Of a stretch of 64,000 nt of DNA, positions 1 to 64,000 are shown piece after piece; position 1 is the first letter of the stretch, and each line of letters opens with the position of its first letter. Made by a program: the position numbers and the translations under genes. Below the pieces are notes generated by a model. It made no database searches. It worked only from the letters and a program-made list of their open reading frames with translations, and was not told the origin of the DNA. The stretch is from positions 155,001-219,000 of the forward strand of contig DASVHD010000035.1 of the NCBI GenBank assembly GCA_036382775.1. The letters run 5' to 3'. Source of the DNA: a bacterium. GTDB lineage: Bacteria > Hydrothermota > Tepidihabitantia > SM23-42 > JAOAFX01.

Positions 1-1
1 C

Positions 2-520
2 GGAGAGCACACGATCAGTTATCCGATAACCAAGGCGATCCACTCGGTCAAGGGCCGGTTCTCGGTCATCCATTTTGACGCCCATGCCGACCTCCGTGAC
101 GAATTTTCTGGCGAGAAGGTATGCCATGCCTGCGCGATCCGGCGGGTGAGCGATGTCGTCGGTTTCAAAAACATTTACCAGTTCGGGATCCGTTCCGGCA
201 CTGAAGAAGAATTTAAAATGCATAAGAACCTTTTCAAATTCGACGTTTACAAACCATTGAAAAAGATCATGGCGAAGATAAAAGATCCGATCTACCTGAC
301 GATCGATGTCGACGTCGTGGATCCATCGGAGCTGTCCGCGGTGGCGACGCCCGAGCCCGGCGGGATCTCCTTCCGTGAGCTCGTTGATTCACTATTGCTT
401 CTCAAAAGCAAAAAGATCATCGGCGCCGATATCGTCGAATACAATCCCCTGTCCGCCTCGCCCTGGGCATCAGGGTCCCTGGTCGCGGATATTTTAAGGG
501 AATTGCTTTTAATAGTATAA
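2..520 (+). CDS. Arginase/agmatinase/formiminoglutamase-family ureohydrolase, 5' end missing
   Basis: The reading frame is open from the left edge, so the N-terminus lies outside the window. Ureohydrolase metal-site motifs are visible in order: GEHT near the edge (family GGDHS/GEHS), HFDAHADLRD (family DAHxDxR), TIDVDVVDPS (family DxDxxDP) and PEPGG. These residues bind the two Mn ions that activate water to hydrolyse a guanidino group to urea. The tail DIVEYNPLS is typical of agmatinase-like members. Agmatinase (SpeB, making putrescine) is the most likely role, but arginase or another guanidino substrate cannot be excluded. The next gene starts 22 bp downstream on the same strand, so the two may be cotranscribed. 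Confidence 0.88.
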   Translation, partial: GEHTISYPITKAIHSVKGRFSVIHFDAHADLRDEFSGEKVCHACAIRRVSDVVGFKNIYQFGIRSGTEEEFKMHKNLFKFDVYKPLKKIMAKIKDPIYLTIDVDVVDPSELSAVATPEPGGISFRELVDSLLLLKSKKIIGADIVEYNPLSASPWASGSLVADILRELLLIV

Positions 521-542
521 TCGGCATCAGGCCGTAAACAGC

Positions 543-1250
543 ATGAACGATGACAACAGGTGCTGGGCTGACCGCATCATCAGAAAAACCGATCCCACCT
601 ATAAGATCCGCGCCGATGTTTATAAAGATCTAATACTCTCGTATCTAGCGCCGCGAAAAGTCTGGATAGACATCGGCTGCGGCGACAATTCAATGATCAT
701 GGATCTGGGTCACTATACCGGGTTAGCGATCGGTACTGATGTTAAACAGCATACCCAACTCGTCTGCACTCCGTTCGTTTGCGCGGATCTATTCGACTTG
801 CCTTTCGCCTTGGGCAGCGCGGACCTTGTCACGCTGCGCTTTGTTATAGAACACATTCAGAACGTTCCGAAAGGAATCGCGGAAGCAGAACGGATCTTGA
901 AACCTGGAGGGCATGTTCTGATCATAACCACGAACATCCTGAACCCTTTCATATTTTTTGCTCGCCTCGTTCCTTTCAGGTATAAGAAAAAGATGATAAG
1001 GTCAATGTACGACGCCGACATATCCAATATCCAGCCGACCGGCAACTGGCTCAATCCATACCAGATGTTGAAACGCAATACCGGCGGTCTTGAGTTGACC
1101 CATTTTGATTTTGTCCAGGACGCGAATTGCGCGCGCAAATGGCTATTCCTGCTTTTTTATTCATGGCACTTGCTTACTAAATGGAGCAATTTGAAACTGC
1201 TCAGGACCTGCGTGGTCGGAGTGCTGAAGAAAAAAGTCATTATTAATTGA
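543..1250 (+). CDS. Class I SAM-dependent methyltransferase
   Basis: A 235-aa protein with the class I methyltransferase core. Motif I is VWIDIGCGDNSM (about residues 39-50), the SAM-binding glycine loop. It is followed by an acidic strand end (IGTDV) and a post-motif block resembling Methyltransf_11 proteins (ADLVTLRFVIEHI, then AERILKPGGHVLIIT). The C-terminal third holds a hydrophobic, basic stretch often seen in methyltransferases of lipid or glycan precursors. The substrate cannot be read from the sequence. It sits at the edge of the polysaccharide cluster, 22 bp after the ureohydrolase, so methylation of a sugar or lipid-linked intermediate is plausible but unproven. Confidence 0.8.
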   Translation: MNDDNRCWADRIIRKTDPTYKIRADVYKDLILSYLAPRKVWIDIGCGDNSMIMDLGHYTGLAIGTDVKQHTQLVCTPFVCADLFDLPFALGSADLVTLRFVIEHIQNVPKGIAEAERILKPGGHVLIITTNILNPFIFFARLVPFRYKKKMIRSMYDADISNIQPTGNWLNPYQMLKRNTGGLELTHFDFVQDANCARKWLFLLFYSWHLLTKWSNLKLLRTCVVGVLKKKVIIN

Positions 1251-1274
1251 CTTTCGCCCATAGACAGATATAAT
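1247..1274 (+). promoter_or_regulatory. Sigma70-type promoter of the epimerase gene, leaderless
   Basis: TTGACT (1247-1252), 16-bp spacer, perfect TATAAT (1269-1274), then 7 bases to ATG at 1282. Transcription should start at or within a base or two of the start codon. The -35 box overlaps the stop codon of the preceding methyltransferase. Confidence 0.8.
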
Positions 1275-1281
1275 TACGCGC

Positions 1282-2436
1282 ATGAAAATACAGCCATGCC
1301 GTATTCTTGTAACCGGTGCCGCCGGTTTCATCGGCGCCAAGGTCTGCGAATTTTTACTAACCCAGCCTCATCTAGTCAGCAACGCTCTAAACGATACTAA
1401 CGCTCAAAACGCTATTAACGTAATCGGCCTCGACAACCTCAACGACTACTATGACGTCCGGCTGAAGAACTGGCGGTTGCAGCAGTTAAAAAATATTCGT
1501 CCCATTCGCTCTCATTCGTCCCAATTCGCCTTCCACAAGATCGACATCGAGAATTACGCATCCCTGCGCAAGTTATTCCAGCACTATAGCAGCGTTTCCC
1601 ACACGAAGCGTGCTTCTTTTTCATCCCGGCATCCCCGCTTCTCTGCACCCTTTCATGCTGTAATCAATCTTGCTGCCCGCGCCGGCGTCCGCTACAGCCT
1701 GGAAAATCCATTTATTTACTACACGACCAATATCCTGGGCAATCTGAACCTTCTTGAACTCTGCCGTGAATTTGGCGTCAACAAATATGTCTTTTCATCC
1801 TCGTCATCTTTGTATGCAGGTCAGAAAATGCCCTTCAAGGAAACATTGCCGGTGAACGAACCCATATCTCCCTATGCCGCATCAAAAAAATCCGCCGAGG
1901 TAACATGCTTCACATATCACAAATTATTCAACATCGATGTTACCATTCTCCGGTACTTTACTGTTTATGGTCCTGCGTCCAGGCCGGATATGAGTCCGTT
2001 GAGATTTATTTCCTGGGTGCATCAGGGCAAACCGATCACCATTTATGGCGATGGCAATCAGTCGCGGGACTTTACTTATATCGATGACATTGCCCGGGGC
2101 ACGATACGGGCGCTAAAACGATTAAATTTCGAAATAATCAACCTTGGATGCGACGAACCGATTAAACTCATCGATTTTTTGCGTATCATTGAAGAAAAAA
2201 TGAACAAACTGACACATCCCGAGCTTTATCGAGGAGTCAAATCAATAAAACCAAAGAAACTAAAAATCGTTTATCAACCATCTCATCCCGCCGATATGCA
2301 GGCAACCTGGGCCGATATCAAAAAAGCCAGGCGTCTGCTGGATTGGAAACCAAAAGTTAAGATCGACCAGGGCATCCAGAATTCTGTGGACTGGTTTTTC
2401 AAAAATCGTGGATGGATTACAAAGATAAAAATTTAA
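1282..2436 (+). CDS. NAD-dependent sugar-nucleotide epimerase/dehydratase (UDP-glucuronate 4-epimerase-like) with in-frame insertions
   Basis: A 384-aa extended short-chain dehydrogenase/reductase. The NAD-binding GAAGFIG (residues 12-18) and catalytic YAASK (Y198, K202) are intact, with a serine cluster before them. The segment GLDNLNDYYDVRLK is characteristic of UDP-glucuronate 4-epimerase-like enzymes, which would supply UDP-galacturonate or a related sugar to the locus. Family members usually have about 310-340 residues. The excess matches three low-complexity insertions: residues 34-46 (a 9-nt tandem repeat), 72-81 (an ATTCG repeat) and about 102-123 (serine/arginine-rich). All three fall in the N-terminal half between conserved blocks and keep the frame. 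The gene is leaderless from its own promoter and meets the convergent amidotransferase gene with a 4-bp overlap of ends. Confidence 0.88.
   Translation: MKIQPCRILVTGAAGFIGAKVCEFLLTQPHLVSNALNDTNAQNAINVIGLDNLNDYYDVRLKNWRLQQLKNIRPIRSHSSQFAFHKIDIENYASLRKLFQHYSSVSHTKRASFSSRHPRFSAPFHAVINLAARAGVRYSLENPFIYYTTNILGNLNLLELCREFGVNKYVFSSSSSLYAGQKMPFKETLPVNEPISPYAASKKSAEVTCFTYHKLFNIDVTILRYFTVYGPASRPDMSPLRFISWVHQGKPITIYGDGNQSRDFTYIDDIARGTIRALKRLNFEIINLGCDEPIKLIDFLRIIEEKMNKLTHPELYRGVKSIKPKKLKIVYQPSHPADMQATWADIKKARRLLDWKPKVKIDQGIQNSVDWFFKNRGWITKIKI
1381..1420 (+). repeat. 9-nt tandem repeat inside the epimerase gene
   Basis: Four and a half copies of AACGCTNNN (aacgctcta / aacgatact / aacgctcaa / aacgctatt / aacg). 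They are read in frame as an Asn-rich tripeptide repeat at residues 34-46, between the Rossmann fold start and the VIGLDN strand. Confidence 0.85.
1495..1528 (+). repeat. ATTCG periodic repeat inside the epimerase gene
   Basis: ATTCG occurs at 1495, 1504, 1514 and 1524, a spacing of 9, 10 and 10 nt. It is read in frame as residues 72-82. The same motif and spacing (9, 10) recur at 18411-18434 in intergenic DNA, where the shared core is ATTCGCTNTCATTCGT. Confidence 0.75.
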
Positions 2437-3509
2437 CCGGATCTGTCTGACAGTTCCCTGACAATATCCATGTGTATTTCGTTTTCCGCAGACAGTCTTT
2501 TCAATGCTTGTTCACGCGTCAATATCCCTTCCCGCACCATCTTGGCGTAAAAATCGTCCTTTTCGGTTATCCCCATGGTCTTGGTGTAAAAATAATCTTT
2601 CAGGTGCCCGATCTTGCAGTCGAAACGCCAGGTGGACCTGAGTTCATGAGGATAATCCCAGCCGAGCTCACTAGCAATGCGTGACAAGACTTCTTTTTCA
2701 TCCCATCTAATATAATGGAACAGGTCGATCCGTTCAATGTGTCCACCGTATAACCTTGAACCGATCGAATATTGATTCGCGAACAAGTAGCCCTTGACCA
2801 GAACCGGCAGGTATTGCGGCTTAAGGTACAAATAATTCTTGAGCGCTTCCCTGATAAGCCCGGTGAGATTCTTTGAATATGATTTCTCAAGGTCCGTGGA
2901 TTCTGAGACACCAAGCAGTTCTTTCTTGAATGACGTGTATTCGTACGGGTTGCCACCGTTAACGATCAAGTTGATGTCGTGTCTTTTCGCGATCTCCAGT
3001 ATCTTTTTCCAGATGATCTTGCATCCGATGCACATCATCGGCACCATGGCCGGTGATGGATTCTTTTGCCAGGCGCGTAAATTGTTCTTAAAACATGATT
3101 TATGGATATTACTCATGAACTTGAACTTAATAAGGCCAACGTTCAAAGCCTTCACCATGTTCCGGATATTTTTCCTGGCCTGCTCGTCTGTGTAGGGATT
3201 TTCGTAATTAAGAGCTAGGACTTTCATGCCGTAGTCTTTGGCTAATTTCAAAAGTGTGAAAGCGCTGTCCCGACCGCCACTGACGTTGACGATGCATTCG
3301 TATTTCTTGTTGGGATCGCGGTGCTTGTCCAGGATCTTTTTAAACCGTGCTTCGCCCTTATACTCGAATTTCTTGTAGTCTCGACAATAATCGCATACTC
3401 CTGCCTCATCAAACCTTATCCCCGGCATGGTCTGGGGCAGAACGCATTTACTGCATCGCTTGATAGTATCCACTACTTTTTTCTTTCCTAAATTAATATC
3501 GCCTATCAA
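2433..3509 (-). CDS. N-acetyl sugar amidotransferase (WbpG/PseA-like)
   Basis: A 358-aa protein of the N-acetyl sugar amidotransferase family. The N-terminus has a zinc-ribbon-like half (RCSKCVLP then CDYC), followed by the PP-loop ATPase signature VNVSGGRDSA near residues 93-102, which activates a sugar carboxamide or amidine precursor with ATP. A second cysteine pair lies in MCIGCK. Relatives such as WbpG and PseA use ammonia from a HisF/HisH-like partner to make acetamidino sugars in O-antigens or flagellin glycans. No HisF/HisH-like partner is encoded in this window, so it would have to be elsewhere. The start overlaps the end of the upstream heparinase-like gene by 17 bp, indicating one transcript. 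Confidence 0.85.
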   Translation of the reverse strand: MIGDINLGKKKVVDTIKRCSKCVLPQTMPGIRFDEAGVCDYCRDYKKFEYKGEARFKKILDKHRDPNKKYECIVNVSGGRDSAFTLLKLAKDYGMKVLALNYENPYTDEQARKNIRNMVKALNVGLIKFKFMSNIHKSCFKNNLRAWQKNPSPAMVPMMCIGCKIIWKKILEIAKRHDINLIVNGGNPYEYTSFKKELLGVSESTDLEKSYSKNLTGLIREALKNYLYLKPQYLPVLVKGYLFANQYSIGSRLYGGHIERIDLFHYIRWDEKEVLSRIASELGWDYPHELRSTWRFDCKIGHLKDYFYTKTMGITEKDDFYAKMVREGILTREQALKRLSAENEIHMDIVRELSDRSG

Positions 3510-6351
3510 GCGAGACCTTCCATTTACCCTTACCCTTAAGTTTGAATGATAAGAGCCCTAGGTTGTTGGTAGTAAATGTGTCGCTTTTTTCAGGATTATC
3601 ACCTTTTTTTCGCACGACATCATATTTAGCATTTGGTACCAAGTTGCAGACCACGTTCAGCAATGAATCGGTCACCGAAACTTCGTATCTACCGCTGGGC
3701 GTATTATCTCGCGTTCCGAACAAGACCACTGCATCGCCTTTTTCATTGGTTAATTTCGCGCCCTTGAAATTGACCGCGGATATCGGCAAGATATTTGCGG
3801 TTTCTTCTATATCAAAGACCGCAAACCCGGTCACCACTCTAACTGTATCTGCCAATGGGTTTAACTTTACATTAATTCTCTGCAAGGTTCGACCGTTTCT
3901 GTTTTCAATATAACTATCTTTGGTCAATATCTGCACACTGCCGCTCACTTCTTCAGGATAGACCATATAACCTAAAAGGTTAGGACCATTCGGATAGGCA
4001 ATCATGATTTTATGACTGTTTTCTACGATATTCGGCGCAACCCAGGAATGCATGCGCCAGTGCAGAGAATCTATGTTTGACTGACGTAGTGCATAGTCAT
4101 AAACCGCGAAACTGCCCAGATTATTGAAAAATATAATTTCCCTTTGCCATGGTTTAAGTCGGTTGTAACTCCAATCAATGCTTTTAAAACAGGTTATTCC
4201 CTGTTTAGCATCATATGACCAAACCATTGAATCTGGTTGCCGCAAGGCATAGGGGTTTGTTTCGTAATCGTCCAGAACATTGTGGTATATCCGTTCCCGC
4301 TGCTCGCTCCGGCGGGCATAACCAACATCCGCGATCAGCCACCTGCCCTTACCGCCAAAAATGAACGAATTCTGCTCCCGGTGACAATGGCTATTGGGTT
4401 CCGGGGGGCCGCTTTTGAAAGCCAATAAATAGTCATCGTCATTCCAGCCGGTCCGGGCGATCAGCCAGCCGATGCTGGCAAAACATTCGCTCAGTGGATA
4501 GGTGTCGGGGAAATTATCCGGGCTGGCGCTGCGCTGTTTTGGATCAGCCCATAGGAAAAAACGAAATTCCTTCCGTTTGTTCATATCCTTGCGCCGGCTC
4601 ACCCACCATTGGTATACTTCATTATTATCATGATTGGCGATATAACAGGTCGCGGGGTTCCACAGGCCAGCATATTTATCATAATCACTGAAACTTACAT
4701 CACAGTTCGGTCCGGAGCCGGTGTTATCAGCCTTATACTGCTCGGCACCGGGCAGCATGGAATATATTTGCCATCTTGGCAGGTTGGATAAGAACATATT
4801 GCTGCCCATGTAATTATTGATCGTGCCATCGGCGATCAAGAACGATATCAAATGGCGTGCCGCATATAACCCATATGATAGCCCCTCGTTGAAACCACCG
4901 TCACCACCTAGCGCATCAGAGTGTTTTAGCAGCGTATCGATCTTTGCGCGGGCGGTTGCTAATTCGGCACGGAGGCTTGCCATGTCATCCAAAGCAAGGC
5001 ATGCCATGCCCATGCCTCCGCCCAGCATTATAGCCCGGCCATTGGCATAGGTCAGAGGCGGCTCATTCTCTTGAGCGTACGGATAGTACAGCGCTTGCAG
5101 ATGAATTTGGCTGATGCCCAGGGTGATCATTGTATTCTGGATGCTCATTTTCTCATAATTGGACAGATCATTGAAGAGCCAGTCATATGCCAAGGCCATG
5201 CCGTGAAGCATTTCGCCAGTACACAGCTGCGCGTATCTTACATTTTTGCCAACCCGGTTAGTCTGGTCTGTGAAAGCCGTCCAGTTGGCTAGAGAAACCA
5301 GGAACTTTTTAACGTGCACTTTATACTCCTTGTTATTATTTATCAGCCCCACCAATGCGACATTGATCAAACGGTTGATGATCTGACGCATCGGGTTCAG
5401 CCAGTAGTCCAGGAAAGCATCCGCATTGTGCAGGGGTAGTTGTTCATAGGGGTAGTTAATGACCGTGTCCTTTTGCCGGGTACTGTCGATCGGCCATGGG
5501 AAACGTATGTTGTCGCTTTTATTATAATCAGCAGCTGAATTCTGCAGCGTATCCCACAAGTCCGCATAACTAATATTTAATCCGCTCCTTGTTTCATTGC
5601 CTCGCTTATTTCGAAGCGTTTTCAAACCCGACTTATTGAACAACAACCGCGGGTGAACGCCTTTCGGCACAGTGGAGATAATGATATCGTCGTAAAAAAT
5701 ATCGCCGCACGCCGAAGACTCTGCCTCAGACGCGCCTAATAGGATCGTATTGCTCACCTTACTCGGATTTATTGGATAATACGAACCAATAAGATCGCCA
5801 TTTATATAAAGATCATCAATGTTATTGTGCCGATATATTTGTATTTTATACCAGCAGTCGGTTGATCTTAGTCCGGCAACATTGAGATGGAAACCCTTTG
5901 CGTCTTTAAGTAGGAATTTTAGTTTCCCGCCCGATTCATGAAGATATAGTGCGATGTCGGTCTGTTTGATTGTCCCTTGATAAGTGAAATATTTGAAACA
6001 ACACAACGGAAAGGAATCAAATGCATTGTAGTCGCCAGGTATCCACATATAGAATTCTATCATGTATTCTAATGATTTATTGATGAACGTCTTGCTGGCG
6101 CCGGCGCTGGAATGATTATCGGCGTCTTTTATGTGCAGACTCGCAATACCATGACTTTGCGCCTGGTAAGGATCTGCACCTTCGGCTTCAGTATTCACAA
6201 ATCCATTTCCTTTTGTATTCGTAATAAAATTTCCAGAAGCTTCACATTCTTCAAAAGTGTTTCGCAAAAGAATCGTACCGGATAATGGCAAAGCAGCAAT
6301 AAAAGCGGCAAATATGATATACTTGATTTTTTCTCCTTTCATATCCTTCAT
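3493..6351 (-). CDS. Large exported heparinase II/III-like polysaccharide lyase
   Basis: A 952-aa exported protein. Residues about 1-27 form a signal peptide (MKDMKGEKIK then a hydrophobic core). Residues about 30-215 look like a beta-sandwich, concanavalin/LamG-type domain. The middle is an alpha/alpha-barrel region rich in Trp and Tyr, followed by a heparinase II/III-type beta domain (NSHCHREQNSFIFGGKGRWL, with His-rich candidate catalytic or metal residues). The C-terminal 100 residues form another beta-rich domain. This family cleaves uronic-acid-containing polysaccharides by beta-elimination. Its place beside the amidotransferase and opposite Wzz suggests it trims or degrades the polysaccharide made by this locus, outside the inner membrane. 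The exact substrate is unknown. It is transcribed leaderless from 6358-6385 and heads a two-gene operon. Confidence 0.75.
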   Translation of the reverse strand: MKDMKGEKIKYIIFAAFIAALPLSGTILLRNTFEECEASGNFITNTKGNGFVNTEAEGADPYQAQSHGIASLHIKDADNHSSAGASKTFINKSLEYMIEFYMWIPGDYNAFDSFPLCCFKYFTYQGTIKQTDIALYLHESGGKLKFLLKDAKGFHLNVAGLRSTDCWYKIQIYRHNNIDDLYINGDLIGSYYPINPSKVSNTILLGASEAESSACGDIFYDDIIISTVPKGVHPRLLFNKSGLKTLRNKRGNETRSGLNISYADLWDTLQNSAADYNKSDNIRFPWPIDSTRQKDTVINYPYEQLPLHNADAFLDYWLNPMRQIINRLINVALVGLINNNKEYKVHVKKFLVSLANWTAFTDQTNRVGKNVRYAQLCTGEMLHGMALAYDWLFNDLSNYEKMSIQNTMITLGISQIHLQALYYPYAQENEPPLTYANGRAIMLGGGMGMACLALDDMASLRAELATARAKIDTLLKHSDALGGDGGFNEGLSYGLYAARHLISFLIADGTINNYMGSNMFLSNLPRWQIYSMLPGAEQYKADNTGSGPNCDVSFSDYDKYAGLWNPATCYIANHDNNEVYQWWVSRRKDMNKRKEFRFFLWADPKQRSASPDNFPDTYPLSECFASIGWLIARTGWNDDDYLLAFKSGPPEPNSHCHREQNSFIFGGKGRWLIADVGYARRSEQRERIYHNVLDDYETNPYALRQPDSMVWSYDAKQGITCFKSIDWSYNRLKPWQREIIFFNNLGSFAVYDYALRQSNIDSLHWRMHSWVAPNIVENSHKIMIAYPNGPNLLGYMVYPEEVSGSVQILTKDSYIENRNGRTLQRINVKLNPLADTVRVVTGFAVFDIEETANILPISAVNFKGAKLTNEKGDAVVLFGTRDNTPSGRYEVSVTDSLLNVVCNLVPNAKYDVVRKKGDNPEKSDTFTTNNLGLLSFKLKGKGKWKVSLDRRY

Positions 6352-6357
6352 CGCTTC

Positions 6358-6385
6358 ATTATATAATATGAATTGCTGCTGTCAA
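6358..6385 (-). promoter_or_regulatory. Promoter of the heparinase-like / amidotransferase operon
   Basis: On the minus strand: TTGACA (6385-6380), 16-bp spacer, TATAAT (6363-6358), then 6 bases to ATG at 6351. Both hexamers are perfect and the mRNA should be leaderless. It lies about 75 bp from the divergent Wzz promoter. Confidence 0.87.
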
Positions 6386-6460
6386 TGCTTTTACCTGTTT
6401 AATTACACAACTACTATATTCCCTGCGTACTTCGTTTTTATGACTTCCAAGCGACCTGTC

Positions 6461-6488
6461 TTGACATGCTACAAAATTCGTGTAATAT
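6461..6488 (+). promoter_or_regulatory. Promoter of the Wzz-like gene
   Basis: TTGACA (6461-6466), 16-bp spacer, TAATAT (6483-6488), then 6 bases to a GTG start at 6495. No SD sequence precedes the start, so initiation is probably leaderless at GTG, or at ATG 6510 with a leader of about 15 nt. Confidence 0.8.
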
Positions 6489-6494
6489 TGAGCT

Positions 6495-7733
6495 GTGAAA
6501 TCATTGGAAATGTCGCGCATAATCGATACAATCCACATTCTTGTCAGAAGGAGAAAGTTCATTGTTTATTTCGTTCTCGCGGTGGTCATCCTCACTTTGC
6601 TGATAAGTCTAATAGTACCCAATCAGTATAGAGCCATCGCCACTATCCTGCCGCCCAACCCGGAGCGGGATGCGATGATGGGGCTTATCTTTGCCAGCGT
6701 TCCCAGCGGCATTGCTGGTATCACGGGCGCCGGCGGCTTGCTGGGCGGTCCGACCGCGTCCGACCTTTACGCCAACATCATGAAAAGCCGCGTGATAATG
6801 GATAAAGTCATCGAAAAATACAAATTGAAAAAGGAGTTCAAAGCCAGAACTCTGGATGACACTTACAAATCACTTTTGAGCATTACCAATATCATCGTGA
6901 CACCCGAAGGCATCATAACGGTCGCCGTAACGTACAAGAATAAGAAACTGGCAGCTGCTATCGCCAACTCGTTCGTAGAAGAACTGGACCGTTTTAATAC
7001 CGAGACCGCGATGACCGCCGGCAAGAAGTACCGCTTATTCATCGAGCAGAGACTCACGGAAACGATCGATGCGATGACTAAAGCAGAGGATAGTCTCAGA
7101 TCATTCCAGGAAAAACATAAGACCGTCGCCCTGGATGCCGAGATCCAAAGTGCCATTCAGACGATCGCGCAGCTGAAAAGCGAGATCATCATGAAGGAAG
7201 TGCAAAGAGGCGCCATGGCTTCAGGCTCAAGCACTTTGAACCCTTACATCGCCAACCTTGACCAGGAATTGGCACAGTTGCGGAGACAACTCTCAAAGAT
7301 CGAATTCGGCGGCAAGGAAAATACCAATGAATTCGGCGCCGGGTTTTCAATGCCCTTCTCGAAACTTCCTGAATTGTCATTGGAATACGCGCGTCTGCTC
7401 AGAGACGTGAAAGTACAGGAAGCGATCTACGAACTGATGACGCAGCAATACGAGCAGGCGAAGATCATGGAATTAAAAGACACGCCGACCGTGCAATTCC
7501 TGGACCGGGCAGTTCCGCCCGAAAAGAAGAGCTTTCCCAAACGCGGTATTCTGTTGGTGACCACATTTTTTCTGAGCATCTTGGTTGCATTGTTCCTGGC
7601 CTTTATTATCGAGCGTATTGATATTTTCAGAAAAAACAATCCCACCGAATACGCTAAATGGGTTCAGGTTTATACCGTACTTAAAGGTGATCTAAAAAAA
7701 CTCAAACAGCGAGTTTTTAAGAAAAAAGCTTAA
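6495..7733 (+). CDS. Wzz-type polysaccharide chain-length regulator
   Basis: A 412-aa polysaccharide co-polymerase of the inner membrane. One transmembrane segment lies at about residues 20-42 (IVYFVLAVVILTLLISLIV) and a second near 350-372. The long periplasmic part between them is predicted helical and coiled. The Pro-rich approach to the second segment (AVPPEKKSFPKRG) is the usual Wzz signature. Such proteins oligomerise and set the modal length of Wzy-made glycan. There is no attached tyrosine kinase domain, so this is the Wzz rather than the Wzc form. GTG 6495 fits the promoter geometry; ATG 6510 is the alternative start. It is convergent with the polymerase gene. Confidence 0.87.
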   Translation: MKSLEMSRIIDTIHILVRRRKFIVYFVLAVVILTLLISLIVPNQYRAIATILPPNPERDAMMGLIFASVPSGIAGITGAGGLLGGPTASDLYANIMKSRVIMDKVIEKYKLKKEFKARTLDDTYKSLLSITNIIVTPEGIITVAVTYKNKKLAAAIANSFVEELDRFNTETAMTAGKKYRLFIEQRLTETIDAMTKAEDSLRSFQEKHKTVALDAEIQSAIQTIAQLKSEIIMKEVQRGAMASGSSTLNPYIANLDQELAQLRRQLSKIEFGGKENTNEFGAGFSMPFSKLPELSLEYARLLRDVKVQEAIYELMTQQYEQAKIMELKDTPTVQFLDRAVPPEKKSFPKRGILLVTTFFLSILVALFLAFIIERIDIFRKNNPTEYAKWVQVYTVLKGDLKKLKQRVFKKKA

Positions 7734-7766
7734 CCCGGGAATATTTTCCAAAACAAAAATTTATTT

Positions 7767-9029
7767 TCAGGATTTTCCGCTGTTAATTGCTGGTTTTAGT
7801 CGAAAAATTCTTCTTAAAGCCGATACTGCATAGGGTGTAATTATCATACTAAATCCTGCTTCCCATAAGGGCAATAGATGGAAGTGGTATCCGAAAAAAC
7901 TGACGGTAAGGATGCCCAGTAAGTGTACGGATAACAGGTTGAGCACAGTGCCACGCTTAGACAAAGCCAGATTATAAATAGTATAGATGACCAGTCCTAT
8001 TACCATCATAAAAATCAGCGAGCCATAAAATCCCAGGCACATATACAATGTCGTAAAAATAGTACCCGTATTATTCTTTACCGCAAACTGTGTTGCGATC
8101 GGAACAAAAAAAGGTATGGCGGGATTTACGTAATTATAATCACCGACAATAAAGTGATGTAAGTTTACCGGTACCGTAAAAACAATGTCGGGTGAAAGAT
8201 AATTCTCAAAACCTTTGAGAAAATAACCCAGGGTGATTGGCCCGGCGACAACATAATCTTCAAAGGCGTTAAAAGTAAAAGATAAAAGCAGTATTGCTCG
8301 GTTGAATCCCAGGGTTGCAGTGAATCCAATAAAGTAAGCCAGAACGAAAATAGCGAATATCGCCAACCCGGCGACGATTATATTCACGGTTTTGATCTTC
8401 CGTACAATTCTGCTTTGCACCGCAAAATACAATGTCGGGAGAAGGAGGAGTATCGTACGGTACTTTACCTGATTGGCGAGCACCACGAAGATCATGAGGA
8501 GCAAAGATAATAGCACAAATTTGCTGTGATTCTTCAGCCAAAATGCACCCAGTAAAATGAAACTCGGGTATGCCAGAATCGTGATGTGCCCTAAAATACC
8601 TGAACGGAACGCCAATTGGAACGATTCAGTTCCAAGGGCATCGAATCCAAGAGTAATTCCAATTTTTGCAAAACTCAATAACCCGGCGGCGATCGCGACC
8701 CACACGATACCAAGTAATATAGAACGGTGATCTGTTATAAAAGTTTCAAGCTGAACATTCGTTTCTGAAATCTGTCGCCCGCGCAAAATATACCAAATTA
8801 TCTGCCCTGTCAACCAGAACAATGCGACATTAAGCGCGACAAAAACAATGCTCTCGCTTGTAACCGGTTTATACTGGCGGTGCCATCCGAAACCCAGTAA
8901 AAACAAGACGACAAATAAATAGGGCCAAACGATTACATTAAATGGCGTGATAAAGGTTTTATACTGATGGCGCTCAAGAAGCGTCATCAATACAACCATC
9001 AGACAAAAAAGCGTTATTGTTAATAGCAT
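7767..9029 (-). CDS. Wzy-like O-antigen / oligosaccharide repeat-unit polymerase
   Basis: A 420-aa polytopic membrane protein with about 10-12 hydrophobic helices and almost no soluble domain. Its length, the hydrophilic periplasmic loop in the second half (about residues 265-310) and its position in a locus with Wzx and Wzz support a polymerase that joins lipid-linked repeat units at the periplasmic face. Wzy proteins diverge too much for a motif-based call. Its start overlaps the end of the upstream glycosyltransferase gene by 10 bp, making it the last gene of wzx / GT2 / wzy. Confidence 0.72.
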   Translation of the reverse strand: MLLTITLFCLMVVLMTLLERHQYKTFITPFNVIVWPYLFVVLFLLGFGWHRQYKPVTSESIVFVALNVALFWLTGQIIWYILRGRQISETNVQLETFITDHRSILLGIVWVAIAAGLLSFAKIGITLGFDALGTESFQLAFRSGILGHITILAYPSFILLGAFWLKNHSKFVLLSLLLMIFVVLANQVKYRTILLLLPTLYFAVQSRIVRKIKTVNIIVAGLAIFAIFVLAYFIGFTATLGFNRAILLLSFTFNAFEDYVVAGPITLGYFLKGFENYLSPDIVFTVPVNLHHFIVGDYNYVNPAIPFFVPIATQFAVKNNTGTIFTTLYMCLGFYGSLIFMMVIGLVIYTIYNLALSKRGTVLNLLSVHLLGILTVSFFGYHFHLLPLWEAGFSMIITPYAVSALRRIFRLKPAINSGKS

Positions 9030-10021
9030 TGAGATAATTCCTCAAAAGCCCTGTCAATATTTTCCTTAGAAACTACATCGCACGCGTTTGAATATTTAAT
9101 CAAGAAACGTGCCATCTTGAGTATAGATATTACTGGATAATGGTATTTGAAATATACCAGCGGTATGATGTATAGAAAGCTCGCAAACCGCCATACATAC
9201 CAGTAAGTCCGGCGATAATAATGTTTGAAGTTCACAAAGCGATTGAAATAATGTAAAAATACGGAACGCATGTTGGCAAACGCTTCTTTCCGCGTCGCTC
9301 CTATTTTATGAAAAACGACCGCCTTACGAACGCATCCCATTTTTATCCCGTGCTTTTTCATCTTCAAGCTAAGATCGTAATCTTCCTCGCCGAAAAAAAA
9401 ATGATCAGACAGACCGCCAAATTTCTTGAAGATTTCAGATCTTGCCAATAGCGCGCACCCGGTTATGAAGGTGATCCCTTGCACCGAGTCGTCCGGGCAT
9501 TCGCTGGCCAGCTGATCGCAGTCATAATAATGGCGATGTCCGAAAATAGTGAGCCTGCCACCTGAATTGGCTATCCTGTCGCGCTCGCCATAATGTCTTA
9601 TCTGCGGGGTCACTACTCCCAAGTAAGGCTCATGCTCCATTGTATCGATAAGATATCCAAGCGCCTTTGGAGCTATGACCGTATCATTGTTTAACAGCAT
9701 TATATATTTGTAACCCCGCCCGGCGGCGTAAGCAATGCCAATGTTGTTTCCGCCCGCAAATCCAAGGTTGCTTCGGTTCTCGAACAACAGGTGTTTAATA
9801 CCAAACCCGTGTTTTGACAACCATTCTTTCATCTTTTTCACGGAATCGTTCATTGACCCATTGTCGATCAATAATACCGTAAAATCCTTATATTCTGATT
9901 TTTTAAGTGATTCAATGCATTCGATCGTATCCTGCCATGTATTCCAGTTGATCACCACGATGGACAACATGGATTTTGGACCGGTATTGATGCTTTTTAA
10001 TGGATCAGATCTCGCGGTCAT
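9020..10021 (-). CDS. Family 2 glycosyltransferase (rhamnosyltransferase-like)
   Basis: A 333-aa inverting GT-A glycosyltransferase. LSIVVINWN (about residues 19-27) is the nucleotide-sugar binding strand, NLGFAGGNNIGI a conserved GT2 block, MLLNNDTV carries the NND form of the DXD metal motif, and FFGEEDYDLSLK holds the EED acceptor/catalytic-base motif. This arrangement is shared with rhamnosyltransferases such as WbbL-like enzymes. A hydrophobic C-terminal segment may anchor it to the membrane. It overlaps the Wzx stop (ATGA) and the polymerase start, so it is cotranscribed between them. Confidence 0.88.
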   Translation of the reverse strand: MTARSDPLKSINTGPKSMLSIVVINWNTWQDTIECIESLKKSEYKDFTVLLIDNGSMNDSVKKMKEWLSKHGFGIKHLLFENRSNLGFAGGNNIGIAYAAGRGYKYIMLLNNDTVIAPKALGYLIDTMEHEPYLGVVTPQIRHYGERDRIANSGGRLTIFGHRHYYDCDQLASECPDDSVQGITFITGCALLARSEIFKKFGGLSDHFFFGEEDYDLSLKMKKHGIKMGCVRKAVVFHKIGATRKEAFANMRSVFLHYFNRFVNFKHYYRRTYWYVWRFASFLYIIPLVYFKYHYPVISILKMARFLIKYSNACDVVSKENIDRAFEELSQCY

Positions 10022-11595
10022 GCGTTCTTCCCCAATCTGCGTTTAACGAATGAGCACTCATCGTCGCTGAATTCACCGAAAATAAAAAGCGCTACCAGAT
10101 AAATCGGGATAATGGCGATACCGGCGATCAAGAGTTTCATAAAAGATGAAATAGCGATGAATTTCAATGTTGTCAAGAAGGCCGCAACGCACAATGAAGC
10201 GATAACGATCTTACCGAGCGACCTCCACGGTATCAGCCATGGGATGTCCCGTTTCGTGCCGAAAAACACCAGCACTGGATAAAGAGTAAAGCAAACCAAT
10301 GTTGTGACCGCCGCCGCGATATATCCGAACCAAGGTATGAATATCAGATTCAAAACAATCTTAACGACCGTGCAAATTATGACATAATAGAACATGATCC
10401 TGGTTTTTTCTCGGAACTCCAGCCCCTTATGTCCAAACATTGCAAAGGACCAGATCAAGATGCCAATCAAAACTATTGGCATGACCAGGTTTCCTTCCCG
10501 GTACTCCGATCCAAGAAAAACATTCGCGAACTCACGGGAAAAAACTACAATATAGGTTAAGACCGGGAATGACAGTATCAAGAAATAACGCGAGAATGAT
10601 CTTATGAGCTGTTGCACGCGCACACTATTGGTGGCAATATCAGTACCTGCCTTCATGAGAATCGGGTGAGCTGCATTCAAGAGCGGCGTTGTGATCAGCG
10701 CCATTGCTGAAGCCATAAGGTTGTAATTAGAGCTGTAGATACCAACTTCCCGGCTGTCCCGGAGAATTTGGATGACGTAGCGGTCGGCAATACTCAGGAG
10801 TTCGGCACCAAGAAACCAGCCGATCATAGGAAATCCATAGAAAAAGAACTGTTGAAAGAAACTAACCAAACTTGCATTATTTTTTTTATTCGTCTCATCA
10901 ATGACAAGTCGCTGTGTCGGTCGAAAGCTCGGCAGGTTTTGGTAAGTGAATAACATGGGAATGATAATGACAAAAAAAGCCGAAAAAATGCCCCACAATA
11001 AACTGTCCACGGTCCGACTGTACAATATGACGATCAATAATGGAATGAAAAATTTTAGCATCCCGTTGAGGATGGTAAAAATGCTGAAATACCATGATCT
11101 TAGGTCCGCCTGATAGAGTGTGATCAAACAATTGAACCATATTCCGGATACGATCAACAGGAATGACACAAAGAAATAGCTCTCATATGATCCTAAAACA
11201 CCGCGTATAGGATAAGTTACCACGACCACCACTGCGAAAGTCATGGTTAAAAGCAAGAGCAAAGTCGTGAACTTCTCGTTAAAGAATCCGACTTGTCCAT
11301 TGGCAACGTATTGCGCGCGGTATCTTAGCACCGACTGCACTATCCACTGCGAGGCAAAAGCCGTCACTATCGTGGTCGTAGTTAATACCAGGATATATTG
11401 CCCGTAGAGAGAAGGGTCGAATAACCGCGTAAAGACAGCGACGGCCAGAACTCCCAAAATACCGGGGATGATCTTTGCGGGGACGTACAACAGGGTATCT
11501 TTGGCAAGTTTCTTCATCACGGTCCGCATGGCATTGTCAAAGGGAACTCCCGCTGGTTCTTTGTTGCCCGCACTGGTTGTTTCAGAATGATCCAT
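10018..11595 (-). CDS. Wzx-type lipid-linked oligosaccharide flippase
   Basis: A polytopic protein of about 525 residues in the MATE/polysaccharide-transporter group, with 12-14 predicted helices. It should flip undecaprenyl-linked repeat units to the periplasmic face. The start is ATG at 11595. An in-frame TTG at 11637 would add 14 residues, but that TTG is the first triplet of the -35 box of this gene's own promoter, so it cannot be on the transcript. The conserved first helix follows a polar N-terminus (PAKIIPGILGVLAVAVFTRL). First gene of wzx / GT2 / wzy. Confidence 0.85.
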   Translation of the reverse strand: MDHSETTSAGNKEPAGVPFDNAMRTVMKKLAKDTLLYVPAKIIPGILGVLAVAVFTRLFDPSLYGQYILVLTTTTIVTAFASQWIVQSVLRYRAQYVANGQVGFFNEKFTTLLLLLTMTFAVVVVVTYPIRGVLGSYESYFFVSFLLIVSGIWFNCLITLYQADLRSWYFSIFTILNGMLKFFIPLLIVILYSRTVDSLLWGIFSAFFVIIIPMLFTYQNLPSFRPTQRLVIDETNKKNNASLVSFFQQFFFYGFPMIGWFLGAELLSIADRYVIQILRDSREVGIYSSNYNLMASAMALITTPLLNAAHPILMKAGTDIATNSVRVQQLIRSFSRYFLILSFPVLTYIVVFSREFANVFLGSEYREGNLVMPIVLIGILIWSFAMFGHKGLEFREKTRIMFYYVIICTVVKIVLNLIFIPWFGYIAAAVTTLVCFTLYPVLVFFGTKRDIPWLIPWRSLGKIVIASLCVAAFLTTLKFIAISSFMKLLIAGIAIIPIYLVALFIFGEFSDDECSFVKRRLGKNA

Positions 11596-11608
11596 AAACT
11601 TGATTTGT

Positions 11609-11637
11609 ATTATATATCCCAATATTGCTAATGTCAA
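11609..11637 (-). promoter_or_regulatory. Promoter of the wzx / GT2 / wzy operon
   Basis: On the minus strand: TTGACA (11637-11632), 17-bp spacer, TATAAT (11614-11609), then 13 bases to ATG 11595. The leader would be only about 6 nt, with no SD sequence. The divergent glycosyltransferase promoter begins 20 bp away. Confidence 0.83.
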
Positions 11638-11657
11638 GTTATCTATTGGTTACTCTC

Positions 11658-11685
11658 TTGAAAATCCAATGTTTTTCAGTATAAT
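11658..11685 (+). promoter_or_regulatory. Promoter of the GT4 / oxidoreductase / heparinase / GT4 operon
   Basis: TTGAAA (11658-11663), 16-bp spacer, TATAAT (11680-11685). The first ATG (11698) lies 12 bases after the -10 box. A TTG at 11689 lies too close to be transcribed with normal start-site selection. Confidence 0.8.
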
Positions 11686-11697
11686 TCCTTGATTGTC

Positions 11698-12759
11698 ATG
11701 CAAACAGATCTTCTGTCGTCCAGGTCATTTAATAATCATAAACGTATCTGTTTTTTTGCCCATGTGCATGACAAAAAAGTATTGGAATTGGTGGAATTCT
11801 ACCATAACGATATCAGAATACTCACTGAACTCGGTTTCGATATTTCTATTGCCACGCGGTATCACGAGATCCCGCTGCGCTGCGATCTGTATTACTCGTG
11901 GTGGTGGGCTACCGGCATCCAGGCGTTGGCCGCGGCTCGACTTGCGGGCAAACCGATCATCATGGTCGGCAATGTGCGGTTCGATCAAGACGCGCCTTAT
12001 GGATTTCCCAAGGCTTCGATTTTAAAGATGGTATGCATAAAATCCGCCTTGAGGCTAGCGACGGTTATACTTACGACTTCGCAGTATGAGAATGACATCG
12101 TGACCAGATACCGATCCCGGGATGTTCATATGGTTTATCACGGCATTGACCTCGATATATACAATCCCAATAAAGCAGGCCCCAGAGAAGAGATCCTGTT
12201 CACGATCTGCAACCTCTACCATGAAAATGCCAAACGGAAAAGGATCATTGAAACGATCGAAGCGTTCGCCCTTATCGCACAAAAGTTTCCCGCGTATAAA
12301 TTGGTCATCGCGGGCGGAAGCGCCGGGATACAGGACCGGACCAAAGAAACGCTGCTGGCGCTTGTGGACCATTTAAACCTGCGGGGACGGGTGGTCTTTA
12401 CCGGCTCCATTTCTCTGGTAGAAAAGATAGAGTTCTATCGCAAGGCACAGGCATTCGTTCAGCCGTCTGTATACGAAGGCTTCGGCCTGGCGATCGCCGA
12501 GGCGATGGCATGTGGAACGCCCGTGGTCGTTTGCAGATCGGGCGCGACGCCGGAAGTGGTCGGGGACGCCGGTCTTTATGTTTCCGGAACATCGCAAGAT
12601 ATCGCCGATGGTCTCGTCCAGCTGTTGCGCAATAAAAATTTACGGCAAGATCTGGGTACCATGGGACAAACCCGCGTCATTCAGATGTTCTCCTATGAGA
12701 ACCGGAAAAAAACCCTTAAAAAAATTATTGATTCCACTTTGAAAAAGGAGCGATCATGA
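11698..12759 (+). CDS. GT4-family glycosyltransferase
   Basis: About 353 residues with a GT-B fold. The C-terminal donor site is clear: SVYEGFGLAIAEAMACGTPV, the E-x7-E type motif of retaining GT4 enzymes, followed by SGATPEVVGDAG. The N-terminal acceptor domain is less conserved. It would add a sugar from a nucleotide donor to the growing lipid-linked repeat unit on the cytoplasmic side. ATG 11698 is chosen from the promoter position; TTG 11689 is an alternative that adds three residues. The end overlaps the next gene by 4 bp (ATGA), starting a tight four-gene run. Confidence 0.87.
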   Translation: MQTDLLSSRSFNNHKRICFFAHVHDKKVLELVEFYHNDIRILTELGFDISIATRYHEIPLRCDLYYSWWWATGIQALAAARLAGKPIIMVGNVRFDQDAPYGFPKASILKMVCIKSALRLATVILTTSQYENDIVTRYRSRDVHMVYHGIDLDIYNPNKAGPREEILFTICNLYHENAKRKRIIETIEAFALIAQKFPAYKLVIAGGSAGIQDRTKETLLALVDHLNLRGRVVFTGSISLVEKIEFYRKAQAFVQPSVYEGFGLAIAEAMACGTPVVVCRSGATPEVVGDAGLYVSGTSQDIADGLVQLLRNKNLRQDLGTMGQTRVIQMFSYENRKKTLKKIIDSTLKKERS

Positions 12760-14903
12760 AACAAGTCGTGCAGGATGCGCGTAAAGGGCTTATCAAGGTG
12801 ATCGATGTGCCCGTTCCGCTTCTCAAGGACAATTGCATTCTGGTCAAAAACCGGTACTCTCTAATAAGCGCCGGCACAGAAAAACTCATGCTTGAATTTG
12901 CCAGGAAATCGCTTCTCGGAAAAGCCAGAGCAAGGCCAGATCTTTTCAAACAGATTAGAGAAAAAATGAAAAGGGACGGTATCGGTTTTACGATCCAGCG
13001 CGCCATGAGGCGACTGGAAGTGCCGTCAGCCGTTGGATATAGCTGCGCCGGTGAGATTGTGGAAATCGGTAAAGGTATCTCGGGCGTAAAACCGGGCGAT
13101 GGTGTCGCCTGCGCCGGTGCCGGATATGCCAATCATGCCGAATACATAACCGTGCCTAAAAATCTGTTCGTAAAAATACCTACTGGCGTCGATTATAAAG
13201 CGGCGGCCTACGCGACGGTCGGAAGCGTTGCCCTACACGGCATAAGGACCGCTGGCGTAAGCGTGAATGAAAGCGTGACCGTGATCGGCGCAGGTCTGAT
13301 CGGCCAGATTACGATGCAGATCCTGAAAGCGGCCGGCTGCAGGGTAGTGGGATTTGACACGGATAAACGAAAGATCGCGTTTGCCTTGAAACATGGACTT
13401 AGTTTTGGAGCGAGTTCAGACCGTGAGATCATATCCCTTGTCGATCAATTAACTAATGGAAGGGGTCTTGATTGCGTGATCATTACGGCATCCACCACCA
13501 GTAATGAACCCGTAGAGCTTGCTGGAGAGCTGTTACGGGATCGAGGAAAAGTCGTTGTCGTCGGCTCGGTAAAAATGGATATACCGCGCAGGACATTCTA
13601 CAACAAAGAACTGGATCTTATCGTCTCCAGATCGTATGGTCCGGGACGGTACGATACCGAGTTTGAAGAAAAAGGCCACGATTATCCCATGGGATACGTG
13701 CGCTGGACCGAAACACGCAACATGGAATCGGTACTCGAACTTATTAAAGACAAAAAACTTGACGTTGATATCCTTACCTCCCACATCTACAATATCGACG
13801 AAGTGGAGAAAGCCTATAAGTTAATATCCGGGAAAGGGCTCAGTTATTATGGCATCCTGCTCAAATTTGATCCCGCAGAACCGGCAAAGACCATTAGCCT
13901 CAAGCCGGAATTGCACAAACCAAGCGCCTCGGTCAGGATCGGCGTTATTGGTGCCGGCAATTTTGCCCGTGATTTTCTTCTGCCCCAGATCAGCAAGATG
14001 CGCGATATTTCGATCCACGGGGTAGCTACTGCCAAGGGCCTGAGCGCCAGGTATGTTGCTGATAAATACAGCGTTAATTATATCACCACTGATAGTAACA
14101 AGGTCCTGCATGACAAGGACATAAATACCGTTTTCATATTCACAAGACATGATACCCATGCTTCATATACCATTGAAGCCCTCAAGCATAACAAACATGT
14201 CTTTGTCGAAAAACCATTGGCAACCAGCGAAAACCAACTTCAAGAGCTTATTCAAACCTGGAAACGGTATCCACAAATGGTCATGGTTGGGTATAACCGC
14301 AGATTTTCCCCTATTATCAGATCCGTGCTTGAAAAAATGCCCAAAGGCAATCCCCAGACGGGCGTTTACCGCATCAATGCCGGAGCGATCCCATCCAGCA
14401 GCTGGGTGCATGACGAAAATGAAGGCGGGGGCCGGATCATCGGTGAAGTATGTCACTTTGTCGACCTGGCAATGTATCTCACGGCAAGCCGTCCTTCACG
14501 GGTATATTCTACGACCGCTTTATCTTATGATAATGTATCATGCGTGATCGAATTCGAGAATGGCTCGGTTTTCAACATCATTTACACAACGCTTGGGAAT
14601 CCTGCTTTGCCCAAAGAGAGGATCGAGATCTACAGTCAGGGTAAGGTTGCGATCATAGATGATTTCAGGGGTTATTCAATTATAACGGGAGACCAGGGAA
14701 CTATCCAGAAATCAGGTAAAACGGACAAGGGTTTTCTTCAGGAAATAATTTCTTTTATCGACGCCGTCAAGAACGGAACACCCCCGCCGATCTCTTTTGA
14801 AGATCTGGTCATTAGCACCTATACAACTTTGAAAATAATTGAATCCGCGTCGAAAAACATGCCGGTAAAGATCAATCTCACATCGCTGATAGATGTTAAA
14901 TAG
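12756..14903 (+). CDS. Two-domain oxidoreductase: zinc alcohol dehydrogenase plus Gfo/Idh/MocA domain
   Basis: A 715-aa natural fusion. Residues about 1-370 form a medium-chain dehydrogenase: substrate domain, then Rossmann motif VIGAGLIGQITMQ near 178. Residues about 390-715 form a Gfo/Idh/MocA enzyme with GVIGAGNFARDF near 400 and the conserved EKPLA near 483. This two-domain architecture recurs in exopolysaccharide and O-antigen loci, where it is thought to oxidise a sugar nucleotide. The classical zinc ligands of alcohol dehydrogenase are not obvious, so the first domain may use a non-zinc mechanism. It overlaps the upstream GT by 4 bp and the downstream heparinase-like gene by 11 bp. Confidence 0.87.
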   Translation: MKQVVQDARKGLIKVIDVPVPLLKDNCILVKNRYSLISAGTEKLMLEFARKSLLGKARARPDLFKQIREKMKRDGIGFTIQRAMRRLEVPSAVGYSCAGEIVEIGKGISGVKPGDGVACAGAGYANHAEYITVPKNLFVKIPTGVDYKAAAYATVGSVALHGIRTAGVSVNESVTVIGAGLIGQITMQILKAAGCRVVGFDTDKRKIAFALKHGLSFGASSDREIISLVDQLTNGRGLDCVIITASTTSNEPVELAGELLRDRGKVVVVGSVKMDIPRRTFYNKELDLIVSRSYGPGRYDTEFEEKGHDYPMGYVRWTETRNMESVLELIKDKKLDVDILTSHIYNIDEVEKAYKLISGKGLSYYGILLKFDPAEPAKTISLKPELHKPSASVRIGVIGAGNFARDFLLPQISKMRDISIHGVATAKGLSARYVADKYSVNYITTDSNKVLHDKDINTVFIFTRHDTHASYTIEALKHNKHVFVEKPLATSENQLQELIQTWKRYPQMVMVGYNRRFSPIIRSVLEKMPKGNPQTGVYRINAGAIPSSSWVHDENEGGGRIIGEVCHFVDLAMYLTASRPSRVYSTTALSYDNVSCVIEFENGSVFNIIYTTLGNPALPKERIEIYSQGKVAIIDDFRGYSIITGDQGTIQKSGKTDKGFLQEIISFIDAVKNGTPPPISFEDLVISTYTTLKIIESASKNMPVKINLTSLIDVK

Positions 14904-16890
14904 GATCGTTAATAACTGCCGCAAGATCCATCGGCGCGGCTTTCAGGATCTAACATGGCGGCTAATGTTGCGCTTTAAAAAGCCATCCATAGTAAAGGAT
15001 CTTTGCAATCGCCTGCCACCCGATCTAACCCCCTCCACGGCCATTGTTTCTGCTGATGATTTCCTTGCAATCACGGATTTGATCAACGACGGGCAACGGA
15101 GTAGAGTTATTGAAGAAGCACAAAATATTCTCAAAGGACGCTTGAATATATATCATACGCGGGAAATACACGCCGGGCAAACGATAAACTGGCATCATGA
15201 TGTCCTGACAAATATTACATGGCCCAAAGTACCCTGGCGTTCAATACGCCTAAAACAGGATCATCTGGGCAGCATCAGAAATATATGGGAACTCAACCGG
15301 CACAAACATTTTGTGGTCCTTGGAAAGGCGTATATTTATACGAACGATAAACGGTTTTTTAACGGATTCAAGGAACATTTTGAATCATGGATTCGTCAGA
15401 ACCCGTATGGCATCGGTGTTAACTGGTATAGTTCACTTGAGATCGCCATGCGTGCCATATCATGGCTCTGGGTATATACTTTTTTTGGCCAAACTCCAGC
15501 CTTTGCAAAGATCCATGATCCATTTATTAACAATCTCTATATCCACGCGCAGCATATATATCATTATCGCAGTGAATTCCTCCATCCAAGCAATCATAAT
15601 ATTGGAGAAGCAGCGGCATTATACATGCTTTGTGCAGTTTTTCCTCAATTCGACCCAGATCGAACCTGGCGCAAAAAAGCCAGAGATATGCTCGAAAAGG
15701 AGGTTATACGCCAGACTTATACTGATGGCGGATGTAAAGAGCAGTCTTTCTCCTATATGCTTTTTGATCTGGACCTGCTGATGCAGACGCTGTTTGTAAG
15801 CGAACGCATGGGCGATGCTTTTTCTGATCATTTTGTCACCCGGATCGAAAAGATGCTAGATTGTCTGTCATTACTGGCACAACCGGGTAACAAAATACCT
15901 ATGGTCGGTGATAGCGACAACGCGCGGGGACTGCCGATTATAAACAGCTGCAATTTTTGGCAGGAAGAAGACTTGTTTTGTCTGGGTGGCTTATTCTTTG
16001 ACCGCAGAGATCTTTTAAGTAAAACAAAAATCTTCACAGAAAGCGCCGCCTGGCTCACTGGAGCAAGAGGATATAAAAAATACCATACTCTCAAAAAAGT
16101 TGCAACACAGAATTCTTCAACTTATTTGCTTCAGAGCGGATATTTTATCCTGCGTGACAACAGGAAACATGACATCTATGTTCTATACGACGTCGGCGAA
16201 TTGGGGATCGGCAAAGTAGCGGGCCACGGTCATGATGATCTTACAAGCGTGGTGATTTCCATAAATAACAATGAATTTATAATAGACCCTGGAACTTATA
16301 CCTACTCTGCGCAGGATCCCCGGCGTTCCTATTTGCGATCCACCAGCGCTCATAATACAATATTGATAGACAATACTCCAAGGATAAAACCACTTTCGAG
16401 CTTTGACTGGGATAAAACCATCAAAGGGCATGCAATACGTTATGGATTTTTGGATAAGATTGATTTTGCAGAAGCCAGCTACGATTATAAAGCGCACGTT
16501 ACCCATCGGAGAAAAACAGTTCTGCAAAAACACGGGTGGATAGGTATCCAGGATCACATCGCCGGACATGGTCTTCACCAGGTCGAGTTGAATTTCCATC
16601 TTTCACCTGAGGTTATTATTGTTGACCATACCGGCAATTCGATTTTGTGCAGGAACAGACGGAATTACCTGATCCTGTATGTCTCTAACTATGATTACGC
16701 GCTTTCCGTGGTCAAGGATGAAGTCTCATACACATATGGTATTTCGATACCGTCAAAGACGATCAAACTGGCAGCGCATCGATTCCTGCCGGAGACCGTG
16801 ACCACGCTTTTTGTTCCAAGTTTTGGTAAACCCAATATTATGAGTGAACAAGCACTGGATCAGGCCTTCAAAACCATCGAGACCATATGA
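14893..16890 (+). CDS. Heparinase II/III family protein of a polysaccharide locus
   Basis: A 665-aa protein with an N-terminal alpha/alpha-toroid (residues about 100-400, containing HNIGEAAALYMLC) and a C-terminal heparinase II/III beta-sheet domain (GHGHDDLTSVVISI near 440, then FIIDPGTYTYS, and RRSYLRSTSAHNTILIDN). The first His-rich motif carries the residues usually assigned to catalysis and metal binding. No signal peptide is visible; the N-terminus is basic and non-hydrophobic, unlike the exported heparinase-like protein at 3493-6351. Members found in O-antigen or capsule loci are often called uronate lyases or epimerase-like, but their real activity is poorly defined. Cotranscribed with both neighbours by overlap. 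Confidence 0.8.
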   Translation: MLNRIVNNCRKIHRRGFQDLTWRLMLRFKKPSIVKDLCNRLPPDLTPSTAIVSADDFLAITDLINDGQRSRVIEEAQNILKGRLNIYHTREIHAGQTINWHHDVLTNITWPKVPWRSIRLKQDHLGSIRNIWELNRHKHFVVLGKAYIYTNDKRFFNGFKEHFESWIRQNPYGIGVNWYSSLEIAMRAISWLWVYTFFGQTPAFAKIHDPFINNLYIHAQHIYHYRSEFLHPSNHNIGEAAALYMLCAVFPQFDPDRTWRKKARDMLEKEVIRQTYTDGGCKEQSFSYMLFDLDLLMQTLFVSERMGDAFSDHFVTRIEKMLDCLSLLAQPGNKIPMVGDSDNARGLPIINSCNFWQEEDLFCLGGLFFDRRDLLSKTKIFTESAAWLTGARGYKKYHTLKKVATQNSSTYLLQSGYFILRDNRKHDIYVLYDVGELGIGKVAGHGHDDLTSVVISINNNEFIIDPGTYTYSAQDPRRSYLRSTSAHNTILIDNTPRIKPLSSFDWDKTIKGHAIRYGFLDKIDFAEASYDYKAHVTHRRKTVLQKHGWIGIQDHIAGHGLHQVELNFHLSPEVIIVDHTGNSILCRNRRNYLILYVSNYDYALSVVKDEVSYTYGISIPSKTIKLAAHRFLPETVTTLFVPSFGKPNIMSEQALDQAFKTIETI

Positions 16891-18110
16891 AAATTCTTTA
16901 CATCACACAATACTATCCGCCCGAGATCGGTGCGGGGTCATTCAGGGCCGAAGCCATTGTCGACGGTTTAGCGCGAAGAGGCCATGAAGTAACGGTGATA
17001 ACCGAGATACCAAATTACCCGCATGGCAAGGTCTATACCGGGTTCAACAAAAGGCCATGGCAGGTCCGCAAATACAGCAATCATCAAGTTCATTATGTTT
17101 GGGTCAAGTCTGCTGTGAAGATGAATTTTATCAAGCGTATTGCGCTTTACCTGTCATTCGCATTCATGGCTATCGGCAAAGGCTTATTGTTGAAAGAAAA
17201 ACATGATGTCATTTATGTAACATCTCCGCCGCTCTTTGTAGGTATTACGGCTTATGTACTGGGCAAGATCCTTCGAATACCCTATATTTTTGAAGTCAGA
17301 GATCTCTGGCCTCAGATCGCGATCGAAAGCGGCGAACTCAGCAACCCAATAGCGATCAAAATGGCGAGATGGTTAGAATCCTTTCTATATCTGCATTCAC
17401 GACATATTGTAACCGTTACAAAAGGATTCAAGAGATCAATAAACCAAATGAATGTGCCGTCTTCAAAAGTTGACGTTGTTTTCAATTTTGCAAAAACGGA
17501 TCAAAATATAACAACTGCAATTCCAGATAATGTGAAGTCTAATTTTAATAATAGATTTACTGTCCTTTATGCCGGGATCCTTGGTTATTTTCAGGGTATT
17601 GATGTCATCATACAGGCCGCCAATCTAGTTAAGCACCAGCCGGATATTTTGTTTATAATAGTCGGCAAGGGAACCGAAGAGCAAGCGTTAAAGAAATTAA
17701 GTACCGAGCTCCAGTTAAAAAACATTGTATGGCTGCCACCTCAACCGAACACATTAACGCATGTTCTTTTGTCAACGGCTGGTTGTTCCGTGATCCCCTT
17801 AAAAAACCTACCCAGCCTAAGAATGACCATACCTTCCAAGCTGTTCGATTATATGGGTTGTGGCTGTCCAATTATCTTATCTGCCAGCGGTGAAGCGGTC
17901 GACATGCTGAGATCATCAGGGGCCGGTGTCTGTGTTGAACCAGAAAACGCCGATCAGTTAGCCAATGCCATTTTGAATTTATATAATAACAAAAACACAT
18001 GTAATGAATATTCACAAAAGGGTAAAAAAGCAGTAAACAGTATTTTCTCCAGTGAAAAGGCTATAGACACAATCAACAACATAGTGACGCGCGTGGTGAT
18101 AGGTTCCTGA
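16887..18110 (+). CDS. GT4-family glycosyltransferase (WbuB/WcaI-like)
   Basis: A 407-aa GT-B glycosyltransferase. The N-terminal signature QYYPPEIGAGSFRAEAIV followed by GHEVTVITEIPNYPHG is characteristic of WbuB/WcaI-type enzymes that transfer fucosamine or related amino sugars. The C-terminal nucleotide-sugar domain contains SKLFDYMGCGCPIILS and a VDMLRSSGAGVCVEP block. It starts at the ATGA overlap with the heparinase-like gene and ends the operon. The 3' half is more AT-rich than the rest of the locus. tRNA-Leu follows after 47 bp with its own promoter. Confidence 0.87.
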   Translation: MKILYITQYYPPEIGAGSFRAEAIVDGLARRGHEVTVITEIPNYPHGKVYTGFNKRPWQVRKYSNHQVHYVWVKSAVKMNFIKRIALYLSFAFMAIGKGLLLKEKHDVIYVTSPPLFVGITAYVLGKILRIPYIFEVRDLWPQIAIESGELSNPIAIKMARWLESFLYLHSRHIVTVTKGFKRSINQMNVPSSKVDVVFNFAKTDQNITTAIPDNVKSNFNNRFTVLYAGILGYFQGIDVIIQAANLVKHQPDILFIIVGKGTEEQALKKLSTELQLKNIVWLPPQPNTLTHVLLSTAGCSVIPLKNLPSLRMTIPSKLFDYMGCGCPIILSASGEAVDMLRSSGAGVCVEPENADQLANAILNLYNNKNTCNEYSQKGKKAVNSIFSSEKAIDTINNIVTRVVIGS

Positions 18111-18122
18111 CAACTTAGCAGG

Positions 18123-18150
18123 TTGACTATTCGGAAAATCTGAATATTAT
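18123..18150 (+). promoter_or_regulatory. Promoter of tRNA-Leu(CAG)
   Basis: TTGACT (18123-18128), 16-bp spacer, TATTAT (18145-18150), then 7 bases to the mature tRNA 5' G at 18158. The predicted start site coincides with the mature 5' end. Confidence 0.75.
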
Positions 18151-18157
18151 TTGCAAA

Positions 18158-18241
18158 GCCGGGGTGGCGGAATTGGCAGACGCACTAGGTTCAGGACCTA
18201 GCGCTCGCAAGGGCATAGGGGTTCAAATCCCCTCTCCGGCA
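18158..18241 (+). tRNA. tRNA-Leu(CAG)
   Basis: An 84-nt class II tRNA. The acceptor stem GCCGGGG pairs with CTCCGGC (one G-T), with discriminator A at 18241. The anticodon stem-loop is CTAGG-TTCAGGA-CCTAG with anticodon CAG, and the T loop is GTTCAAATC. A long variable arm (GCGCTCGCAAGGGC region) identifies leucine. The 3' CCA is not encoded. Confidence 0.95.
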
Positions 18242-18247
18242 TAGTTA

Positions 18248-18434
18248 CGAATAAAACGAATTTAAGCAGACGAATGATACAAATAAAACCTAATTGCGAA
18301 TTATTCGAATATTAAAAAGGCGAATAACACGAATTGAAACAACCCATAGTAGACGAAAACCATATCATATATGCAGACCTATCATATAAAATAGTTATGA
18401 AAGAATTGTCATTCGTTGAATTCGCTATCATTCG
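18248..18434. repeat. CGAAT / ATTCG periodic repeat cluster
   Basis: CGAAT occurs at 18248, 18257, 18271, 18297, 18306, 18321 and 18330, mostly paired 9 nt apart. The reverse complement ATTCG occurs at 18411, 18420 and 18430. The left half is therefore inverted relative to the right half and could fold back. This fills the 212-bp gap between tRNA-Leu and the next gene. No ORF or clear terminator is visible here. Confidence 0.75.
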
Positions 18435-18453
18435 TTTAACAAATTAGTAAAGC

Positions 18454-20037
18454 ATGGCAAAATATCTGTGGCGTATCGTTTTTGCTCTACTTGTTATCTA
18501 CCTTCTTTTCTATGTTGTAAATTCGATCCTGATCATTGTCTATCCTTATCAAATATCATACCCGGAAGGTTTCTTGCTGAACCAGGCGTTCACTATCGCC
18601 CAAGGCAGACCGATCTATAATGGCATCACCGATTATCCCTTTTTAGTGGCAAATTATCCTCCTGTTTACCCCTATCTCTGCGGTCTTTTCGTCAAGCTCT
18701 TCGGCGTTTCGTTCGCCTGGGGCCGGATCATCTCATTTCTCGCCATTATTGCCTGCGCTTATTTCATTTATGATATTTGCAGGAATGCCCCCCTTACCCT
18801 TTCTCCCTTACGGGACACCAATCATTATCCCCCCCACCCTAACCCTCCTCCCACAGGGACACCAAATATAATGAAAGATCCTTTTCCACGTTGCCCTCAA
18901 GGGGGGAGAAAAAAGGAGGGGGTGCAATGTTGCCACGATGAGCGAGGGATGGAAATAAATACCAACGGACACCGGCAGCGTGCTAGTCTAATTACTTCCC
19001 TGCTATTTTTGGCTTCACCATACGTGTACAATATAACTACCCAGGTCCGGGTTGACGCGTTGGCGCTTTTTTTGAGTATTTTTGGTATCTGGTTCGCGCT
19101 TAAGAATATCAATAAAAAAATCATGTACCTTTCGGCCCTGTTTTTTGCAGCCGCGCTTTTCACAAAACAAACATATGCGGCCGCCCCGATCGCATTTGCT
19201 GTTTATTTATTTTTCATAAACCGAACCCGCGGCTTTTTATTTATTGTCATGACTCTCTTATCCTATTCGGTCGTATTTTTAGTTTTTAATACCCTAACCG
19301 CTGGCGAACTATACCGAAATAACGTGCTGTATAATGCCAATCCTTATAGTTTCCTGTTCGCCATCAAAATGTACGCGTCTCTATTAAAGACGCATCTGAT
19401 ATTGATCACTCTTTCCATCGCTTATATGATCTTTTCACCGGTCAAAAAACACATCCTGTCGTTCTTTTCGATTTATTTCATCGTCGCGGCGCTGGTCGCG
19501 CTTTCCATCGGCAAGATCGGTTCCAATGTCAATTACTTTCTGGAACTTATCGCGGCAGGAAGCATCGTCGTTGGCTTGTGCGCTAACGAACTAATGGAAA
19601 ATACCAAAACACAGCTGATCCTGCCTGCTTTGCTTATCGCACAACTGATCCTGTTCGCGCATCTCCCGTTCATCACCGGCAAAACACCATCTAAAATCGA
19701 CCGCGAAACAGGACAGCGCATATCAACGATGATCCAGGCTGCTCCAGGAGATATCATTTCCGAAGACGCAGGAATTCTGATCCTGAATAACAGAAAAGTG
19801 CTTTACCAGCCGTTCGAATTTACCCAGCTTAAGAACCAGGGGCTTTGGGATCAGAGCCGGTTCGTACGGGACATCGATATTCAAAAATTTAGTCTGCTTA
19901 TTCTTGGATCTGATACTCAGGGATCTTATGATGAAGAACGATTCACACCTGAAATAGTCGCGGCGATTGCGAACAGCTACATGCTGAAGGAAAAGATCGG
20001 GGATTGGTATATATATAAACCAATAAAAAATGAATAG
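18454..20037 (+). CDS. Multi-pass membrane glycosyltransferase (GT39/ArnT/PMT-like) with in-frame repeat insertion
   Basis: A 527-aa integral membrane protein with about 9-11 hydrophobic helices. The first extracytoplasmic loop has YPEGFLLNQAF and NYPPVYPYLC, resembling the acidic-site loop of GT-C enzymes (PMT/ArnT/DUF2029 type), which use polyprenyl-phosphate sugars at the outer face. Residues about 111-175 are a Pro/Arg/Cys-rich hydrophilic block unlike the rest. It is encoded by a dispersed DNA repeat whose inverted copy lies at 41820-41926. Without it, helix 3 (ending YFIYDICR) would run directly into RASLITSLLFLASP. The frame is kept, so the gene may still be functional with a large cytoplasmic or periplasmic loop. 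ATG 18454 lacks both an SD sequence and a strong promoter. Confidence 0.72.
   Translation: MAKYLWRIVFALLVIYLLFYVVNSILIIVYPYQISYPEGFLLNQAFTIAQGRPIYNGITDYPFLVANYPPVYPYLCGLFVKLFGVSFAWGRIISFLAIIACAYFIYDICRNAPLTLSPLRDTNHYPPHPNPPPTGTPNIMKDPFPRCPQGGRKKEGVQCCHDERGMEINTNGHRQRASLITSLLFLASPYVYNITTQVRVDALALFLSIFGIWFALKNINKKIMYLSALFFAAALFTKQTYAAAPIAFAVYLFFINRTRGFLFIVMTLLSYSVVFLVFNTLTAGELYRNNVLYNANPYSFLFAIKMYASLLKTHLILITLSIAYMIFSPVKKHILSFFSIYFIVAALVALSIGKIGSNVNYFLELIAAGSIVVGLCANELMENTKTQLILPALLIAQLILFAHLPFITGKTPSKIDRETGQRISTMIQAAPGDIISEDAGILILNNRKVLYQPFEFTQLKNQGLWDQSRFVRDIDIQKFSLLILGSDTQGSYDEERFTPEIVAAIANSYMLKEKIGDWYIYKPIKNE
18785..18980 (+). repeat. Dispersed repeat inserted in frame in the membrane glycosyltransferase gene
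   Basis: A C- and G-tract-rich block between codons for DICR and RASL. The part 18825-18932 matches the reverse complement of 41820-41926 with about five differences in 108 bases, including GGACACCAAATATAATGAAA. Such identity over a non-coding match shows that it is an inserted element, not gene sequence. Confidence 0.88.
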
Positions 20038-20042
20038 AACTG

Positions 20043-20169
20043 GGATTGCTTCCCCTCCGTACCTCGGGACACCATTTATCCCTCACCCCTACCCTCTCCC
20101 TTACAAAGGGAGAGGAATAAGGTGAGGGTTGAATTTATAAGGTTGCGCACAAAGCTTGCTCGCAATGAC
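20043..20169 (+). repeat. Dispersed repeat with internal hairpin and GATTGCTTCCC / CTCGCAATGAC ends
   Basis: Starts with GATTGCTTCCCCTC and ends with GCTCGCAATGAC, the same outer ends as the element at 41796-41960 in opposite orientation. The core is a hairpin, CCCTCTCCCTT-aca-AAGGGAGAGG, flanked by CCCTCACC / GGTGAGGG. The next gene's ATG lies inside its right end. Confidence 0.82.
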
Positions 20170-20731
20170 AGAACAGAAAAACATCTTACGAGCAGGTAAT
20201 TTTTTTTTCCGTTACAGAGCTGTTATTGCCGTACCGTTCTTTATCGCCCTGGTGTTACTATCCAAACGCCCTTATTCCTTGGTCGTACCTGTTGTCCTAA
20301 CGCTGGTTGGTCTGGCAGTCCGGTCATGGGCTGCGGCATACGTCGGCAAAGGTTCGCGGGGCACTACGATCCTGGCCGAATACAGGATCGTCAATGGTCC
20401 ATACCGGTTCTACCGGCACCCCATCTATCTCGGCAACTTACTGCTGGTGTACGGGACGGTTGTATTGTTTAATCCTGGTGTGCTGTTTTCAATACTGGTG
20501 ATCTTTCTTTTTCTCGTTGAATACAGCATCATCATCAAAACCGAGGACGAGTACCTTATAAATAAAGAACCTAAAATGGTACGGTTCAGTTTCCAGAACT
20601 TAGCCCATGAACTGTCGACGCTCCTCGTCATGATCGTCATCTACTTGATCTATGTATTGAGGTTTGTGGTTTTTTCACGGATTTTACCCGTATTGACATT
20701 GTCATGTGCTCTGATATACTTTCAAAAATGA
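20165..20731 (+). CDS. Isoprenylcysteine carboxyl methyltransferase (ICMT)-family membrane methyltransferase
   Basis: About 188 residues with four or five hydrophobic helices. The family signature GPYRFYRHPIYLGNLL (about residues 78-93) contains the RHP-Y-G residues that bind S-adenosylmethionine in ICMT/PEMT proteins. Bacterial members methylate small lipophilic or unknown substrates; none can be assigned here. The start is ATG 20165 (TTG 20156 would add three residues). That ATG lies in the GCAATGAC end of a dispersed repeat, so the present 5' end was shaped by the insertion. No SD sequence or promoter is evident, and expression may depend on the upstream gene. The 3' end overlaps the next gene by 4 bp and carries its promoter. 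Confidence 0.8.
   Translation: MTEQKNILRAGNFFFRYRAVIAVPFFIALVLLSKRPYSLVVPVVLTLVGLAVRSWAAAYVGKGSRGTTILAEYRIVNGPYRFYRHPIYLGNLLLVYGTVVLFNPGVLFSILVIFLFLVEYSIIIKTEDEYLINKEPKMVRFSFQNLAHELSTLLVMIVIYLIYVLRFVVFSRILPVLTLSCALIYFQK
20693..20720 (+). promoter_or_regulatory. Internal promoter for the CofE-like gene
   Basis: TTGACA (20693-20698), 16-bp spacer, TATACT (20715-20720), then 7 bases to ATG 20728. It lies wholly within the 3' end of the ICMT-family gene. It excludes the upstream in-frame codon at 20704, which lies between the two promoter boxes. Confidence 0.82.
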
Positions 20732-21435
20732 ACGGTTCCTGGCAACCGAACGAAGGAAAAAAGCTCAACATCGAACTCGCAGGCGTTTTATATTCGCGCC
20801 TGCCCGTAAAAACCCACGTCATCAGCGCCGGCGACGATCTTTTCAAGATCGTCGATGAGTACGTCAAACCTCACCTGCAGGCCGGCGATATGATCTTTAT
20901 CAGCGAACGCGTCGTTGCCATCACCCAGGGACGGGCTTATCCAATAAAGGATATCAAACCCTCGTGGTTAGCCAGGTTCCTGGTCAAGTTCGTCTACAAG
21001 TCACCTCACGGCATCGGTCTGGGCAGTCCCTGGACCATGGAGCTCGCCATCCGGGAAGCAGGCGCATTCATTATCCTGCTCGCCGCCATGGTCTCTGCCG
21101 TGACCAAACTTTTCGGCATCAAGGGAATGTTCTACGTGATCGCGGGCAAGCGGGTCGCCGCGATCGACGGTCCATGCGATTATACCCTGCCGCCTTACAA
21201 CCAGTACGCGAAACTTGGTCCTAAAAATCCGAACAAGGTCGCCCGGTTATTGAAAGAAAAATTCGGTCATGAGGTGGTAATAATCGACGCCAACGACCTG
21301 GGGGTCGTCGTGCTGGGCAGATCCAGCAAAAATATTACGGAGCAGTTCGGCAAGAACGTTTTCCGCGATAATCCCTTAGGACAATCCAGCCAGCAAACAC
21401 CGCTGTGTATCGTGAGACGAGTATCTAATAATTAG
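20728..21435 (+). CDS. Coenzyme F420-0:L-glutamate ligase (CofE)-like protein
   Basis: A 235-aa protein with the F420-ligase family outline: RLPVKTHVISAGDDLFKIVDEYV at the N-terminus, GDMIFISERVVAITQGRA, and the later IDGPCDYTLPPYN and VIIDANDLGVVVLG blocks. In F420-producing organisms CofE adds glutamates to F420-0 with GTP. No other F420 biosynthesis gene is in this window, and similar proteins occur in genomes without F420, where their role is unknown. The start at 20728 is set by the promoter. It overlaps the ICMT-family stop (ATGA). It converges on the PBP gene across a 62-bp AT-rich gap that contains degenerate TACTAAT-type repeats. Confidence 0.78.
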   Translation: MNGSWQPNEGKKLNIELAGVLYSRLPVKTHVISAGDDLFKIVDEYVKPHLQAGDMIFISERVVAITQGRAYPIKDIKPSWLARFLVKFVYKSPHGIGLGSPWTMELAIREAGAFIILLAAMVSAVTKLFGIKGMFYVIAGKRVAAIDGPCDYTLPPYNQYAKLGPKNPNKVARLLKEKFGHEVVIIDANDLGVVVLGRSSKNITEQFGKNVFRDNPLGQSSQQTPLCIVRRVSNN

Positions 21436-21497
21436 TATCTGTTTATTTTTTGGGATTTTTTTCTAATTACTAATCACTACTTACTAATTACTGTTGT

Positions 21498-23582
21498 TTA
21501 GTATCCCTGCAGCGCCGATTTGTCGATCTTTTCGAACTCGACTTCTTCTTCGATCCGGTCGGCGAACGAGTGCACATCGCACTTATTCTGGGGTTCGGTA
21601 CCCGCGATAAAAGCTTCATCCTTGGGTTTGGGGCAGTAATCGGTGGCGATCAGACCGGATGTCTGGCAGATTTTGCACCAAACAATGTTATCCGGGATCG
21701 GGAAATCACCGGTCATAAGGGTATCGATCTGCTTCATGATATCGCCCCAGATCGGCGCGGACACGACGCCGCCCGTGGCACCCCGGTAGATGCGCTGGTT
21801 GTCGTCAAATCCGATCCAGATGCCGGCCGTGTATTTGGGCGTGAACCCGACGAACCAGGCGTCCGAGTAATTATCAGTGGTGCCGGTCTTGCCCGCAGCC
21901 GGGCCCCGGTAGTATTTCCGGACCTCGATCCCGGTCCCGTTGTCAACGACCGATCTCATCAAATTGACCATAACATAGCTGATCGGCGGCGATAGCCGGC
22001 GTTCGGATTCCGGCTCATTACGCTCGATGACCGTACCGTCCTTGTCGGTTATCCGCCTTATGAATATCGGTTCGTTCTCCACGCCCATGTTGCCGATCGT
22101 GCTGAACGCGCTGGTTAGTTCAAGCAGGGTCACGGTGCAGCTGCCCAGCGCCAGCGAAACCACGGGCAGGAGGGGCGATTTGATACCAAGCGCATGCGCA
22201 TACCTGACGACCAGGTCCGGGCCGATCGTTCTGATCAACCTGATCGCGACCAGGTTCCGCGAAAGCGCGAGCGCCCTGCGCAGCGTGATCGGACCAAGGA
22301 ATTCGTGATCATAATTGGACGGCCGGTAGATGCTGTCCTGACCCGGAACCTCGAGCACGATCGGCAGATCGAGCAGAACATCGGCGGCCGTGAACCCGTT
22401 ATCGATCGCTGCCGCAAAGACAAATATCTTGAAAGCGCTGCCGGTCTGCCGGCGCGCCTGGGTCGCCCGGTTGAACTTGCTCTGGGCAAAATCGCGTCCG
22501 CCCACCAGCGCTTTCACCTCGCCGGTATGCTGGTCCAGGATCACAACGGCGCCCTGGACATAAGGCGTCGCGTTCAAAGAATCATCGATACCGATCGAAT
22601 CGATCTTGGATTTTGAGTTCTTGAATTTGTATTCTTTCTCCATTTGCGCAAGGTGTTTTTCCAGGACCGCCTCGGCGACCTTTTGCATTGTAGTATTCAT
22701 CGTCGTGTAAATATTGGCGCCGCTCCGGTAGAGGAATTCGCCGCCGTATTTCATTTCAAGATGACGCCGCAATTCCTCCATGAAATATTCGCCGACTGCC
22801 TTTTGGGGTTTATGCTCCACGACCGCGAGCGATTCCTGGACCGCTTTTTCATATTCCTCTTCCAAAATGATATGTTCCTTCAGCATTTCCTTCAGCACGA
22901 GGTTGCGCCGCGTCCGCGCGCGGTCCGGATACTTGTATGGAGAATAGCTTTCCGGCGACTTTGGCAGCGCGATCAGGAGCGCGCATTCGTTAAGGTTCAG
23001 ATCCTTGACCTTTTTATCGAAATAATAGCGCGCCGCGGTCTCCACGCCATACCGTCCCTGGCCAAAATTCACCTGGTTGAAATATTTTTCCAATATTTCG
23101 TCCTTGGTATACGCCTTTTCGATGCGTATCGCCAGCATGATCTCCTTCATTTTGCGCAGGAGTGTCTTTTCCTGGGTCAGGAACATGTTCCGGGCGAGCT
23201 GCATGGTGATGGTGCTGAACCCCTGTTCCGCCCGCAAGTGCAAAATGTTCACGATCAATGAACGGAGCAGAGCCTTGATGTCCACGCCCCAGTGCTGGTA
23301 AAAAAGCTTGTCCTCGATGCAAATGAAACCTTTTTTCAGGTAGTCGGGGACTTCGGCAAAGTTCGTTAATTCGCGGCGCTCGATAAAAAATTCGCCGATT
23401 TGAATATTGTCCTGGTCAAAGATCTTCGTCGCCACCGGCGGGTTGAACATCGCGATCGATTCAACCGGCGGCAAGCCCCGGACCACGGCCATGTATGTCC
23501 CGGCGCCGAAACCAACGGCGAGCGACGCCGCCAGGATCAGGATCACTCTCAAGCGGTGGCGCTTTTTACCGCTGGCTTTCAT
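21498..23582 (-). CDS. Class A penicillin-binding protein (PBP1A-type)
   Basis: About 694 residues. The order is a cytoplasmic basic stretch, one transmembrane anchor (VILILAASLAVGFGAG), a GT51 glycosyltransferase domain (EDKLFYQHWGVD with the catalytic Glu, GFSTITMQLARN, then the FNQVNFGQGRYGVE block) and a penicillin-binding transpeptidase domain with all three motifs: SAFK, SRN and KTGT. It polymerises and cross-links peptidoglycan. ATG 23582 has an upstream AAGGAAA at good spacing and lies just past the stop of the ATPase gene. A start at 23624 would overlap that gene by 32 bp and add 14 residues. Last gene of accD / ATPase / PBP1A. Confidence 0.93.
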   Translation of the reverse strand: MKASGKKRHRLRVILILAASLAVGFGAGTYMAVVRGLPPVESIAMFNPPVATKIFDQDNIQIGEFFIERRELTNFAEVPDYLKKGFICIEDKLFYQHWGVDIKALLRSLIVNILHLRAEQGFSTITMQLARNMFLTQEKTLLRKMKEIMLAIRIEKAYTKDEILEKYFNQVNFGQGRYGVETAARYYFDKKVKDLNLNECALLIALPKSPESYSPYKYPDRARTRRNLVLKEMLKEHIILEEEYEKAVQESLAVVEHKPQKAVGEYFMEELRRHLEMKYGGEFLYRSGANIYTTMNTTMQKVAEAVLEKHLAQMEKEYKFKNSKSKIDSIGIDDSLNATPYVQGAVVILDQHTGEVKALVGGRDFAQSKFNRATQARRQTGSAFKIFVFAAAIDNGFTAADVLLDLPIVLEVPGQDSIYRPSNYDHEFLGPITLRRALALSRNLVAIRLIRTIGPDLVVRYAHALGIKSPLLPVVSLALGSCTVTLLELTSAFSTIGNMGVENEPIFIRRITDKDGTVIERNEPESERRLSPPISYVMVNLMRSVVDNGTGIEVRKYYRGPAAGKTGTTDNYSDAWFVGFTPKYTAGIWIGFDDNQRIYRGATGGVVSAPIWGDIMKQIDTLMTGDFPIPDNIVWCKICQTSGLIATDYCPKPKDEAFIAGTEPQNKCDVHSFADRIEEEVEFEKIDKSALQGY

Positions 23583-23592
23583 AAGGTTTTCC

Positions 23593-24669
23593 TTATGCTC
23601 GAAGTGATTTTTCGCTTTTTCCATCGAAAATGTACAGCCGGTCAGGGCTGATCCTCAATTGCAGCTCGCGGGCGACCTGGGGAGTGCAGCCTTCAGGCAC
23701 CCGGGCCTGGAACAATGCATCGCCGAATTTTCCATAAACATAGGTCTCGCCGCCAACGGGTTCGATCATTTCCACCATGATGGGAACTGGCGTGCCGGCG
23801 GCATCGAACGAAAAATCAGCCGGTCTGATCCCGACGATCAGTTCCTCGCCCAGATATTTTTTGTATTTTGTATCCAGCGCCATCGCGCAGGAGTGGTTGC
23901 TCAAGATCAGGGAGCCGTCGTGCATCGTCACTTTTCCTCGGAAAAAGTTCATCGGCGGCATTCCGATGAAACTGGCAACGAAACGGTTTTCCGGTTTATG
24001 GTATATATCATGGGGATTGCCGATCTGCTGGACCTCGCCGTCACTGAGCACGACGATCTTTTCGCCCAGCGTCATCGCTTCAACCTGATCATGGGTCACA
24101 TAGATCACCGTGGACCCTAATTTTTTATGAAGACGGGCAATCTCTGTCCTCATCTGGACCCTGAGCTTGGCATCGAGATTCGACAATGGTTCATCGAAAA
24201 GGAATAATTTCGGCTGCCGGACGATCGCCCGGCCCAGGGCGACCCGCTGGCGCTGACCGCCGGAAAGCTGCCTGGGTTTTCTCTTCAGCAACCCCCTGAT
24301 GTCAAGGATATCAGCGGCTTTCATCACCATATCTTCGATCTGGGCCCGCCGGTAATTGCGCATCCGCAACCCGAACGCCATATTGTCATAGACGGTCATG
24401 TGCGGATACAGCGCATAGTTCTGGAAGACCATCGCGATATCGCGTTTATGGGGCGGGACATCATCGACCATCATGCCGTTTATATAAATATGGCCGCCGG
24501 ATATATCCTCAAGGCCGGCGATCATGCGCAGGATCGTGGTTTTGCCGCATCCAGATGGGCCCAGCAGGACGGCGAACTCACGGTCAGCCACGGTAAAATC
24601 GACCCTGCTGACGGCCGGCACGTTCTTTTCAAAAACCTTGGTCACATTTTCAAGTTTGATCTCAGCCAT
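23593..24669 (-). CDS. Sugar-type ABC transporter ATPase (MsmX/UgpC/MalK family)
   Basis: A 358-aa ATPase. Walker A is GPSGCGKTT (37-45), the Q-loop VFQNYALYPH, the signature LSGGQ (135-139), Walker B LFLFDEP (155-161) and the switch VTHDQ. The C-terminal 120 residues form the TOBE-type regulatory region of carbohydrate importers. No permease or binding protein is adjacent; instead the gene lies between accD and PBP1A. The permease pair at 53452-55207 has no ATPase of its own, so this may be the shared energiser, as MsmX is in Bacillus. That pairing is inference. The gene follows accD by 40 bp. Confidence 0.92.
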   Translation of the reverse strand: MAEIKLENVTKVFEKNVPAVSRVDFTVADREFAVLLGPSGCGKTTILRMIAGLEDISGGHIYINGMMVDDVPPHKRDIAMVFQNYALYPHMTVYDNMAFGLRMRNYRRAQIEDMVMKAADILDIRGLLKRKPRQLSGGQRQRVALGRAIVRQPKLFLFDEPLSNLDAKLRVQMRTEIARLHKKLGSTVIYVTHDQVEAMTLGEKIVVLSDGEVQQIGNPHDIYHKPENRFVASFIGMPPMNFFRGKVTMHDGSLILSNHSCAMALDTKYKKYLGEELIVGIRPADFSFDAAGTPVPIMVEMIEPVGGETYVYGKFGDALFQARVPEGCTPQVARELQLRISPDRLYIFDGKSEKSLRA

Positions 24670-24709
24670 GATGCGTCGATTTCACTATCGATCTTGATAA
24701 ACTGATTAT

Positions 24710-25537
24710 CTATTTCGGCACGACGATATTCAATATCCGGACCAGAGTGTTCTTCAAATCTTTCCTCGATACGAGCATGTCGACAAGCCCGTGCTCGATC
24801 ATGAATTCTGAGCGTTGGAAACCCGGCGGCAGTTTTTCGCCGATCGTCTGTTCTATGACCCGCGCACCGGTAAAACCAAGCAGCGCGCCTGGTTCCGCGA
24901 TGATGATATCACCCAGCGAAGCGTACGATGCCATGACGCCGGCGGTCGTGGGGTTGGTCAGGATGGAGATGAACAGGATCTTCTTCTGCGCCAGCAAGGC
25001 CAGTTCGGCAGAAGTCTTTGACATCTGCATCAGGGAAAATATCCCCTCTTGCATCCGGGCGCCGCCCGAGGTGGACAGGATAATGAGCGGGACCTCTTTT
25101 TCGCAGGCCAAACGTACGCTGCGCGCGACCTTTTCACCGATGACCGAACCCATGCTGCCGCCCATGAACCTGAAATCCATCGCCGCGAATACGACCAGCC
25201 GGCCGCTGATCTTGGCCTGACCGTAGATCACACCGTCCTTAAGACCGGTTTTTTGCTGGTCTCGCTTTATTTTCTTTTTGTATTCCGGGAATTCAAGGGG
25301 ATCGGCTGATTCCAAATCGGCATCATATTCTTCAAAACTGCCCTCATCAAGCAACAGGCTGATATAATCCGTGCAGTTTATCCTGAAATGGAAATTACAT
25401 TTGTGGCAGATCCACAGGTTTTTTTCCAGCTCATTGCGGTACAGGATCTCGCCGCAACTGTCGCACTTGACCCAGATGCCTTCGGGCAAAACCAGCTTTT
25501 CCTCGGGTTTTGCCTGAACTTTCTTTTTAAACCACAT
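24710..25537 (-). CDS. accD: Acetyl-CoA carboxylase carboxyltransferase subunit beta
   Basis: A 275-aa AccD. The N-terminal zinc ribbon has C25-x2-C28 and C44-x2-C47. The carboxyltransferase (crotonase-fold) core follows, with STSGGARMQEG and the oxyanion-forming glycine-rich segment, ending in PGALLGFTGARVIEQT. It transfers CO2 from carboxybiotin to acetyl-CoA to make malonyl-CoA for fatty acids, in complex with AccA, which is not in this window. The ATG is set by a promoter whose -10 ends 5 bases upstream. It heads a three-gene operon with the ATPase and PBP1A, linking lipid and wall synthesis. Confidence 0.96.
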   Translation of the reverse strand: MWFKKKVQAKPEEKLVLPEGIWVKCDSCGEILYRNELEKNLWICHKCNFHFRINCTDYISLLLDEGSFEEYDADLESADPLEFPEYKKKIKRDQQKTGLKDGVIYGQAKISGRLVVFAAMDFRFMGGSMGSVIGEKVARSVRLACEKEVPLIILSTSGGARMQEGIFSLMQMSKTSAELALLAQKKILFISILTNPTTAGVMASYASLGDIIIAEPGALLGFTGARVIEQTIGEKLPPGFQRSEFMIEHGLVDMLVSRKDLKNTLVRILNIVVPK

Positions 25538-25542
25538 GTGTT

Positions 25543-25570
25543 ATTTTACCGTGTTTTGTGGAAAAGTCAA
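25543..25570 (-). promoter_or_regulatory. Promoter of the accD operon, leaderless
   Basis: On the minus strand: TTGACT (25570-25565), 16-bp spacer, TAAAAT (25548-25543), then 5 bases to ATG 25537. Confidence 0.83.
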
Positions 25571-25595
25571 GGGTAAGGCAGATCAGCGATGGTTT

Positions 25596-25667
25596 ATGGT
25601 TGAACCATGTAGGGCAAGGCTTTCCTCCAGAACCGGTGGTTCCTGCGGAACCTGAGGTTAGCCTTGC
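25596..25667 (-). terminator. Tandem hairpins downstream of asd
   Basis: ATGGTT-G-AACCAT (25596-25608), then a long stem GCAAGGCT (25614-25621) / AGCCTTGC (25660-25667) enclosing a second stem GGTTCC-tgc-GGAACC. It lies between the asd stop and the accD promoter. There is no U-run on the minus strand, so it may be a dispersed palindromic repeat acting as an RNA 3' structure rather than a classic intrinsic terminator. Confidence 0.45.
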
Positions 25668-25679
25668 GGAATGCCGATA

Positions 25680-26669
25680 TTACAGCAGTTCGGCGATCTG
25701 GACCGCGTTCAAAGCCGCGCCCTTGCGCACGTTGTCGGCAACGATCCACATGGCCAGACCGTTCTCGAACGCCGGATCTTTGCGGATCCGGCCGACAAAA
25801 ACCTCGTCCCGGCAGGCACACTGGACCGGTACGGGGTAATCCTTGTCTTCCTCCAGGACAACAACACCCGGAGCGGTCTTCAGCAGTTCCTTCGCTTCAT
25901 TGACCGAAACCGGCTGCTCCAGATCGATCGACACGGCTTCGCTGTGGCTGATCAGAACCGGGACCCGAACACAGGTCGGTGATACCAGAATCCCGTTATC
26001 CTCGAATATCTTGCGCGTCTCGTTGATCATTTTGTTCTCTTCCTTGGTGTACCCGGCCTCGTCAAAGTCGCCGATCTGCGGTATCACGTTGGCGCCGATT
26101 GGATGCGGGAAAACACTTTCCGGGAATTTCTCGATATTCACGCCCATGGCAAGATACTCGTGCTCCAGCTGCAGCTCCTCGATCGCATCCTTTCCGTAAC
26201 CGGAGACCGATTGGTAGGTGGCGACAAAGATCCGGCGGATCTTGAACTTTTTGTGCAGCGGCCATAACGGCACCAGCATCTGGATCGTCGAGCAATTGGG
26301 ATTGGCGATTATTCCCTTATGTTCCTTGATCCTTTGAGGATTGACCTCAGGGATCACCAGCGGTACGTCCGGATCCTCGCGGTATGCCGCCGAATTATCG
26401 ATCACGACCGATCGGCCCGCGAATTTGGGAACGATCTCCCTGGATAGATCCGTGTCCAGGCATCCAAAGACGATATCTGCCTTGTCGAGGAAACTCTCGT
26501 ACTCAGCAAGGATATCAAATTCGCGGTCCCTGAATATCACCTTCTGTCCTTCACTGCGCTCGGATGCGAACGGGAATAATTCATCCATCAGGAAATTCCT
26601 CTGTTCGAGGATCTTGATGACTTCCTGCCCGACCAAGCCAGTGGCTCCCAGCACCGCGACATTTCTCAT
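25680..26669 (-). CDS. asd: Aspartate-semialdehyde dehydrogenase
   Basis: About 329 residues. The NADP-binding GATGLVGQ lies at residues 8-15 and the catalytic cysteine is in NPNCSTIQ (C126). Later blocks YQSVSGYGK and the C-terminal NVRKGAALNAVQI are conserved across Asd. The enzyme reduces aspartyl phosphate to the semialdehyde, the branch point to lysine/diaminopimelate, threonine and methionine. ATG 26669 has AAAGGA eight bases upstream; GTG 26675 is the alternative. It follows purC by 12 bp in the DUF / purC / asd operon. Diaminopimelate made through this step feeds the peptidoglycan that the nearby PBP1A polymerises. Confidence 0.95.
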   Translation of the reverse strand: MRNVAVLGATGLVGQEVIKILEQRNFLMDELFPFASERSEGQKVIFRDREFDILAEYESFLDKADIVFGCLDTDLSREIVPKFAGRSVVIDNSAAYREDPDVPLVIPEVNPQRIKEHKGIIANPNCSTIQMLVPLWPLHKKFKIRRIFVATYQSVSGYGKDAIEELQLEHEYLAMGVNIEKFPESVFPHPIGANVIPQIGDFDEAGYTKEENKMINETRKIFEDNGILVSPTCVRVPVLISHSEAVSIDLEQPVSVNEAKELLKTAPGVVVLEEDKDYPVPVQCACRDEVFVGRIRKDPAFENGLAMWIVADNVRKGAALNAVQIAELL

Positions 26670-26681
26670 GATCACTGTCCT

Positions 26682-27566
26682 TTAAAGGTTCTTACCGGTC
26701 AACCGCGTAAAGGCTTCCTTGTACCGCGAGACGGTTTTTTCAACGATTTCGGCGGGTAGATCAGGCGGCGGCGAATTTCGGTCCCATTTGACGCTTATGA
26801 GATAATTTCTGACGAACTGTTTGTCGTATGAAGGCTGGTCCTGTCCGGGTTTGTATAATCCCGCTTCCCAGAAACGGCTTGAATCCGGGGTAAAGATCTC
26901 ATCCGCGAGCATGATCTTCCCGTCGGCCAGGCCAAATTCAAATTTCGTATCGGCGATGATAATACCCCTTTTCAGCGCGTAGTCATGGGCAAAAGTATAA
27001 AGTGCGATACTTTTTTCGCGCAGCTGCGCGGCGTGTTCTTTGCCAATGAGCTTGGCCGCTTGTTCGAAAGTTATATTTTCGTCATGCCCGGATTCGGCTT
27101 TTGTCGCCGGCGTGAAGACCGGTTCGGCGAATTTATCGCACTGTTTCAAGTTTGCGTATTTTACACCGGTCACCATACCCGTTGCCTGATAATCCTTCCA
27201 CGCTGAACCCGAGATGTAGCCGCGCACAACGCACTCGACCGGGAATACTTTGACCTTCTTTACCAGCATGGAGCGGTGTTGCAGCATATCCCGGTGTTTT
27301 TTCAAAGCCGTAGGGTAGGCGTCGATATCGGAAGTTATCAAATGGTTCTCCGTGATATGCCTGGTTTTTTCAAACCAGAACACGGATAGTCCGGTCAGGA
27401 TCCGGCCCTTTAAGGGGATCAGCGTAGGCAGGACCCAGTCAAATGCCGAGATGCGGTCGGTCGCCACGATCAGGATGCGATCATCGACGCTGAATACTTC
27501 CCGTACTTTTCCGGACTTGAATTTTTTAAATCCTTCGATGTTCAATGTACTGATCGCTTCATTCAT
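26682..27566 (-). CDS. purC: Phosphoribosylaminoimidazole-succinocarboxamide synthase (SAICAR synthetase)
   Basis: A 294-aa PurC. Conserved elements are the ATP-binding start SGKVREVFSVDD followed by ATDRISAFD, the basic VVRGYISGSAWKDY block, the substrate loop ESGHDENI and ADTKFEFG near the C-terminus. It joins aspartate to CAIR in purine synthesis. The length and C-terminal extension (ending YKEAFTRLTGKNL) match the longer, yeast Ade1-like branch rather than the short 240-aa bacterial form. The start overlaps the end of the upstream small gene by 8 bp, so translation is probably coupled. Confidence 0.95.
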   Translation of the reverse strand: MNEAISTLNIEGFKKFKSGKVREVFSVDDRILIVATDRISAFDWVLPTLIPLKGRILTGLSVFWFEKTRHITENHLITSDIDAYPTALKKHRDMLQHRSMLVKKVKVFPVECVVRGYISGSAWKDYQATGMVTGVKYANLKQCDKFAEPVFTPATKAESGHDENITFEQAAKLIGKEHAAQLREKSIALYTFAHDYALKRGIIIADTKFEFGLADGKIMLADEIFTPDSSRFWEAGLYKPGQDQPSYDKQFVRNYLISVKWDRNSPPPDLPAEIVEKTVSRYKEAFTRLTGKNL

Positions 27567-27972
27567 AGAATGTTATGTCCTTCACCGCGCTCAAGACCGC
27601 AAAGATCCTTTCATTGTTGCTTTCGGGATCTAGCGGGGTAAAAAAGAAACCGCGGCGCTGGGGCGAATAACCGAGGGTCAGGCCGTAGAGGGTCTCACCG
27701 TCGTTGAATTCGATCTTTACTTTCTTACCGACAAGGTTCTTATCTTTAAATTCTTCAAAAGTCTTTTTGGCCACGGGGCGCGACCTTGATTTGCCCAAGA
27801 GTTCTTTGACAAAAAACACCGCTTTTAAGTTGATAAGCTTGATGGGCAGAGATTTATCCCTGTTTTCTTCTTTCGTGATCACATGGAATACCTCTTTGTG
27901 CGACTGGAAATCAGTGGTATAACCGCGTTCGATGTGACCATCAAGATAATGCACTACTATCCTATTTGGCAT
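27559..27972 (-). CDS. Small conserved protein with duplicated beta-rich halves (DUF6982-like), unknown function
   Basis: 137 residues, no signal peptide or transmembrane segment. Two segments resemble each other: VVHYLDGHIERGYTTDF (about 5-21) and VKIEFNDGETLYGLTLGY (about 84-101). Each is a strand, a D/N-G turn, then a strand ending in an aromatic, which suggests paired SH3-like barrels. The outline resembles DUF6982-type proteins, but I cannot confirm the family. It is the first gene of the operon with purC and asd and has the best promoter in the window, which argues for constitutive, fairly strong expression. No catalytic motif is apparent. Confidence 0.7.
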   Translation of the reverse strand: MPNRIVVHYLDGHIERGYTTDFQSHKEVFHVITKEENRDKSLPIKLINLKAVFFVKELLGKSRSRPVAKKTFEEFKDKNLVGKKVKIEFNDGETLYGLTLGYSPQRRGFFFTPLDPESNNERIFAVLSAVKDITFYE

Positions 27973-27977
27973 AGGTC

Positions 27978-28005
27978 ATTATACATTTTTTTTTAGTATT
28001 GTCAA
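27978..28005 (-). promoter_or_regulatory. Promoter of the DUF / purC / asd operon, leaderless
   Basis: On the minus strand: TTGACA (28005-28000), 16-bp A-rich spacer, TATAAT (27983-27978), then 5 bases to ATG 27972. Both boxes are perfect. Confidence 0.88.
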
Positions 28006-28171
28006 TGTGATATCCCACTTTATCATAATTGCACTTTTGTGCATGGTCTGCGAAATTTGTCATGTCTCCTATTTATTATATATATATTATAATAAGAAAT
28101 TTCAGGACTTAAGTATTTTGTAACAGGCATAACTATTGCATAATCAATACTATTAGATATGTTCTATAGCA

Positions 28172-28199
28172 TTGACAACGGATTTTATCTATATATAAT
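28172..28199 (+). promoter_or_regulatory. Promoter and leader of the Ig-like/FlgD protein gene
   Basis: TTGACA (28172-28177), 16-bp spacer, TATAAT (28194-28199). A leader of about 95 nt runs to the start at 28301, with AAAAGGAGG just upstream of it. The surrounding gap 28006-28300 is otherwise AT-rich, with no ORF, RNA gene or repeat that I can recognise. Confidence 0.8.
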
Positions 28200-28300
28200 T
28201 TTTAATATTTTATGCCGACTCAATTTAAAGGATTCATGGTTCAGTTCAGACTTAAATCTGCGATGATGAATTCGAAATTGAGGACAAAAGGAGGCTTACC

Positions 28301-29953
28301 TTGCTTTCAATCATAAGCTTGTTCATTTGCAGTCAACTTCTTGATCACTTCGGTTTTGCCACGATAAATTCCCCGCAAACGGTTGGAGATTCTTTTTCTG
28401 TCACTATGTATGCTTTCGATGCCGCCAATCAGATCGTGACCACTTATAACGGACATCCATACGTCTATACATCGCTTGGTCCTGCCTATTGCTTTAAACA
28501 GGTCACATTCACGAACGGAACATGCACGGATAGCATGATGGTCACGCTCGCGGTAGTACTGTCGCTGGTCTGCGACGATTATGCGGGGCATACCGGTCAA
28601 TCAAACAGTTTCACTGTTCAACCAAATGTACCTATAAAATTGCTGTCCCTTGTGCCCAACCAGACCCATGAACCGGGCACGCTGGCCGGCAAGTCAGGGA
28701 CAGTTATTGGACAGACTGCCGGAGAGCAGTTCGCGATCACGGTTTATGTCACTGACCGATACTCAAATATCATCGATACGACGAACCACACGGTGAACTG
28801 CGCGAGCAATGATCCATTCATCTCGCCCCCGTCAATTCAAACGACTAATGGAATCGCTAATTTTTCATTGGCCTTTCGGACCGCTGGATCAAGGATAATG
28901 ATCTTCCGCGATGTGACCAACCCGTCGATAAAAAGCGATACATCATCAACGGTAACCGTTTATGCCGCCCAATACTCAAGATTGCTCGTACTCCTGCCGG
29001 GTGATACACTCCTGCCCGGCGATACCACACATTCCATCATGAACACGCCGGGAAAATCCGGAGTGACAAACGACCAGTACGTATCCGAAGACTTTGTTAT
29101 TATGGTCTATGCAACTGATACCATGTGGAACCGGACGACTGCTTCGGGATATCTCATCCAGCTTTCTGGTTCGTCGAGCTTTTCCAATCCTGCTCCTCAA
29201 AACCTTAGCAACGGAGAGGCGCAGTTCCTGGCGCAATTCACTACCAGCGGTGAAAAATCAGTATCTGCAACGGATATCACCAACAGCATCGTCAGTTATG
29301 AAAACCCGGTGACCATACTGGCACGCGCCAGTGATTTTATCATCACCGTGGATCCCGATACGATCTCACCGGGAACGTATGCCATTATTGGGGCCACTGT
29401 TAATGACCGGAACGGCACACCGATAGAAGGTAAACTCGTGTCTTTTTCAATGATTGCTGGCCACGGATTTATAGTACCTCCTTTCGAGGCGGTCTATACG
29501 AATTCTGGAGGTTATTGCCAGTCTCAGTTCGCGGTGTCATCAGGGTATTTCAATGAAATGGACACTATCCTGGTCAGTGCCGATAACTATGCAGAATCCA
29601 CTACCTGTTATGTTATAATCCCGGATTCCACGGTGATGGAAGGCAATCTTGTTGCCTTCCCGAATCCGTTCGGTTCGATCAGTTCCGGCCGCCAGACGCG
29701 ATTCATGTATTACCTCTCAAGCAGCTGTAACGTAATATACGCGATCTACGATCCGTTCGGGAACCTCGTTCATCGCGAGGATATCGCCCCGGGCCAGAAC
29801 GGAGCTCGCCAGGGCCTTAATGTCATAACCTGGGATGGCCGCAATGACAAGCACAAGCGCGTTGCCAGCGGGATCTATTATGTCGTCTTCAAAGGCTACA
29901 TGCATACCAATATCTTTCTGGAAAAAAGAATAAAGGTGGGTGTGATATGGTAA
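28301..29953 (+). CDS. Exported multi-domain Ig-like protein with C-terminal FlgD-type domain
   Basis: A 550-aa protein read from a TTG start with AGGAGG eight bases upstream. A short signal-like N-terminus (LSIISLFICSQLL) leads into repeated beta-sandwich domains of about 110-130 residues. Recurring elements are GEQFAITVYVTDRYSN, SEDFVIMVYATDTMWN and GDSFSVTMYAFDAANQ, so three of the units are clearly homologous. A Big1-like unit follows (TISPGTYAIIGATVNDRNG), then a FlgD Ig-like C-terminus with FPNPF, YDPFGNLV and NVITWDGRNDKHKRVASGIYY. In FCB-type bacteria such C-termini serve in surface assembly or secretion. It starts the envelope locus and overlaps the PorV-like gene by 7 bp. Confidence 0.8.
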   Translation: MLSIISLFICSQLLDHFGFATINSPQTVGDSFSVTMYAFDAANQIVTTYNGHPYVYTSLGPAYCFKQVTFTNGTCTDSMMVTLAVVLSLVCDDYAGHTGQSNSFTVQPNVPIKLLSLVPNQTHEPGTLAGKSGTVIGQTAGEQFAITVYVTDRYSNIIDTTNHTVNCASNDPFISPPSIQTTNGIANFSLAFRTAGSRIMIFRDVTNPSIKSDTSSTVTVYAAQYSRLLVLLPGDTLLPGDTTHSIMNTPGKSGVTNDQYVSEDFVIMVYATDTMWNRTTASGYLIQLSGSSSFSNPAPQNLSNGEAQFLAQFTTSGEKSVSATDITNSIVSYENPVTILARASDFIITVDPDTISPGTYAIIGATVNDRNGTPIEGKLVSFSMIAGHGFIVPPFEAVYTNSGGYCQSQFAVSSGYFNEMDTILVSADNYAESTTCYVIIPDSTVMEGNLVAFPNPFGSISSGRQTRFMYYLSSSCNVIYAIYDPFGNLVHREDIAPGQNGARQGLNVITWDGRNDKHKRVASGIYYVVFKGYMHTNIFLEKRIKVGVIW

Positions 29954-31323
29954 TCCGCAAACTCGCAGGAAACGCAGGATCATTACATTCGCAGGAAACG
30001 CAGGAAGCGGCTCCTGCGAGCCGAAGGCGATACTGCAAGCGCAGCGATACTGCCGTTCTTTTTTTACTACTTACTGTCTTTTTACTAACTTCTGTCGCTA
30101 ACGCTCAAGACGGCGGCATTGCCGGCGCGTTCCTTAACTACGGCGTGAGTCCCAGGACTCTCGCCATGGGCAAGGCGTTCACGGGCCTGGCTGATGACCA
30201 GGAGGCGACCTACTATAATCCCGCCGGTCTTGCCCAGCTTTATTCCCATAATGTCAAAATGTCTTATCTGGAGTTATGGGGCGGCCGGCTTGAATATCTC
30301 GGCTATGCCCTGCCCACGCGTCGGGTCGGCACAATCGGCATCAGTGTTCTCAATTTTGGCGTTGATGATATCGATTCCCGCGATGAAAATATGAACGAAT
30401 ATTCAGATATCAGGTATTCGCTGAACTGCGTTATTTTTTCCTACGCATTCCAGCCGGTAAAACTGTTCAGCATGGGAACTAATTTTAAGTTCGTCACCAC
30501 GAAACTCGCACAGTGGGGTGCCATGGGCATTGGCGGTGATGTCGGGCTGTTCATCCTGCCACGTACCAATTACACTTTCGGGGTAACTGTCCAGAACTTA
30601 TTCGGACCGACATTGAAGCACACGGATGCGTCAGTGACAGAAGCTGACGAGTACCCGCCGACCTTCCGGATCGGCGGCGCCATAAAACTATACCAGGGCA
30701 AGGCCGTGATCGTGACCGATGTCGTAAAAAATATTCTGGACTACACGAGCGTAGAGCCGCATTTTGGGCTTGAATTCATTCCCATAATGCCGCTTTTGAC
30801 CCTGCGGGCGGGGTTTGATAAGAACACGGTCAACGCCGGCATCGGTCTGAAAAAAACCTGGGGCAAGATGACGCTCGGCGTTGACTATTCGATCGAACTG
30901 CACCATAGCTCAAGCTACCTGCTGCCATATCGCCACAAGATCGGCCTGGCGACCGATTTCGGCGGGTTCCGCACCTGGATCGACGCCACGCCCAAGCAAT
31001 TCTCGCCGACACCCGGACGCAAAGAGAACGTCGCCTGGCTTGACATCCATTATTCGTCAAAACGCGAGATCGTTCGCTGGCAGATCGTCATCAAGAACAG
31101 CTACGGCGAGATCGTTCGTACTTATGCCGGCTGGGATGCTCCTCCATTGAGATTGAACTGGGACGGTCTTGACGACGTCGGCCGGCTTGTTGCCGACGGC
31201 TGCTACAACTACGAGATCGTCATTATTGATAAGGGCGGCGAGACCATCAACTTCAGCGACCATCTTACGACCATTAAAACCCTGGGACCCCAGGGTGAGA
31301 TCGAATTCGTCCCGCAGGAATAA
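29947..31323 (+). CDS. PorV/PorQ-like outer-membrane protein with FlgD-type C-terminal domain
   Basis: A 458-aa protein. Residues about 50-350 have the PorV/UPF0164 outer-membrane barrel pattern, starting GVSPRTLAMGKAFTG and YYNPAGLAQL. The C-terminal 90 residues are a FlgD-type Ig-like domain (IVIKNSYGEIVRTYAGWDA, then LNWDGLDDVGRLVADGCYNY). A normal signal core (VLFLLLTVFLLTSVANAQ) is preceded by about 35 residues encoded by repeat DNA, making an unusually long basic n-region. Export may begin from an internal start, although no good one is visible. PorV-type proteins shuttle cargo to the surface in type IX secretion; no other T9SS core gene is here. It overlaps the upstream gene by 7 bp. 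Confidence 0.82.
   Translation: MVIRKLAGNAGSLHSQETQEAAPASRRRYCKRSDTAVLFLLLTVFLLTSVANAQDGGIAGAFLNYGVSPRTLAMGKAFTGLADDQEATYYNPAGLAQLYSHNVKMSYLELWGGRLEYLGYALPTRRVGTIGISVLNFGVDDIDSRDENMNEYSDIRYSLNCVIFSYAFQPVKLFSMGTNFKFVTTKLAQWGAMGIGGDVGLFILPRTNYTFGVTVQNLFGPTLKHTDASVTEADEYPPTFRIGGAIKLYQGKAVIVTDVVKNILDYTSVEPHFGLEFIPIMPLLTLRAGFDKNTVNAGIGLKKTWGKMTLGVDYSIELHHSSSYLLPYRHKIGLATDFGGFRTWIDATPKQFSPTPGRKENVAWLDIHYSSKREIVRWQIVIKNSYGEIVRTYAGWDAPPLRLNWDGLDDVGRLVADGCYNYEIVIIDKGGETINFSDHLTTIKTLGPQGEIEFVPQE
29963..30055 (+). repeat. Short repeat cluster inside the PorV-like signal region
   Basis: TCGCAGGAAACGCAGGA occurs at 29963 and 29989 (period 26). It is followed by the palindrome GGCTCCTGCGAGCC and two copies of GCGATACTGC 20 bp apart. 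All of it is translated in frame as residues about 6-36. Confidence 0.78.
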
Positions 31324-31326
31324 AGC

Positions 31327-33804
31327 ATGGTGCTGATATATTTTCTAGCGGCGCTAAACTATCCTCAGCTGGTCAGTGAATACGAGATCGCGCACCAGCT
31401 TTTTCTGCAGGAAAATTACGCCAAGGCAGCTGATTACTTCGGCGTGATCCTCAGTAAATACGAAGGGACCGAGTTCGATGACGAGATCCGCTTCCGGCTT
31501 GCCGAGTGCTACTTCAATCTCAAGGATTACGAAAACGCAAAAAAGCATTTTGAAACAATACTGAACCGGAAAAAGTCCACCTACCTCGAACCCGAATGCA
31601 TGTACGCGATCGGACTGATCGACATCCTGCAGAACAATTACAAGGAAGCGGAGAATACCCTGCAGAAACTCCTCAAGAACCCCGCTTACCAGCAGGAAGA
31701 ACGCGCTAATTTTGCCCTGGGCGTGCTGTACTATTTCCGCAACAGTTTCCAGGAAGCCCGGGACAAACTGGCCGGTATCAATTTGCAGGAAGCCCGGTTC
31801 TATTACGGCAAGACGCTTTCGCGGCTTGGCAACCCGCTCGAAGCCATCAGCATCTTCAAGCAGATAATCGATGAATCACCCAACACGCCGATTGCGGTCC
31901 TGGCCGAATTTTCGCGTGCCGAAGCCCTGTTCTATAACCGGGATTATGACGGTGCGAAGATCAAGTTCTGGGATTTTATCCTCAACTACCCCACCTCCGT
32001 GCTCGTCGATTACGCTCATTTCTTTTATTCCGCTTCGCTCATTCATTACGGTGACTACACGACCGCTTCGGAACACCTCCTGTCCTTGACGCGCCATCCC
32101 AATAACCTGATGGCGGCGCACGCCAATTATTTCCTCGGTATCTGCAGGATGAACCTGGGTGACGGCCTGGGCGCGGTGAGTTCCTTCCAGAAGGTCCGTG
32201 CCAATTACCCCAACACGCAGATATCGTCCTACGCCAACCTCCAGCTCACGCGCGCGCTGCTCGTGGACGGGGACACCATGCAGGCGCTGGTCTCGGCCTC
32301 GCAGCTGTCCGTCATGTTCGCCTCGGGCGACCTTGCCAGCGTCGGGGAGTATCTCACCGGCATGATCTATTTCTATAAGGAAGATTACACCCACGCCGCG
32401 TCGTTCTTTGAGGCGCTGCTGGGCAAGTATCACAATTCCACGCTGCGCGAACCTGCCGCCAGCATGCTGCTGTACTCGCTCAATAACTTGAAAGAGTTCA
32501 ACCGTTCGGTCACGTTCGGCAGCAAGTACATATATGATTTCCCTGATGAACCGAGTGCCTGGCGGGGACGGACCATGTACTTTCTTGGCGATGCGTACTA
32601 CTTCAATAAAAGTTACCCCGAGGCCGAGAAGGAATATCTTAAGGTTACCAAGGATTATTTCGGGCTGGAACTGACACCGTATGCCAAAATCGGGCTCGCG
32701 TACTCCCTGTACAACCAGGACCGGGCTAAGGAAGCCAACGAAATCTTCGCGGGCATGAGCAAAACGCCGTTCGATGATTCTACCCTGATCCAGTCGATCT
32801 ACCTGGGCATGGGCTATTCGTTCTTTAACATGGGCGAATTCCTTAAAGCAATGGAAACATTCGAAGCCGTATACAACACGTATCCCAAGGATGAACAGTG
32901 CGCGATCCCGGCCCTGTTCTACTCCGGCATGTCGTACTACAACCTTCAATATTATCTCAATGCCATCCAATCATGGGAAAAGCTGATCGGCACTTACCCG
33001 TTATCCGAGAAAGCGGCCGAGGCCGGCTTCCGCACCGGTGACACTTATTTCAAAGCCCTTGAGTATGAAAAAGCCCGCGCCATGTTCCGCTGGGTAGTAG
33101 AAAACCATCCTTTGAACGATTTTGCGCGCTCCTCCCAGCTCGCTTTGGCGCAGAGTTATTACAACGAACAGAACTATGACGAATCGATCCGTGAGTTCCA
33201 GAAATTCCTGGACCTCTTCCCGACATCGGTAGAGGCGCTCGCCGCCCGCAAGGGCATGGAGCAGTGTTATTACCAGAAGGGGCTGGCATCCACGGAAGCG
33301 ATGCAGGTCTTCGTGGATAAATTTCCCCAGAGCGAACTGGCAGCGGATGGCCAGTATCAGATCGCGGGTAAATCCTTTGAAGACAAGAATTACGAAAAGG
33401 CTTTGGACGAGTATCTGAAGGTGGTCGTGAATTTCCCGGCATCGTCATACGCCGTCGACGCATTGCTCCTCGCGGCCGAGTGCGCGGTGAACCTTGAGAA
33501 CTGGCAAAAATCATCCGAACTCTACAAGCGCTATCTGAGCTACTTTCCCCAGGGCAAGGAACGAGACGGCGTCTATTTCAACCTGGGCACGTCATATTTC
33601 AATCTTAAGGATTACGGGTTGGCTTTGACCAGTTTCAAGGTCGTGGTCGATTCTTTCCCACAATCACAGTACCAGGAAAACGCCGCGCACAACATCGAAG
33701 TCTGCGGGAAATTACTCGGTGAACCCGGGGTCAGCACGGGCGTTTTGGATTCGCAAGAACCGACCACGACGGACACCACCAAGACCAGCGGGAGTAGCCA
33801 ATAA
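31327..33804 (+). CDS. Large exported tetratricopeptide-repeat protein
   Basis: 825 residues, made almost entirely of TPR-like helix pairs, with a weak hydrophobic N-terminus (MVLIYFLAAL) as a possible signal. Repeats of about 34-38 residues with A-x3-F/Y spacing are visible throughout, for example YEIAHQLFLQENYAKAADYF near the start and DQYLKAL-type units later. It resembles the YfiO/BamD/CpoB-like TPR proteins that scaffold outer-membrane assembly or Tol-Pal, though far longer. The C-terminus is Thr/Ser-rich and disordered. It lies 3 bp after the PorV-like gene and 67 bp before ExbB, so it probably serves the same envelope process. No enzymatic domain is present. The opposite strand carries a long spurious open frame. 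Confidence 0.85.
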   Translation: MVLIYFLAALNYPQLVSEYEIAHQLFLQENYAKAADYFGVILSKYEGTEFDDEIRFRLAECYFNLKDYENAKKHFETILNRKKSTYLEPECMYAIGLIDILQNNYKEAENTLQKLLKNPAYQQEERANFALGVLYYFRNSFQEARDKLAGINLQEARFYYGKTLSRLGNPLEAISIFKQIIDESPNTPIAVLAEFSRAEALFYNRDYDGAKIKFWDFILNYPTSVLVDYAHFFYSASLIHYGDYTTASEHLLSLTRHPNNLMAAHANYFLGICRMNLGDGLGAVSSFQKVRANYPNTQISSYANLQLTRALLVDGDTMQALVSASQLSVMFASGDLASVGEYLTGMIYFYKEDYTHAASFFEALLGKYHNSTLREPAASMLLYSLNNLKEFNRSVTFGSKYIYDFPDEPSAWRGRTMYFLGDAYYFNKSYPEAEKEYLKVTKDYFGLELTPYAKIGLAYSLYNQDRAKEANEIFAGMSKTPFDDSTLIQSIYLGMGYSFFNMGEFLKAMETFEAVYNTYPKDEQCAIPALFYSGMSYYNLQYYLNAIQSWEKLIGTYPLSEKAAEAGFRTGDTYFKALEYEKARAMFRWVVENHPLNDFARSSQLALAQSYYNEQNYDESIREFQKFLDLFPTSVEALAARKGMEQCYYQKGLASTEAMQVFVDKFPQSELAADGQYQIAGKSFEDKNYEKALDEYLKVVVNFPASSYAVDALLLAAECAVNLENWQKSSELYKRYLSYFPQGKERDGVYFNLGTSYFNLKDYGLALTSFKVVVDSFPQSQYQENAAHNIEVCGKLLGEPGVSTGVLDSQEPTTTDTTKTSGSSQ

Positions 33805-33871
33805 TGGCAGACCATAGACGCACTTTCATGAACAGTCAAGCATTAATTACAATCATAAAGGAGGCAAAAAC

Positions 33872-34525
33872 ATGATTGCAGGCATCAGTCTGGTTGAGCT
33901 TATGAAGATCAGCTGGGTTTTCGACATTCTGCTCGCTTGTTCAGTGCTCGCGGTCGCGGTTATGCTCGAGCGGCTCTGGCACTTTCGCCGGATCAAGTTG
34001 AATCCCACGCAGTTTATGGAACGCATCCGGGCTTCAGCGGTTCAGGGTAAATACGAGGACGCGATCAATTTCTGCACATATCATAACACGCCGCTGACCA
34101 ATGTCATCAAGGTGGGACTGAGCAACCGTGATAAGCTGCCGGACAATATTTCCGAGCTCATGGAATCCGCCCGCATGCTGGAACGGATCACCCTGGAACG
34201 CTTCCTGGGCGTCCTCGGGACCCTTGGCAACTCCGCTCCGTTCATCGGATTGCTGGGTACGGTCATCGGGATCATTCGCGCGTTCAAGCTTCTTGAAGTC
34301 GCCGGGTCAGCCGGACCAACCGCGGTCATGGTCGGGATCGCTGAAGCGCTGGTAACGACCGCGATGGGCTTATTTGTCGCCATTCCCTGCGCCATCATGT
34401 TCAACTACTTCATGAATAAAGTGAAGAATTTCTACACGGAAATGGATGTGGCAAGTAAAGAATTAATGGTCATCATCAGGGAAAATCTGCACAAGAAACA
34501 GTTGGCGGGAGAAATAAAACAATGA
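33872..34525 (+). CDS. exbB: ExbB/TolQ/MotA-family proton channel protein
   Basis: A 217-aa inner-membrane protein with three transmembrane segments: about residues 13-32, the GNSAPFIGLLGTVIGIIRAF block near 120-145 and the ALVTTAMGLFVAIPCAIMFNY block near 165-190. These last two carry the residues that line the proton path of ExbB/TolQ. It would form the pentameric stator with ExbD and energise TonB. AAAGGAGG lies just before ATG, so it has its own strong ribosome site. Four-base overlap (ATGA) with the first exbD. Confidence 0.92.
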   Translation: MIAGISLVELMKISWVFDILLACSVLAVAVMLERLWHFRRIKLNPTQFMERIRASAVQGKYEDAINFCTYHNTPLTNVIKVGLSNRDKLPDNISELMESARMLERITLERFLGVLGTLGNSAPFIGLLGTVIGIIRAFKLLEVAGSAGPTAVMVGIAEALVTTAMGLFVAIPCAIMFNYFMNKVKNFYTEMDVASKELMVIIRENLHKKQLAGEIKQ

Positions 34526-34959
34526 AGAAAAAACACGATCCGGAGTTTAATCCGCCGATCACCGACATCAATGTCACGCCGCTGGTTGATGTATGCCTGG
34601 TGCTGGTCATCGTCTTTCTTATTTTTGCACCGGCCATCTACCTGTCCGGCATCTCGGTGACCAGGGCAAAGGCATCCAAAACAGAAACAACCACGGATGC
34701 GCCGACCGAGGTCAAGGTCAATGTGTACCTGCCGAGTGATGGACGGATAATCCTCAACGAGGAGGAAGTAACACCGGAAAAGTTCACCGAACTCATGAAA
34801 GAACTTCTCATGCGCAGCCCCACCAAGACCGTCACGGTCAGTGCCGATCCCGAAGTCATCCATGACCGGGTGGTCAACGTACTTGACCTGGCTCGACAGA
34901 ACGGCGCCATCAATCTATGCTTGCTCAAGCGCCGCGCAGCAGAACCGACAGGGAGGTAA
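34522..34959 (+). CDS. exbD: ExbD/TolR-family protein 1
   Basis: A 145-aa protein with one N-terminal transmembrane helix carrying the essential Asp ([19 protein letters not shown]) and a periplasmic domain. It is shorter in the linker and has a Lys/Thr-rich loop not present in the second copy. ExbD dimers sit inside the ExbB pentamer. The 53 bases from 34555 to 34607 are identical to 34995-35047 in the next gene. Overlaps exbB by 4 bp. Confidence 0.9.
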
Positions 34960-34961
34960 GC

Positions 34962-35378
34962 ATGGCAATGCAGGGTGGCAAAGGTTCGGACCAACCGATC
35001 ACCGACATCAATGTCACGCCGCTGGTTGATGTATGCCTGGTGCTGGTTATTATTTTCATGGTAACCGTGCCGATCATGATGGTGACATCGCCTCTATCGG
35101 TCGATCTGCCGCAGGCAAAGACGATCGAAGCACGGGAAGATATGAATATTTCGATCGCCATCAATCCTGAAGACCGAATCGCGGTGGATGAAAAAGAAGG
35201 TGCTTTGGAAGATATACCCCAGCTCCTCAGCGACGCCTTTCAGAAAAAAGGTTATGACAAGATGATAATCATCCGCGCGGACCGCAATGTGCTGCACGGG
35301 CGGGTCCTGGAAATAATGGACGTGGTAAAGAGACTCGGCGGAACACGCATTTCCGTCGCCACGATCCAGAAACAGTAG
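34962..35378 (+). CDS. exbD: ExbD/TolR-family protein 2
   Basis: A 138-aa protein with the same Asp-bearing transmembrane helix ([19 protein letters not shown]) and a periplasmic ExbD domain ([18 protein letters not shown]). ATG 34962 has GGGAGGT upstream. An upstream in-frame start at 34917 would run through the end of the first exbD and is rejected. Two tandem ExbDs with one ExbB are known in several Gram-negative phyla and suggest a heterodimeric stator. The TonB gene begins 6 bp after the stop. Confidence 0.9.
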
Positions 35379-35384
35379 GATACC

Positions 35385-36326
35385 ATGGCGCTATTATACC
35401 GTCGCACAATGCCCAAACGGATGTACAATTTTTTCATGTTCTCGGTGCTGGCGCACCTCGCTATTTTCCTGTTTGTCGGCTCCCATAAAACCACCGATTC
35501 TGGTGTTTTTATCACTGAGATCACCTACGAAGAAGAAACATCCCAGATGCCGGAAGCGCTCAAACCGCAATCGCGCGTCGGATACCTGATACCGCCCAGC
35601 AATTTTGATGACATGGCCCGTGGTGTTGAAGGCGCAGGACCGTCGGGCGTCGGCGGATACGGCGATGCTTCAACTCAGGCCGTTGTCGACCTGAGCACGA
35701 CGATCGACCGCTCACAGGCGACGATAAACCTCAACAGCTATGATGAAGGCGATGAAGGAGCGCTCGCGGTCGTGCACATCGCCAGTAAGGGTGGTAACGT
35801 CAAGACGACTGAGGAGATTCTTGCTGAAAGACCTATTTCTCTATCTAAGAATCTGCCCCGGGGGACTGGCGGGACCGGCTCTATGCGTGTGGGCAGCACG
35901 ATCGGGATCACCCAGCAGACCCCGGCGATAAATATCGACAAGAGACCGCCGCCGCCGACCACGACGAATATCGGCAAGCAGGTGGAAAAACAGGTCGAGC
36001 AAAAATTGAAGGTGGAGACCGGTTCAGGAACGCAGATCTCCCTGGCCGGACCGATCGCGAGCCGCGGGATATTGAAGAAACTGCTGCCCAATTATCCGTC
36101 CTGGTGCTTAAGCCAGGGCATATCCGGTGTCGTGAAAATAAAGATCTGGGTCGAACCATCAGGTAAAGTCCGCGAAGGCGCGCTGATCGAGTGTTCATCC
36201 GGCTACCCCGACCTGGACCAGGCCGTGGTCAACGCTCTTAAGGCCTGGCTTTTCGCGCCGCTGCCCGGTACGGTCGTTCAGGAATCACAGTGGGGCGTGA
36301 TCACATTCCGCTTCGTCTGTGGCTGA
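35385..36326 (+). CDS. tonB: TonB-family energy transducer
   Basis: A 313-aa protein. An N-terminal transmembrane segment (MYNFFMFSVLAHLAIFLFVG) contains the SxxxH pattern (S-V-L-A-H) typical of TonB, which contacts ExbB/ExbD. A long Gly/Pro/Thr-rich periplasmic linker follows, including a short VEKQVEQKL coiled stretch. The C-terminal TonB domain (GVVKIKIWVEPSGKV then DLDQAVVNALKAWLFAPL) is complete. It would transmit proton-motive force to outer-membrane proteins with a TonB box. No TonB-dependent receptor is encoded in this window. The linker is longer than in E. coli TonB. Confidence 0.92.
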   Translation: MALLYRRTMPKRMYNFFMFSVLAHLAIFLFVGSHKTTDSGVFITEITYEEETSQMPEALKPQSRVGYLIPPSNFDDMARGVEGAGPSGVGGYGDASTQAVVDLSTTIDRSQATINLNSYDEGDEGALAVVHIASKGGNVKTTEEILAERPISLSKNLPRGTGGTGSMRVGSTIGITQQTPAINIDKRPPPPTTTNIGKQVEKQVEQKLKVETGSGTQISLAGPIASRGILKKLLPNYPSWCLSQGISGVVKIKIWVEPSGKVREGALIECSSGYPDLDQAVVNALKAWLFAPLPGTVVQESQWGVITFRFVCG

Positions 36327-36347
36327 TGCAACGATAAAAGGAGTCCC

Positions 36348-37217
36348 ATGATTTTCTTAATACTCTTGGCTTTGGTTGCGCAACAGGATACGCTCACCCC
36401 GCCAAAAAGTGAACATGAGATCGGTGAAGAGGTCATCAAGGGTACGATCAAGATGACGATCCAGGACCCTAAACTTTACCTGTATCCGCCGATCAAACCG
36501 TTCGCGCCCCTGGAATCGATCATCTCGCAGGAGCGATACATATTCGACGACAAGCTCTACGCGGCGATCGACGCGATGAACACACCGATCCTGTACCTGC
36601 ACAGCGAATATCTCAGGATACCGCTGGTCACCAGGTTGATGTACGGGAACATCGCGCTGTTCGTCCCCAGGTTCGAAAAAACCGTTTCTTCATGGGAACT
36701 GGTCATCACCGACGCCAACGGACAGGTCGTCCGCAGGTACGCCCAGCGGGGTCTGCCGCCGACTTCGCTGTTCTGGGACGGCCGGACCGATAATGGCGAA
36801 ATGTGCAATATGGGAGAAGTTTATAACTATGTTTTCACCGCGTTCGACGCGGTTGGTAATCAAACCCGCATACCAGGCCGTTCTTATACCTTCAACGGCG
36901 TTGTTTACGATGAAAAAAGCACCAAGACAATAGCCGTCTCATCGGGCGTGCTGTTCAATGAAAGTTCACAGATCCTGACGCGCGACGCCGCTTCGTATCT
37001 GGACGAAATCGCCAACATCATAAAGAACAGCTATAAAAAGGAAGTCGTCATATATTCCTATTCCGAATCCGAAGCTTTGGCAAAGTCGAGGGGCGAAGCA
37101 ATAATGAACGAAATTATCAATCGCGCGGTCCTGCCCAGCAAGGCGATCAAAACCGCGCCGCGATTTATCCCGGGGCTGTTGCCAAAATATTCAAAGATTG
37201 AGATCGTCGTTCAGTAA
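36348..37217 (+). CDS. Exported protein with FlgD-type Ig-like domain and degenerate OmpA-like C-terminus
   Basis: 289 residues with a signal peptide (MIFLILLALVAQQ) and AAAGGAGT upstream. The middle is a FlgD Ig-like domain (WELVITDANGQVVRRYAQRG then SLFWDGRTDNGEMCNMG). The last 90 residues (about 200-289) resemble an OmpA_C/MotB peptidoglycan-binding fold, but without the usual catalytic-looking D-x10-R pair, so binding is uncertain. It lies 21 bp after TonB and is probably cotranscribed. It could anchor the TonB complex to the wall; this is inference from position and fold. Confidence 0.68.
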   Translation: MIFLILLALVAQQDTLTPPKSEHEIGEEVIKGTIKMTIQDPKLYLYPPIKPFAPLESIISQERYIFDDKLYAAIDAMNTPILYLHSEYLRIPLVTRLMYGNIALFVPRFEKTVSSWELVITDANGQVVRRYAQRGLPPTSLFWDGRTDNGEMCNMGEVYNYVFTAFDAVGNQTRIPGRSYTFNGVVYDEKSTKTIAVSSGVLFNESSQILTRDAASYLDEIANIIKNSYKKEVVIYSYSESEALAKSRGEAIMNEIINRAVLPSKAIKTAPRFIPGLLPKYSKIEIVVQ

Positions 37218-37326
37218 TCCCTGCGTTTTCGTAAAAGTAACGAAATTTCAGTGATTATCTGTATAAAATACGGTAAGTATTGCAAAATGTGAAACTTTTT
37301 TCCTCCTTCCACGTATAACTAAGTGT

Positions 37327-37875
37327 ATGGCAAACCACAAAGAGATCGAAAGCCTCATCCAAAAGAAACTGGACCGGGAGATCACCGATGCTGAAATGCA
37401 TGGTTTAAAAGAACATCTGACCCAGTGTCCTCAATGCCGTAAGTTATACGAAGAAATGTGTGGGGTTGAACAAGGATTGAGTTCGCTCATTGAATTTTTC
37501 CCGGCACGCGATTTCAATTTGAAAGTACTCGCCGAACTCGGCATTGCTCCAGCCAGGACAACAGTCGGGAGACCTCTGGCATGGGCAAGACTGACCGGGG
37601 TTCTTGCCGCTGCCTGGATAATATCACTGATCGGATTCCTGGTCTCTCCATTACCCAGAATGCTGCTGGGAAAGGCGCTGTTATCCACGCCCATGTTGGT
37701 GAATGTCTTTGAAAAGATATCGATCCTCTTCACTGGGCTTAAAGAACTCGCCGTTCCCTTCATAAAAACCAGTTTCAATCCGCTCATACCCATGCTTGGA
37801 GCCATTGCTTCGATCATAGTTGTTTATGCTTTAGGCAAAATCATCCAAAAGAAGGAGGAAACATGCAGAGCTTAA
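37327..37875 (+). CDS. Zinc-finger anti-sigma-factor-like membrane protein
   Basis: 182 residues. The N-terminal 45 residues have a zf-HC2 pattern (M-H-G-LKEHLTQCPQCRK, H-x3-C-x2-C type) that binds zinc and usually a sigma-factor region. Two hydrophobic segments follow (WIISLIGFLVSPLP and IPMLGAIASIIVVYAL), so it sits in the inner membrane. No extracytoplasmic sigma factor is adjacent, unlike most anti-sigma genes. TATAAC (37314-37319) lies 7 bases before ATG, hinting at a leaderless start, but the -35 box is weak. It overlaps the next gene by 13 bp. Confidence 0.78.
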   Translation: MANHKEIESLIQKKLDREITDAEMHGLKEHLTQCPQCRKLYEEMCGVEQGLSSLIEFFPARDFNLKVLAELGIAPARTTVGRPLAWARLTGVLAAAWIISLIGFLVSPLPRMLLGKALLSTPMLVNVFEKISILFTGLKELAVPFIKTSFNPLIPMLGAIASIIVVYALGKIIQKKEETCRA

Positions 37876-39203
37876 TTGCCTTGGTATTCGTAATGCTGCA
37901 GGCGGCTGGTTCACAGGCCGGCGCTGATCAATCGATATTCGGTAATTCCTATGTCCTGCCCGAAGTGGTGGCGACCGCCAAAAGGGCGCCTGACAACATG
38001 GAATCGGTTTTTGGTAATTCCTATGTGCTGCCCGAAGTGGTCGTGACCGCGAAAAAAGATTCTCACGAAAACAACCAGAGCGCCACCCATGACAACGCGC
38101 TGACTGAATTGCCGTCGGTCATGGCCCTGGCGTACCGGCATTCGCTGAGAACCATCAACCCCATGCTTTTTCTTTATGATATTACCCCGAAACTTGCCTT
38201 TGCCGAGGACACAGGCGGCGTGAATGTCGAAGTTTCTCCTCATATGACCAGCCCCATCAGCGGCGAGTTTTACGTTGATACCAACGAAACCATAGACCAT
38301 GACGTATCAATCACCGGCGGTACCGCGGTCGTGGATGGCGTGATCGATGGTGATCTTGCGGTCATGGGCGGTGAAGCTGTTGTTAACGGCAGCGTGACCG
38401 GAGAGGTCGCGGTATTCGGCGGGAATCTGAGGATCAACGGTATTATTGAAGAAGACGCCGCGGTATTCGGCGGAACGATCAAAAACCATGGCACGCTCTC
38501 AGGTGATCTGGCCGTGATCGGTGGAAACGTGGAATTGGACTCGGGCTCGACCGTGAGCGGGGATATCGTCGTCATCGGCGGCACCGTTGAACAAGACAGT
38601 AATGCCGTGATCGAAGGCGAGATCAAGACGGTCAAGATGCCGCTGAGCAGGCTGGTTCCCCGGATCAGTAAATTGTTCAGACTGGGCCCTCAGCTCGATG
38701 TCATGTCCGCCGTTGTCAGCCGTGTTGTTATTCTCGGGATAATCGCCGTCTTTTATCTCCTTTGCCTGCTCGCCCTGCTCATCTTCCCAGGCGCCATCGA
38801 GAAAATAAACATCAAAGTGCGCGATGAATTCTGGATCTCGCTTGCCATCGGCGTGGCGATCATTATCGCCATCATCCCGGCGATAGTCCTCTTTGCCATT
38901 TCCATCGTCGGCATCCCACTCATCTTCCTGCTGCCAATAGCGCTCGCGGTCGCCGGCATATTCGGCTTTGCCTCGCTCTCATCAGTGGTCGGCAAGCGTA
39001 TCTGCGAAAGCGCCAAGTGGAAGATCGAGAGCCGCGTCGGCGTTTTCAGCATCGGATGGCTCGCGTTAATGGCCATCAATATCATTGCGGGTGCTATCCA
39101 CTTCCCGTTGATCACCATCATCGGCATATCCATCCTTTGGATCGCTTGGACCATCGGTCAGGGCGCGGCGACATATACCATATTTAAAAAGGAGTCAAAG
39201 TGA
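37863..39203 (+). CDS. Bactofilin-like (polymer-forming) membrane protein with duplicated TonB-box-like motif
   Basis: 446 residues with a signal peptide (MQSLIALVFVMLQAAG) and GGAGG before the ATG. Residues about 26-65 hold a 24-residue tandem duplication, each copy with GNSYVLPEVV then A/V-TAK. The PEVVVTAKK core resembles the TonB box (consensus E/D-T-VVVTA). Residues about 125-260 are a right-handed beta-helix of short repeats (AVMGGEAVVNGSVTGEVAVF and similar), as in bactofilins/polymer-forming proteins. Four or five transmembrane segments follow (about 285-440, the last being ITIIGISILWIAW). The gene lies between the anti-sigma-like gene and SppA in an overlapping run. Confidence 0.8.
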   Translation: MQSLIALVFVMLQAAGSQAGADQSIFGNSYVLPEVVATAKRAPDNMESVFGNSYVLPEVVVTAKKDSHENNQSATHDNALTELPSVMALAYRHSLRTINPMLFLYDITPKLAFAEDTGGVNVEVSPHMTSPISGEFYVDTNETIDHDVSITGGTAVVDGVIDGDLAVMGGEAVVNGSVTGEVAVFGGNLRINGIIEEDAAVFGGTIKNHGTLSGDLAVIGGNVELDSGSTVSGDIVVIGGTVEQDSNAVIEGEIKTVKMPLSRLVPRISKLFRLGPQLDVMSAVVSRVVILGIIAVFYLLCLLALLIFPGAIEKINIKVRDEFWISLAIGVAIIIAIIPAIVLFAISIVGIPLIFLLPIALAVAGIFGFASLSSVVGKRICESAKWKIESRVGVFSIGWLALMAINIIAGAIHFPLITIIGISILWIAWTIGQGAATYTIFKKESK

Positions 39204-41620
39204 GAACCGCGCTGGCTATAGTCTTTCTGGCAGTATCTTTGACCATGATACCCGGGCAGTCAACCATGCCCGGGTATCTGCTTCAGCGGGAATTCAGCCT
39301 GGCGCCGGCGGCGGCGATGGGCTATGGATTGTACGGATTCGACAACCCTGCGGTCCTGAATTACCTGCATCAACCTGATCTTTATTTTACCTGGATAGAC
39401 ACTACCGGCAAAGTCTTCAACGCTGAAAACTGGGGATTGTTCATGGCCGTGCCGAACCTGAGCTTTGGGATGATGCGGCGCGAAAATTTATTGGGTCGCG
39501 TTTACGATTACCGGATCAGCCATTCGTTCGGTTCGCGAAAAGCGAGCCTGGGCTTGGGTTTTGGGTGGTCTTCAGGCGATGTTGATATATTTGAACGTTC
39601 CAATGTTTTATCCCTCGGTACCATGATCAGGCCTGACCGCCATCTATCTCTGGGCTTGACCGGCCTTCTGGCATTATCAGGCGGTGACCGCGAAGCCACG
39701 GCTGAACTGGGTCTGAGACCTTTCGGTAACGAGCTGGTAACATTGTTCGGTGACTACAATATCCAGCGCGGCTTTGAACTGAAAGACGGGTTCTGGAGCG
39801 CCGGGCTGGCGCTGGAGCCGCTCCCCGGCGTCAGGCTCACGGCGCGGTACTTTGACGACAAAACATTCAATGCCGGTGTTCAACTGAGCCTGGGCAGAAG
39901 CGGGCTGGGATCCATGATCCATTTTGACGAGGACGGAGAGCCTGTGAACAGCGTGTACGGCATCAGGCTCGGCGCCAATGACCGCGCTCTGCTGGATCCC
40001 AGGACGGCGAAACGCTCGAGCTACCTCAAACTGGACCTCAACGGTCCTCTTCGGTACCAGCGTTTTGTCATGTTCGATAAGGCGAACACGCTCAAGGGAG
40101 TTCTTGAAGCCATCAGGGCGGCAAAGGCTGACAAAAGCATCGCCGGCATCGCCATCAACACTTCGGGCATGTACGCGAATATCGAGCTTTTGTGGGAACT
40201 GCGCGCGCAATTGGCCGATTTCAGGTCCGCGGGCAAGCATGTCGTCATTTATATCGACAACGCAAATACGGTGGATTACTATTTCGCGTCCGTGGCCGAT
40301 AAAGTGGTCATGGACCCAGTCGGCATGATCGATCTGCGGGGATTAATGATGGGCAAGACATACCTGAAAGGATCACTGGAGAAACTCGGCATCGGTTTTG
40401 ATGAATGGCGGTTCTTCAAGTATAAATCAGCGGTCGAGATTGTTTCGCGAGAGAATATGTCGGATGCGGACCGCGAGCAGCTCCAGGCGATCATCGACGA
40501 TATGTATGATGTCATCAAAGCCGATGTTTCCAGCAGCCGCGGCTTCACGCCTGAACGTTTTGATGATCTCGTGAACAATACCGCCATATTTATGGCTAAA
40601 ACAGCAATTGAAAATGGCCTGGTCGATACGCTTGGTCGCTGGGATGCGGTTGAAGACGTCGTGAAGTCGCTGGAAGGAAAAAAGAAAACTTTTATCGTGC
40701 CTTCGCAGCTGAGCTGCTACAACCTGCCTGAAGACAACAAATGGGGAGGAAAACCACAGATTGCAATCATCTATGGACTGGGTGTTTGCGCCATGGATGA
40801 AGGGATAACGGCCCGTCAGCTGGTCAAGGACGTGGAAGCAGTGACCAAGGACAAAAGCATAAAAGCGGTCGTGTTCCGCGTTGACTCGCCGGGCGGCGAC
40901 GCGCTTGCATCCGATATCGTTGCCGAGGCTTTTAAAAAGTGTGCCGTGAAAAAGCCCGTTATCGTATCGCAGGGATTCGTCGCCGGTTCAGGCGGTTACT
41001 GGTTATCCATGTACGGCACCAGGATCGTTGCCGCGCCGATTACCATAACCGGTTCGATCGGCGTGATCGGCGGTTGGCTCTATGACCAGGGGTTCAAAAG
41101 CAAGCTCGGCCTGTCGACCGACAAGGTCCAGGCCGGCAAGCACGCGGACATGGAATTCGGCGCCACCCTGCCATTGCTCGGCGCTTCGATCCCGGACCGT
41201 AACCTCACCGAGGAAGAACGCGGCCGTATGGAAGCCGAGATCAAGGGTATGTACGCGGAATTCGTCCAGAAGGTCGCGGCTGCCCGGAAGAGAAGCTATG
41301 ATGAAATAGAAGCTATCGCTCAGGGCCGCGTCTGGTCGGGCATCGACGGCAAAGACGTCGGGATCGTGGATACGCTTGGCGGCATGGAGCTTGCTATTTC
41401 GATCGCTAAACAGCTGGCCGGGATCGCGGAAAAAACCGAGGTCGAGATCGTCGAATATCCCAAACCCGGGCTTTTCAACGCTGACTTTTTCAAGCCCAAA
41501 CTGATCGCTATCGATGAGAAAACGCAAAAGAACATCGGATTGGTAAAATTCTACTTAGACCACAACGGACAACCAATCCCTATGCTGCCCATGGAATACC
41601 AGGGCATGACCATCGAGTAA
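39200..41620 (+). CDS. sppA: Signal peptide peptidase SppA fused to an N-terminal outer-membrane-barrel-like domain
   Basis: An 806-aa protein from GTG 39200 (overlap with TGA of the preceding gene, AAGGAG upstream). A signal peptide (ALAIVFLAVSLTMIPG) precedes residues about 30-260 of beta-strand-rich, PorV-like sequence (YGLYGFDNPAVLNYL, SLGLGFGWSSGDVDI). Two SppA/S49 domains follow. The catalytic dyad is visible as K409 in FKYKSAVE and S597 in AGSGGYWLS, with GSIGVIGG further on. SppA degrades leftover signal peptides and quality-control substrates in the membrane. The barrel extension is not in E. coli SppA (618 aa). Terminator follows at 41649. Confidence 0.9.
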   Translation: MRTALAIVFLAVSLTMIPGQSTMPGYLLQREFSLAPAAAMGYGLYGFDNPAVLNYLHQPDLYFTWIDTTGKVFNAENWGLFMAVPNLSFGMMRRENLLGRVYDYRISHSFGSRKASLGLGFGWSSGDVDIFERSNVLSLGTMIRPDRHLSLGLTGLLALSGGDREATAELGLRPFGNELVTLFGDYNIQRGFELKDGFWSAGLALEPLPGVRLTARYFDDKTFNAGVQLSLGRSGLGSMIHFDEDGEPVNSVYGIRLGANDRALLDPRTAKRSSYLKLDLNGPLRYQRFVMFDKANTLKGVLEAIRAAKADKSIAGIAINTSGMYANIELLWELRAQLADFRSAGKHVVIYIDNANTVDYYFASVADKVVMDPVGMIDLRGLMMGKTYLKGSLEKLGIGFDEWRFFKYKSAVEIVSRENMSDADREQLQAIIDDMYDVIKADVSSSRGFTPERFDDLVNNTAIFMAKTAIENGLVDTLGRWDAVEDVVKSLEGKKKTFIVPSQLSCYNLPEDNKWGGKPQIAIIYGLGVCAMDEGITARQLVKDVEAVTKDKSIKAVVFRVDSPGGDALASDIVAEAFKKCAVKKPVIVSQGFVAGSGGYWLSMYGTRIVAAPITITGSIGVIGGWLYDQGFKSKLGLSTDKVQAGKHADMEFGATLPLLGASIPDRNLTEEERGRMEAEIKGMYAEFVQKVAAARKRSYDEIEAIAQGRVWSGIDGKDVGIVDTLGGMELAISIAKQLAGIAEKTEVEIVEYPKPGLFNADFFKPKLIAIDEKTQKNIGLVKFYLDHNGQPIPMLPMEYQGMTIE

Positions 41621-41648
41621 GTAACAGCTGAATTAACACCAAACCAGA

Positions 41649-41684
41649 GCCGGCAGGCTGATATCGCCTGCCGGCTTTTTTTTT
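41649..41684 (+). terminator. Rho-independent terminator after sppA
   Basis: A perfect 10-bp stem GCCGGCAGGC (41649-41658) / GCCTGCCGGC (41666-41675) with a 7-nt loop, followed by nine T residues. Confidence 0.95.
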
Positions 41685-41711
41685 AAATTATCATACACAT
41701 CAAATTCGCCT

Positions 41712-41736
41712 GTCATTCCCGTGAAAACGGGAATCC
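41712..41736. repeat. Short palindromic dispersed repeat (ATTCCCGT-gaaa-ACGGGAAT)
   Basis: An 8-bp stem with a GAAA tetraloop, flanked by GTC and CC. This TCATTCCCG...CGGGAATCC form is a common type of intergenic palindromic unit in many uncultured bacteria (established knowledge). It is the only copy I see in the window. Confidence 0.7.
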
Positions 41737-41795
41737 AATTTTAATGCCTAGTAAAAAAGTATGTCACTGGTTTCCCGCTTCTATCCTCTCCCCCA

Positions 41796-41960
41796 GTCAT
41801 TGCGAGCACTTCTCGTGCGCAACCTTACACCCCCTCCTTTTTCCTCCCCCCTCGAGGGCAACGTGGAAAAGGATCTTTCATTATATTTGGTGTCCCTGTG
41901 GGAGGAGGGTTAGGGTGAGGGGGATAACTGGAATCCCGAGGAATGAGGGGAAGCAATCTC
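41796..41960 (-). repeat. Nested dispersed repeat, copy matching the glycosyltransferase insertion
   Basis: Outer ends GTCATTGCGAG (41796-41806) and GAAGCAATCTC (41950-41960) flank an inner block. The part 41820-41926, reverse-complemented, matches 18825-18932. The outer ends match those at 20043-20169. This intergenic, non-coding copy establishes that the matching block in the glycosyltransferase gene is a mobile-type repeat. Confidence 0.88.
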
Positions 41961-42257
41961 ATCTTTCTATTATGACAAGTCAAAAGTTTACAAAAATATC
42001 AACATCGCTCCCATGTATAAAATAACCACTGAAATATCGGAAGATTTAGGGTGAAAAAGTTTACGATTAATGGCAGCCGCCTTTTTCCCAAAATCAAGAC
42101 TGATCATAAAAAGCAGTAAGATATTCATTTAAATAGCCATCCCGATGTCAAAAATCAAGGAAACCATGCCGAATTATTATATGAGTTTCATATACAAAGT
42201 CAATCAATATTATCCGCCACCATATTCAGAGTTAAAGTGTGAATAAAAATTTTTCTA
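41961..42257. other. AT-rich intergenic region with no recognisable gene
   Basis: It follows the repeat and precedes the GreA promoter. Only a short inverted repeat TATATGA-gtt-TCATATA (about 42178-42194) stands out. Open frames through here start in repeat sequence and are not credible genes. Confidence 0.6.
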
Positions 42258-42285
42258 TTGAATACCGGCCAAATCTTGCTATAAT
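42258..42285 (+). promoter_or_regulatory. Promoter of the greA-like gene, leaderless
   Basis: TTGAAT (42258-42263), 16-bp spacer, TATAAT (42280-42285), then 5 bases to ATG 42291. Confidence 0.85.
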
Positions 42286-42290
42286 ACCGC

Positions 42291-44348
42291 ATGCGCGAGG
42301 ATATCAAGAAATACATCGAGCAGAAAGATTTCGAAGGTCTGGAGAATGCATGGATGGAGATGGCCGAGCAGAACCAAACCCTCCTTGATGATTATTTCGC
42401 GATCGCCGAGCGGTTGAAAAAGATCTCTGTGACCGAGCAAGCATATCTGCTGCTGGAGATCCTGGCCGGCCAATATGAAGCAATAAATGATTTGGACAGG
42501 GCGCTGGCCGTTTACAAGCAGATGCCTTATTACACTTCGAACGATTCCAAGGCCAGGGAAAAAACGGCTCATCTTTACCGAGTAAAATACAAAGACTGCT
42601 TGAACATTGAAGATTATCTGGAAGTCTCGGGTTTTGAAAAGGGTGAGCATTTTTTTAAATCCCTGGAGCGCCTGGATGAATTCTTGAAATATGACGTCGG
42701 CAAGTTTTTCTACTTTGAAAAATATGGGATCGGTGAGATCAAGGATGTAATGCCTTTAAAAAAAGAGTTCATTATCGATTTTGAGAAACATCCGCGCCAT
42801 TTCATGAAATTCGATATCGCTCGCGGACTGCTTATGCCTCTCACCAGCGAGCATTTTCTGTATCAAAAGCAAAAAAATATGCCCGGGTTGAAGGAGTTGG
42901 CGAGTACTGACCCGATTGGCTTAGCGAAACTGATCCTGTCCAGTTTCCCTCAGCCCCTGTCAGTTGCCCAGTTAAAGAATCACGTGGAAGGCATCATTGA
43001 TAAGAACGAGATCGCCCACTGGTGGGATAAAGTGCGTAAGCAGCTGGAGCATGACATCAACATCCGGGTCGGAGGCAAAACCCAGAAAACATACCAGTAC
43101 GTCAGTGCCGGTGTCAATAAAACAGTTGAAGCCGTCAATGGTTTTGAAAAAGCGTCACCTGAAGAAAAATATGCATTGGCTGAAATCATGGTCAAGAAGG
43201 ATCCGGCCGCGTTCGAAAAGATCATGCCCTTGCTCCTGCAGGTAGCCCATGATCAACTTCAGCAAAACCCTGGTTTAGCCCTTGACATCGTACTTTTACT
43301 GAATGAAATTTCATGCAAGATCAGCGATCCTTTAAACATCGAAGATATCTATGATACGCTGCCGCCGGCAGAGATCGTTCATCACCTTCAGAATTTCAAC
43401 CATCAGCGAATAGTCCTTGATCACATCAGCAAAACCAATCCGGAAACCTGGCCAACCATCTACAGATCCATCCTCTTCCATGCCGGCACAGAAAGCCGGC
43501 TCATGGCCGAAATAGAACAACGGCTGGCATCAAACCCGGACATTCTGAAAGATTTCTATGACGCCGTTTTCCTGGTGCCCCATAACCACCCGGAGCAGTT
43601 TCAGTGGCTCATGAAAAAAGTATCAAAAGCCGAATTAAAGAATTATCTGGTGCCTGGACTGGTCCCCCGGTTCATCAGCAGTCTGGATCATGTCAAGGGT
43701 CTTAAATCGACCGTCATGAAGATCCTTGCCCTGGAGCGGTTTGATGAACTCCTCAACAGCGCGACACCGGATGACGCCCAGAAGATCATCGCGGCCGTAA
43801 ATAACAGCCAGAGCCTGGAAAATTTCGAAAAGCGGGATTTCCTGCGGGTTTTGGAATATCATTTCCCCCAACTTTTCAAACGCGAAGACCTTATCTATTC
43901 AACACCAGCCGCCCTGCAGAACAAAAAGAGCGAACTGGAAAAACTCCTGACCGTAGATATCCCGGAAAACAAGAAGGAAATAGGCCGGGCGCGGGAACAT
44001 GGCGATCTGAGCGAGAATTTCGAATACAAGGCGGCAAAGGAGCGGCAGGACCAACTCTATCAAAAGGTGCGGGACATCGAACAGGACCTGCCTAAGGTAA
44101 AATTGATCGACGCTCGGACGGTCGACACTTCTAAGGTATCCATCGGCACCATGGTCTCCTTGAAAAACAAGCGGTCCGGCCAGGTAGTAACCTTCACGAT
44201 CCTGGGCCGGTGGGACACCGACCTGGAACACAGCGTGATCTCCAACGAATCACCGCTGGCCCGCGCCATGTTGGGAAAGAGCTGCGGTCACAGCGTGGTC
44301 ATCGATGATTTCGAACATGAGATCGTCATGATCGAGAAGGGAATCTAG
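42291..44348 (+). CDS. greA: Long transcription elongation factor GreA with large N-terminal extension
   Basis: 685 residues, against about 158 in ordinary GreA. The last 140 residues are a complete GreA: the N-terminal coiled coil with AREHGDLSENFEYKAAKERQ, including the tip acidic residues (D, E of GDLSEN), and the C-terminal FKBP-like domain. Residues 1-540 are predicted helical and contain TPR-like pairs (ALAVYKQMPYYTSNDSKARE). Long GreA proteins with an N-terminal extension are known in Chlamydiae. The coiled coil rescues backtracked RNA polymerase by stimulating RNA cleavage. The extension may tether it to ribosomes or polymerase, but nothing in the sequence tests that. The stop TAG is in frame with the next gene. 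Confidence 0.88.
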   Translation: MREDIKKYIEQKDFEGLENAWMEMAEQNQTLLDDYFAIAERLKKISVTEQAYLLLEILAGQYEAINDLDRALAVYKQMPYYTSNDSKAREKTAHLYRVKYKDCLNIEDYLEVSGFEKGEHFFKSLERLDEFLKYDVGKFFYFEKYGIGEIKDVMPLKKEFIIDFEKHPRHFMKFDIARGLLMPLTSEHFLYQKQKNMPGLKELASTDPIGLAKLILSSFPQPLSVAQLKNHVEGIIDKNEIAHWWDKVRKQLEHDINIRVGGKTQKTYQYVSAGVNKTVEAVNGFEKASPEEKYALAEIMVKKDPAAFEKIMPLLLQVAHDQLQQNPGLALDIVLLLNEISCKISDPLNIEDIYDTLPPAEIVHHLQNFNHQRIVLDHISKTNPETWPTIYRSILFHAGTESRLMAEIEQRLASNPDILKDFYDAVFLVPHNHPEQFQWLMKKVSKAELKNYLVPGLVPRFISSLDHVKGLKSTVMKILALERFDELLNSATPDDAQKIIAAVNNSQSLENFEKRDFLRVLEYHFPQLFKREDLIYSTPAALQNKKSELEKLLTVDIPENKKEIGRAREHGDLSENFEYKAAKERQDQLYQKVRDIEQDLPKVKLIDARTVDTSKVSIGTMVSLKNKRSGQVVTFTILGRWDTDLEHSVISNESPLARAMLGKSCGHSVVIDDFEHEIVMIEKGI

Positions 44349-46250
44349 ATCAAGATCAAGCAGAGCAACAAATTCTACGTCACTTTCCTGTTCCTTGCCT
44401 TTATCTACCTGATACTGCACCTCATTTGTAATTTTATTACGACGCCCGGTGAATTATGGGGCGTGTTCCATTTATCGTTCTTTGCCTGGTGGCAGCAGGT
44501 GCTATTCGTCGCGGCCGCACTGCTGGCGGTGTTCGGCGGATGGTTCGCGGACAGCAAGCTGGGTGAGTCAAAGACCGGTACGACCTTTATTCTGATCGCG
44601 GTCGCCTTGGCCGTGCTGACCGGCATATCCTTCGTGCTCTTCAGTGAAAAACTCATGCTTCTGGGTGATGGCAAGATCCGGATCGGAACGATCAACGGCA
44701 AACTGTTCGACGACGTAACTGAACTCGGCGATATTTTTATCCACCGCCTGCTGTACCGGGTGCTGGCAGGCCCGGGGGTCAGCGGACAGGATGTTTACCG
44801 CTGGGTGAGCATTGTGGCGGGCTGGATATTTCTTGCCATATCACTAATATGGAGCGCGCGCCTGACAAGACCATGGCCAGCACGCCTATTCGTGTTCCTG
44901 CTCATTCTCAGCTCTGGCGCGCTCATGCTTTTTTACGGGCATCCCGAAAGTTACGCGCTCCTTAACTGCGCGGTCCTGATCTTTGCGGTATTATGTACCG
45001 GCAGCGAGCATGGACCCGCCCGCGCGCTGCCGGTCAGCGCTGCCTGCCTGGTCGCCGCGTTCCTGCACCTCGCCGGGCTGTGCCTTATTCCGGCATTGAT
45101 CATTGTCTGGTCGCAGTCCATCAAAAAAACATGGCTGAGGTTTGTCTGGATCGGAATTTCTGCCGGCGCGGTCATCGCGCCGGGGCTTTTTCTGTTCAAG
45201 TCAGTGTCCCGCGCTTCTGCCCTGCCGGTCCTTTTGCCGCTTATGCCATCGGTTGACCATCCCTATGCCATTCTCGGTGGTGGTCATATCATGGATATGA
45301 TGAACCTTTTCCTGCTGGTCGCAGCCGTGCCGGTCATGATGCTTATGTGTTCATATACTAGGGATATTTTTAAACAGGAACTGGGCCTGATCGCAACTGC
45401 CGCAGCCAGCGTCCTGTTCATCCTCCTGGTCGACATTTTCTTCGAAGCCGGGGATTGGGACCTTATGGCATTTGTTTCCCTGCCTTTAGGTATCCTCGCG
45501 GTCCAGACGCTCATGAGCCAGGGTCTGCGCAAGTTATTGCGCATTGCCGGGATCATTGTCGGGATCATGTGCTTTCATGCTGCTCCCTGGATGATCTCTA
45601 ATGCAGTCCCGTCGATCGCGCTCAGGCAATACGCTGATGTCGCCCTCCGCTATCACCACCAGGACAACAATTGGCTCTTTGTCAGGGGGACCTATATACT
45701 CAGTTCGGACCTATGCAAGCAATACAAGGAAGCGCTTGTCCTGGGGAACGCGGCAATTGAGAACGGTATCTCGGACGCCCGGATATACTATAATATGCTG
45801 ATCGCCAGTTATCATCTTGCAGATTACAGTCAAGCGGTCAAATACGGCCAGGCAGCGGTTGCAAGCGACAGCAACTATGCCCGGGCTTGGCATTACCTCG
45901 GAGAGAGTTACAATTACTTGAAGGACCACGACCGGGCAGCAAAGGCGTTTGACAAGGCTCTGGCAATAGGCGACACGACGGCTGAGGTCTATTACGGGCT
46001 GGGCTACGCGTTGCAGTCCTTGGGCCAATACCGCAAGGCGTCCAACGCGCTCAGCAAAGCGATCGAACGGTCGCCTGGAGAAATCAGATATTTAAAAATG
46101 GCCTTTTACAACTACTACTTGATGAATAATTATGACCAGGCAATGGTTCTGATCGAGAAAGTCCTGCGTCTGTCACCCGGGGACCAGGAAGCGCTGCATT
46201 ACAGAACCATGATCAAGTCAGCTTTCCGGTCCACAAAGATAGGGCAATGA
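44349..46250 (+). CDS. Membrane protein with about ten transmembrane helices and C-terminal TPR domain
   Basis: About 634 residues if translation begins at ATC 44349, right after the GreA stop. No ATG, GTG or TTG lies upstream of GTG 44463 in frame, yet the 38 codons between are open and encode a charged N-terminus plus a good transmembrane helix (KFYVTFLFLAFIYLILHLI), which a start at 44463 would lose. GAAGGGA precedes the ATC by about 8 bases. The membrane part runs to about residue 410. The last 190 residues hold TPR units (YSQAVKYGQAAVASDSNYAR and AEVYYGLGYALQSLGQYRKA). It resembles PMT-like or O-antigen-ligase-like TPR membrane proteins, but no catalytic motif allows a firm call. Confidence 0.68.
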   Translation: MKIKQSNKFYVTFLFLAFIYLILHLICNFITTPGELWGVFHLSFFAWWQQVLFVAAALLAVFGGWFADSKLGESKTGTTFILIAVALAVLTGISFVLFSEKLMLLGDGKIRIGTINGKLFDDVTELGDIFIHRLLYRVLAGPGVSGQDVYRWVSIVAGWIFLAISLIWSARLTRPWPARLFVFLLILSSGALMLFYGHPESYALLNCAVLIFAVLCTGSEHGPARALPVSAACLVAAFLHLAGLCLIPALIIVWSQSIKKTWLRFVWIGISAGAVIAPGLFLFKSVSRASALPVLLPLMPSVDHPYAILGGGHIMDMMNLFLLVAAVPVMMLMCSYTRDIFKQELGLIATAAASVLFILLVDIFFEAGDWDLMAFVSLPLGILAVQTLMSQGLRKLLRIAGIIVGIMCFHAAPWMISNAVPSIALRQYADVALRYHHQDNNWLFVRGTYILSSDLCKQYKEALVLGNAAIENGISDARIYYNMLIASYHLADYSQAVKYGQAAVASDSNYARAWHYLGESYNYLKDHDRAAKAFDKALAIGDTTAEVYYGLGYALQSLGQYRKASNALSKAIERSPGEIRYLKMAFYNYYLMNNYDQAMVLIEKVLRLSPGDQEALHYRTMIKSAFRSTKIGQ

Positions 46251-46327
46251 CCTTCGGGGCTTATTACAGGATAAACAAATCGGCAAGAAGGTCTGTCTTA
46301 AATATAAGCTTAAAATATAAAGGAGGA

Positions 46328-46924
46328 ATGATGCTGAAATCACGGTCCATTGTTAAGTCCTTTGCCATACTCACAGTGGTAATGGCGCTTTGCGCGCCGT
46401 TATTACTCAGTGCCCAGTCCTGTTGCGGCGAAGTAAAAGACTGCGAAAAAGTATGCACCGAGGTTAGCAAAAAGTCCGGCTACCTTGGGATCACTGGCGG
46501 TGATCTTAGCGACGGCGTGAAAAAGGCGCTTAATATCGAATCCGGCGCTGTTGTGGAAACCATCGCCGAAGGCTCACCTGCCGCGAAGGCCGGCATCAAG
46601 GTCGGCGATGTCATCGTGGAGATCGACCAGCAGAAAGTGTCAAATTTTGAAGGTCTGCGAGGGTTCGTGGTCGCAAAGCCGAACCAGAAGGTGAATATCG
46701 TCATGTTCAGGGACAATAAAAAGATTGCCAAAGACGTCACCCTGGGCGAAAAGGAAACAAAAGAGTTAAAGCTGGAAATGAACCTGCCTGATATTGACTT
46801 TAATATCGAGAATTTCAAGGACCTGCTGGGCAAGGGCACGACCGAACTCAAAAAACAGATCGACGAATTGAAGATCGAGGTGGAAAAGCTAAAGGCCGAG
46901 GTCGAAAAACTGAAAGCCAAGTAA
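46328..46924 (+). CDS. Exported PDZ-domain protein with C-terminal coiled coil
   Basis: About 199 residues from ATG 46328 (or 46331), with AAAGGAGG directly upstream. A reading from 46247 would add residues overlapping the previous gene and has no ribosome site. A signal peptide (FAILTVVMALCAPLLLSAQ) is followed by a Cys-rich stretch (SCCGEVKDCEKVC), a PDZ domain (YLGITGGDLSDGVKKAL, AAKAGIKVGDVIVEID) and a heptad coiled coil ending ELKIEVEKLKAEVEKLKAK. There is no protease domain, so it probably binds peptides or partner proteins in the periplasm. It converges on the RlmI-like gene across a hairpin. Confidence 0.82.
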   Translation: MMLKSRSIVKSFAILTVVMALCAPLLLSAQSCCGEVKDCEKVCTEVSKKSGYLGITGGDLSDGVKKALNIESGAVVETIAEGSPAAKAGIKVGDVIVEIDQQKVSNFEGLRGFVVAKPNQKVNIVMFRDNKKIAKDVTLGEKETKELKLEMNLPDIDFNIENFKDLLGKGTTELKKQIDELKIEVEKLKAEVEKLKAK

Positions 46925-46947
46925 TATACTTGCCACTATAATGACAC

Positions 46948-46985
46948 TACGCCATTACGCCGGTCGGTGCAATGGCGTAATTTCT
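46948..46985. terminator. Hairpin between the convergent PDZ and RlmI-like genes
   Basis: TACGCCATT (46948-46956) pairs with AATGGCGTA (46971-46979), followed by a T-rich ATTTCTTTT on the plus strand. It terminates the PDZ gene; it has no matching U-run for the minus-strand gene. Confidence 0.7.
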
Positions 46986-46993
46986 TTTAGCGC

Positions 46994-48133
46994 TCAAACC
47001 ATCTGCAGGAAAAGTGCTTTTAAATATTCGCTTTCCGGAAAATTCAGCGGAACCGGATGGTCTGGTGCCTGGCGGCCATGGTCAATGATCCTGAATGCTT
47101 TCTTCGCATCCGATGCCGCACCCTGGAGCATGGTGATAAAATCTTCCATTGATATATGGTAAGAACATGATGAAGTGAAAAGCAAGCCCCCTTCGCGCAA
47201 AACCTGCATCGCTTTAAGGTTTATTTGTTTGTAACCGCGCAGCGCGGCGAATTTTTTCTTTCTCGATTTAGTAAAAGAGGGCGGGTCCAGGATGATCGTG
47301 TCAAAAGCCCGGTTTTCCCGGGCATAAGCATTCAGTACATCAAAAACATCCTGGCAGGAAAATTGGACCTCGACCTTGTTCAACCGGGCATTTTCCTGCG
47401 CGAGCCTGATCGCCGGTTCTGATGAATCAACACCGGTAACCTTAACGTCCACTTTCTGGCCGGCATACAACGAAAAAGCGCCGGTGTAACAGAAGCAGTC
47501 GAGGACCTCGCCATGAGCCAAATCCCGAACTCTCTGCCGGTTCAATCGCTGGTCTAAGAAAAATCCGGTCTTTTGACCATTAACCAGGTCCACGAGAAAC
47601 TTCACGCCATCCTGTTCGATCTCGACCTGCTCTGGAATTGTACCGTGAACCACGGCCGCGCGCGGCTCCAGGCCTTCCAACGAACGCAATCCCTCTTCAT
47701 CATTTTTTTCATATATCCCGGACGCCGAAAAATCATCAACGAGGACTTTGAAGATCTTGTCCTTGTTCAGTTCCATGCCCAGGGCATTGATCTGAACGAC
47801 AAAGTACTTATCGTATTTGTCTACGACCAACCCGGGCAGACCATCGCTTTCGCTGAAAACCAAGCGGTAGGTATCGCCCAACCCGTTCCTGATGTCGTTT
47901 GCTTTACGCATGCGTTCCTTGATCAAAGCCGCGTCAAAATCTTGCTTATCAGCGGAAAATAACCGTACCGCAATGAGCGAGTGCGGGTTGTAAAAGCCAG
48001 AACCAACGGTCTTGCGCCGCTCCTCGACCCTCACCACGGCGCCGGGCACAACGCCATCTTCAACCCGGATGACCTCATTGGAAAAGATCCAGGGATGATT
48101 AGTATGCCGGCGATGGACGATAACCTTTTTCAT
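46994..48133 (-). CDS. rlmI: RlmI-type class I SAM-dependent rRNA methyltransferase
   Basis: 379 residues. An N-terminal PUA domain (HPWIFSNEV near 13-21, VGSGFYNPHSLIAVRLFS) is followed by a central linker domain and a Rossmann methyltransferase domain with DCFCYTGAFSLYAG (motif I), TGVDSSEPAI and DPPSFTKSRK (motif IV). The family makes 5-methylcytidine at C1962 of 23S rRNA in E. coli. Length (E. coli 396) and motif order agree. A promoter lies 15 bases upstream of the ATG, with a short leader containing GAGG. Confidence 0.9.
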   Translation of the reverse strand: MKKVIVHRRHTNHPWIFSNEVIRVEDGVVPGAVVRVEERRKTVGSGFYNPHSLIAVRLFSADKQDFDAALIKERMRKANDIRNGLGDTYRLVFSESDGLPGLVVDKYDKYFVVQINALGMELNKDKIFKVLVDDFSASGIYEKNDEEGLRSLEGLEPRAAVVHGTIPEQVEIEQDGVKFLVDLVNGQKTGFFLDQRLNRQRVRDLAHGEVLDCFCYTGAFSLYAGQKVDVKVTGVDSSEPAIRLAQENARLNKVEVQFSCQDVFDVLNAYARENRAFDTIILDPPSFTKSRKKKFAALRGYKQINLKAMQVLREGGLLFTSSCSYHISMEDFITMLQGAASDAKKAFRIIDHGRQAPDHPVPLNFPESEYLKALFLQMV

Positions 48134-48148
48134 GCAACCTCGTGCGGT

Positions 48149-48176
48149 ATTATACCGCTACTGAACCTCCTGTCAA
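48149..48176 (-). promoter_or_regulatory. Promoter of the rlmI-like gene
   Basis: On the minus strand: TTGACA (48176-48171), 16-bp spacer, TATAAT (48154-48149), then 15 bases to ATG 48133. The leader of about 8 nt contains GAGG. Confidence 0.85.
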
Positions 48177-48215
48177 TGCACTGTTGGAAAATTACCGGGG
48201 CGCCGGTCCTTTCTG

Positions 48216-48238
48216 AAAAAGCACCCCGGTGCGTTTTT
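48216..48238 (-). terminator. Terminator of the subtilase gene
   Basis: The palindrome GCACCCCGGTGC lies in a run AAAAA...GTTTTTT on the plus strand. Read on the minus strand it is GCAC-CGGG-GTGC followed by CTTTTTC, about 20 bp past the subtilase stop. Confidence 0.65.
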
Positions 48239-48259
48239 TCTCTTTTTTTTTCCTTTATT

Positions 48260-51136
48260 CTATTTTAGCAGTACACCCCGCACGGCATATGCCTTGCCAC
48301 CAGTCTCGAGCGTGAAAAAATAGATCCCGGATGAAACCGCTCTTCCTTGATCATCTATGCCGTTCCACCGCATAGTGCTGACACCCTGGTCAGGATAACC
48401 GGCAAATACGGTCTTTACCAACTGGCCCGCCGTATTGTAGATCTTCAGGGATGACCTGCCGGCCATCGGGATATTATAAAAGATGCTTACCGATCCGCGA
48501 GCCGGGATTGGTTTCAATGCTACCAATCTTGACCCCATATCCGGATAGGATCTGAACTCGTCGGCGGAAACGATCCACTGTTTCATCCGCGGCTGTTTGG
48601 TCGTGATCTTGACCGCCCTGCCGTTCGCCAGCACTGACGCGCCTTCATCATACATCTTATTGAAGAGGTATGTCCAGCCGTACATCTTGGTCGAATCCTG
48701 GTGTCCTACAGTGCAGCTGTAGGGATTGCCGACTTTCTTGTACTGGATGATGATATCATTACGCACTCCCGGACCGGCGGTTGTCGTATCATAGATCACG
48801 TACTGGAAGAAGTGGTTACCGGATGGACCGCTGACCGAGTCGCACTGGATCACGAAGCGGCCGTTCGCAGCGTCATTGTAGTACCACCAGGAAGCCGGCG
48901 TAGCGGTCGACAGCGTGTCCCAGAAAGCCGCGATCATGTTGGGGGCCGAGGTCTGATTACCATAGTCCACGCGTTTTGGCAGGCCGCTGTTGTACTGTAT
49001 GGTCAGGGTGCTCCTGCCCATGGCGATCCAGCCATTCGAACACACGGATATGCTGTCAGTGGATGATATGCGCTTCGTGTAGTGTCTTACGGTAAAAGGC
49101 GAACGCACCCTCAACGTTGTCATCACTCCGCCCGTGCCGATCGTCGTACCCGAACCACCGTAACTGGGGTTGATCTCGATCCAGTTGTAAACAGGCGCTT
49201 CGGTATAGAAGGAATCGGCGTTATCGATAATGAAATACCCCGCGCTGTCTGGGCCGCAAACCGAACCCATTCTCAGCTGGTAGTTCAGCGTGCGCGTATA
49301 CGCTCCCGAGGTTACAACGAGATCGAACGGCACCAGCGTGCCGATGTTTATCAAGGTGTCCGCCCTCAGCACGAACGGATCCGCGCTATTATTGCCGCGG
49401 GTATCAGGGCTGATATCGCCGTAAGAGCCCATTGAATCAACGATCGTAATATTGGCGTTCGTCGTCCTCAGGATCCCGGTCACACCCGAGGCTGCCCCGC
49501 TGCCCAGGTTGACCAGCGTGTCGACCAGGGTGACCGTTTCCGAGGGATCAAACCAGGCATTACTGTTTCCGGTGGGAACGGGATCCAGGACCACGGTCCC
49601 ATAATCACCAAGGCGCAGATCAATGGCCGTGCCCGCCGGCGTGTTGTCGATCGCGCGGCGTGCCCTTACCCTGCCGGCGCCGAATAGCGTATCCTTACCT
49701 GCAGTCCCCAGATCAAGCGCCGTGAATTGCATGATGCTGTCGATCTGCGCTACGGTCAGGTTCGGGTTCTTGGATAATAACAACGCGGCAACACCGGCGC
49801 AACACGGTGTCGCCATTGATGTCCCGCTCCAACCACTTAAATATCCGGTGTTGTTATTGTACGCACAAGACGTGATATTCACACCGGGCGCTGCGATGTC
49901 AGGCTTCAAGAGCCCGGGTCCAGGTCGCCACGGATAATCCCAGTACCAGGGAGCGTCTTCCCAGCATGAAGGTCCGGTTGATGAAAAAGAAGCCAGCGCG
50001 TCAGTATTATCGGTGGCGGCGATCGATATCGCTCCTCCCAGTCTTCCCTTGGCCTCGGATGGATGATGCCAGGGTCCGGGCGCATCGCCCGGGCACCTTA
50101 GATTGTAAGGAAGGGGACAATATGAGGAACCGCGCTCATTACCGGCCGCGATGAAATAAGCGATACCGGCCAGAGCCACATTGGTGACGCCTTTGCGCCA
50201 TACGCTGCGGCGCGGTGTCCACGCCATATACCAGCCCAACGACATCGACACTACATCTGCACCGTGGGTGGGCGACAATGGAGGCGCGATCACGAACTGC
50301 ATCGCGTCCAGAACATTTTTCTCGGAGATAGTATCGGGCATCGGATAGGCAATGTTCGTCCTTACCCGGCATACCATGAGCGAACACTGGGGCGCCATGC
50401 CGCACGAATCGCCGGCCGAACCGTCAGAACCGATAGTCCCGCTGCAGTGCGTGCCGTGCCCGGAGACATCCATAGGATCATCGCTGTTTGACTCGAAATT
50501 CCATCCGAAATGAGGATAATTAGCGTCGATCCACATGTGGTTACGCAGATCGTAATGATTGTAGTTGCACCCCGTGTCAATAAGCCCGACGATGACGCCC
50601 TGACCTTTGTAACCAAGTTGCCAGCATGAATCAGCGGCGACCTTTATGACATTCCATTCGACCGTTCTGGACAATATATCGACCGGCGCTGGTTCGCCTA
50701 CGGTCAAAAGCACGTTATCGCTGATAATATCCGATGTCTCAAGGTACGCGATCCCCGTAATGTCTGACAGCGTTTCGATCACTGACGGCTTTACCTTGCA
50801 GCACACCGCATTGATGATCCAGAATGATGTTATGTCGGACGCGTTGCCTCTTTTTTGTTCGGCGTTAAGAAGCACCAGCACTTCGCTCTGGGTACGGGTT
50901 GAAAGCTTCTTGAGTTCTTCGATAACGACATAGCGTTTTTCCCAGCGCGGCAGGTTTTGAGTAATCTGTGCAAGGTATTCTTCGTCGGATTGTTCGTTCA
51001 TGACGATCATTATTTCGATCGATTCGTTGTCATGGACCTGCAGCATCTTCTCTTCAAGCTGCGGCCCCAGTTCGACCATCGCCGGCAACAGCCCGGCGGT
51101 AAGATACAATGTTAGAACAATAACAATAGACCTCAT
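48260..51136 (-). CDS. Exported subtilisin-family serine protease with FlgD-type C-terminal domain
   Basis: 958 residues. Signal peptide MRSIVIVLTLYLTAGLLPA. A propeptide-like region lies to about residue 150. The S8 catalytic triad is intact: D187 in GLIDTGCNYN, H227 in GHGTHCSGT, S439 in GTSMATP, with oxyanion N332 in AAGNERG. Residues about 500-860 are beta-rich repeats. The C-terminus is a FlgD Ig-like domain (SLKIYNTAGQLVKTVF, STMRWNGIDDQGRAVSSGIY), the same type as in three other exported proteins here. It probably acts at the cell surface or is secreted. A promoter and a GGGAGGT site precede the ATG, so this gene is not leaderless. Confidence 0.92.
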   Translation of the reverse strand: MRSIVIVLTLYLTAGLLPAMVELGPQLEEKMLQVHDNESIEIMIVMNEQSDEEYLAQITQNLPRWEKRYVVIEELKKLSTRTQSEVLVLLNAEQKRGNASDITSFWIINAVCCKVKPSVIETLSDITGIAYLETSDIISDNVLLTVGEPAPVDILSRTVEWNVIKVAADSCWQLGYKGQGVIVGLIDTGCNYNHYDLRNHMWIDANYPHFGWNFESNSDDPMDVSGHGTHCSGTIGSDGSAGDSCGMAPQCSLMVCRVRTNIAYPMPDTISEKNVLDAMQFVIAPPLSPTHGADVVSMSLGWYMAWTPRRSVWRKGVTNVALAGIAYFIAAGNERGSSYCPLPYNLRCPGDAPGPWHHPSEAKGRLGGAISIAATDNTDALASFSSTGPSCWEDAPWYWDYPWRPGPGLLKPDIAAPGVNITSCAYNNNTGYLSGWSGTSMATPCCAGVAALLLSKNPNLTVAQIDSIMQFTALDLGTAGKDTLFGAGRVRARRAIDNTPAGTAIDLRLGDYGTVVLDPVPTGNSNAWFDPSETVTLVDTLVNLGSGAASGVTGILRTTNANITIVDSMGSYGDISPDTRGNNSADPFVLRADTLINIGTLVPFDLVVTSGAYTRTLNYQLRMGSVCGPDSAGYFIIDNADSFYTEAPVYNWIEINPSYGGSGTTIGTGGVMTTLRVRSPFTVRHYTKRISSTDSISVCSNGWIAMGRSTLTIQYNSGLPKRVDYGNQTSAPNMIAAFWDTLSTATPASWWYYNDAANGRFVIQCDSVSGPSGNHFFQYVIYDTTTAGPGVRNDIIIQYKKVGNPYSCTVGHQDSTKMYGWTYLFNKMYDEGASVLANGRAVKITTKQPRMKQWIVSADEFRSYPDMGSRLVALKPIPARGSVSIFYNIPMAGRSSLKIYNTAGQLVKTVFAGYPDQGVSTMRWNGIDDQGRAVSSGIYFFTLETGGKAYAVRGVLLK

Positions 51137-51155
51137 ATTACCTCCCTGTCACAAA

Positions 51156-51183
51156 ATAATAATCACCTATCACTGGTTGTCAA
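51156..51183 (-). promoter_or_regulatory. Promoter of the subtilase gene
   Basis: On the minus strand: TTGACA (51183-51178), 16-bp spacer, TATTAT (51161-51156), then 19 bases to ATG with GGGAGGT. Start by SD. Confidence 0.8.
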
Positions 51184-51227
51184 TACTTTGGTGCTGCAGG
51201 AAATTTACCGACCGGAACTAATGAATA

Positions 51228-52154
51228 CTACCGCCCGGCGCTGAAAACATCCATGATCGGCACCAGCTTGTCGCCGGCAACGACCGTTGGCAGGTGGCCG
51301 TCCCATTTGTCGATCGCCAGGCGCTGGACCTCGATCTTGCGCAGCTCGATCAGCACCTGCGTTACCTGTTCCTTCTGTAAACGCAATGCCTCGGCTTCAG
51401 CCTTTGCCGATTCGATCTTCTGCTGGGCCTCCGTCTTGATCCGCTCCAGGTCGCGCTGGGCCTTTAGTGCCAGCTGCGACGCGGTCACCTTTGCCTCGAT
51501 CGCCTTGGTAAAATCCGGCGAAAACGAAAAATCGGTTAGGGACACGGCGTCCACCCTGATGCCGTGAATGATCAAGCGGTCTCTGAGGTACTTTTCGATC
51601 ATCTCTTTCACTTTCGCCCGCTCCGTGATCAGTTTTTCCGCATCATATTGCGCGGTCGAAGCCTTCACCGCTTCCTGGATCGCCGGTTTGATTATCCGGT
51701 CCTCATAAGCGCGCCCCAGGGTTTGATATACCACACCTACCTGTAATGGATCCAACCAGTAATTCAGGGTCACCTTAGTGGACACTTCCTGCAAATCGCG
51801 GGATGCGCTGGCCGCGCTTGCTTCATATGCTTCAACCCGCACCGACATGACTTCAACGCTCTGGATAAGCGGTACCACCATATAGAGCCCCTCATTTAGA
51901 ACCCGGCCGCTGACCGCTCCGAATGTCAGAACCACGCCGCGGTGACCGGCATTTATCGTGCCCATGGATGACAGGAATATAATAATGACTACGAACAAAA
52001 TCACACCCGTAATAAGCCCTTTAATGCTAAAATTGACGGTCCATTTCCGGATACTTCCGATATCCTTTATATCGGGTCTTTTTATATTTATTGCCCAGGT
52101 GATACCGATGATCAAAACAACAAGACCGACCACAAATTTCAAGAAACCTATCAT
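51228..52154 (-). CDS. SPFH/prohibitin-family membrane protein
   Basis: A 308-aa protein with two N-terminal transmembrane segments (IGFLKFVVGLVVLIIGITWA and GVILFVVIIIFLSS), then the SPFH domain (GHRGVVLTFGAVSGRVLNEGL to VDAVSLTDFSFSP) and an Ala/Glu-rich coiled coil (AQQKIESAKAEAEALRLQK). Prohibitin and HflK/HflC-type proteins form ring-like assemblies that organise membranes and regulate FtsH-type proteases. A single-gene promoter and a strong AAGGAGG precede it. The divergent gene at 52346 shares the intergenic region. Confidence 0.9.
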   Translation of the reverse strand: MIGFLKFVVGLVVLIIGITWAINIKRPDIKDIGSIRKWTVNFSIKGLITGVILFVVIIIFLSSMGTINAGHRGVVLTFGAVSGRVLNEGLYMVVPLIQSVEVMSVRVEAYEASAASASRDLQEVSTKVTLNYWLDPLQVGVVYQTLGRAYEDRIIKPAIQEAVKASTAQYDAEKLITERAKVKEMIEKYLRDRLIIHGIRVDAVSLTDFSFSPDFTKAIEAKVTASQLALKAQRDLERIKTEAQQKIESAKAEAEALRLQKEQVTQVLIELRKIEVQRLAIDKWDGHLPTVVAGDKLVPIMDVFSAGR

Positions 52155-52232
52155 AACAACCTCCTTGTTTTGTTTTTGGTTATGGTCATAGTTTCCATCA
52201 TATTATTTTATTTATGCGATATCGGTTGACCC

Positions 52233-52260
52233 ATTATATATTTTACAAGCCCGGTGTCAA
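52233..52260 (-). promoter_or_regulatory. Promoter of the SPFH gene
   Basis: On the minus strand: TTGACA (52260-52255), 16-bp spacer, TATAAT (52238-52233), then about 78 bases to ATG 52154, preceded by AAGGAGG. Confidence 0.83.
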
Positions 52261-52312
52261 TGTCCTCGTATTCAGCTTTACGGGCATTGATCTTTAGCGA
52301 ATCGTTGCCTGA

Positions 52313-52340
52313 TTGATTTTTAAGACCTCCTGGATATAAT
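52313..52340 (+). promoter_or_regulatory. Promoter of the saccharopine-dehydrogenase-like gene, leaderless
   Basis: TTGATT (52313-52318), 16-bp spacer, TATAAT (52335-52340), then 5 bases to ATG 52346. The TTG at 52340 overlaps the -10 box and cannot be the start. Confidence 0.82.
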
Positions 52341-52345
52341 TGGCA

Positions 52346-53455
52346 ATGAACATCTGCGTTCTTGGGGGCGGCATGCAGGGCCGGGTCGCGGCTTTCGACC
52401 TGGCCAGGTCGGGCCATTTGGTCACGGTCCTTGATATTGACAGATCGAACCTGCGGCGGCTGCGCGGCACGCCGCTTATAAAAACCGTGCGCTTTGATGC
52501 CGGCGATAGAAGATCGCTGGTCACATTCATAAAAAAACACCGCTATGACGCGGTGCTCGGCGCCCTTCCGGCGGCGCTCGGGTTTGGCGCCATGCAATGC
52601 GCGATCGAAGCCCGGTGCGACATGGTCGACATGTCATATCTTACCGAAGATCCTTTTTTGCTCAATACGAAAGCGCGAAAGCAGGGGGTGCGGATCATCC
52701 CGGACGCCGGGTTTGCGCCCGGACTCAGTAACCTGATCGTTGGCCGGGCGGCCAGCGAAATCAAAAAGATCGACCGCCTTCGCATCCTTGTCGGCGGCAT
52801 ACCGCAGGACCCGCGACCGCCCTTCAACTACCGCATCACATGGTCGCCGGCCGACCTGATCGAAGAATACCTGCGTCCCGCACGCATTGTCCATGACCAC
52901 CGGAAAGTGGTAATACTGGCCCTGACCGGGATCGAGGAATTCACGGTACGGGGAATTGGCAGACTTGAATGCTTTTACACGGATGGGTTACGGACCCTGC
53001 TGAAAACCCTCAAGTCGATCCGGCATATGGAGGAAAAAACTATCCGTTATCCCGGGCACGCTGCCCTGTTCAAAACGCTGATCGCCGGCGGCTTTTTGGG
53101 TACAAAACCGCTGAAGAACGGTCCCTGCGGCTTCCGGCCCAAGGATCTCACGGTCCAGGTGCTGCGTGACGTTCTCAGCCAAGGCAGTGAAAGGGACATC
53201 TCGATCCTGATAATCGAGATCCGGTCTGATCGTGCGAGGCGAAGGTATATGTGCGTTGATCGCTACGATAGACGCCGCCACATGACATCAATGACGCGGA
53301 TGACGGCATTTTCCGGTTCATTATTCACCCAGTGCTTTAAACAGTACCCGGGCTGCGGCGTGATCCCTCCTGAACAACTTGGTCAGGTCGCGCCTATTTT
53401 CGAGTTCATTATCACCCGGTTAGCCAGACGCGGTATCCGCATCGCCCGATCGTGA
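52346..53455 (+). CDS. Saccharopine dehydrogenase-like NAD(P)-binding protein
   Basis: About 369 residues. The N-terminal Rossmann motif CVLGGGMQGRVAAFDLARSG and VTVLDIDRSN identify the family, followed by FDAGDRRSL and the C-terminal saccharopine-dehydrogenase catalytic-type domain (LRILVGGIPQDPRPPFNYR). Relatives include saccharopine dehydrogenase and lysine-6-dehydrogenase-like proteins; the second domain is divergent and the substrate is unclear. It overlaps the MalF-like permease gene by 4 bp (GTGA), so the three genes are probably cotranscribed, which would link this oxidation to uptake of a sugar or related solute. Confidence 0.82.
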   Translation: MNICVLGGGMQGRVAAFDLARSGHLVTVLDIDRSNLRRLRGTPLIKTVRFDAGDRRSLVTFIKKHRYDAVLGALPAALGFGAMQCAIEARCDMVDMSYLTEDPFLLNTKARKQGVRIIPDAGFAPGLSNLIVGRAASEIKKIDRLRILVGGIPQDPRPPFNYRITWSPADLIEEYLRPARIVHDHRKVVILALTGIEEFTVRGIGRLECFYTDGLRTLLKTLKSIRHMEEKTIRYPGHAALFKTLIAGGFLGTKPLKNGPCGFRPKDLTVQVLRDVLSQGSERDISILIIEIRSDRARRRYMCVDRYDRRRHMTSMTRMTAFSGSLFTQCFKQYPGCGVIPPEQLGQVAPIFEFIITRLARRGIRIARS

Positions 53456-54393
53456 AAAGAAAAACAACATGGGCAGGTTATTTTTTTATCCTGCCCGCCC
53501 TGGTCATTATCGTCGTTTTTCGCGCTTATCCCATATTGCAGGCCGTAAGAATGAGCATGTACAAATGGTCGATCGCCGGTCCGCTGCAGTATGTCGGGAG
53601 CAAAAATTTCCAGCGATTATTTATCGATCCTAAATTTTTCCAAGCCCTGGGCAACACTTTGTGGTACATTATTGGCGTCGTTCCGGTCACGGTGATCGCG
53701 GCCCTGTTCTTTGCCCACCTGTTGAACCGGAACCTAAAGGGACAGGGGATCTACCGGACCCTTTACTTCCTGCCCGTGGTGACCTCGATCGTGGCCTCCT
53801 CGGTCGTATGGAAATGGCTCTTCAATCCCGACCGCGGATTGTTCAACGCGGTTCTGAATCTATTCGGCATTCAAGGGATCGCCTGGCTGAACGACCCGCG
53901 AGGGATCCTGGCGATCGCGACCGCGCCGCTCGGTCTAAAATTATCCAATTTTCTGGCCGGACCTTCGATCGCCCTGATCGCGCTGGTGATCATGGCGGTC
54001 TGGCACAATCTTGGCTATTGCATTATCATCCTCCTCGCTGCGCTCCAGGTCGTTCCCGGGCATTACTACGAAGCCGCGCGGCTTGACGGCGCCAAAGCCT
54101 GGCAACTATTCCGCTACATCACCGTGCCGGCCATTTCACCCGCCATTTTCTACGTGATCATCACCCAGACGATCATCGCCTTCAACACTTTCACGCCCGT
54201 CTATGTGATGACACAACCCGCCGGGGGTCCACTGGGTACGACCAGCCTTGTCGTTTTTTATCTTTACGAGCAATCCTTCCGGTTATGGAACCTCGGCTAT
54301 GCGAACGCGATCGCTTTCGTGCTATTCGTTCTGATCCTGGGTTTTACCCTGATGCAGCAGCGATTTTTTGAAAAAAAGGTTTATTATGAATGA
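53452..54393 (+). CDS. Sugar ABC transporter permease, MalF/UgpA type
   Basis: A 313-aa membrane protein from GTG 53452. Six transmembrane segments are predicted. The cytoplasmic coupling helix is EAARLDGAKAWQLFRYI, the EAA motif that contacts the ATPase. The N-terminal anchor is GYFFILPALVIIVVFRAYP. It would form the channel for a mono- or oligosaccharide together with the next gene. No solute-binding protein is adjacent, and the only ATPase of this kind in the window is at 23593-24669. The end overlaps the next gene by 8 bp. Confidence 0.92.
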   Translation: MKRKTTWAGYFFILPALVIIVVFRAYPILQAVRMSMYKWSIAGPLQYVGSKNFQRLFIDPKFFQALGNTLWYIIGVVPVTVIAALFFAHLLNRNLKGQGIYRTLYFLPVVTSIVASSVVWKWLFNPDRGLFNAVLNLFGIQGIAWLNDPRGILAIATAPLGLKLSNFLAGPSIALIALVIMAVWHNLGYCIIILLAALQVVPGHYYEAARLDGAKAWQLFRYITVPAISPAIFYVIITQTIIAFNTFTPVYVMTQPAGGPLGTTSLVVFYLYEQSFRLWNLGYANAIAFVLFVLILGFTLMQQRFFEKKVYYE

Positions 54394-55207
54394 CCGTAGA
54401 CCACATCCGTTCTTTCACCTCATTCTCATCCTGGGAGCTTTCTGGATGGCCCTGCCGTTTTTCTGGATGCTGGTCACGGCTTTAAAATCCAGCAGCGACG
54501 CCCTTCGATTTCCACCTACTTTGTTACCGGAAGCGTTCTTGTTCCGCAACTTCATTACCGCCTTTCGTGAAGTCGATTTTCTGCGATATTTCATAAACAC
54601 GGTCATTATGACCGCAGCCATCACCGCGCTCGTTTACATCACGACCATCCTGGCTGCGTATGCTTTCGCCCGCTTAAAGTTCTTGGGCCGAGAAACGCTG
54701 TTTTCATTGTTCCTGGCGATGATGATGATCCCTTTGCCCGTCTACCTGGCACCGACGTATTCCATTCTCAGCCGGCTGGGGTGGATCGATACCTTCCTGG
54801 CGCTGATCATCCCCTGGAGCGTCAACGTTTTCGCGATTTTCCTTTTGCGGCAGCATTTCCGGTCCTTGCCGCAGGAATTGTTCGATGCGGCCCGCATGGA
54901 TGGCCTCGATCATTTACAGATCATCATAAAGATCGTCCTGCCCCTTTCCAAGCCGATCCTGATCACGATCGGTATATTTGAGGTCATCACCAGCTGGAAT
55001 TCGTTTCTCTGGCCGCTGATCGTCACGCATTCCGACTCCATGCGGACCATCCAGACCGGTCTTTCCTACTTTGCCCAGGCAGAATCAACGAACTATCCGC
55101 TGCTTTGCGCGGCGTCAGCGTTCACAACGGTCCCGTTGATCGCTCTCTATTTTTTATTGCAGAGGCATATAATGGAATCATATGTCCGGAGCGGTATCAA
55201 GGAATAG
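54386..55207 (+). CDS. Sugar ABC transporter permease, MalG/UgpE type
   Basis: A 273-aa membrane protein. ATG 54386 has AAAAAAGG upstream; a TTG start at 54368 would add six residues. Six transmembrane helices, with the EAA-type loop DAARMDGLDHLQIIIKIVLP contacting the ATPase. The signature FWMALPFFWMLVTALK at the N-terminus and LAAYAFARLKF are typical of MalG-like subunits. Pairs with the MalF-like protein. The downstream cNMP-binding gene has its own promoter, so the operon ends here; no terminator hairpin is obvious. Confidence 0.92.
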   Translation: MNDRRPHPFFHLILILGAFWMALPFFWMLVTALKSSSDALRFPPTLLPEAFLFRNFITAFREVDFLRYFINTVIMTAAITALVYITTILAAYAFARLKFLGRETLFSLFLAMMMIPLPVYLAPTYSILSRLGWIDTFLALIIPWSVNVFAIFLLRQHFRSLPQELFDAARMDGLDHLQIIIKIVLPLSKPILITIGIFEVITSWNSFLWPLIVTHSDSMRTIQTGLSYFAQAESTNYPLLCAASAFTTVPLIALYFLLQRHIMESYVRSGIKE

Positions 55208-55273
55208 ATAAAGGAAGCATTCATTAAGAATAAGGGGTCCCGCCGGGACGAAAATGACCTGACCTCCCCCATC

Positions 55274-55301
55274 TTGACAAGCATATAAATCTGTATAAAA
55301 T
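55274..55301 (+). promoter_or_regulatory. Promoter of the cNMP-binding gene, leaderless
   Basis: TTGACA (55274-55279), 16-bp spacer, TAAAAT (55296-55301), then 7 bases to ATG 55309. An overlapping extended -10 reading (TGTATAAA) is also possible. Confidence 0.82.
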
Positions 55302-55308
55302 TAACCTT

Positions 55309-55824
55309 ATGAAAGATCTATCAAAGGTTTTGTTGTTTAAATATTTGTCTCCCCAGGAGGTCAATTGGATGCTGGTAAAATGGCGCCCGCGGGAGATATC
55401 AAAGGATACCGTAATAATCAAGGAAGGCACGACCGGTGATGAGATGTTCATCATCGAAAGCGGCCAGGTCGAAGTCCAGCTTACTAGGGGGGATCTGGTC
55501 TTGATTCTTTCAGAATTAGGTGAATTTTCGTTTTTCGGTGAAATGGCGCTCCTCACTGAAAAACCGCGTTCCGCGACGGTCAAGGCGAAAACTGACTGCC
55601 GTGCTCTGGTTCTGAAAAAATCGGATTTTATGGAGATCGTCAACGAAAATCCAAAAGTTGCGGCTAAATTCCTGCTGGCAATGGGTGAAGACCTTTCCAA
55701 TCGGATCATGACCACGAACGCGAATCTTGAAAATTATTTCTTGATCAATCAGGCAATCGTTGACAACGAATCTTTCAGGAATCTGTACATATTAACACAC
55801 AAGGCCCCATCGTCTAGTGGTTAG
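55309..55824 (+). CDS. Cyclic-nucleotide-binding (CRP-like) protein without DNA-binding domain
   Basis: 171 residues. A single cNMP-binding beta-roll: KEGTTGDEMFIIESGQVEVQ, then GEFSFFGEMALLTEKPRSATVKA, which contains the phosphate-binding cassette FGEMALLTEKPRSAT (consensus G-E-x-A-L-x-R-x-R). A helical tail follows; there is no HTH, so it is not a CRP-type activator by itself. It may sense a nucleotide and signal by partner contact. The last seven codons and the stop fall inside tRNA-Glu: the TAG stop is in its D arm. The tail may differ in relatives. Confidence 0.85.
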   Translation: MKDLSKVLLFKYLSPQEVNWMLVKWRPREISKDTVIIKEGTTGDEMFIIESGQVEVQLTRGDLVLILSELGEFSFFGEMALLTEKPRSATVKAKTDCRALVLKKSDFMEIVNENPKVAAKFLLAMGEDLSNRIMTTNANLENYFLINQAIVDNESFRNLYILTHKAPSSSG

Positions 55825-55874
55825 GACATCACTCTTTCAAGGTGAAGATACGGGTTCGACTCCCGTTGGGGCCA
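55803..55874 (+). tRNA. tRNA-Glu(TTC)
   Basis: 72 nt. Acceptor GGCCCCA pairs with TGGGGCC, discriminator A at 55874, no encoded CCA. D arm contains TCTAGTGGTTAGGA. Anticodon stem-loop TCACT-CTTTCAA-GGTGA gives anticodon TTC. T arm ACGGG-TTCGACT-CCCGT. TATTAA (55790-55795) sits 7 bases before the mature end, as with tRNA-Leu, though the -35 box is not at the usual spacing. Confidence 0.94.
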
Positions 55875-55974
55875 GATTTAATATATGGGAACTGGGCAGG
55901 GGTTTAAAAGCTTGAAAAACGATAATTCAGGCATCAAAACCCCTAAACCATCAACTATTAGTATAGGAGGTTCC

Positions 55975-58041
55975 ATGAAGAAACTTCTTTATTGTGCTGC
56001 CTTATTGCCGTTGTTTTTGATCGGTCAGGAGATATCCGTCTATGGCAACCGCGGCATGTTCAAGCTCCAGTATGCCCAGCCCCATAACATGGGCATGCTG
56101 TCTTTTCACCTGTCGTCATCTGAAAGATTTGATAAGATGCGCACGATGCAGGCAGGAACATGGACCGAGGACCGCAAGCATTTTTTCAACGTTTCAGCCG
56201 GGTTGTCATATTCGATCATTGATTACCTGGAAGCCCGTTTCCGGGCGACCGCCTTTTTAAAATGGTTTGAAATGAACAACTTCCCGATCCAGCGCGGCGA
56301 TCCTGACCCGCCATGGGGTTTTGAAACGATCGAGATCGGAGGAAAAACCGGTTATGCTTTTACGCCGGACAAGGTCACACCCCTGACGTACGCATTTGGC
56401 GCCGAGTTCCACGTTAACTGGGGACCGCGGCTGCCGACCGATAAAGCAGAATTTGACCGCCGGTTCTATGCGGATTCGTTCTGGGATCAAGGCGCAACCC
56501 CGGTAACCCCTCATTTCCCACCCTATATTCCGCATAACCCTGATTATGCCGCGAACGGTCTGGCTGACTTCAGGATCGGACCTTTTGCCGCGCACCTCAA
56601 TGCCGGGTACCTGGCCACGGGCGTGGACATCAAGCCGCCTTACGTAGATACGAATGAATTTTTGCAAAACTATCTCCGCCCTAATTACATAGTCCATGGC
56701 GGCGGCATTGAACTCATACCTCACGAGGAAGTGCGCATTCTTATTGAGACCATGGGTTATTTCGACTCTGACGCACAAAGCGAATCACTCTGGATCACGC
56801 CGGGACTGCGGTTTGGCACTAAAAACGTCAGTTTTGACTTGGGCTGCGAGATCGGCCTCCTGGGACGCGAATACTGGAAAGCATTCTTCACATTCTCCGG
56901 CGGTGCCGATCTCATCAAGAAAGTCGAGATCCATATTCCGCTCGCCAAGATCACGGGCCGCATCTATGATGCCAAGACCGGCGATCCGATCGCGGCGACC
57001 GTGACCCTCCCGGGTTCCGAGAAAGAGCCGATTCAGACCGCGGCCACGGGCACTTATGAATTATCGCTCGCTCCCGGGAACTACCGCGTCCATGTCGAAG
57101 CGTCCAACTACCGCTGGAAAGAACAGGGCGCCGTGCTCAAGGACGGTGACCAGCTGATACTGGACTTCACGCTCAACAAAAAAGAGATATCCAAAGTGAT
57201 GGGCAAGGTCTATGACGCCGAAACCAGGATGCCGCTCATGGCCGAGGTCACGTTCCCACAAACCCAGTACATGCTCGTCACTTCCGATACCTCGGGTATG
57301 TATGCCGCGACCCTGGCACCCGGCACGTTCCGGATCCATGCCGAAGCCACCGGATATCAGTTCGATGAAAAAGTCGTCACGCTCCAGGAAGGCGAGACCA
57401 GGATCGTGGACATCCCCCTGAACAAGATCAGCCTTGCCCAGTCAACGCTTATGGGCAAAGTATCCGATGTCGAAAAAGGAACACCAGTCCTTGCCCAGAT
57501 CACGTTCGTCGATACAAGGATCCCGGTGACTACTACCGATCCTACGACCGGCATCTACAAGGCAACAGTACCGCCGGGCACTTACTCGGTCAAAGTCGAA
57601 GCCCAGGATTACGTAATGGAAAGCGCGCCGGTCGTCCTCGCCAAAGACGAAACCAAGATCCAGAACTTTGCCCTGCGCCGGATCCCCAAAACCGGCGAGA
57701 GCTGGGTTTTGAAGGGCATTTATTTCGACTTCAATTCAGCGATGATCAAGCCCGAATCATATCCTGTGTTGGATGACGCGGCAAAGGTACTGCTCGCTAA
57801 ACCGTCCATGCGTGTCGAGATCAGCGGACATACTGACAGCATCGGCTCGGATTCGTATAACCAGAAACTCTCCTACCAGCGGGCCAATGCAGTGCGAGAC
57901 TACCTCATCACCTATCACAAGATCGATCCGTCGCGCATCATTGCCATTGGTTATGGAGAAGCTCAGCCAATAGCGGATAACCGAACCAAAGCAGGCCGTG
58001 ACCTCAACCGAAGGATCGAGTTCAAAGTACTGAGCCAGTAG
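55975..58041 (+). CDS. OmpA-family outer-membrane protein with three carboxypeptidase-regulatory-like repeats
   Basis: 688 residues from ATG 55975 with ATAGGAGG upstream; a reading from 55885 would start within tRNA-proximal sequence without a ribosome site. Signal peptide MKKLLYCAALLPLFLIGQ. Residues about 20-310 are a beta-barrel. Then three repeats of about 84 residues follow, each starting like ITGRIYDAKTGDPIAATVTL and ending in a LNK/LRR strand: carboxypeptidase-regulatory (CarboxypepD_reg) domains. The last 110 residues form an OmpA_C domain with YFDFNSAMIKPESYPVLDDA, SGHTDSIGS and RAN-V-DYL, binding peptidoglycan. It links the outer membrane to the wall. Confidence 0.9.
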   Translation: MKKLLYCAALLPLFLIGQEISVYGNRGMFKLQYAQPHNMGMLSFHLSSSERFDKMRTMQAGTWTEDRKHFFNVSAGLSYSIIDYLEARFRATAFLKWFEMNNFPIQRGDPDPPWGFETIEIGGKTGYAFTPDKVTPLTYAFGAEFHVNWGPRLPTDKAEFDRRFYADSFWDQGATPVTPHFPPYIPHNPDYAANGLADFRIGPFAAHLNAGYLATGVDIKPPYVDTNEFLQNYLRPNYIVHGGGIELIPHEEVRILIETMGYFDSDAQSESLWITPGLRFGTKNVSFDLGCEIGLLGREYWKAFFTFSGGADLIKKVEIHIPLAKITGRIYDAKTGDPIAATVTLPGSEKEPIQTAATGTYELSLAPGNYRVHVEASNYRWKEQGAVLKDGDQLILDFTLNKKEISKVMGKVYDAETRMPLMAEVTFPQTQYMLVTSDTSGMYAATLAPGTFRIHAEATGYQFDEKVVTLQEGETRIVDIPLNKISLAQSTLMGKVSDVEKGTPVLAQITFVDTRIPVTTTDPTTGIYKATVPPGTYSVKVEAQDYVMESAPVVLAKDETKIQNFALRRIPKTGESWVLKGIYFDFNSAMIKPESYPVLDDAAKVLLAKPSMRVEISGHTDSIGSDSYNQKLSYQRANAVRDYLITYHKIDPSRIIAIGYGEAQPIADNRTKAGRDLNRRIEFKVLSQ

Positions 58042-58060
58042 GAATAAAACTGAAAACTTA

Positions 58061-58100
58061 AAGTCCCGCGCGGTGTTCCTAGCGCGGGACTTTTCTTTTT
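58061..58100. terminator. Bidirectional terminator between the OmpA-like and GGDEF-ATPase genes
   Basis: Perfect 11-bp stem AAGTCCCGCGC (58061-58071) / GCGCGGGACTT (58082-58092) with a 10-nt loop, followed by TTTTCTTTTT on the plus strand. The A-rich left flank gives a weaker U-run on the minus strand. Confidence 0.9.
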
Positions 58101-58116
58101 ATAAGCAACTCAGTTT

Positions 58117-61100
58117 CTACTTTACGCCGCGCACGATCTCCTTTTCGATCTTGTCCAGAAATCTGAGGTCGCCGACCGTCTCGAACATCCGGTTGGCGCC
58201 CAAGAACATGGTCAGCGCTTTTTTATCATTCCCTTCCCGCTTCAGGGCAAATCCCTTGAGGAAAAGAATCTCGGCCGCCATATCGCTGGCCGGCAATGAC
58301 TTCAAGCGGTCCCAGGCTTTGTCAAGCTGCCGGCGTGCCGCCGCGTATTCCCGGCATGCGATCGAGACCTTGGCCCGCAGGATATCGGCGTAAACCAAGT
58401 TCGAATAATCATGTTCTGATTTTACCTGCAAGTTCAGCCGCGCGATCAGCGACCTGGCGCGCCTGATATTGTTTGCCATCAATGCGTAATCGATCTCTTC
58501 CATGAAACAGCTGACATAGTAGCTGCTAACGTCGACTTTCTTCAAGTACTCGTTGCACGCTTTCATGGCCGCAAGACCCTTGCGCACCTGTTTCATCTCG
58601 CGGCAAAGCTCGCTGATATTGAGATTGGTGAAGATATGGCCCTCGGTAAAATCGGTTTCCTTCGCATACTGGATAGCCAGCCGGTAGTTGCTCATCGCCT
58701 GGTCGTACATCAAACGCCGGAAATATATCCAGCCCAGGTTGTTATATATATACGCCAGGTTCCGTTTCGCGCCGATCAGCTTTGCCTTGGCTAGCGCCTT
58801 CTGGTAATATTCTTCAGCCTTGGCGATATCAAAATGGACATGAAGCACTCCCAGATCCAGCAGCGCGATCAGGATCCCTTGCTGGTAGCCGATCTCTTCA
58901 TATAATTCGAGCGCCTTGTGATACAGCTCTTCGCTCTCCCTGATCTTGAACTCATGTTCGTTAATGATCGCCAGGTTCAGATAGCACGCCGCGATGCCTT
59001 TCTTGTCGGCGAGCGCCTGTCTTAACATCAGCCCTTCATGGAGATACTTCCGCGCCCGGTCGAACTCACCCAGGTTCTGATGGGCGATCCCGATGGTCAC
59101 ATATGTCACCGCCAAGTCTTTTTTACTGACCGATTTCTTGTTCTTCAGTATGGCTTCGCATTCTTTCTGGGTCCGTTTGAAGTGACCAAACCGTGATTGG
59201 ATGAACGCCAGAGCGGATTTGAACGCGTACTCATTGGTAGTTCCCTTCACGAGTTCCAGACCGCGGCGGTAATAACCCATGCTTTCCTTGAAGTTGCCCA
59301 TGTTCTCGCAGACCTGGCCCAGCTTCTCGTATATCTTGTGATCGTTGGGTCTGATATTCAGGCAGACCAGAAGATTTTCCATGGCCAGCTTGTACTCTCC
59401 CGCGTAATGGGCGATCTCGGCGATGGCGTACTTTATTCTGTATATCTTCTCGATGTTATCCTCGTAGTGCAGGCAGTGTTCATAGAATTTGATCGCCACC
59501 CTGTGTGCATAATGGTCCCTTGCTTTCAGTGCCGCCAGTTCGGAATAATACAGGATCTTGCTGACATCATTAGCGCGGGTGAAATGTTCTGTCAGCTGTT
59601 CGTAATATTCGGGCAGATTAGCATGGTAATAGCTTTCGATCGCAACGCCTACGTCGCGGTGCAGTTTGGCGTTGTCGGCGCGTGAAATGGAATGGTACGA
59701 GATCTGCCGAACGATATCTTCGCTGAAGAAAAAGATGTCGCGCGCCCTTTCCTTTATTAAACCCGTAATCATCAATTCATCCAGAGCATCAAGGACCTCC
59801 CCGACATTACGCTTGCTGACCAGCGCCAGGAATTCGGCGTTGAATTCCTGTCCGAAGACCGCGGCGATCTCAAGGAAATGACGTATGTTTTTGTCCAGCA
59901 GATTGACCTTTCTCAGGATCGTCTCCTCGATCGACGAGGGGATAACAAAGCCTTCTTTGTGCATGAATACCCATTCCTTGCCGTTCCAGTATATCTTCTT
60001 CTGTCGCTCCAGTTCCCGCATGATCTCTTCGGTGTAAAACGGATTTCCACCGCCCTGCTGGTAAACGAACCTGGCCAGCGCCGGCGGAACCGTGCCCATC
60101 ATCGCCTCCAGCAACTTGGATGACTGGTTGGAGTTCAACGGCGACAGGGTTAGCTGCGTGTAAAGCTTCTCGCGCGCCCAGAGTCCGAAGAATCCGTTGA
60201 TCTGCGATTGTTTGATCTCCTCAACGCGGTAAGTCCCAAAAATATAGATGTTTTCCTTGATGTTGCGTATAAGAAAATCCAACAGTTCACAGCTGGGACG
60301 GTCGGTCCAGTGCAGGTCGTCGATAAGCAGGATCATCACGAGCGGCGACAGACTATGCGCCATGCTTATGAAGAACGAACTAATGCTGTTAAACAGGCTG
60401 TATTTATCAAGGTCATCCACCAGCGCGGTCTTAAGCGCGCTTTTGTCGGGGAAGAATTTCATCACTTCGGCGCGCTGGGTCAGCGGCATTTTCTTCAAGG
60501 CCTCCTGGACGACCGTGAATTCGTTGGCGAACAATTCGCGGAACAGGTTTTTAAAAGGGTGATACGGCACTGAAGACAGGGCGGCGTAAGAATTACCCCT
60601 CATGATCGTCGCCTTCACGAATTTGTTCTTGATCTCGTGCGTGAGCCGGGTCTTGCCGATACCCGCTTCACCGGCGATAAAAATGGTTTTGTATTCTTTT
60701 AATTTACCCAGGCACCAGTTAGCCTCGTCTTCGCGTCCGATCGTTACCGGCGATGGAATGACCAGTTTTTTCACGACTTCCGGCTTCAGGCCGATCTGGT
60801 TCTTGCCTTCTTTTTTGGCCTGATACATCAAGTTATCGGCTTTGCTTATCAGCGTCTCAATGGTCATGCCGTCATCCGGGAAGATCGCGAAACCCATGCT
60901 GCATAGGATCTTGTGGCCGATCATTTTCAGGCTATTCAGGTTGGCGATCATCCGCTGAGCGAGGTCTAGTATACCCTTTAGATCGGTATTGGGAACAAGA
61001 ATTATGAATTCGTCGCCGCCGTAACGCACCAGGTTGTCGACTTCACGCACGCTTGATCTTAAAAATCGGGTGAATTCGATCAAGACCTTATCGCCTTCCA

Positions 61101-61266
61101 GATGACCATAGGTGTTATTGATATCCCGGAAATTATCGATATCCAGCAAAAGCAGGGCAAATTTCGTCGCGAAACGGTTTGCCCGCTTTATTTCATTGTC
61201 GATCCAGTAATACAGAAATTTACGGTTATAAACCCCGGTTAGCTCATCGTAATAGATCTCTTTCAT
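58117..61266 (-). CDS. Fusion: GGDEF diguanylate cyclase - AAA/STAND ATPase - TPR protein
   Basis: A 1049-aa cytoplasmic protein. Residues about 1-165 are a GGDEF domain with intact GGDEF (83-87) and an I-site RxxD (R74-D77), so it should make cyclic di-GMP and be inhibited by it. Residues about 170-480 are an AAA_16-like ATPase with Walker A GEAGIGKT (199-206) and Walker B VMILLIDDLHW. The C-terminal half (about 560-1049) is a run of TPR units. STAND-type ATPases switch on ligand or partner binding. The arrangement suggests that partner sensing by the TPRs controls cyclic di-GMP synthesis. It follows the MacB-like permease by 47 bp with no clear promoter, so it may share its transcript. Confidence 0.88.
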   Translation of the reverse strand: MKEIYYDELTGVYNRKFLYYWIDNEIKRANRFATKFALLLLDIDNFRDINNTYGHLEGDKVLIEFTRFLRSSVREVDNLVRYGGDEFIILVPNTDLKGILDLAQRMIANLNSLKMIGHKILCSMGFAIFPDDGMTIETLISKADNLMYQAKKEGKNQIGLKPEVVKKLVIPSPVTIGREDEANWCLGKLKEYKTIFIAGEAGIGKTRLTHEIKNKFVKATIMRGNSYAALSSVPYHPFKNLFRELFANEFTVVQEALKKMPLTQRAEVMKFFPDKSALKTALVDDLDKYSLFNSISSFFISMAHSLSPLVMILLIDDLHWTDRPSCELLDFLIRNIKENIYIFGTYRVEEIKQSQINGFFGLWAREKLYTQLTLSPLNSNQSSKLLEAMMGTVPPALARFVYQQGGGNPFYTEEIMRELERQKKIYWNGKEWVFMHKEGFVIPSSIEETILRKVNLLDKNIRHFLEIAAVFGQEFNAEFLALVSKRNVGEVLDALDELMITGLIKERARDIFFFSEDIVRQISYHSISRADNAKLHRDVGVAIESYYHANLPEYYEQLTEHFTRANDVSKILYYSELAALKARDHYAHRVAIKFYEHCLHYEDNIEKIYRIKYAIAEIAHYAGEYKLAMENLLVCLNIRPNDHKIYEKLGQVCENMGNFKESMGYYRRGLELVKGTTNEYAFKSALAFIQSRFGHFKRTQKECEAILKNKKSVSKKDLAVTYVTIGIAHQNLGEFDRARKYLHEGLMLRQALADKKGIAACYLNLAIINEHEFKIRESEELYHKALELYEEIGYQQGILIALLDLGVLHVHFDIAKAEEYYQKALAKAKLIGAKRNLAYIYNNLGWIYFRRLMYDQAMSNYRLAIQYAKETDFTEGHIFTNLNISELCREMKQVRKGLAAMKACNEYLKKVDVSSYYVSCFMEEIDYALMANNIRRARSLIARLNLQVKSEHDYSNLVYADILRAKVSIACREYAAARRQLDKAWDRLKSLPASDMAAEILFLKGFALKREGNDKKALTMFLGANRMFETVGDLRFLDKIEKEIVRGVK

Positions 61267-61313
61267 GCGGTAAAGAAATGGTGATCAGGCTGCCATACGA
61301 AAACTTTGGACCA

Positions 61314-62558
61314 TTATTCATACCTCAGCGCTTCGATGGGGTTTAAGGAAGCGGCCTTTCTTGCCGGGTAAATACCGAAGAAAATACCGACCGCCGCTGA
61401 AAAACCGAAACCGAGAACGATCATCCAGAAAGCCACCGCCGCTTTCAGCGGCGATACCGCTGAAATAACTTTGGCAAGGAGGATGCCGAGCATGATGCCG
61501 ATCAAGCCGCCGATCAGAGCGAGCGTAATCGACTCTGCCAGGAACTGCAGCATGATATTGTTGTTCGAAGCGCCCACAGCTTTCAGGATCCCGATCTCGC
61601 GCGTCCTCTCAGCCACCGAGACCAGCATGATATTCATGATCCCGATCCCGCCGACGATCAGCGATATCGCCGCGATCGCGATGATCGCTACGAAGCCGAC
61701 CTGAGTGATGCTTTTGTATATGTCCATCAGCATTTGTTGAGTATTAATGGAAAAATCCTCCTTATCATCAAGGCTCAAACCGCGCCGCCGGCGCATAAGC
61801 TCGCGTATGTCATCGATCGTCTGGTCGATCTTTTTAGGATTTTTTGGCGTCGTGGCGATCATCAATGAATTGAAGACCCTTTCCATGCCCTGCGGCTTGG
61901 GAAAGATCTTTTCGATCACGCTGATCGGCACCAGGACATTGTTGTCCATGGTCTGCCCGAGGAACGAACCCTTCGCGTCCAGCACGCCGATAATGACCAG
62001 CGTCTTGCCGCGGACATTGAGATGAAGGCTGACCGGGGATTCGTTGGGAAACAGGTTCTCACGCACGTAATCGCCGATAATGCACACCATTCGGCGGTGC
62101 GTGATATCGTCCTGGGTCAGCGGTCGGCCGGATACTACCGTGTAGTTAAGGACTTCAAAATAATCCTCAGTCGACCCGATGAATTCGATATTGTTAACCT
62201 TCTTGTCCTTATAATAAAGCCAGGACACCTGCTGGTTCGCAAAAACCGGCGCCACTTTGCCGACGGAAGGCAGTTTCTTCAGGGCCTCCGCGTCCTCCAT
62301 GGTGAGGTCTTTCCTTTTCTGTATTTCCTCGAAATCAGTGTGTCCCATCATGAAACTGTACTTCATCACGTAAATGACGTTAGAACCAAGCGAATTGATG
62401 GACGACGCGACCGAACGGTTGAGTCCCTCGATCAGCGACAATATCGCGATCACGGTGGTCACGCCGATAATTATTCCCAGCGTCGTCAGGAAAGAACGCA
62501 TGCGGTGGGTCTTGAATGTCTGCAGCGATAAGGCGATGGTCTGCAGGATATCGTTCAT
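61314..62558 (-). CDS. MacB/LolC-type ABC transporter permease (FtsX family)
   Basis: A 414-aa permease of the MacB type. First helix near RSFLTTLGIIIGVTTVIAIL. A large periplasmic MacB_PCD domain (residues about 45-265) follows, then three C-terminal helices (GFVAIIAIAAISLIVGGIGI, ITLALIGGLIGIMLGILLA, WMIVLGFGFSAAVGIFFGI), ending in the conserved NPIEALRYE. It moves substrates from the inner membrane toward the outer membrane with the membrane-fusion protein. Overlaps the ATPase gene by 4 bp. Substrate unknown. Confidence 0.93.
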   Translation of the reverse strand: MNDILQTIALSLQTFKTHRMRSFLTTLGIIIGVTTVIAILSLIEGLNRSVASSINSLGSNVIYVMKYSFMMGHTDFEEIQKRKDLTMEDAEALKKLPSVGKVAPVFANQQVSWLYYKDKKVNNIEFIGSTEDYFEVLNYTVVSGRPLTQDDITHRRMVCIIGDYVRENLFPNESPVSLHLNVRGKTLVIIGVLDAKGSFLGQTMDNNVLVPISVIEKIFPKPQGMERVFNSLMIATTPKNPKKIDQTIDDIRELMRRRRGLSLDDKEDFSINTQQMLMDIYKSITQVGFVAIIAIAAISLIVGGIGIMNIMLVSVAERTREIGILKAVGASNNNIMLQFLAESITLALIGGLIGIMLGILLAKVISAVSPLKAAVAFWMIVLGFGFSAAVGIFFGIYPARKAASLNPIEALRYE

Positions 62559-63232
62559 GCGATCTTGCCGTCTCTCAAGGTCACGATCTTTTGGGCATGG
62601 TTGCCCACCTGAAGGTCGTGCGTGACCAGCACGATCGTGTTGCCTTCTTTCACCAGGCTGTCAAACATGTCCATTATTTCCGAACCGGTACTGGAATCCA
62701 GGTTGCCGGTCGGCTCATCGGCAAAGATGATCTTGGGATTGTTGATCAAGGCCCGCGCGATCGCCACCCGCTGGCATTCTCCGCCCGACAGTTCGTTCGG
62801 ACGATGCGCCATCCGGTCGGCGAGTCCGACCTTGTCAAGCATTTCCCGGGCTTTTTCAAGACGCTCGCGCCGGCCCGCGCCCGCGTAGATGAGCGGCATG
62901 GCGACGTTCTCCAGCGCGCTCAGGCGCGGCAACAGGCTGAAGTTCTGGAACACAAAACCGATGAACCGGTTCCGGATATGCGCCAGTTCGTTATCCGACA
63001 GCTTCGACACGAGTTTGTCGTCGAGGTAGTAGTCACCGGTCGTCGGCGTATCCAGGCAACCCAAGATGTGCACGAGCGTTGATTTCCCGGAGCCGGAAGG
63101 CCCCATGATCGAAAGGTAATCGTTCTGACGGATTTCGAAATCAATGCCATCCAATGCCCTTACCGCGACCTTGCCCCGCCAGTAAGTCTTGTGGACATCT
63201 TGTAGTTTGCAGAGCACTGCGTTAGCGGACAT
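62555..63232 (-). CDS. MacB/LolD-type ABC transporter ATPase
   Basis: A 225-aa ATPase. Walker A GPSGSGKST, Q-loop FVFQNFSLLP, signature LSGGECQRVAIARAL, Walker B KIIFADEP, switch VTHD. This is the separate-ATPase form, unlike E. coli MacB, where it is fused to the permease. It lies between the fusion-protein gene (14 bp gap) and the permease gene (4-bp overlap). Confidence 0.95.
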   Translation of the reverse strand: MSANAVLCKLQDVHKTYWRGKVAVRALDGIDFEIRQNDYLSIMGPSGSGKSTLVHILGCLDTPTTGDYYLDDKLVSKLSDNELAHIRNRFIGFVFQNFSLLPRLSALENVAMPLIYAGAGRRERLEKAREMLDKVGLADRMAHRPNELSGGECQRVAIARALINNPKIIFADEPTGNLDSSTGSEIMDMFDSLVKEGNTIVLVTHDLQVGNHAQKIVTLRDGKIA

Positions 63233-63246
63233 AAGCCGGCTTTTCG

Positions 63247-64000
63247 TTATGCGTGTTTTCGGACAAACCTGATCGCTGAACGTGTCCTCATCGATTGTTT
63301 TTCCTGCTCTCCGGACGAACGGACCTTGATCGGGTCACCGTCTTTGAGTTTTGACAGAACGCGAAATGGTCCGGTTATGACCGTGTCGCCTTCGGCCAGC
63401 CCTTCCAGGATCTCGGATTCGGTGTCGCTGGAAACACCGATCTTCACTTTTTCCAAATGAGCCTTGCCGCCATGGATGACAAAGGCGGTTTCGCTCAGCG
63501 TATCCTTGATCTTCCTGCTTCCGATCACCTGCACGGGCACAACAAGCACGTCGGTTAGGTGGTGCGTGATGATGCTGGCATTCACGTTCATGCCCGGTCT
63601 CAGGACCGGCGAGAAGTTAGCCATTTCGATCTCAACTTCAAAGTCGGTGGTCTTTTCGGTCGAGAGCTGTGTGGTCAGGGGCATAAGACCGACCCTTACG
63701 ACCTTGCCGTGAAAAGTTGAATCGGGCAGCGCGTCCGGCATGACATCCACTTCCTGCCCGACCGCGACCGACGGCACGTCTGTTTCATCGATCTTCACGA
63801 TCGCCAGCATCTTTGACAGATCGGCGATGGTGGCCAGGACCGTTCCCTGGTAGTTCATCGTTCCCATCACGGCCGTTTCTCCCTCCTCGATGTTTATCTT
63901 CATGATACGCCCCGAAATGGGCGCGTGGATCCTGGTCTTCTGATAGGTGTCCAGGGCTTGCTCGTACTGAGCCTGCGCCGACCCGTAAGCGAGCTGGGTC
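63247..64000 (-). CDS. HlyD/MacA-type membrane-fusion protein, N-terminus outside the window
   Basis: The frame is open to the right edge, so only the C-terminal part is present (about 250 residues). The edge sequence contains KTRIHAPISGRI, the lipoyl-like hinge motif of membrane-fusion proteins. Then comes the beta-barrel domain (DVPSVAVGQEVDVMPDALPD, RPGMNVNASIITH) and a membrane-proximal domain (GLAEGDTVITGPFRVLSKLKDGDPI). Periplasmic adaptor for the MacB-type exporter; first gene of the operon fusion protein / ATPase / permease. An internal ATG at 63903 is not the start. Confidence 0.93.
   Translation of the reverse strand, partial: TQLAYGSAQAQYEQALDTYQKTRIHAPISGRIMKINIEEGETAVMGTMNYQGTVLATIADLSKMLAIVKIDETDVPSVAVGQEVDVMPDALPDSTFHGKVVRVGLMPLTTQLSTEKTTDFEVEIEMANFSPVLRPGMNVNASIITHHLTDVLVVPVQVIGSRKIKDTLSETAFVIHGGKAHLEKVKIGVSSDTESEILEGLAEGDTVITGPFRVLSKLKDGDPIKVRSSGEQEKQSMRTRSAIRFVRKHA

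Follow-up and report, generated by a model that had tools for sequence, protein, structure and literature searches.

The gene at 42291..44348 (plus strand) of a 64,000-nucleotide stretch of DNA from an uncultured bacterial lineage (hereafter the window) encodes a 685-residue protein with a C-terminal GreA/GreB domain. Its -35 box, TTGAAT, lies at 42258..42263 and is followed after a 16-bp spacer by a -10 box, TATAAT, at 42280..42285, with the ATG 5 bases further on. Bacterial transcription starts about 6-8 bases past the -10 box, and the ATG is therefore also the expected start of the transcript. We asked whether this gene is likely to be transcribed without a leader and whether it belongs to a wider class of such genes in the genome and its relatives.

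Promoter sites in the window

The original prediction listed nine genes of the window in which -35 and -10 boxes end just short of the start codon, and matching to the 12 positions of TTGACA and TATAAT recovered boxes and gaps at all nine. Two of the sites are perfect, both on the minus strand, with TTGACA/N16/TATAAT at 6358..6385 (gap 6 to the ATG at 6351) and at 27978..28005 (gap 5 to the ATG at 27972, a DUF6982 gene that adjoins purC). Three match at 11/12, all on the plus strand and with a gap of 7: TTGACT/N16/TATAAT at 1247..1274 before the ATG of an epimerase gene at 1282, where, as a caveat, the -35 box shares bases with the preceding gene's stop codon; TTGACA/N16/TATACT at 20693..20720 before the ATG of an F420 ligase-like gene at 20728; and TTGACA/N16/TAAAAT at 55274..55301 before the ATG at 55309 of a gene with a cyclic-nucleotide-binding domain. 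Alongside 42291 the four sites at 10/12 include TTGACT/N16/TAAAAT at 25543..25570 (minus strand, gap 5 to the ATG at 25537 of an acetyl-CoA carboxylase-like gene with a carboxyltransferase domain), TTGATT/N16/TATAAT at 52313..52340 (plus strand, gap 5 to the ATG at 52346 of a saccharopine dehydrogenase-like gene) and a site at 6461..6488 (plus strand) before the GTG of a Wzz-like gene at 6495. At this last site TTGACA with spacer 16 (TAATAT, gap 6) and with spacer 17 (AATATT, gap 5) fit equally well, and the 16-bp spacer predicted for all nine genes is thus unambiguous in eight. The weakest of the nine is 20728, whose promoter lies within the end of a real upstream gene, an ICMT/PEMT methyltransferase with a stop codon that overlaps the start codon as ATGA; the match is due to an internal promoter or to coincidence, and for this one site chance is still possible.

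The window also holds some features of separate interest. The leaderless-type promoters of 6351 and 6495 diverge from a single 143-bp intergenic region, with 5-6 bases between each start codon and the -10 box that serves it. At 11595 (minus strand) a perfect TTGACA/N17/TATAAT promoter stands 13 bases before a start codon that is itself uncertain, with no SD site, and this may be a short-leader gene. The first 20 kb (1-20000) have a G+C content of 0.43-0.47, against 0.49-0.54 past that point, and carry Wzz, epimerase and mannosyltransferase-like genes with a tRNA-Leu at 18158; this region is possibly a glycan cluster acquired laterally.

Distance from promoter to start codon across the genome

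In order to place the nine sites in a genomic context we analysed 859 kb, in stretches, of the 3.06 Mb genome (51 contigs) to which the window belongs. Genes were called with a simple home-made caller based on a hexamer model, in which the choice of start codon is blind to promoters and SD sites. A gene was taken as the first of its transcript where its neighbour was divergent or where at least 60 bases separated it from the upstream gene (n=328). Promoters were accepted at 9/12 or better against TTGACA/TATAAT, and those whose -10 box ends 4-8 bases ahead of the start codon were classed as leaderless-type.

In this sample 54/328 first-of-transcript genes (16%) have a leaderless-type promoter, compared with about 1% when the upstream sequence is shuffled; of the promoters that score 10/12 or better, 28% are leaderless-type. 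The class is confined to the heads of transcripts, with a promoter at gap 4-8 in only 1/271 operon-internal genes. As had been predicted, the -10-to-start distance shows a sharp peak: the first-gene counts are 22 at gap 5, 14 at gap 6, 4 at gap 7 and 12 at gap 8, with 3, 2, 0, 0 and 2 at gaps 0 to 4 and 4, 4, 4, 4, 3 and 3 at gaps 9 to 14, so that the maximum at gaps 5-6 stands against neighbouring counts of 0-4. The gap range of 5-7 seen at the nine sites is thereby extended to gap 8 for the class. Reversed and permuted motifs gave zero at gaps 4-8 of the called-start histogram and no peak, and an E. coli control run through the identical pipeline gave 0/99 leaderless-type genes. The description of leaderless transcription as the rule for many genes was nevertheless overstated: it applies to about 16% of first-of-transcript genes, the majority being leadered and SD-led, and some first genes lack both a detectable promoter and an SD site.

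Near-consensus promoters are unusually common in this genome as a whole, with a match of 11/12 or better within 250 bases of 115/328 first genes compared with 2/99 in the E. coli sample.

We consider it very probable that in these genes housekeeping promoters of the sigma-70/RpoD type start transcription on the A of the start codon or no more than about two bases away from it, giving leaderless or nearly leaderless mRNAs. Gaps of 5-7 would place that A at or beside +1, given the usual distance between the -10 box and +1. The mRNA would then begin with AUG, and the ribosome, probably as a 70S particle as in other bacteria, would bind the 5' AUG directly. The genome would accordingly use two modes side by side: a minority of transcript-first genes would start without a leader, and SD sites would serve the leadered and operon-internal genes.

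A less probable variant, although one that deserves some weight, is that the mRNAs carry very short leaders (1-5 bases) and so are not leaderless in the strict sense, with an identical route of translation. A +1 at 6-7 bases past the -10 box leaves one or two bases at gaps 7-8, gap 8 accounts for 12/54 first-gene sites, and the sites at gaps 7-8 may indeed have leaders of one or two bases. There is however no room for a leader at the dominant gaps of 5-6, and a Deinococcus deserti control has an equal gap. A pyrimidine preference directly before the ATG, which would favour +1 at the A, was inconsistent across genomes.

SD sites, start codons and coding signal

Leaderless starts predict the absence of an SD site, and we scored SD strength as pairing with the 16S tail. 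The frequency of SD sites rises with the gap of the best promoter, from 0.02 at gaps 4-8 and 0.10 at 9-14 to 0.75 at 15-24 and 0.76 at 25-49, and 51% of operon-internal genes have one. As the 16S gene is absent from the 51 contigs of this genome, the anti-SD was read in relatives, and its core CCTCC is intact in those with readable 16S ends. With an intact anti-SD in relatives and SD use by internal genes, the SD machinery appears to be present and the leaderless-type genes are merely without a site. Their start codons are 48 ATG, 5 GTG and no TTG at gap 4-8, compared with 116, 10 and 13 respectively at gaps of 15 or more.

These results could be misleading if the start codons were miscalled, the true starts lying downstream behind SD sites and ordinary leaders. 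No draft genome is free of doubtful start calls, and 16% of the leaderless-type genes do have some SD-preceded start within 30 codons downstream; this rate however does not exceed that of SD-led genes (27%) or of other genes (20%). The coding score is positive across the first 30 codons in all 61 genes, so that the coding signal begins at the called starts, and for 52346 and 27972 the alignment with orthologues begins at residue 1. In the family of 42291 start codon and promoter shift together, as described below. We therefore regard miscalling as a very unlikely explanation. A start upstream of the called one is ruled out at gaps 5 and 8, since these place the TAA of TATAAT in frame as a stop codon.

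The 16-bp spacer and the type of promoter

The consensus of 62 sites reads TTGAC(A/T) and TATAAT, as is expected of sites picked by similarity to that consensus. In the TANNNT profile of the genome there are peaks at gaps 5 and 6; among TAnnnT sites at gap 4-8 the triplet TTG occurs at spacer 16 in 43/81.

The original prediction had tied the 16-bp spacer to leaderless starts. Our analysis shows that it is seen equally in leadered genes and is a general property of the promoters: at 10/12 the genome has 308 promoters with spacer 16 and 141 with spacer 17 over a background of 63-75, and where an exact TATAAT stands at gap 9-39 (n=44) TTG is found at spacer 16 in 31 and at spacer 17 in 4. The preference for spacer 16 extends to other families of the class. 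These spacers lie within the canonical sigma-70 range of 17 +/- 1 bp, yet they centre on 16, which reflects a trait of the housekeeping promoter of this lineage. An RpoD was found; on visual inspection its regions 2.4 and 4.2 appear canonical, and the cause of the shift is not visible in them. E. coli (200 kb at 10/12) gave no usable spacer signal, and the spacer contrast with E. coli thus rests on the literature.

The bipartite form of the signal bears on a further possibility, that the A+T-rich box before the ATG is no promoter but a translation signal. AT-rich non-canonical upstream signals of this kind have been reported in FCB-group bacteria (PMC9581028). Against this, the box is accompanied by TTG at a fixed 16 bp in the 43 sites given above, is almost confined to first genes with the single operon-internal exception, and recurs elsewhere in the genome as the same bipartite motif in front of leaders and SD sites. 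A purely translational role is in our view highly improbable, and we continue to treat the boxes as promoters.

One promoter of the same type in the window has a different setting. The -10 box of a TTGACA/N16/TATAAT promoter falls inside a near-perfect, operator-like palindrome, GCGGTATAATACCGC, at 48144-48158, a sequence present in the genome in only one exact copy. The gene downstream of it, from 48133 on the minus strand, is leadered and SD-led and encodes a PUA-domain SAM methyltransferase.

Conservation in orthologues

Orthologues of 42291 were found with readable upstream DNA in 22 genomes of the order, at 39-48% protein identity, and 22/22 keep the -35 box, the 16-bp spacer and the -10 box. 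The -35 element is TTGNNN at the equivalent place in all 22, mostly TTGAAT, and the -10 box is TATAAT in 22/23 sequences (our own included) and TATACT in one. The gap from -10 box to start codon is 5-7, with one at 9. Measured against the protein alignment, the start codon of most family members is displaced by two or three codons, and the promoter moves along with it. The protein itself has about 530 residues preceding the GreA domain, an arrangement present across the order; it resembles PRK14720/PRK06330-type fusions below the cut-off, and in a comparison with named genomes the GreA domain of a Pelagibacter genome was the only match.

The arrangement at 27972 is likewise retained, with TTGACA, a 16-bp spacer and a -10 box at gap 5-6 in 13/13 close orthologues from the order whose upstream DNA is readable. 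A class-level relative (L183) keeps it more weakly, and more distant homologues are leadered, often with an SD site. For 52346 the arrangement is kept in 10 relatives within the order. In a sister genus (g2) its orthologue is preceded by an SD site (ggaggt-like) in place of such a promoter. To judge by the upstream DNA the gene is probably operon-internal in that genus; if so, a switch to an SD site would be expected should leaderless starts be possible only at transcript heads.

Spread across the order, class and phylum

In order to survey further genomes we counted matches to a strict pattern, TTGA-N18/19-TATAAT-N5-7-ATG, with the reversed pattern and the same pattern with the ATG moved to gap 20-22 as controls. 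The 27 genomes of the order have 65-161 matches each (median 104), compared with 0-4 per genome for the reversed control and a median of 33 for the gap 20-22 control, which is a common position for SD-led starts, so that the strict pattern is 3.2 times higher. In other families of the class this ratio is 3.3-6.0 with the exception of one (f6) at 1.8. By the scored search 13-14% of first genes in this family are leaderless-type, and its low ratio reflects the poorer fit of its promoters to the strict pattern. Elsewhere in the phylum two genomes have 6% leaderless-type first genes, and 200 genomes of another phylum, that of the Pelagibacter locus, have 0-4 strict-pattern matches each.

That the nine sites arose by chance in a genome rich in consensus promoters, as the 115 first genes with near-consensus matches might suggest, is exceedingly unlikely given the result of the shuffles, the restriction of the peak to gaps 5-8 and the conservation of the arrangement in relatives, and for the class as a whole this reading is refuted. 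The sharp gap peak, the lack of SD sites, the near-absence from operon-internal genes, the conservation in orthologues and the recurrence across the class together lend strong support to the view that leaderless transcription is a real and regular minority class in this lineage, so far as DNA sequence can indicate.

It is plausible, though rather less likely than not, that a whole class has moved its housekeeping promoter to a 16-bp spacer and holds the distances between promoter and start codon fixed in orthologous genes over order-level divergence, the leaderless start of a set of old genes being itself selected. If so, it would mark these genes as, for example, a regulatory or translational class and would not be a passing state.

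Comparison with known leaderless systems

The genes described here indicate that leaderless and SD-led genes coexist in an uncultured lineage, and the families of 42291 and 27972 add long-range orthologue evidence that single genes retain a leaderless promoter. With promoters so near consensus the leaderless fraction can be measured on DNA sequence by itself, and gene callers that expect an SD site may misplace starts in this lineage.

Leaderless genes are known in many bacteria, and the present case is of that kind. A survey of 953 genomes found such "TA-led" genes in many bacteria, and in Actinobacteria and Deinococcus-Thermus their share exceeded 20% (Zheng et al. 2011; PMC3160421), and StartLink predicts leaderless transcription in 21.6% of bacterial species and in up to 40% of transcripts (PMC9581028). 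Like the genes of Zheng et al. 2011 those described here have a -10-like signal about 10-12 bp before the start and no SD site, and form a minority mixed with SD-led genes; the full TAtaaT which that survey shows in medium-GC genomes is also found here (PMC3160421). The survey searched a short upstream region (20 bp in the Streptomyces example), and for this reason the -35 box and spacer are undescribed in it (PMC3160421).

The original prediction drew a comparison with Deinococcus, which is apt for geometry and fails for promoter type. In Deinococcus the -10 box beside an ORF acts as a promoter, usually without a -35 box, and experiment in D. radiodurans links it to leaderless mRNA (PMC12340547). 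The -10 box is equally distant from the start in Deinococcus-Thermus and in the present lineage, with a TANNNT peak at gap 5-6 on D. deserti plasmid 1 in the identical pipeline. In D. deserti however TTG occurs at spacer 16 in 0/17 sites and at spacer 17 in 1/17, in keeping with TANNNT signals that mostly lack a -35 box (PMC12340547), whereas here a near-consensus -35 box stands at 16 bp. Actinobacteria such as Mycobacterium likewise combine leaderless and SD-led genes in one genome, and are set apart by description as high-GC bacteria with TANNNT signals (PMC3160421, PMC9581028). A literature search on leaderless genes in uncultured phyla found nothing specific, and what sets the present case apart from the known ones is a -35 box near consensus at 16 bp, together with its occurrence in an uncultured lineage for which that search found no description. 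It places full -35/-10 promoters of a medium-GC group beside the -10-only signals of the high-GC bacteria that have so far dominated the picture.
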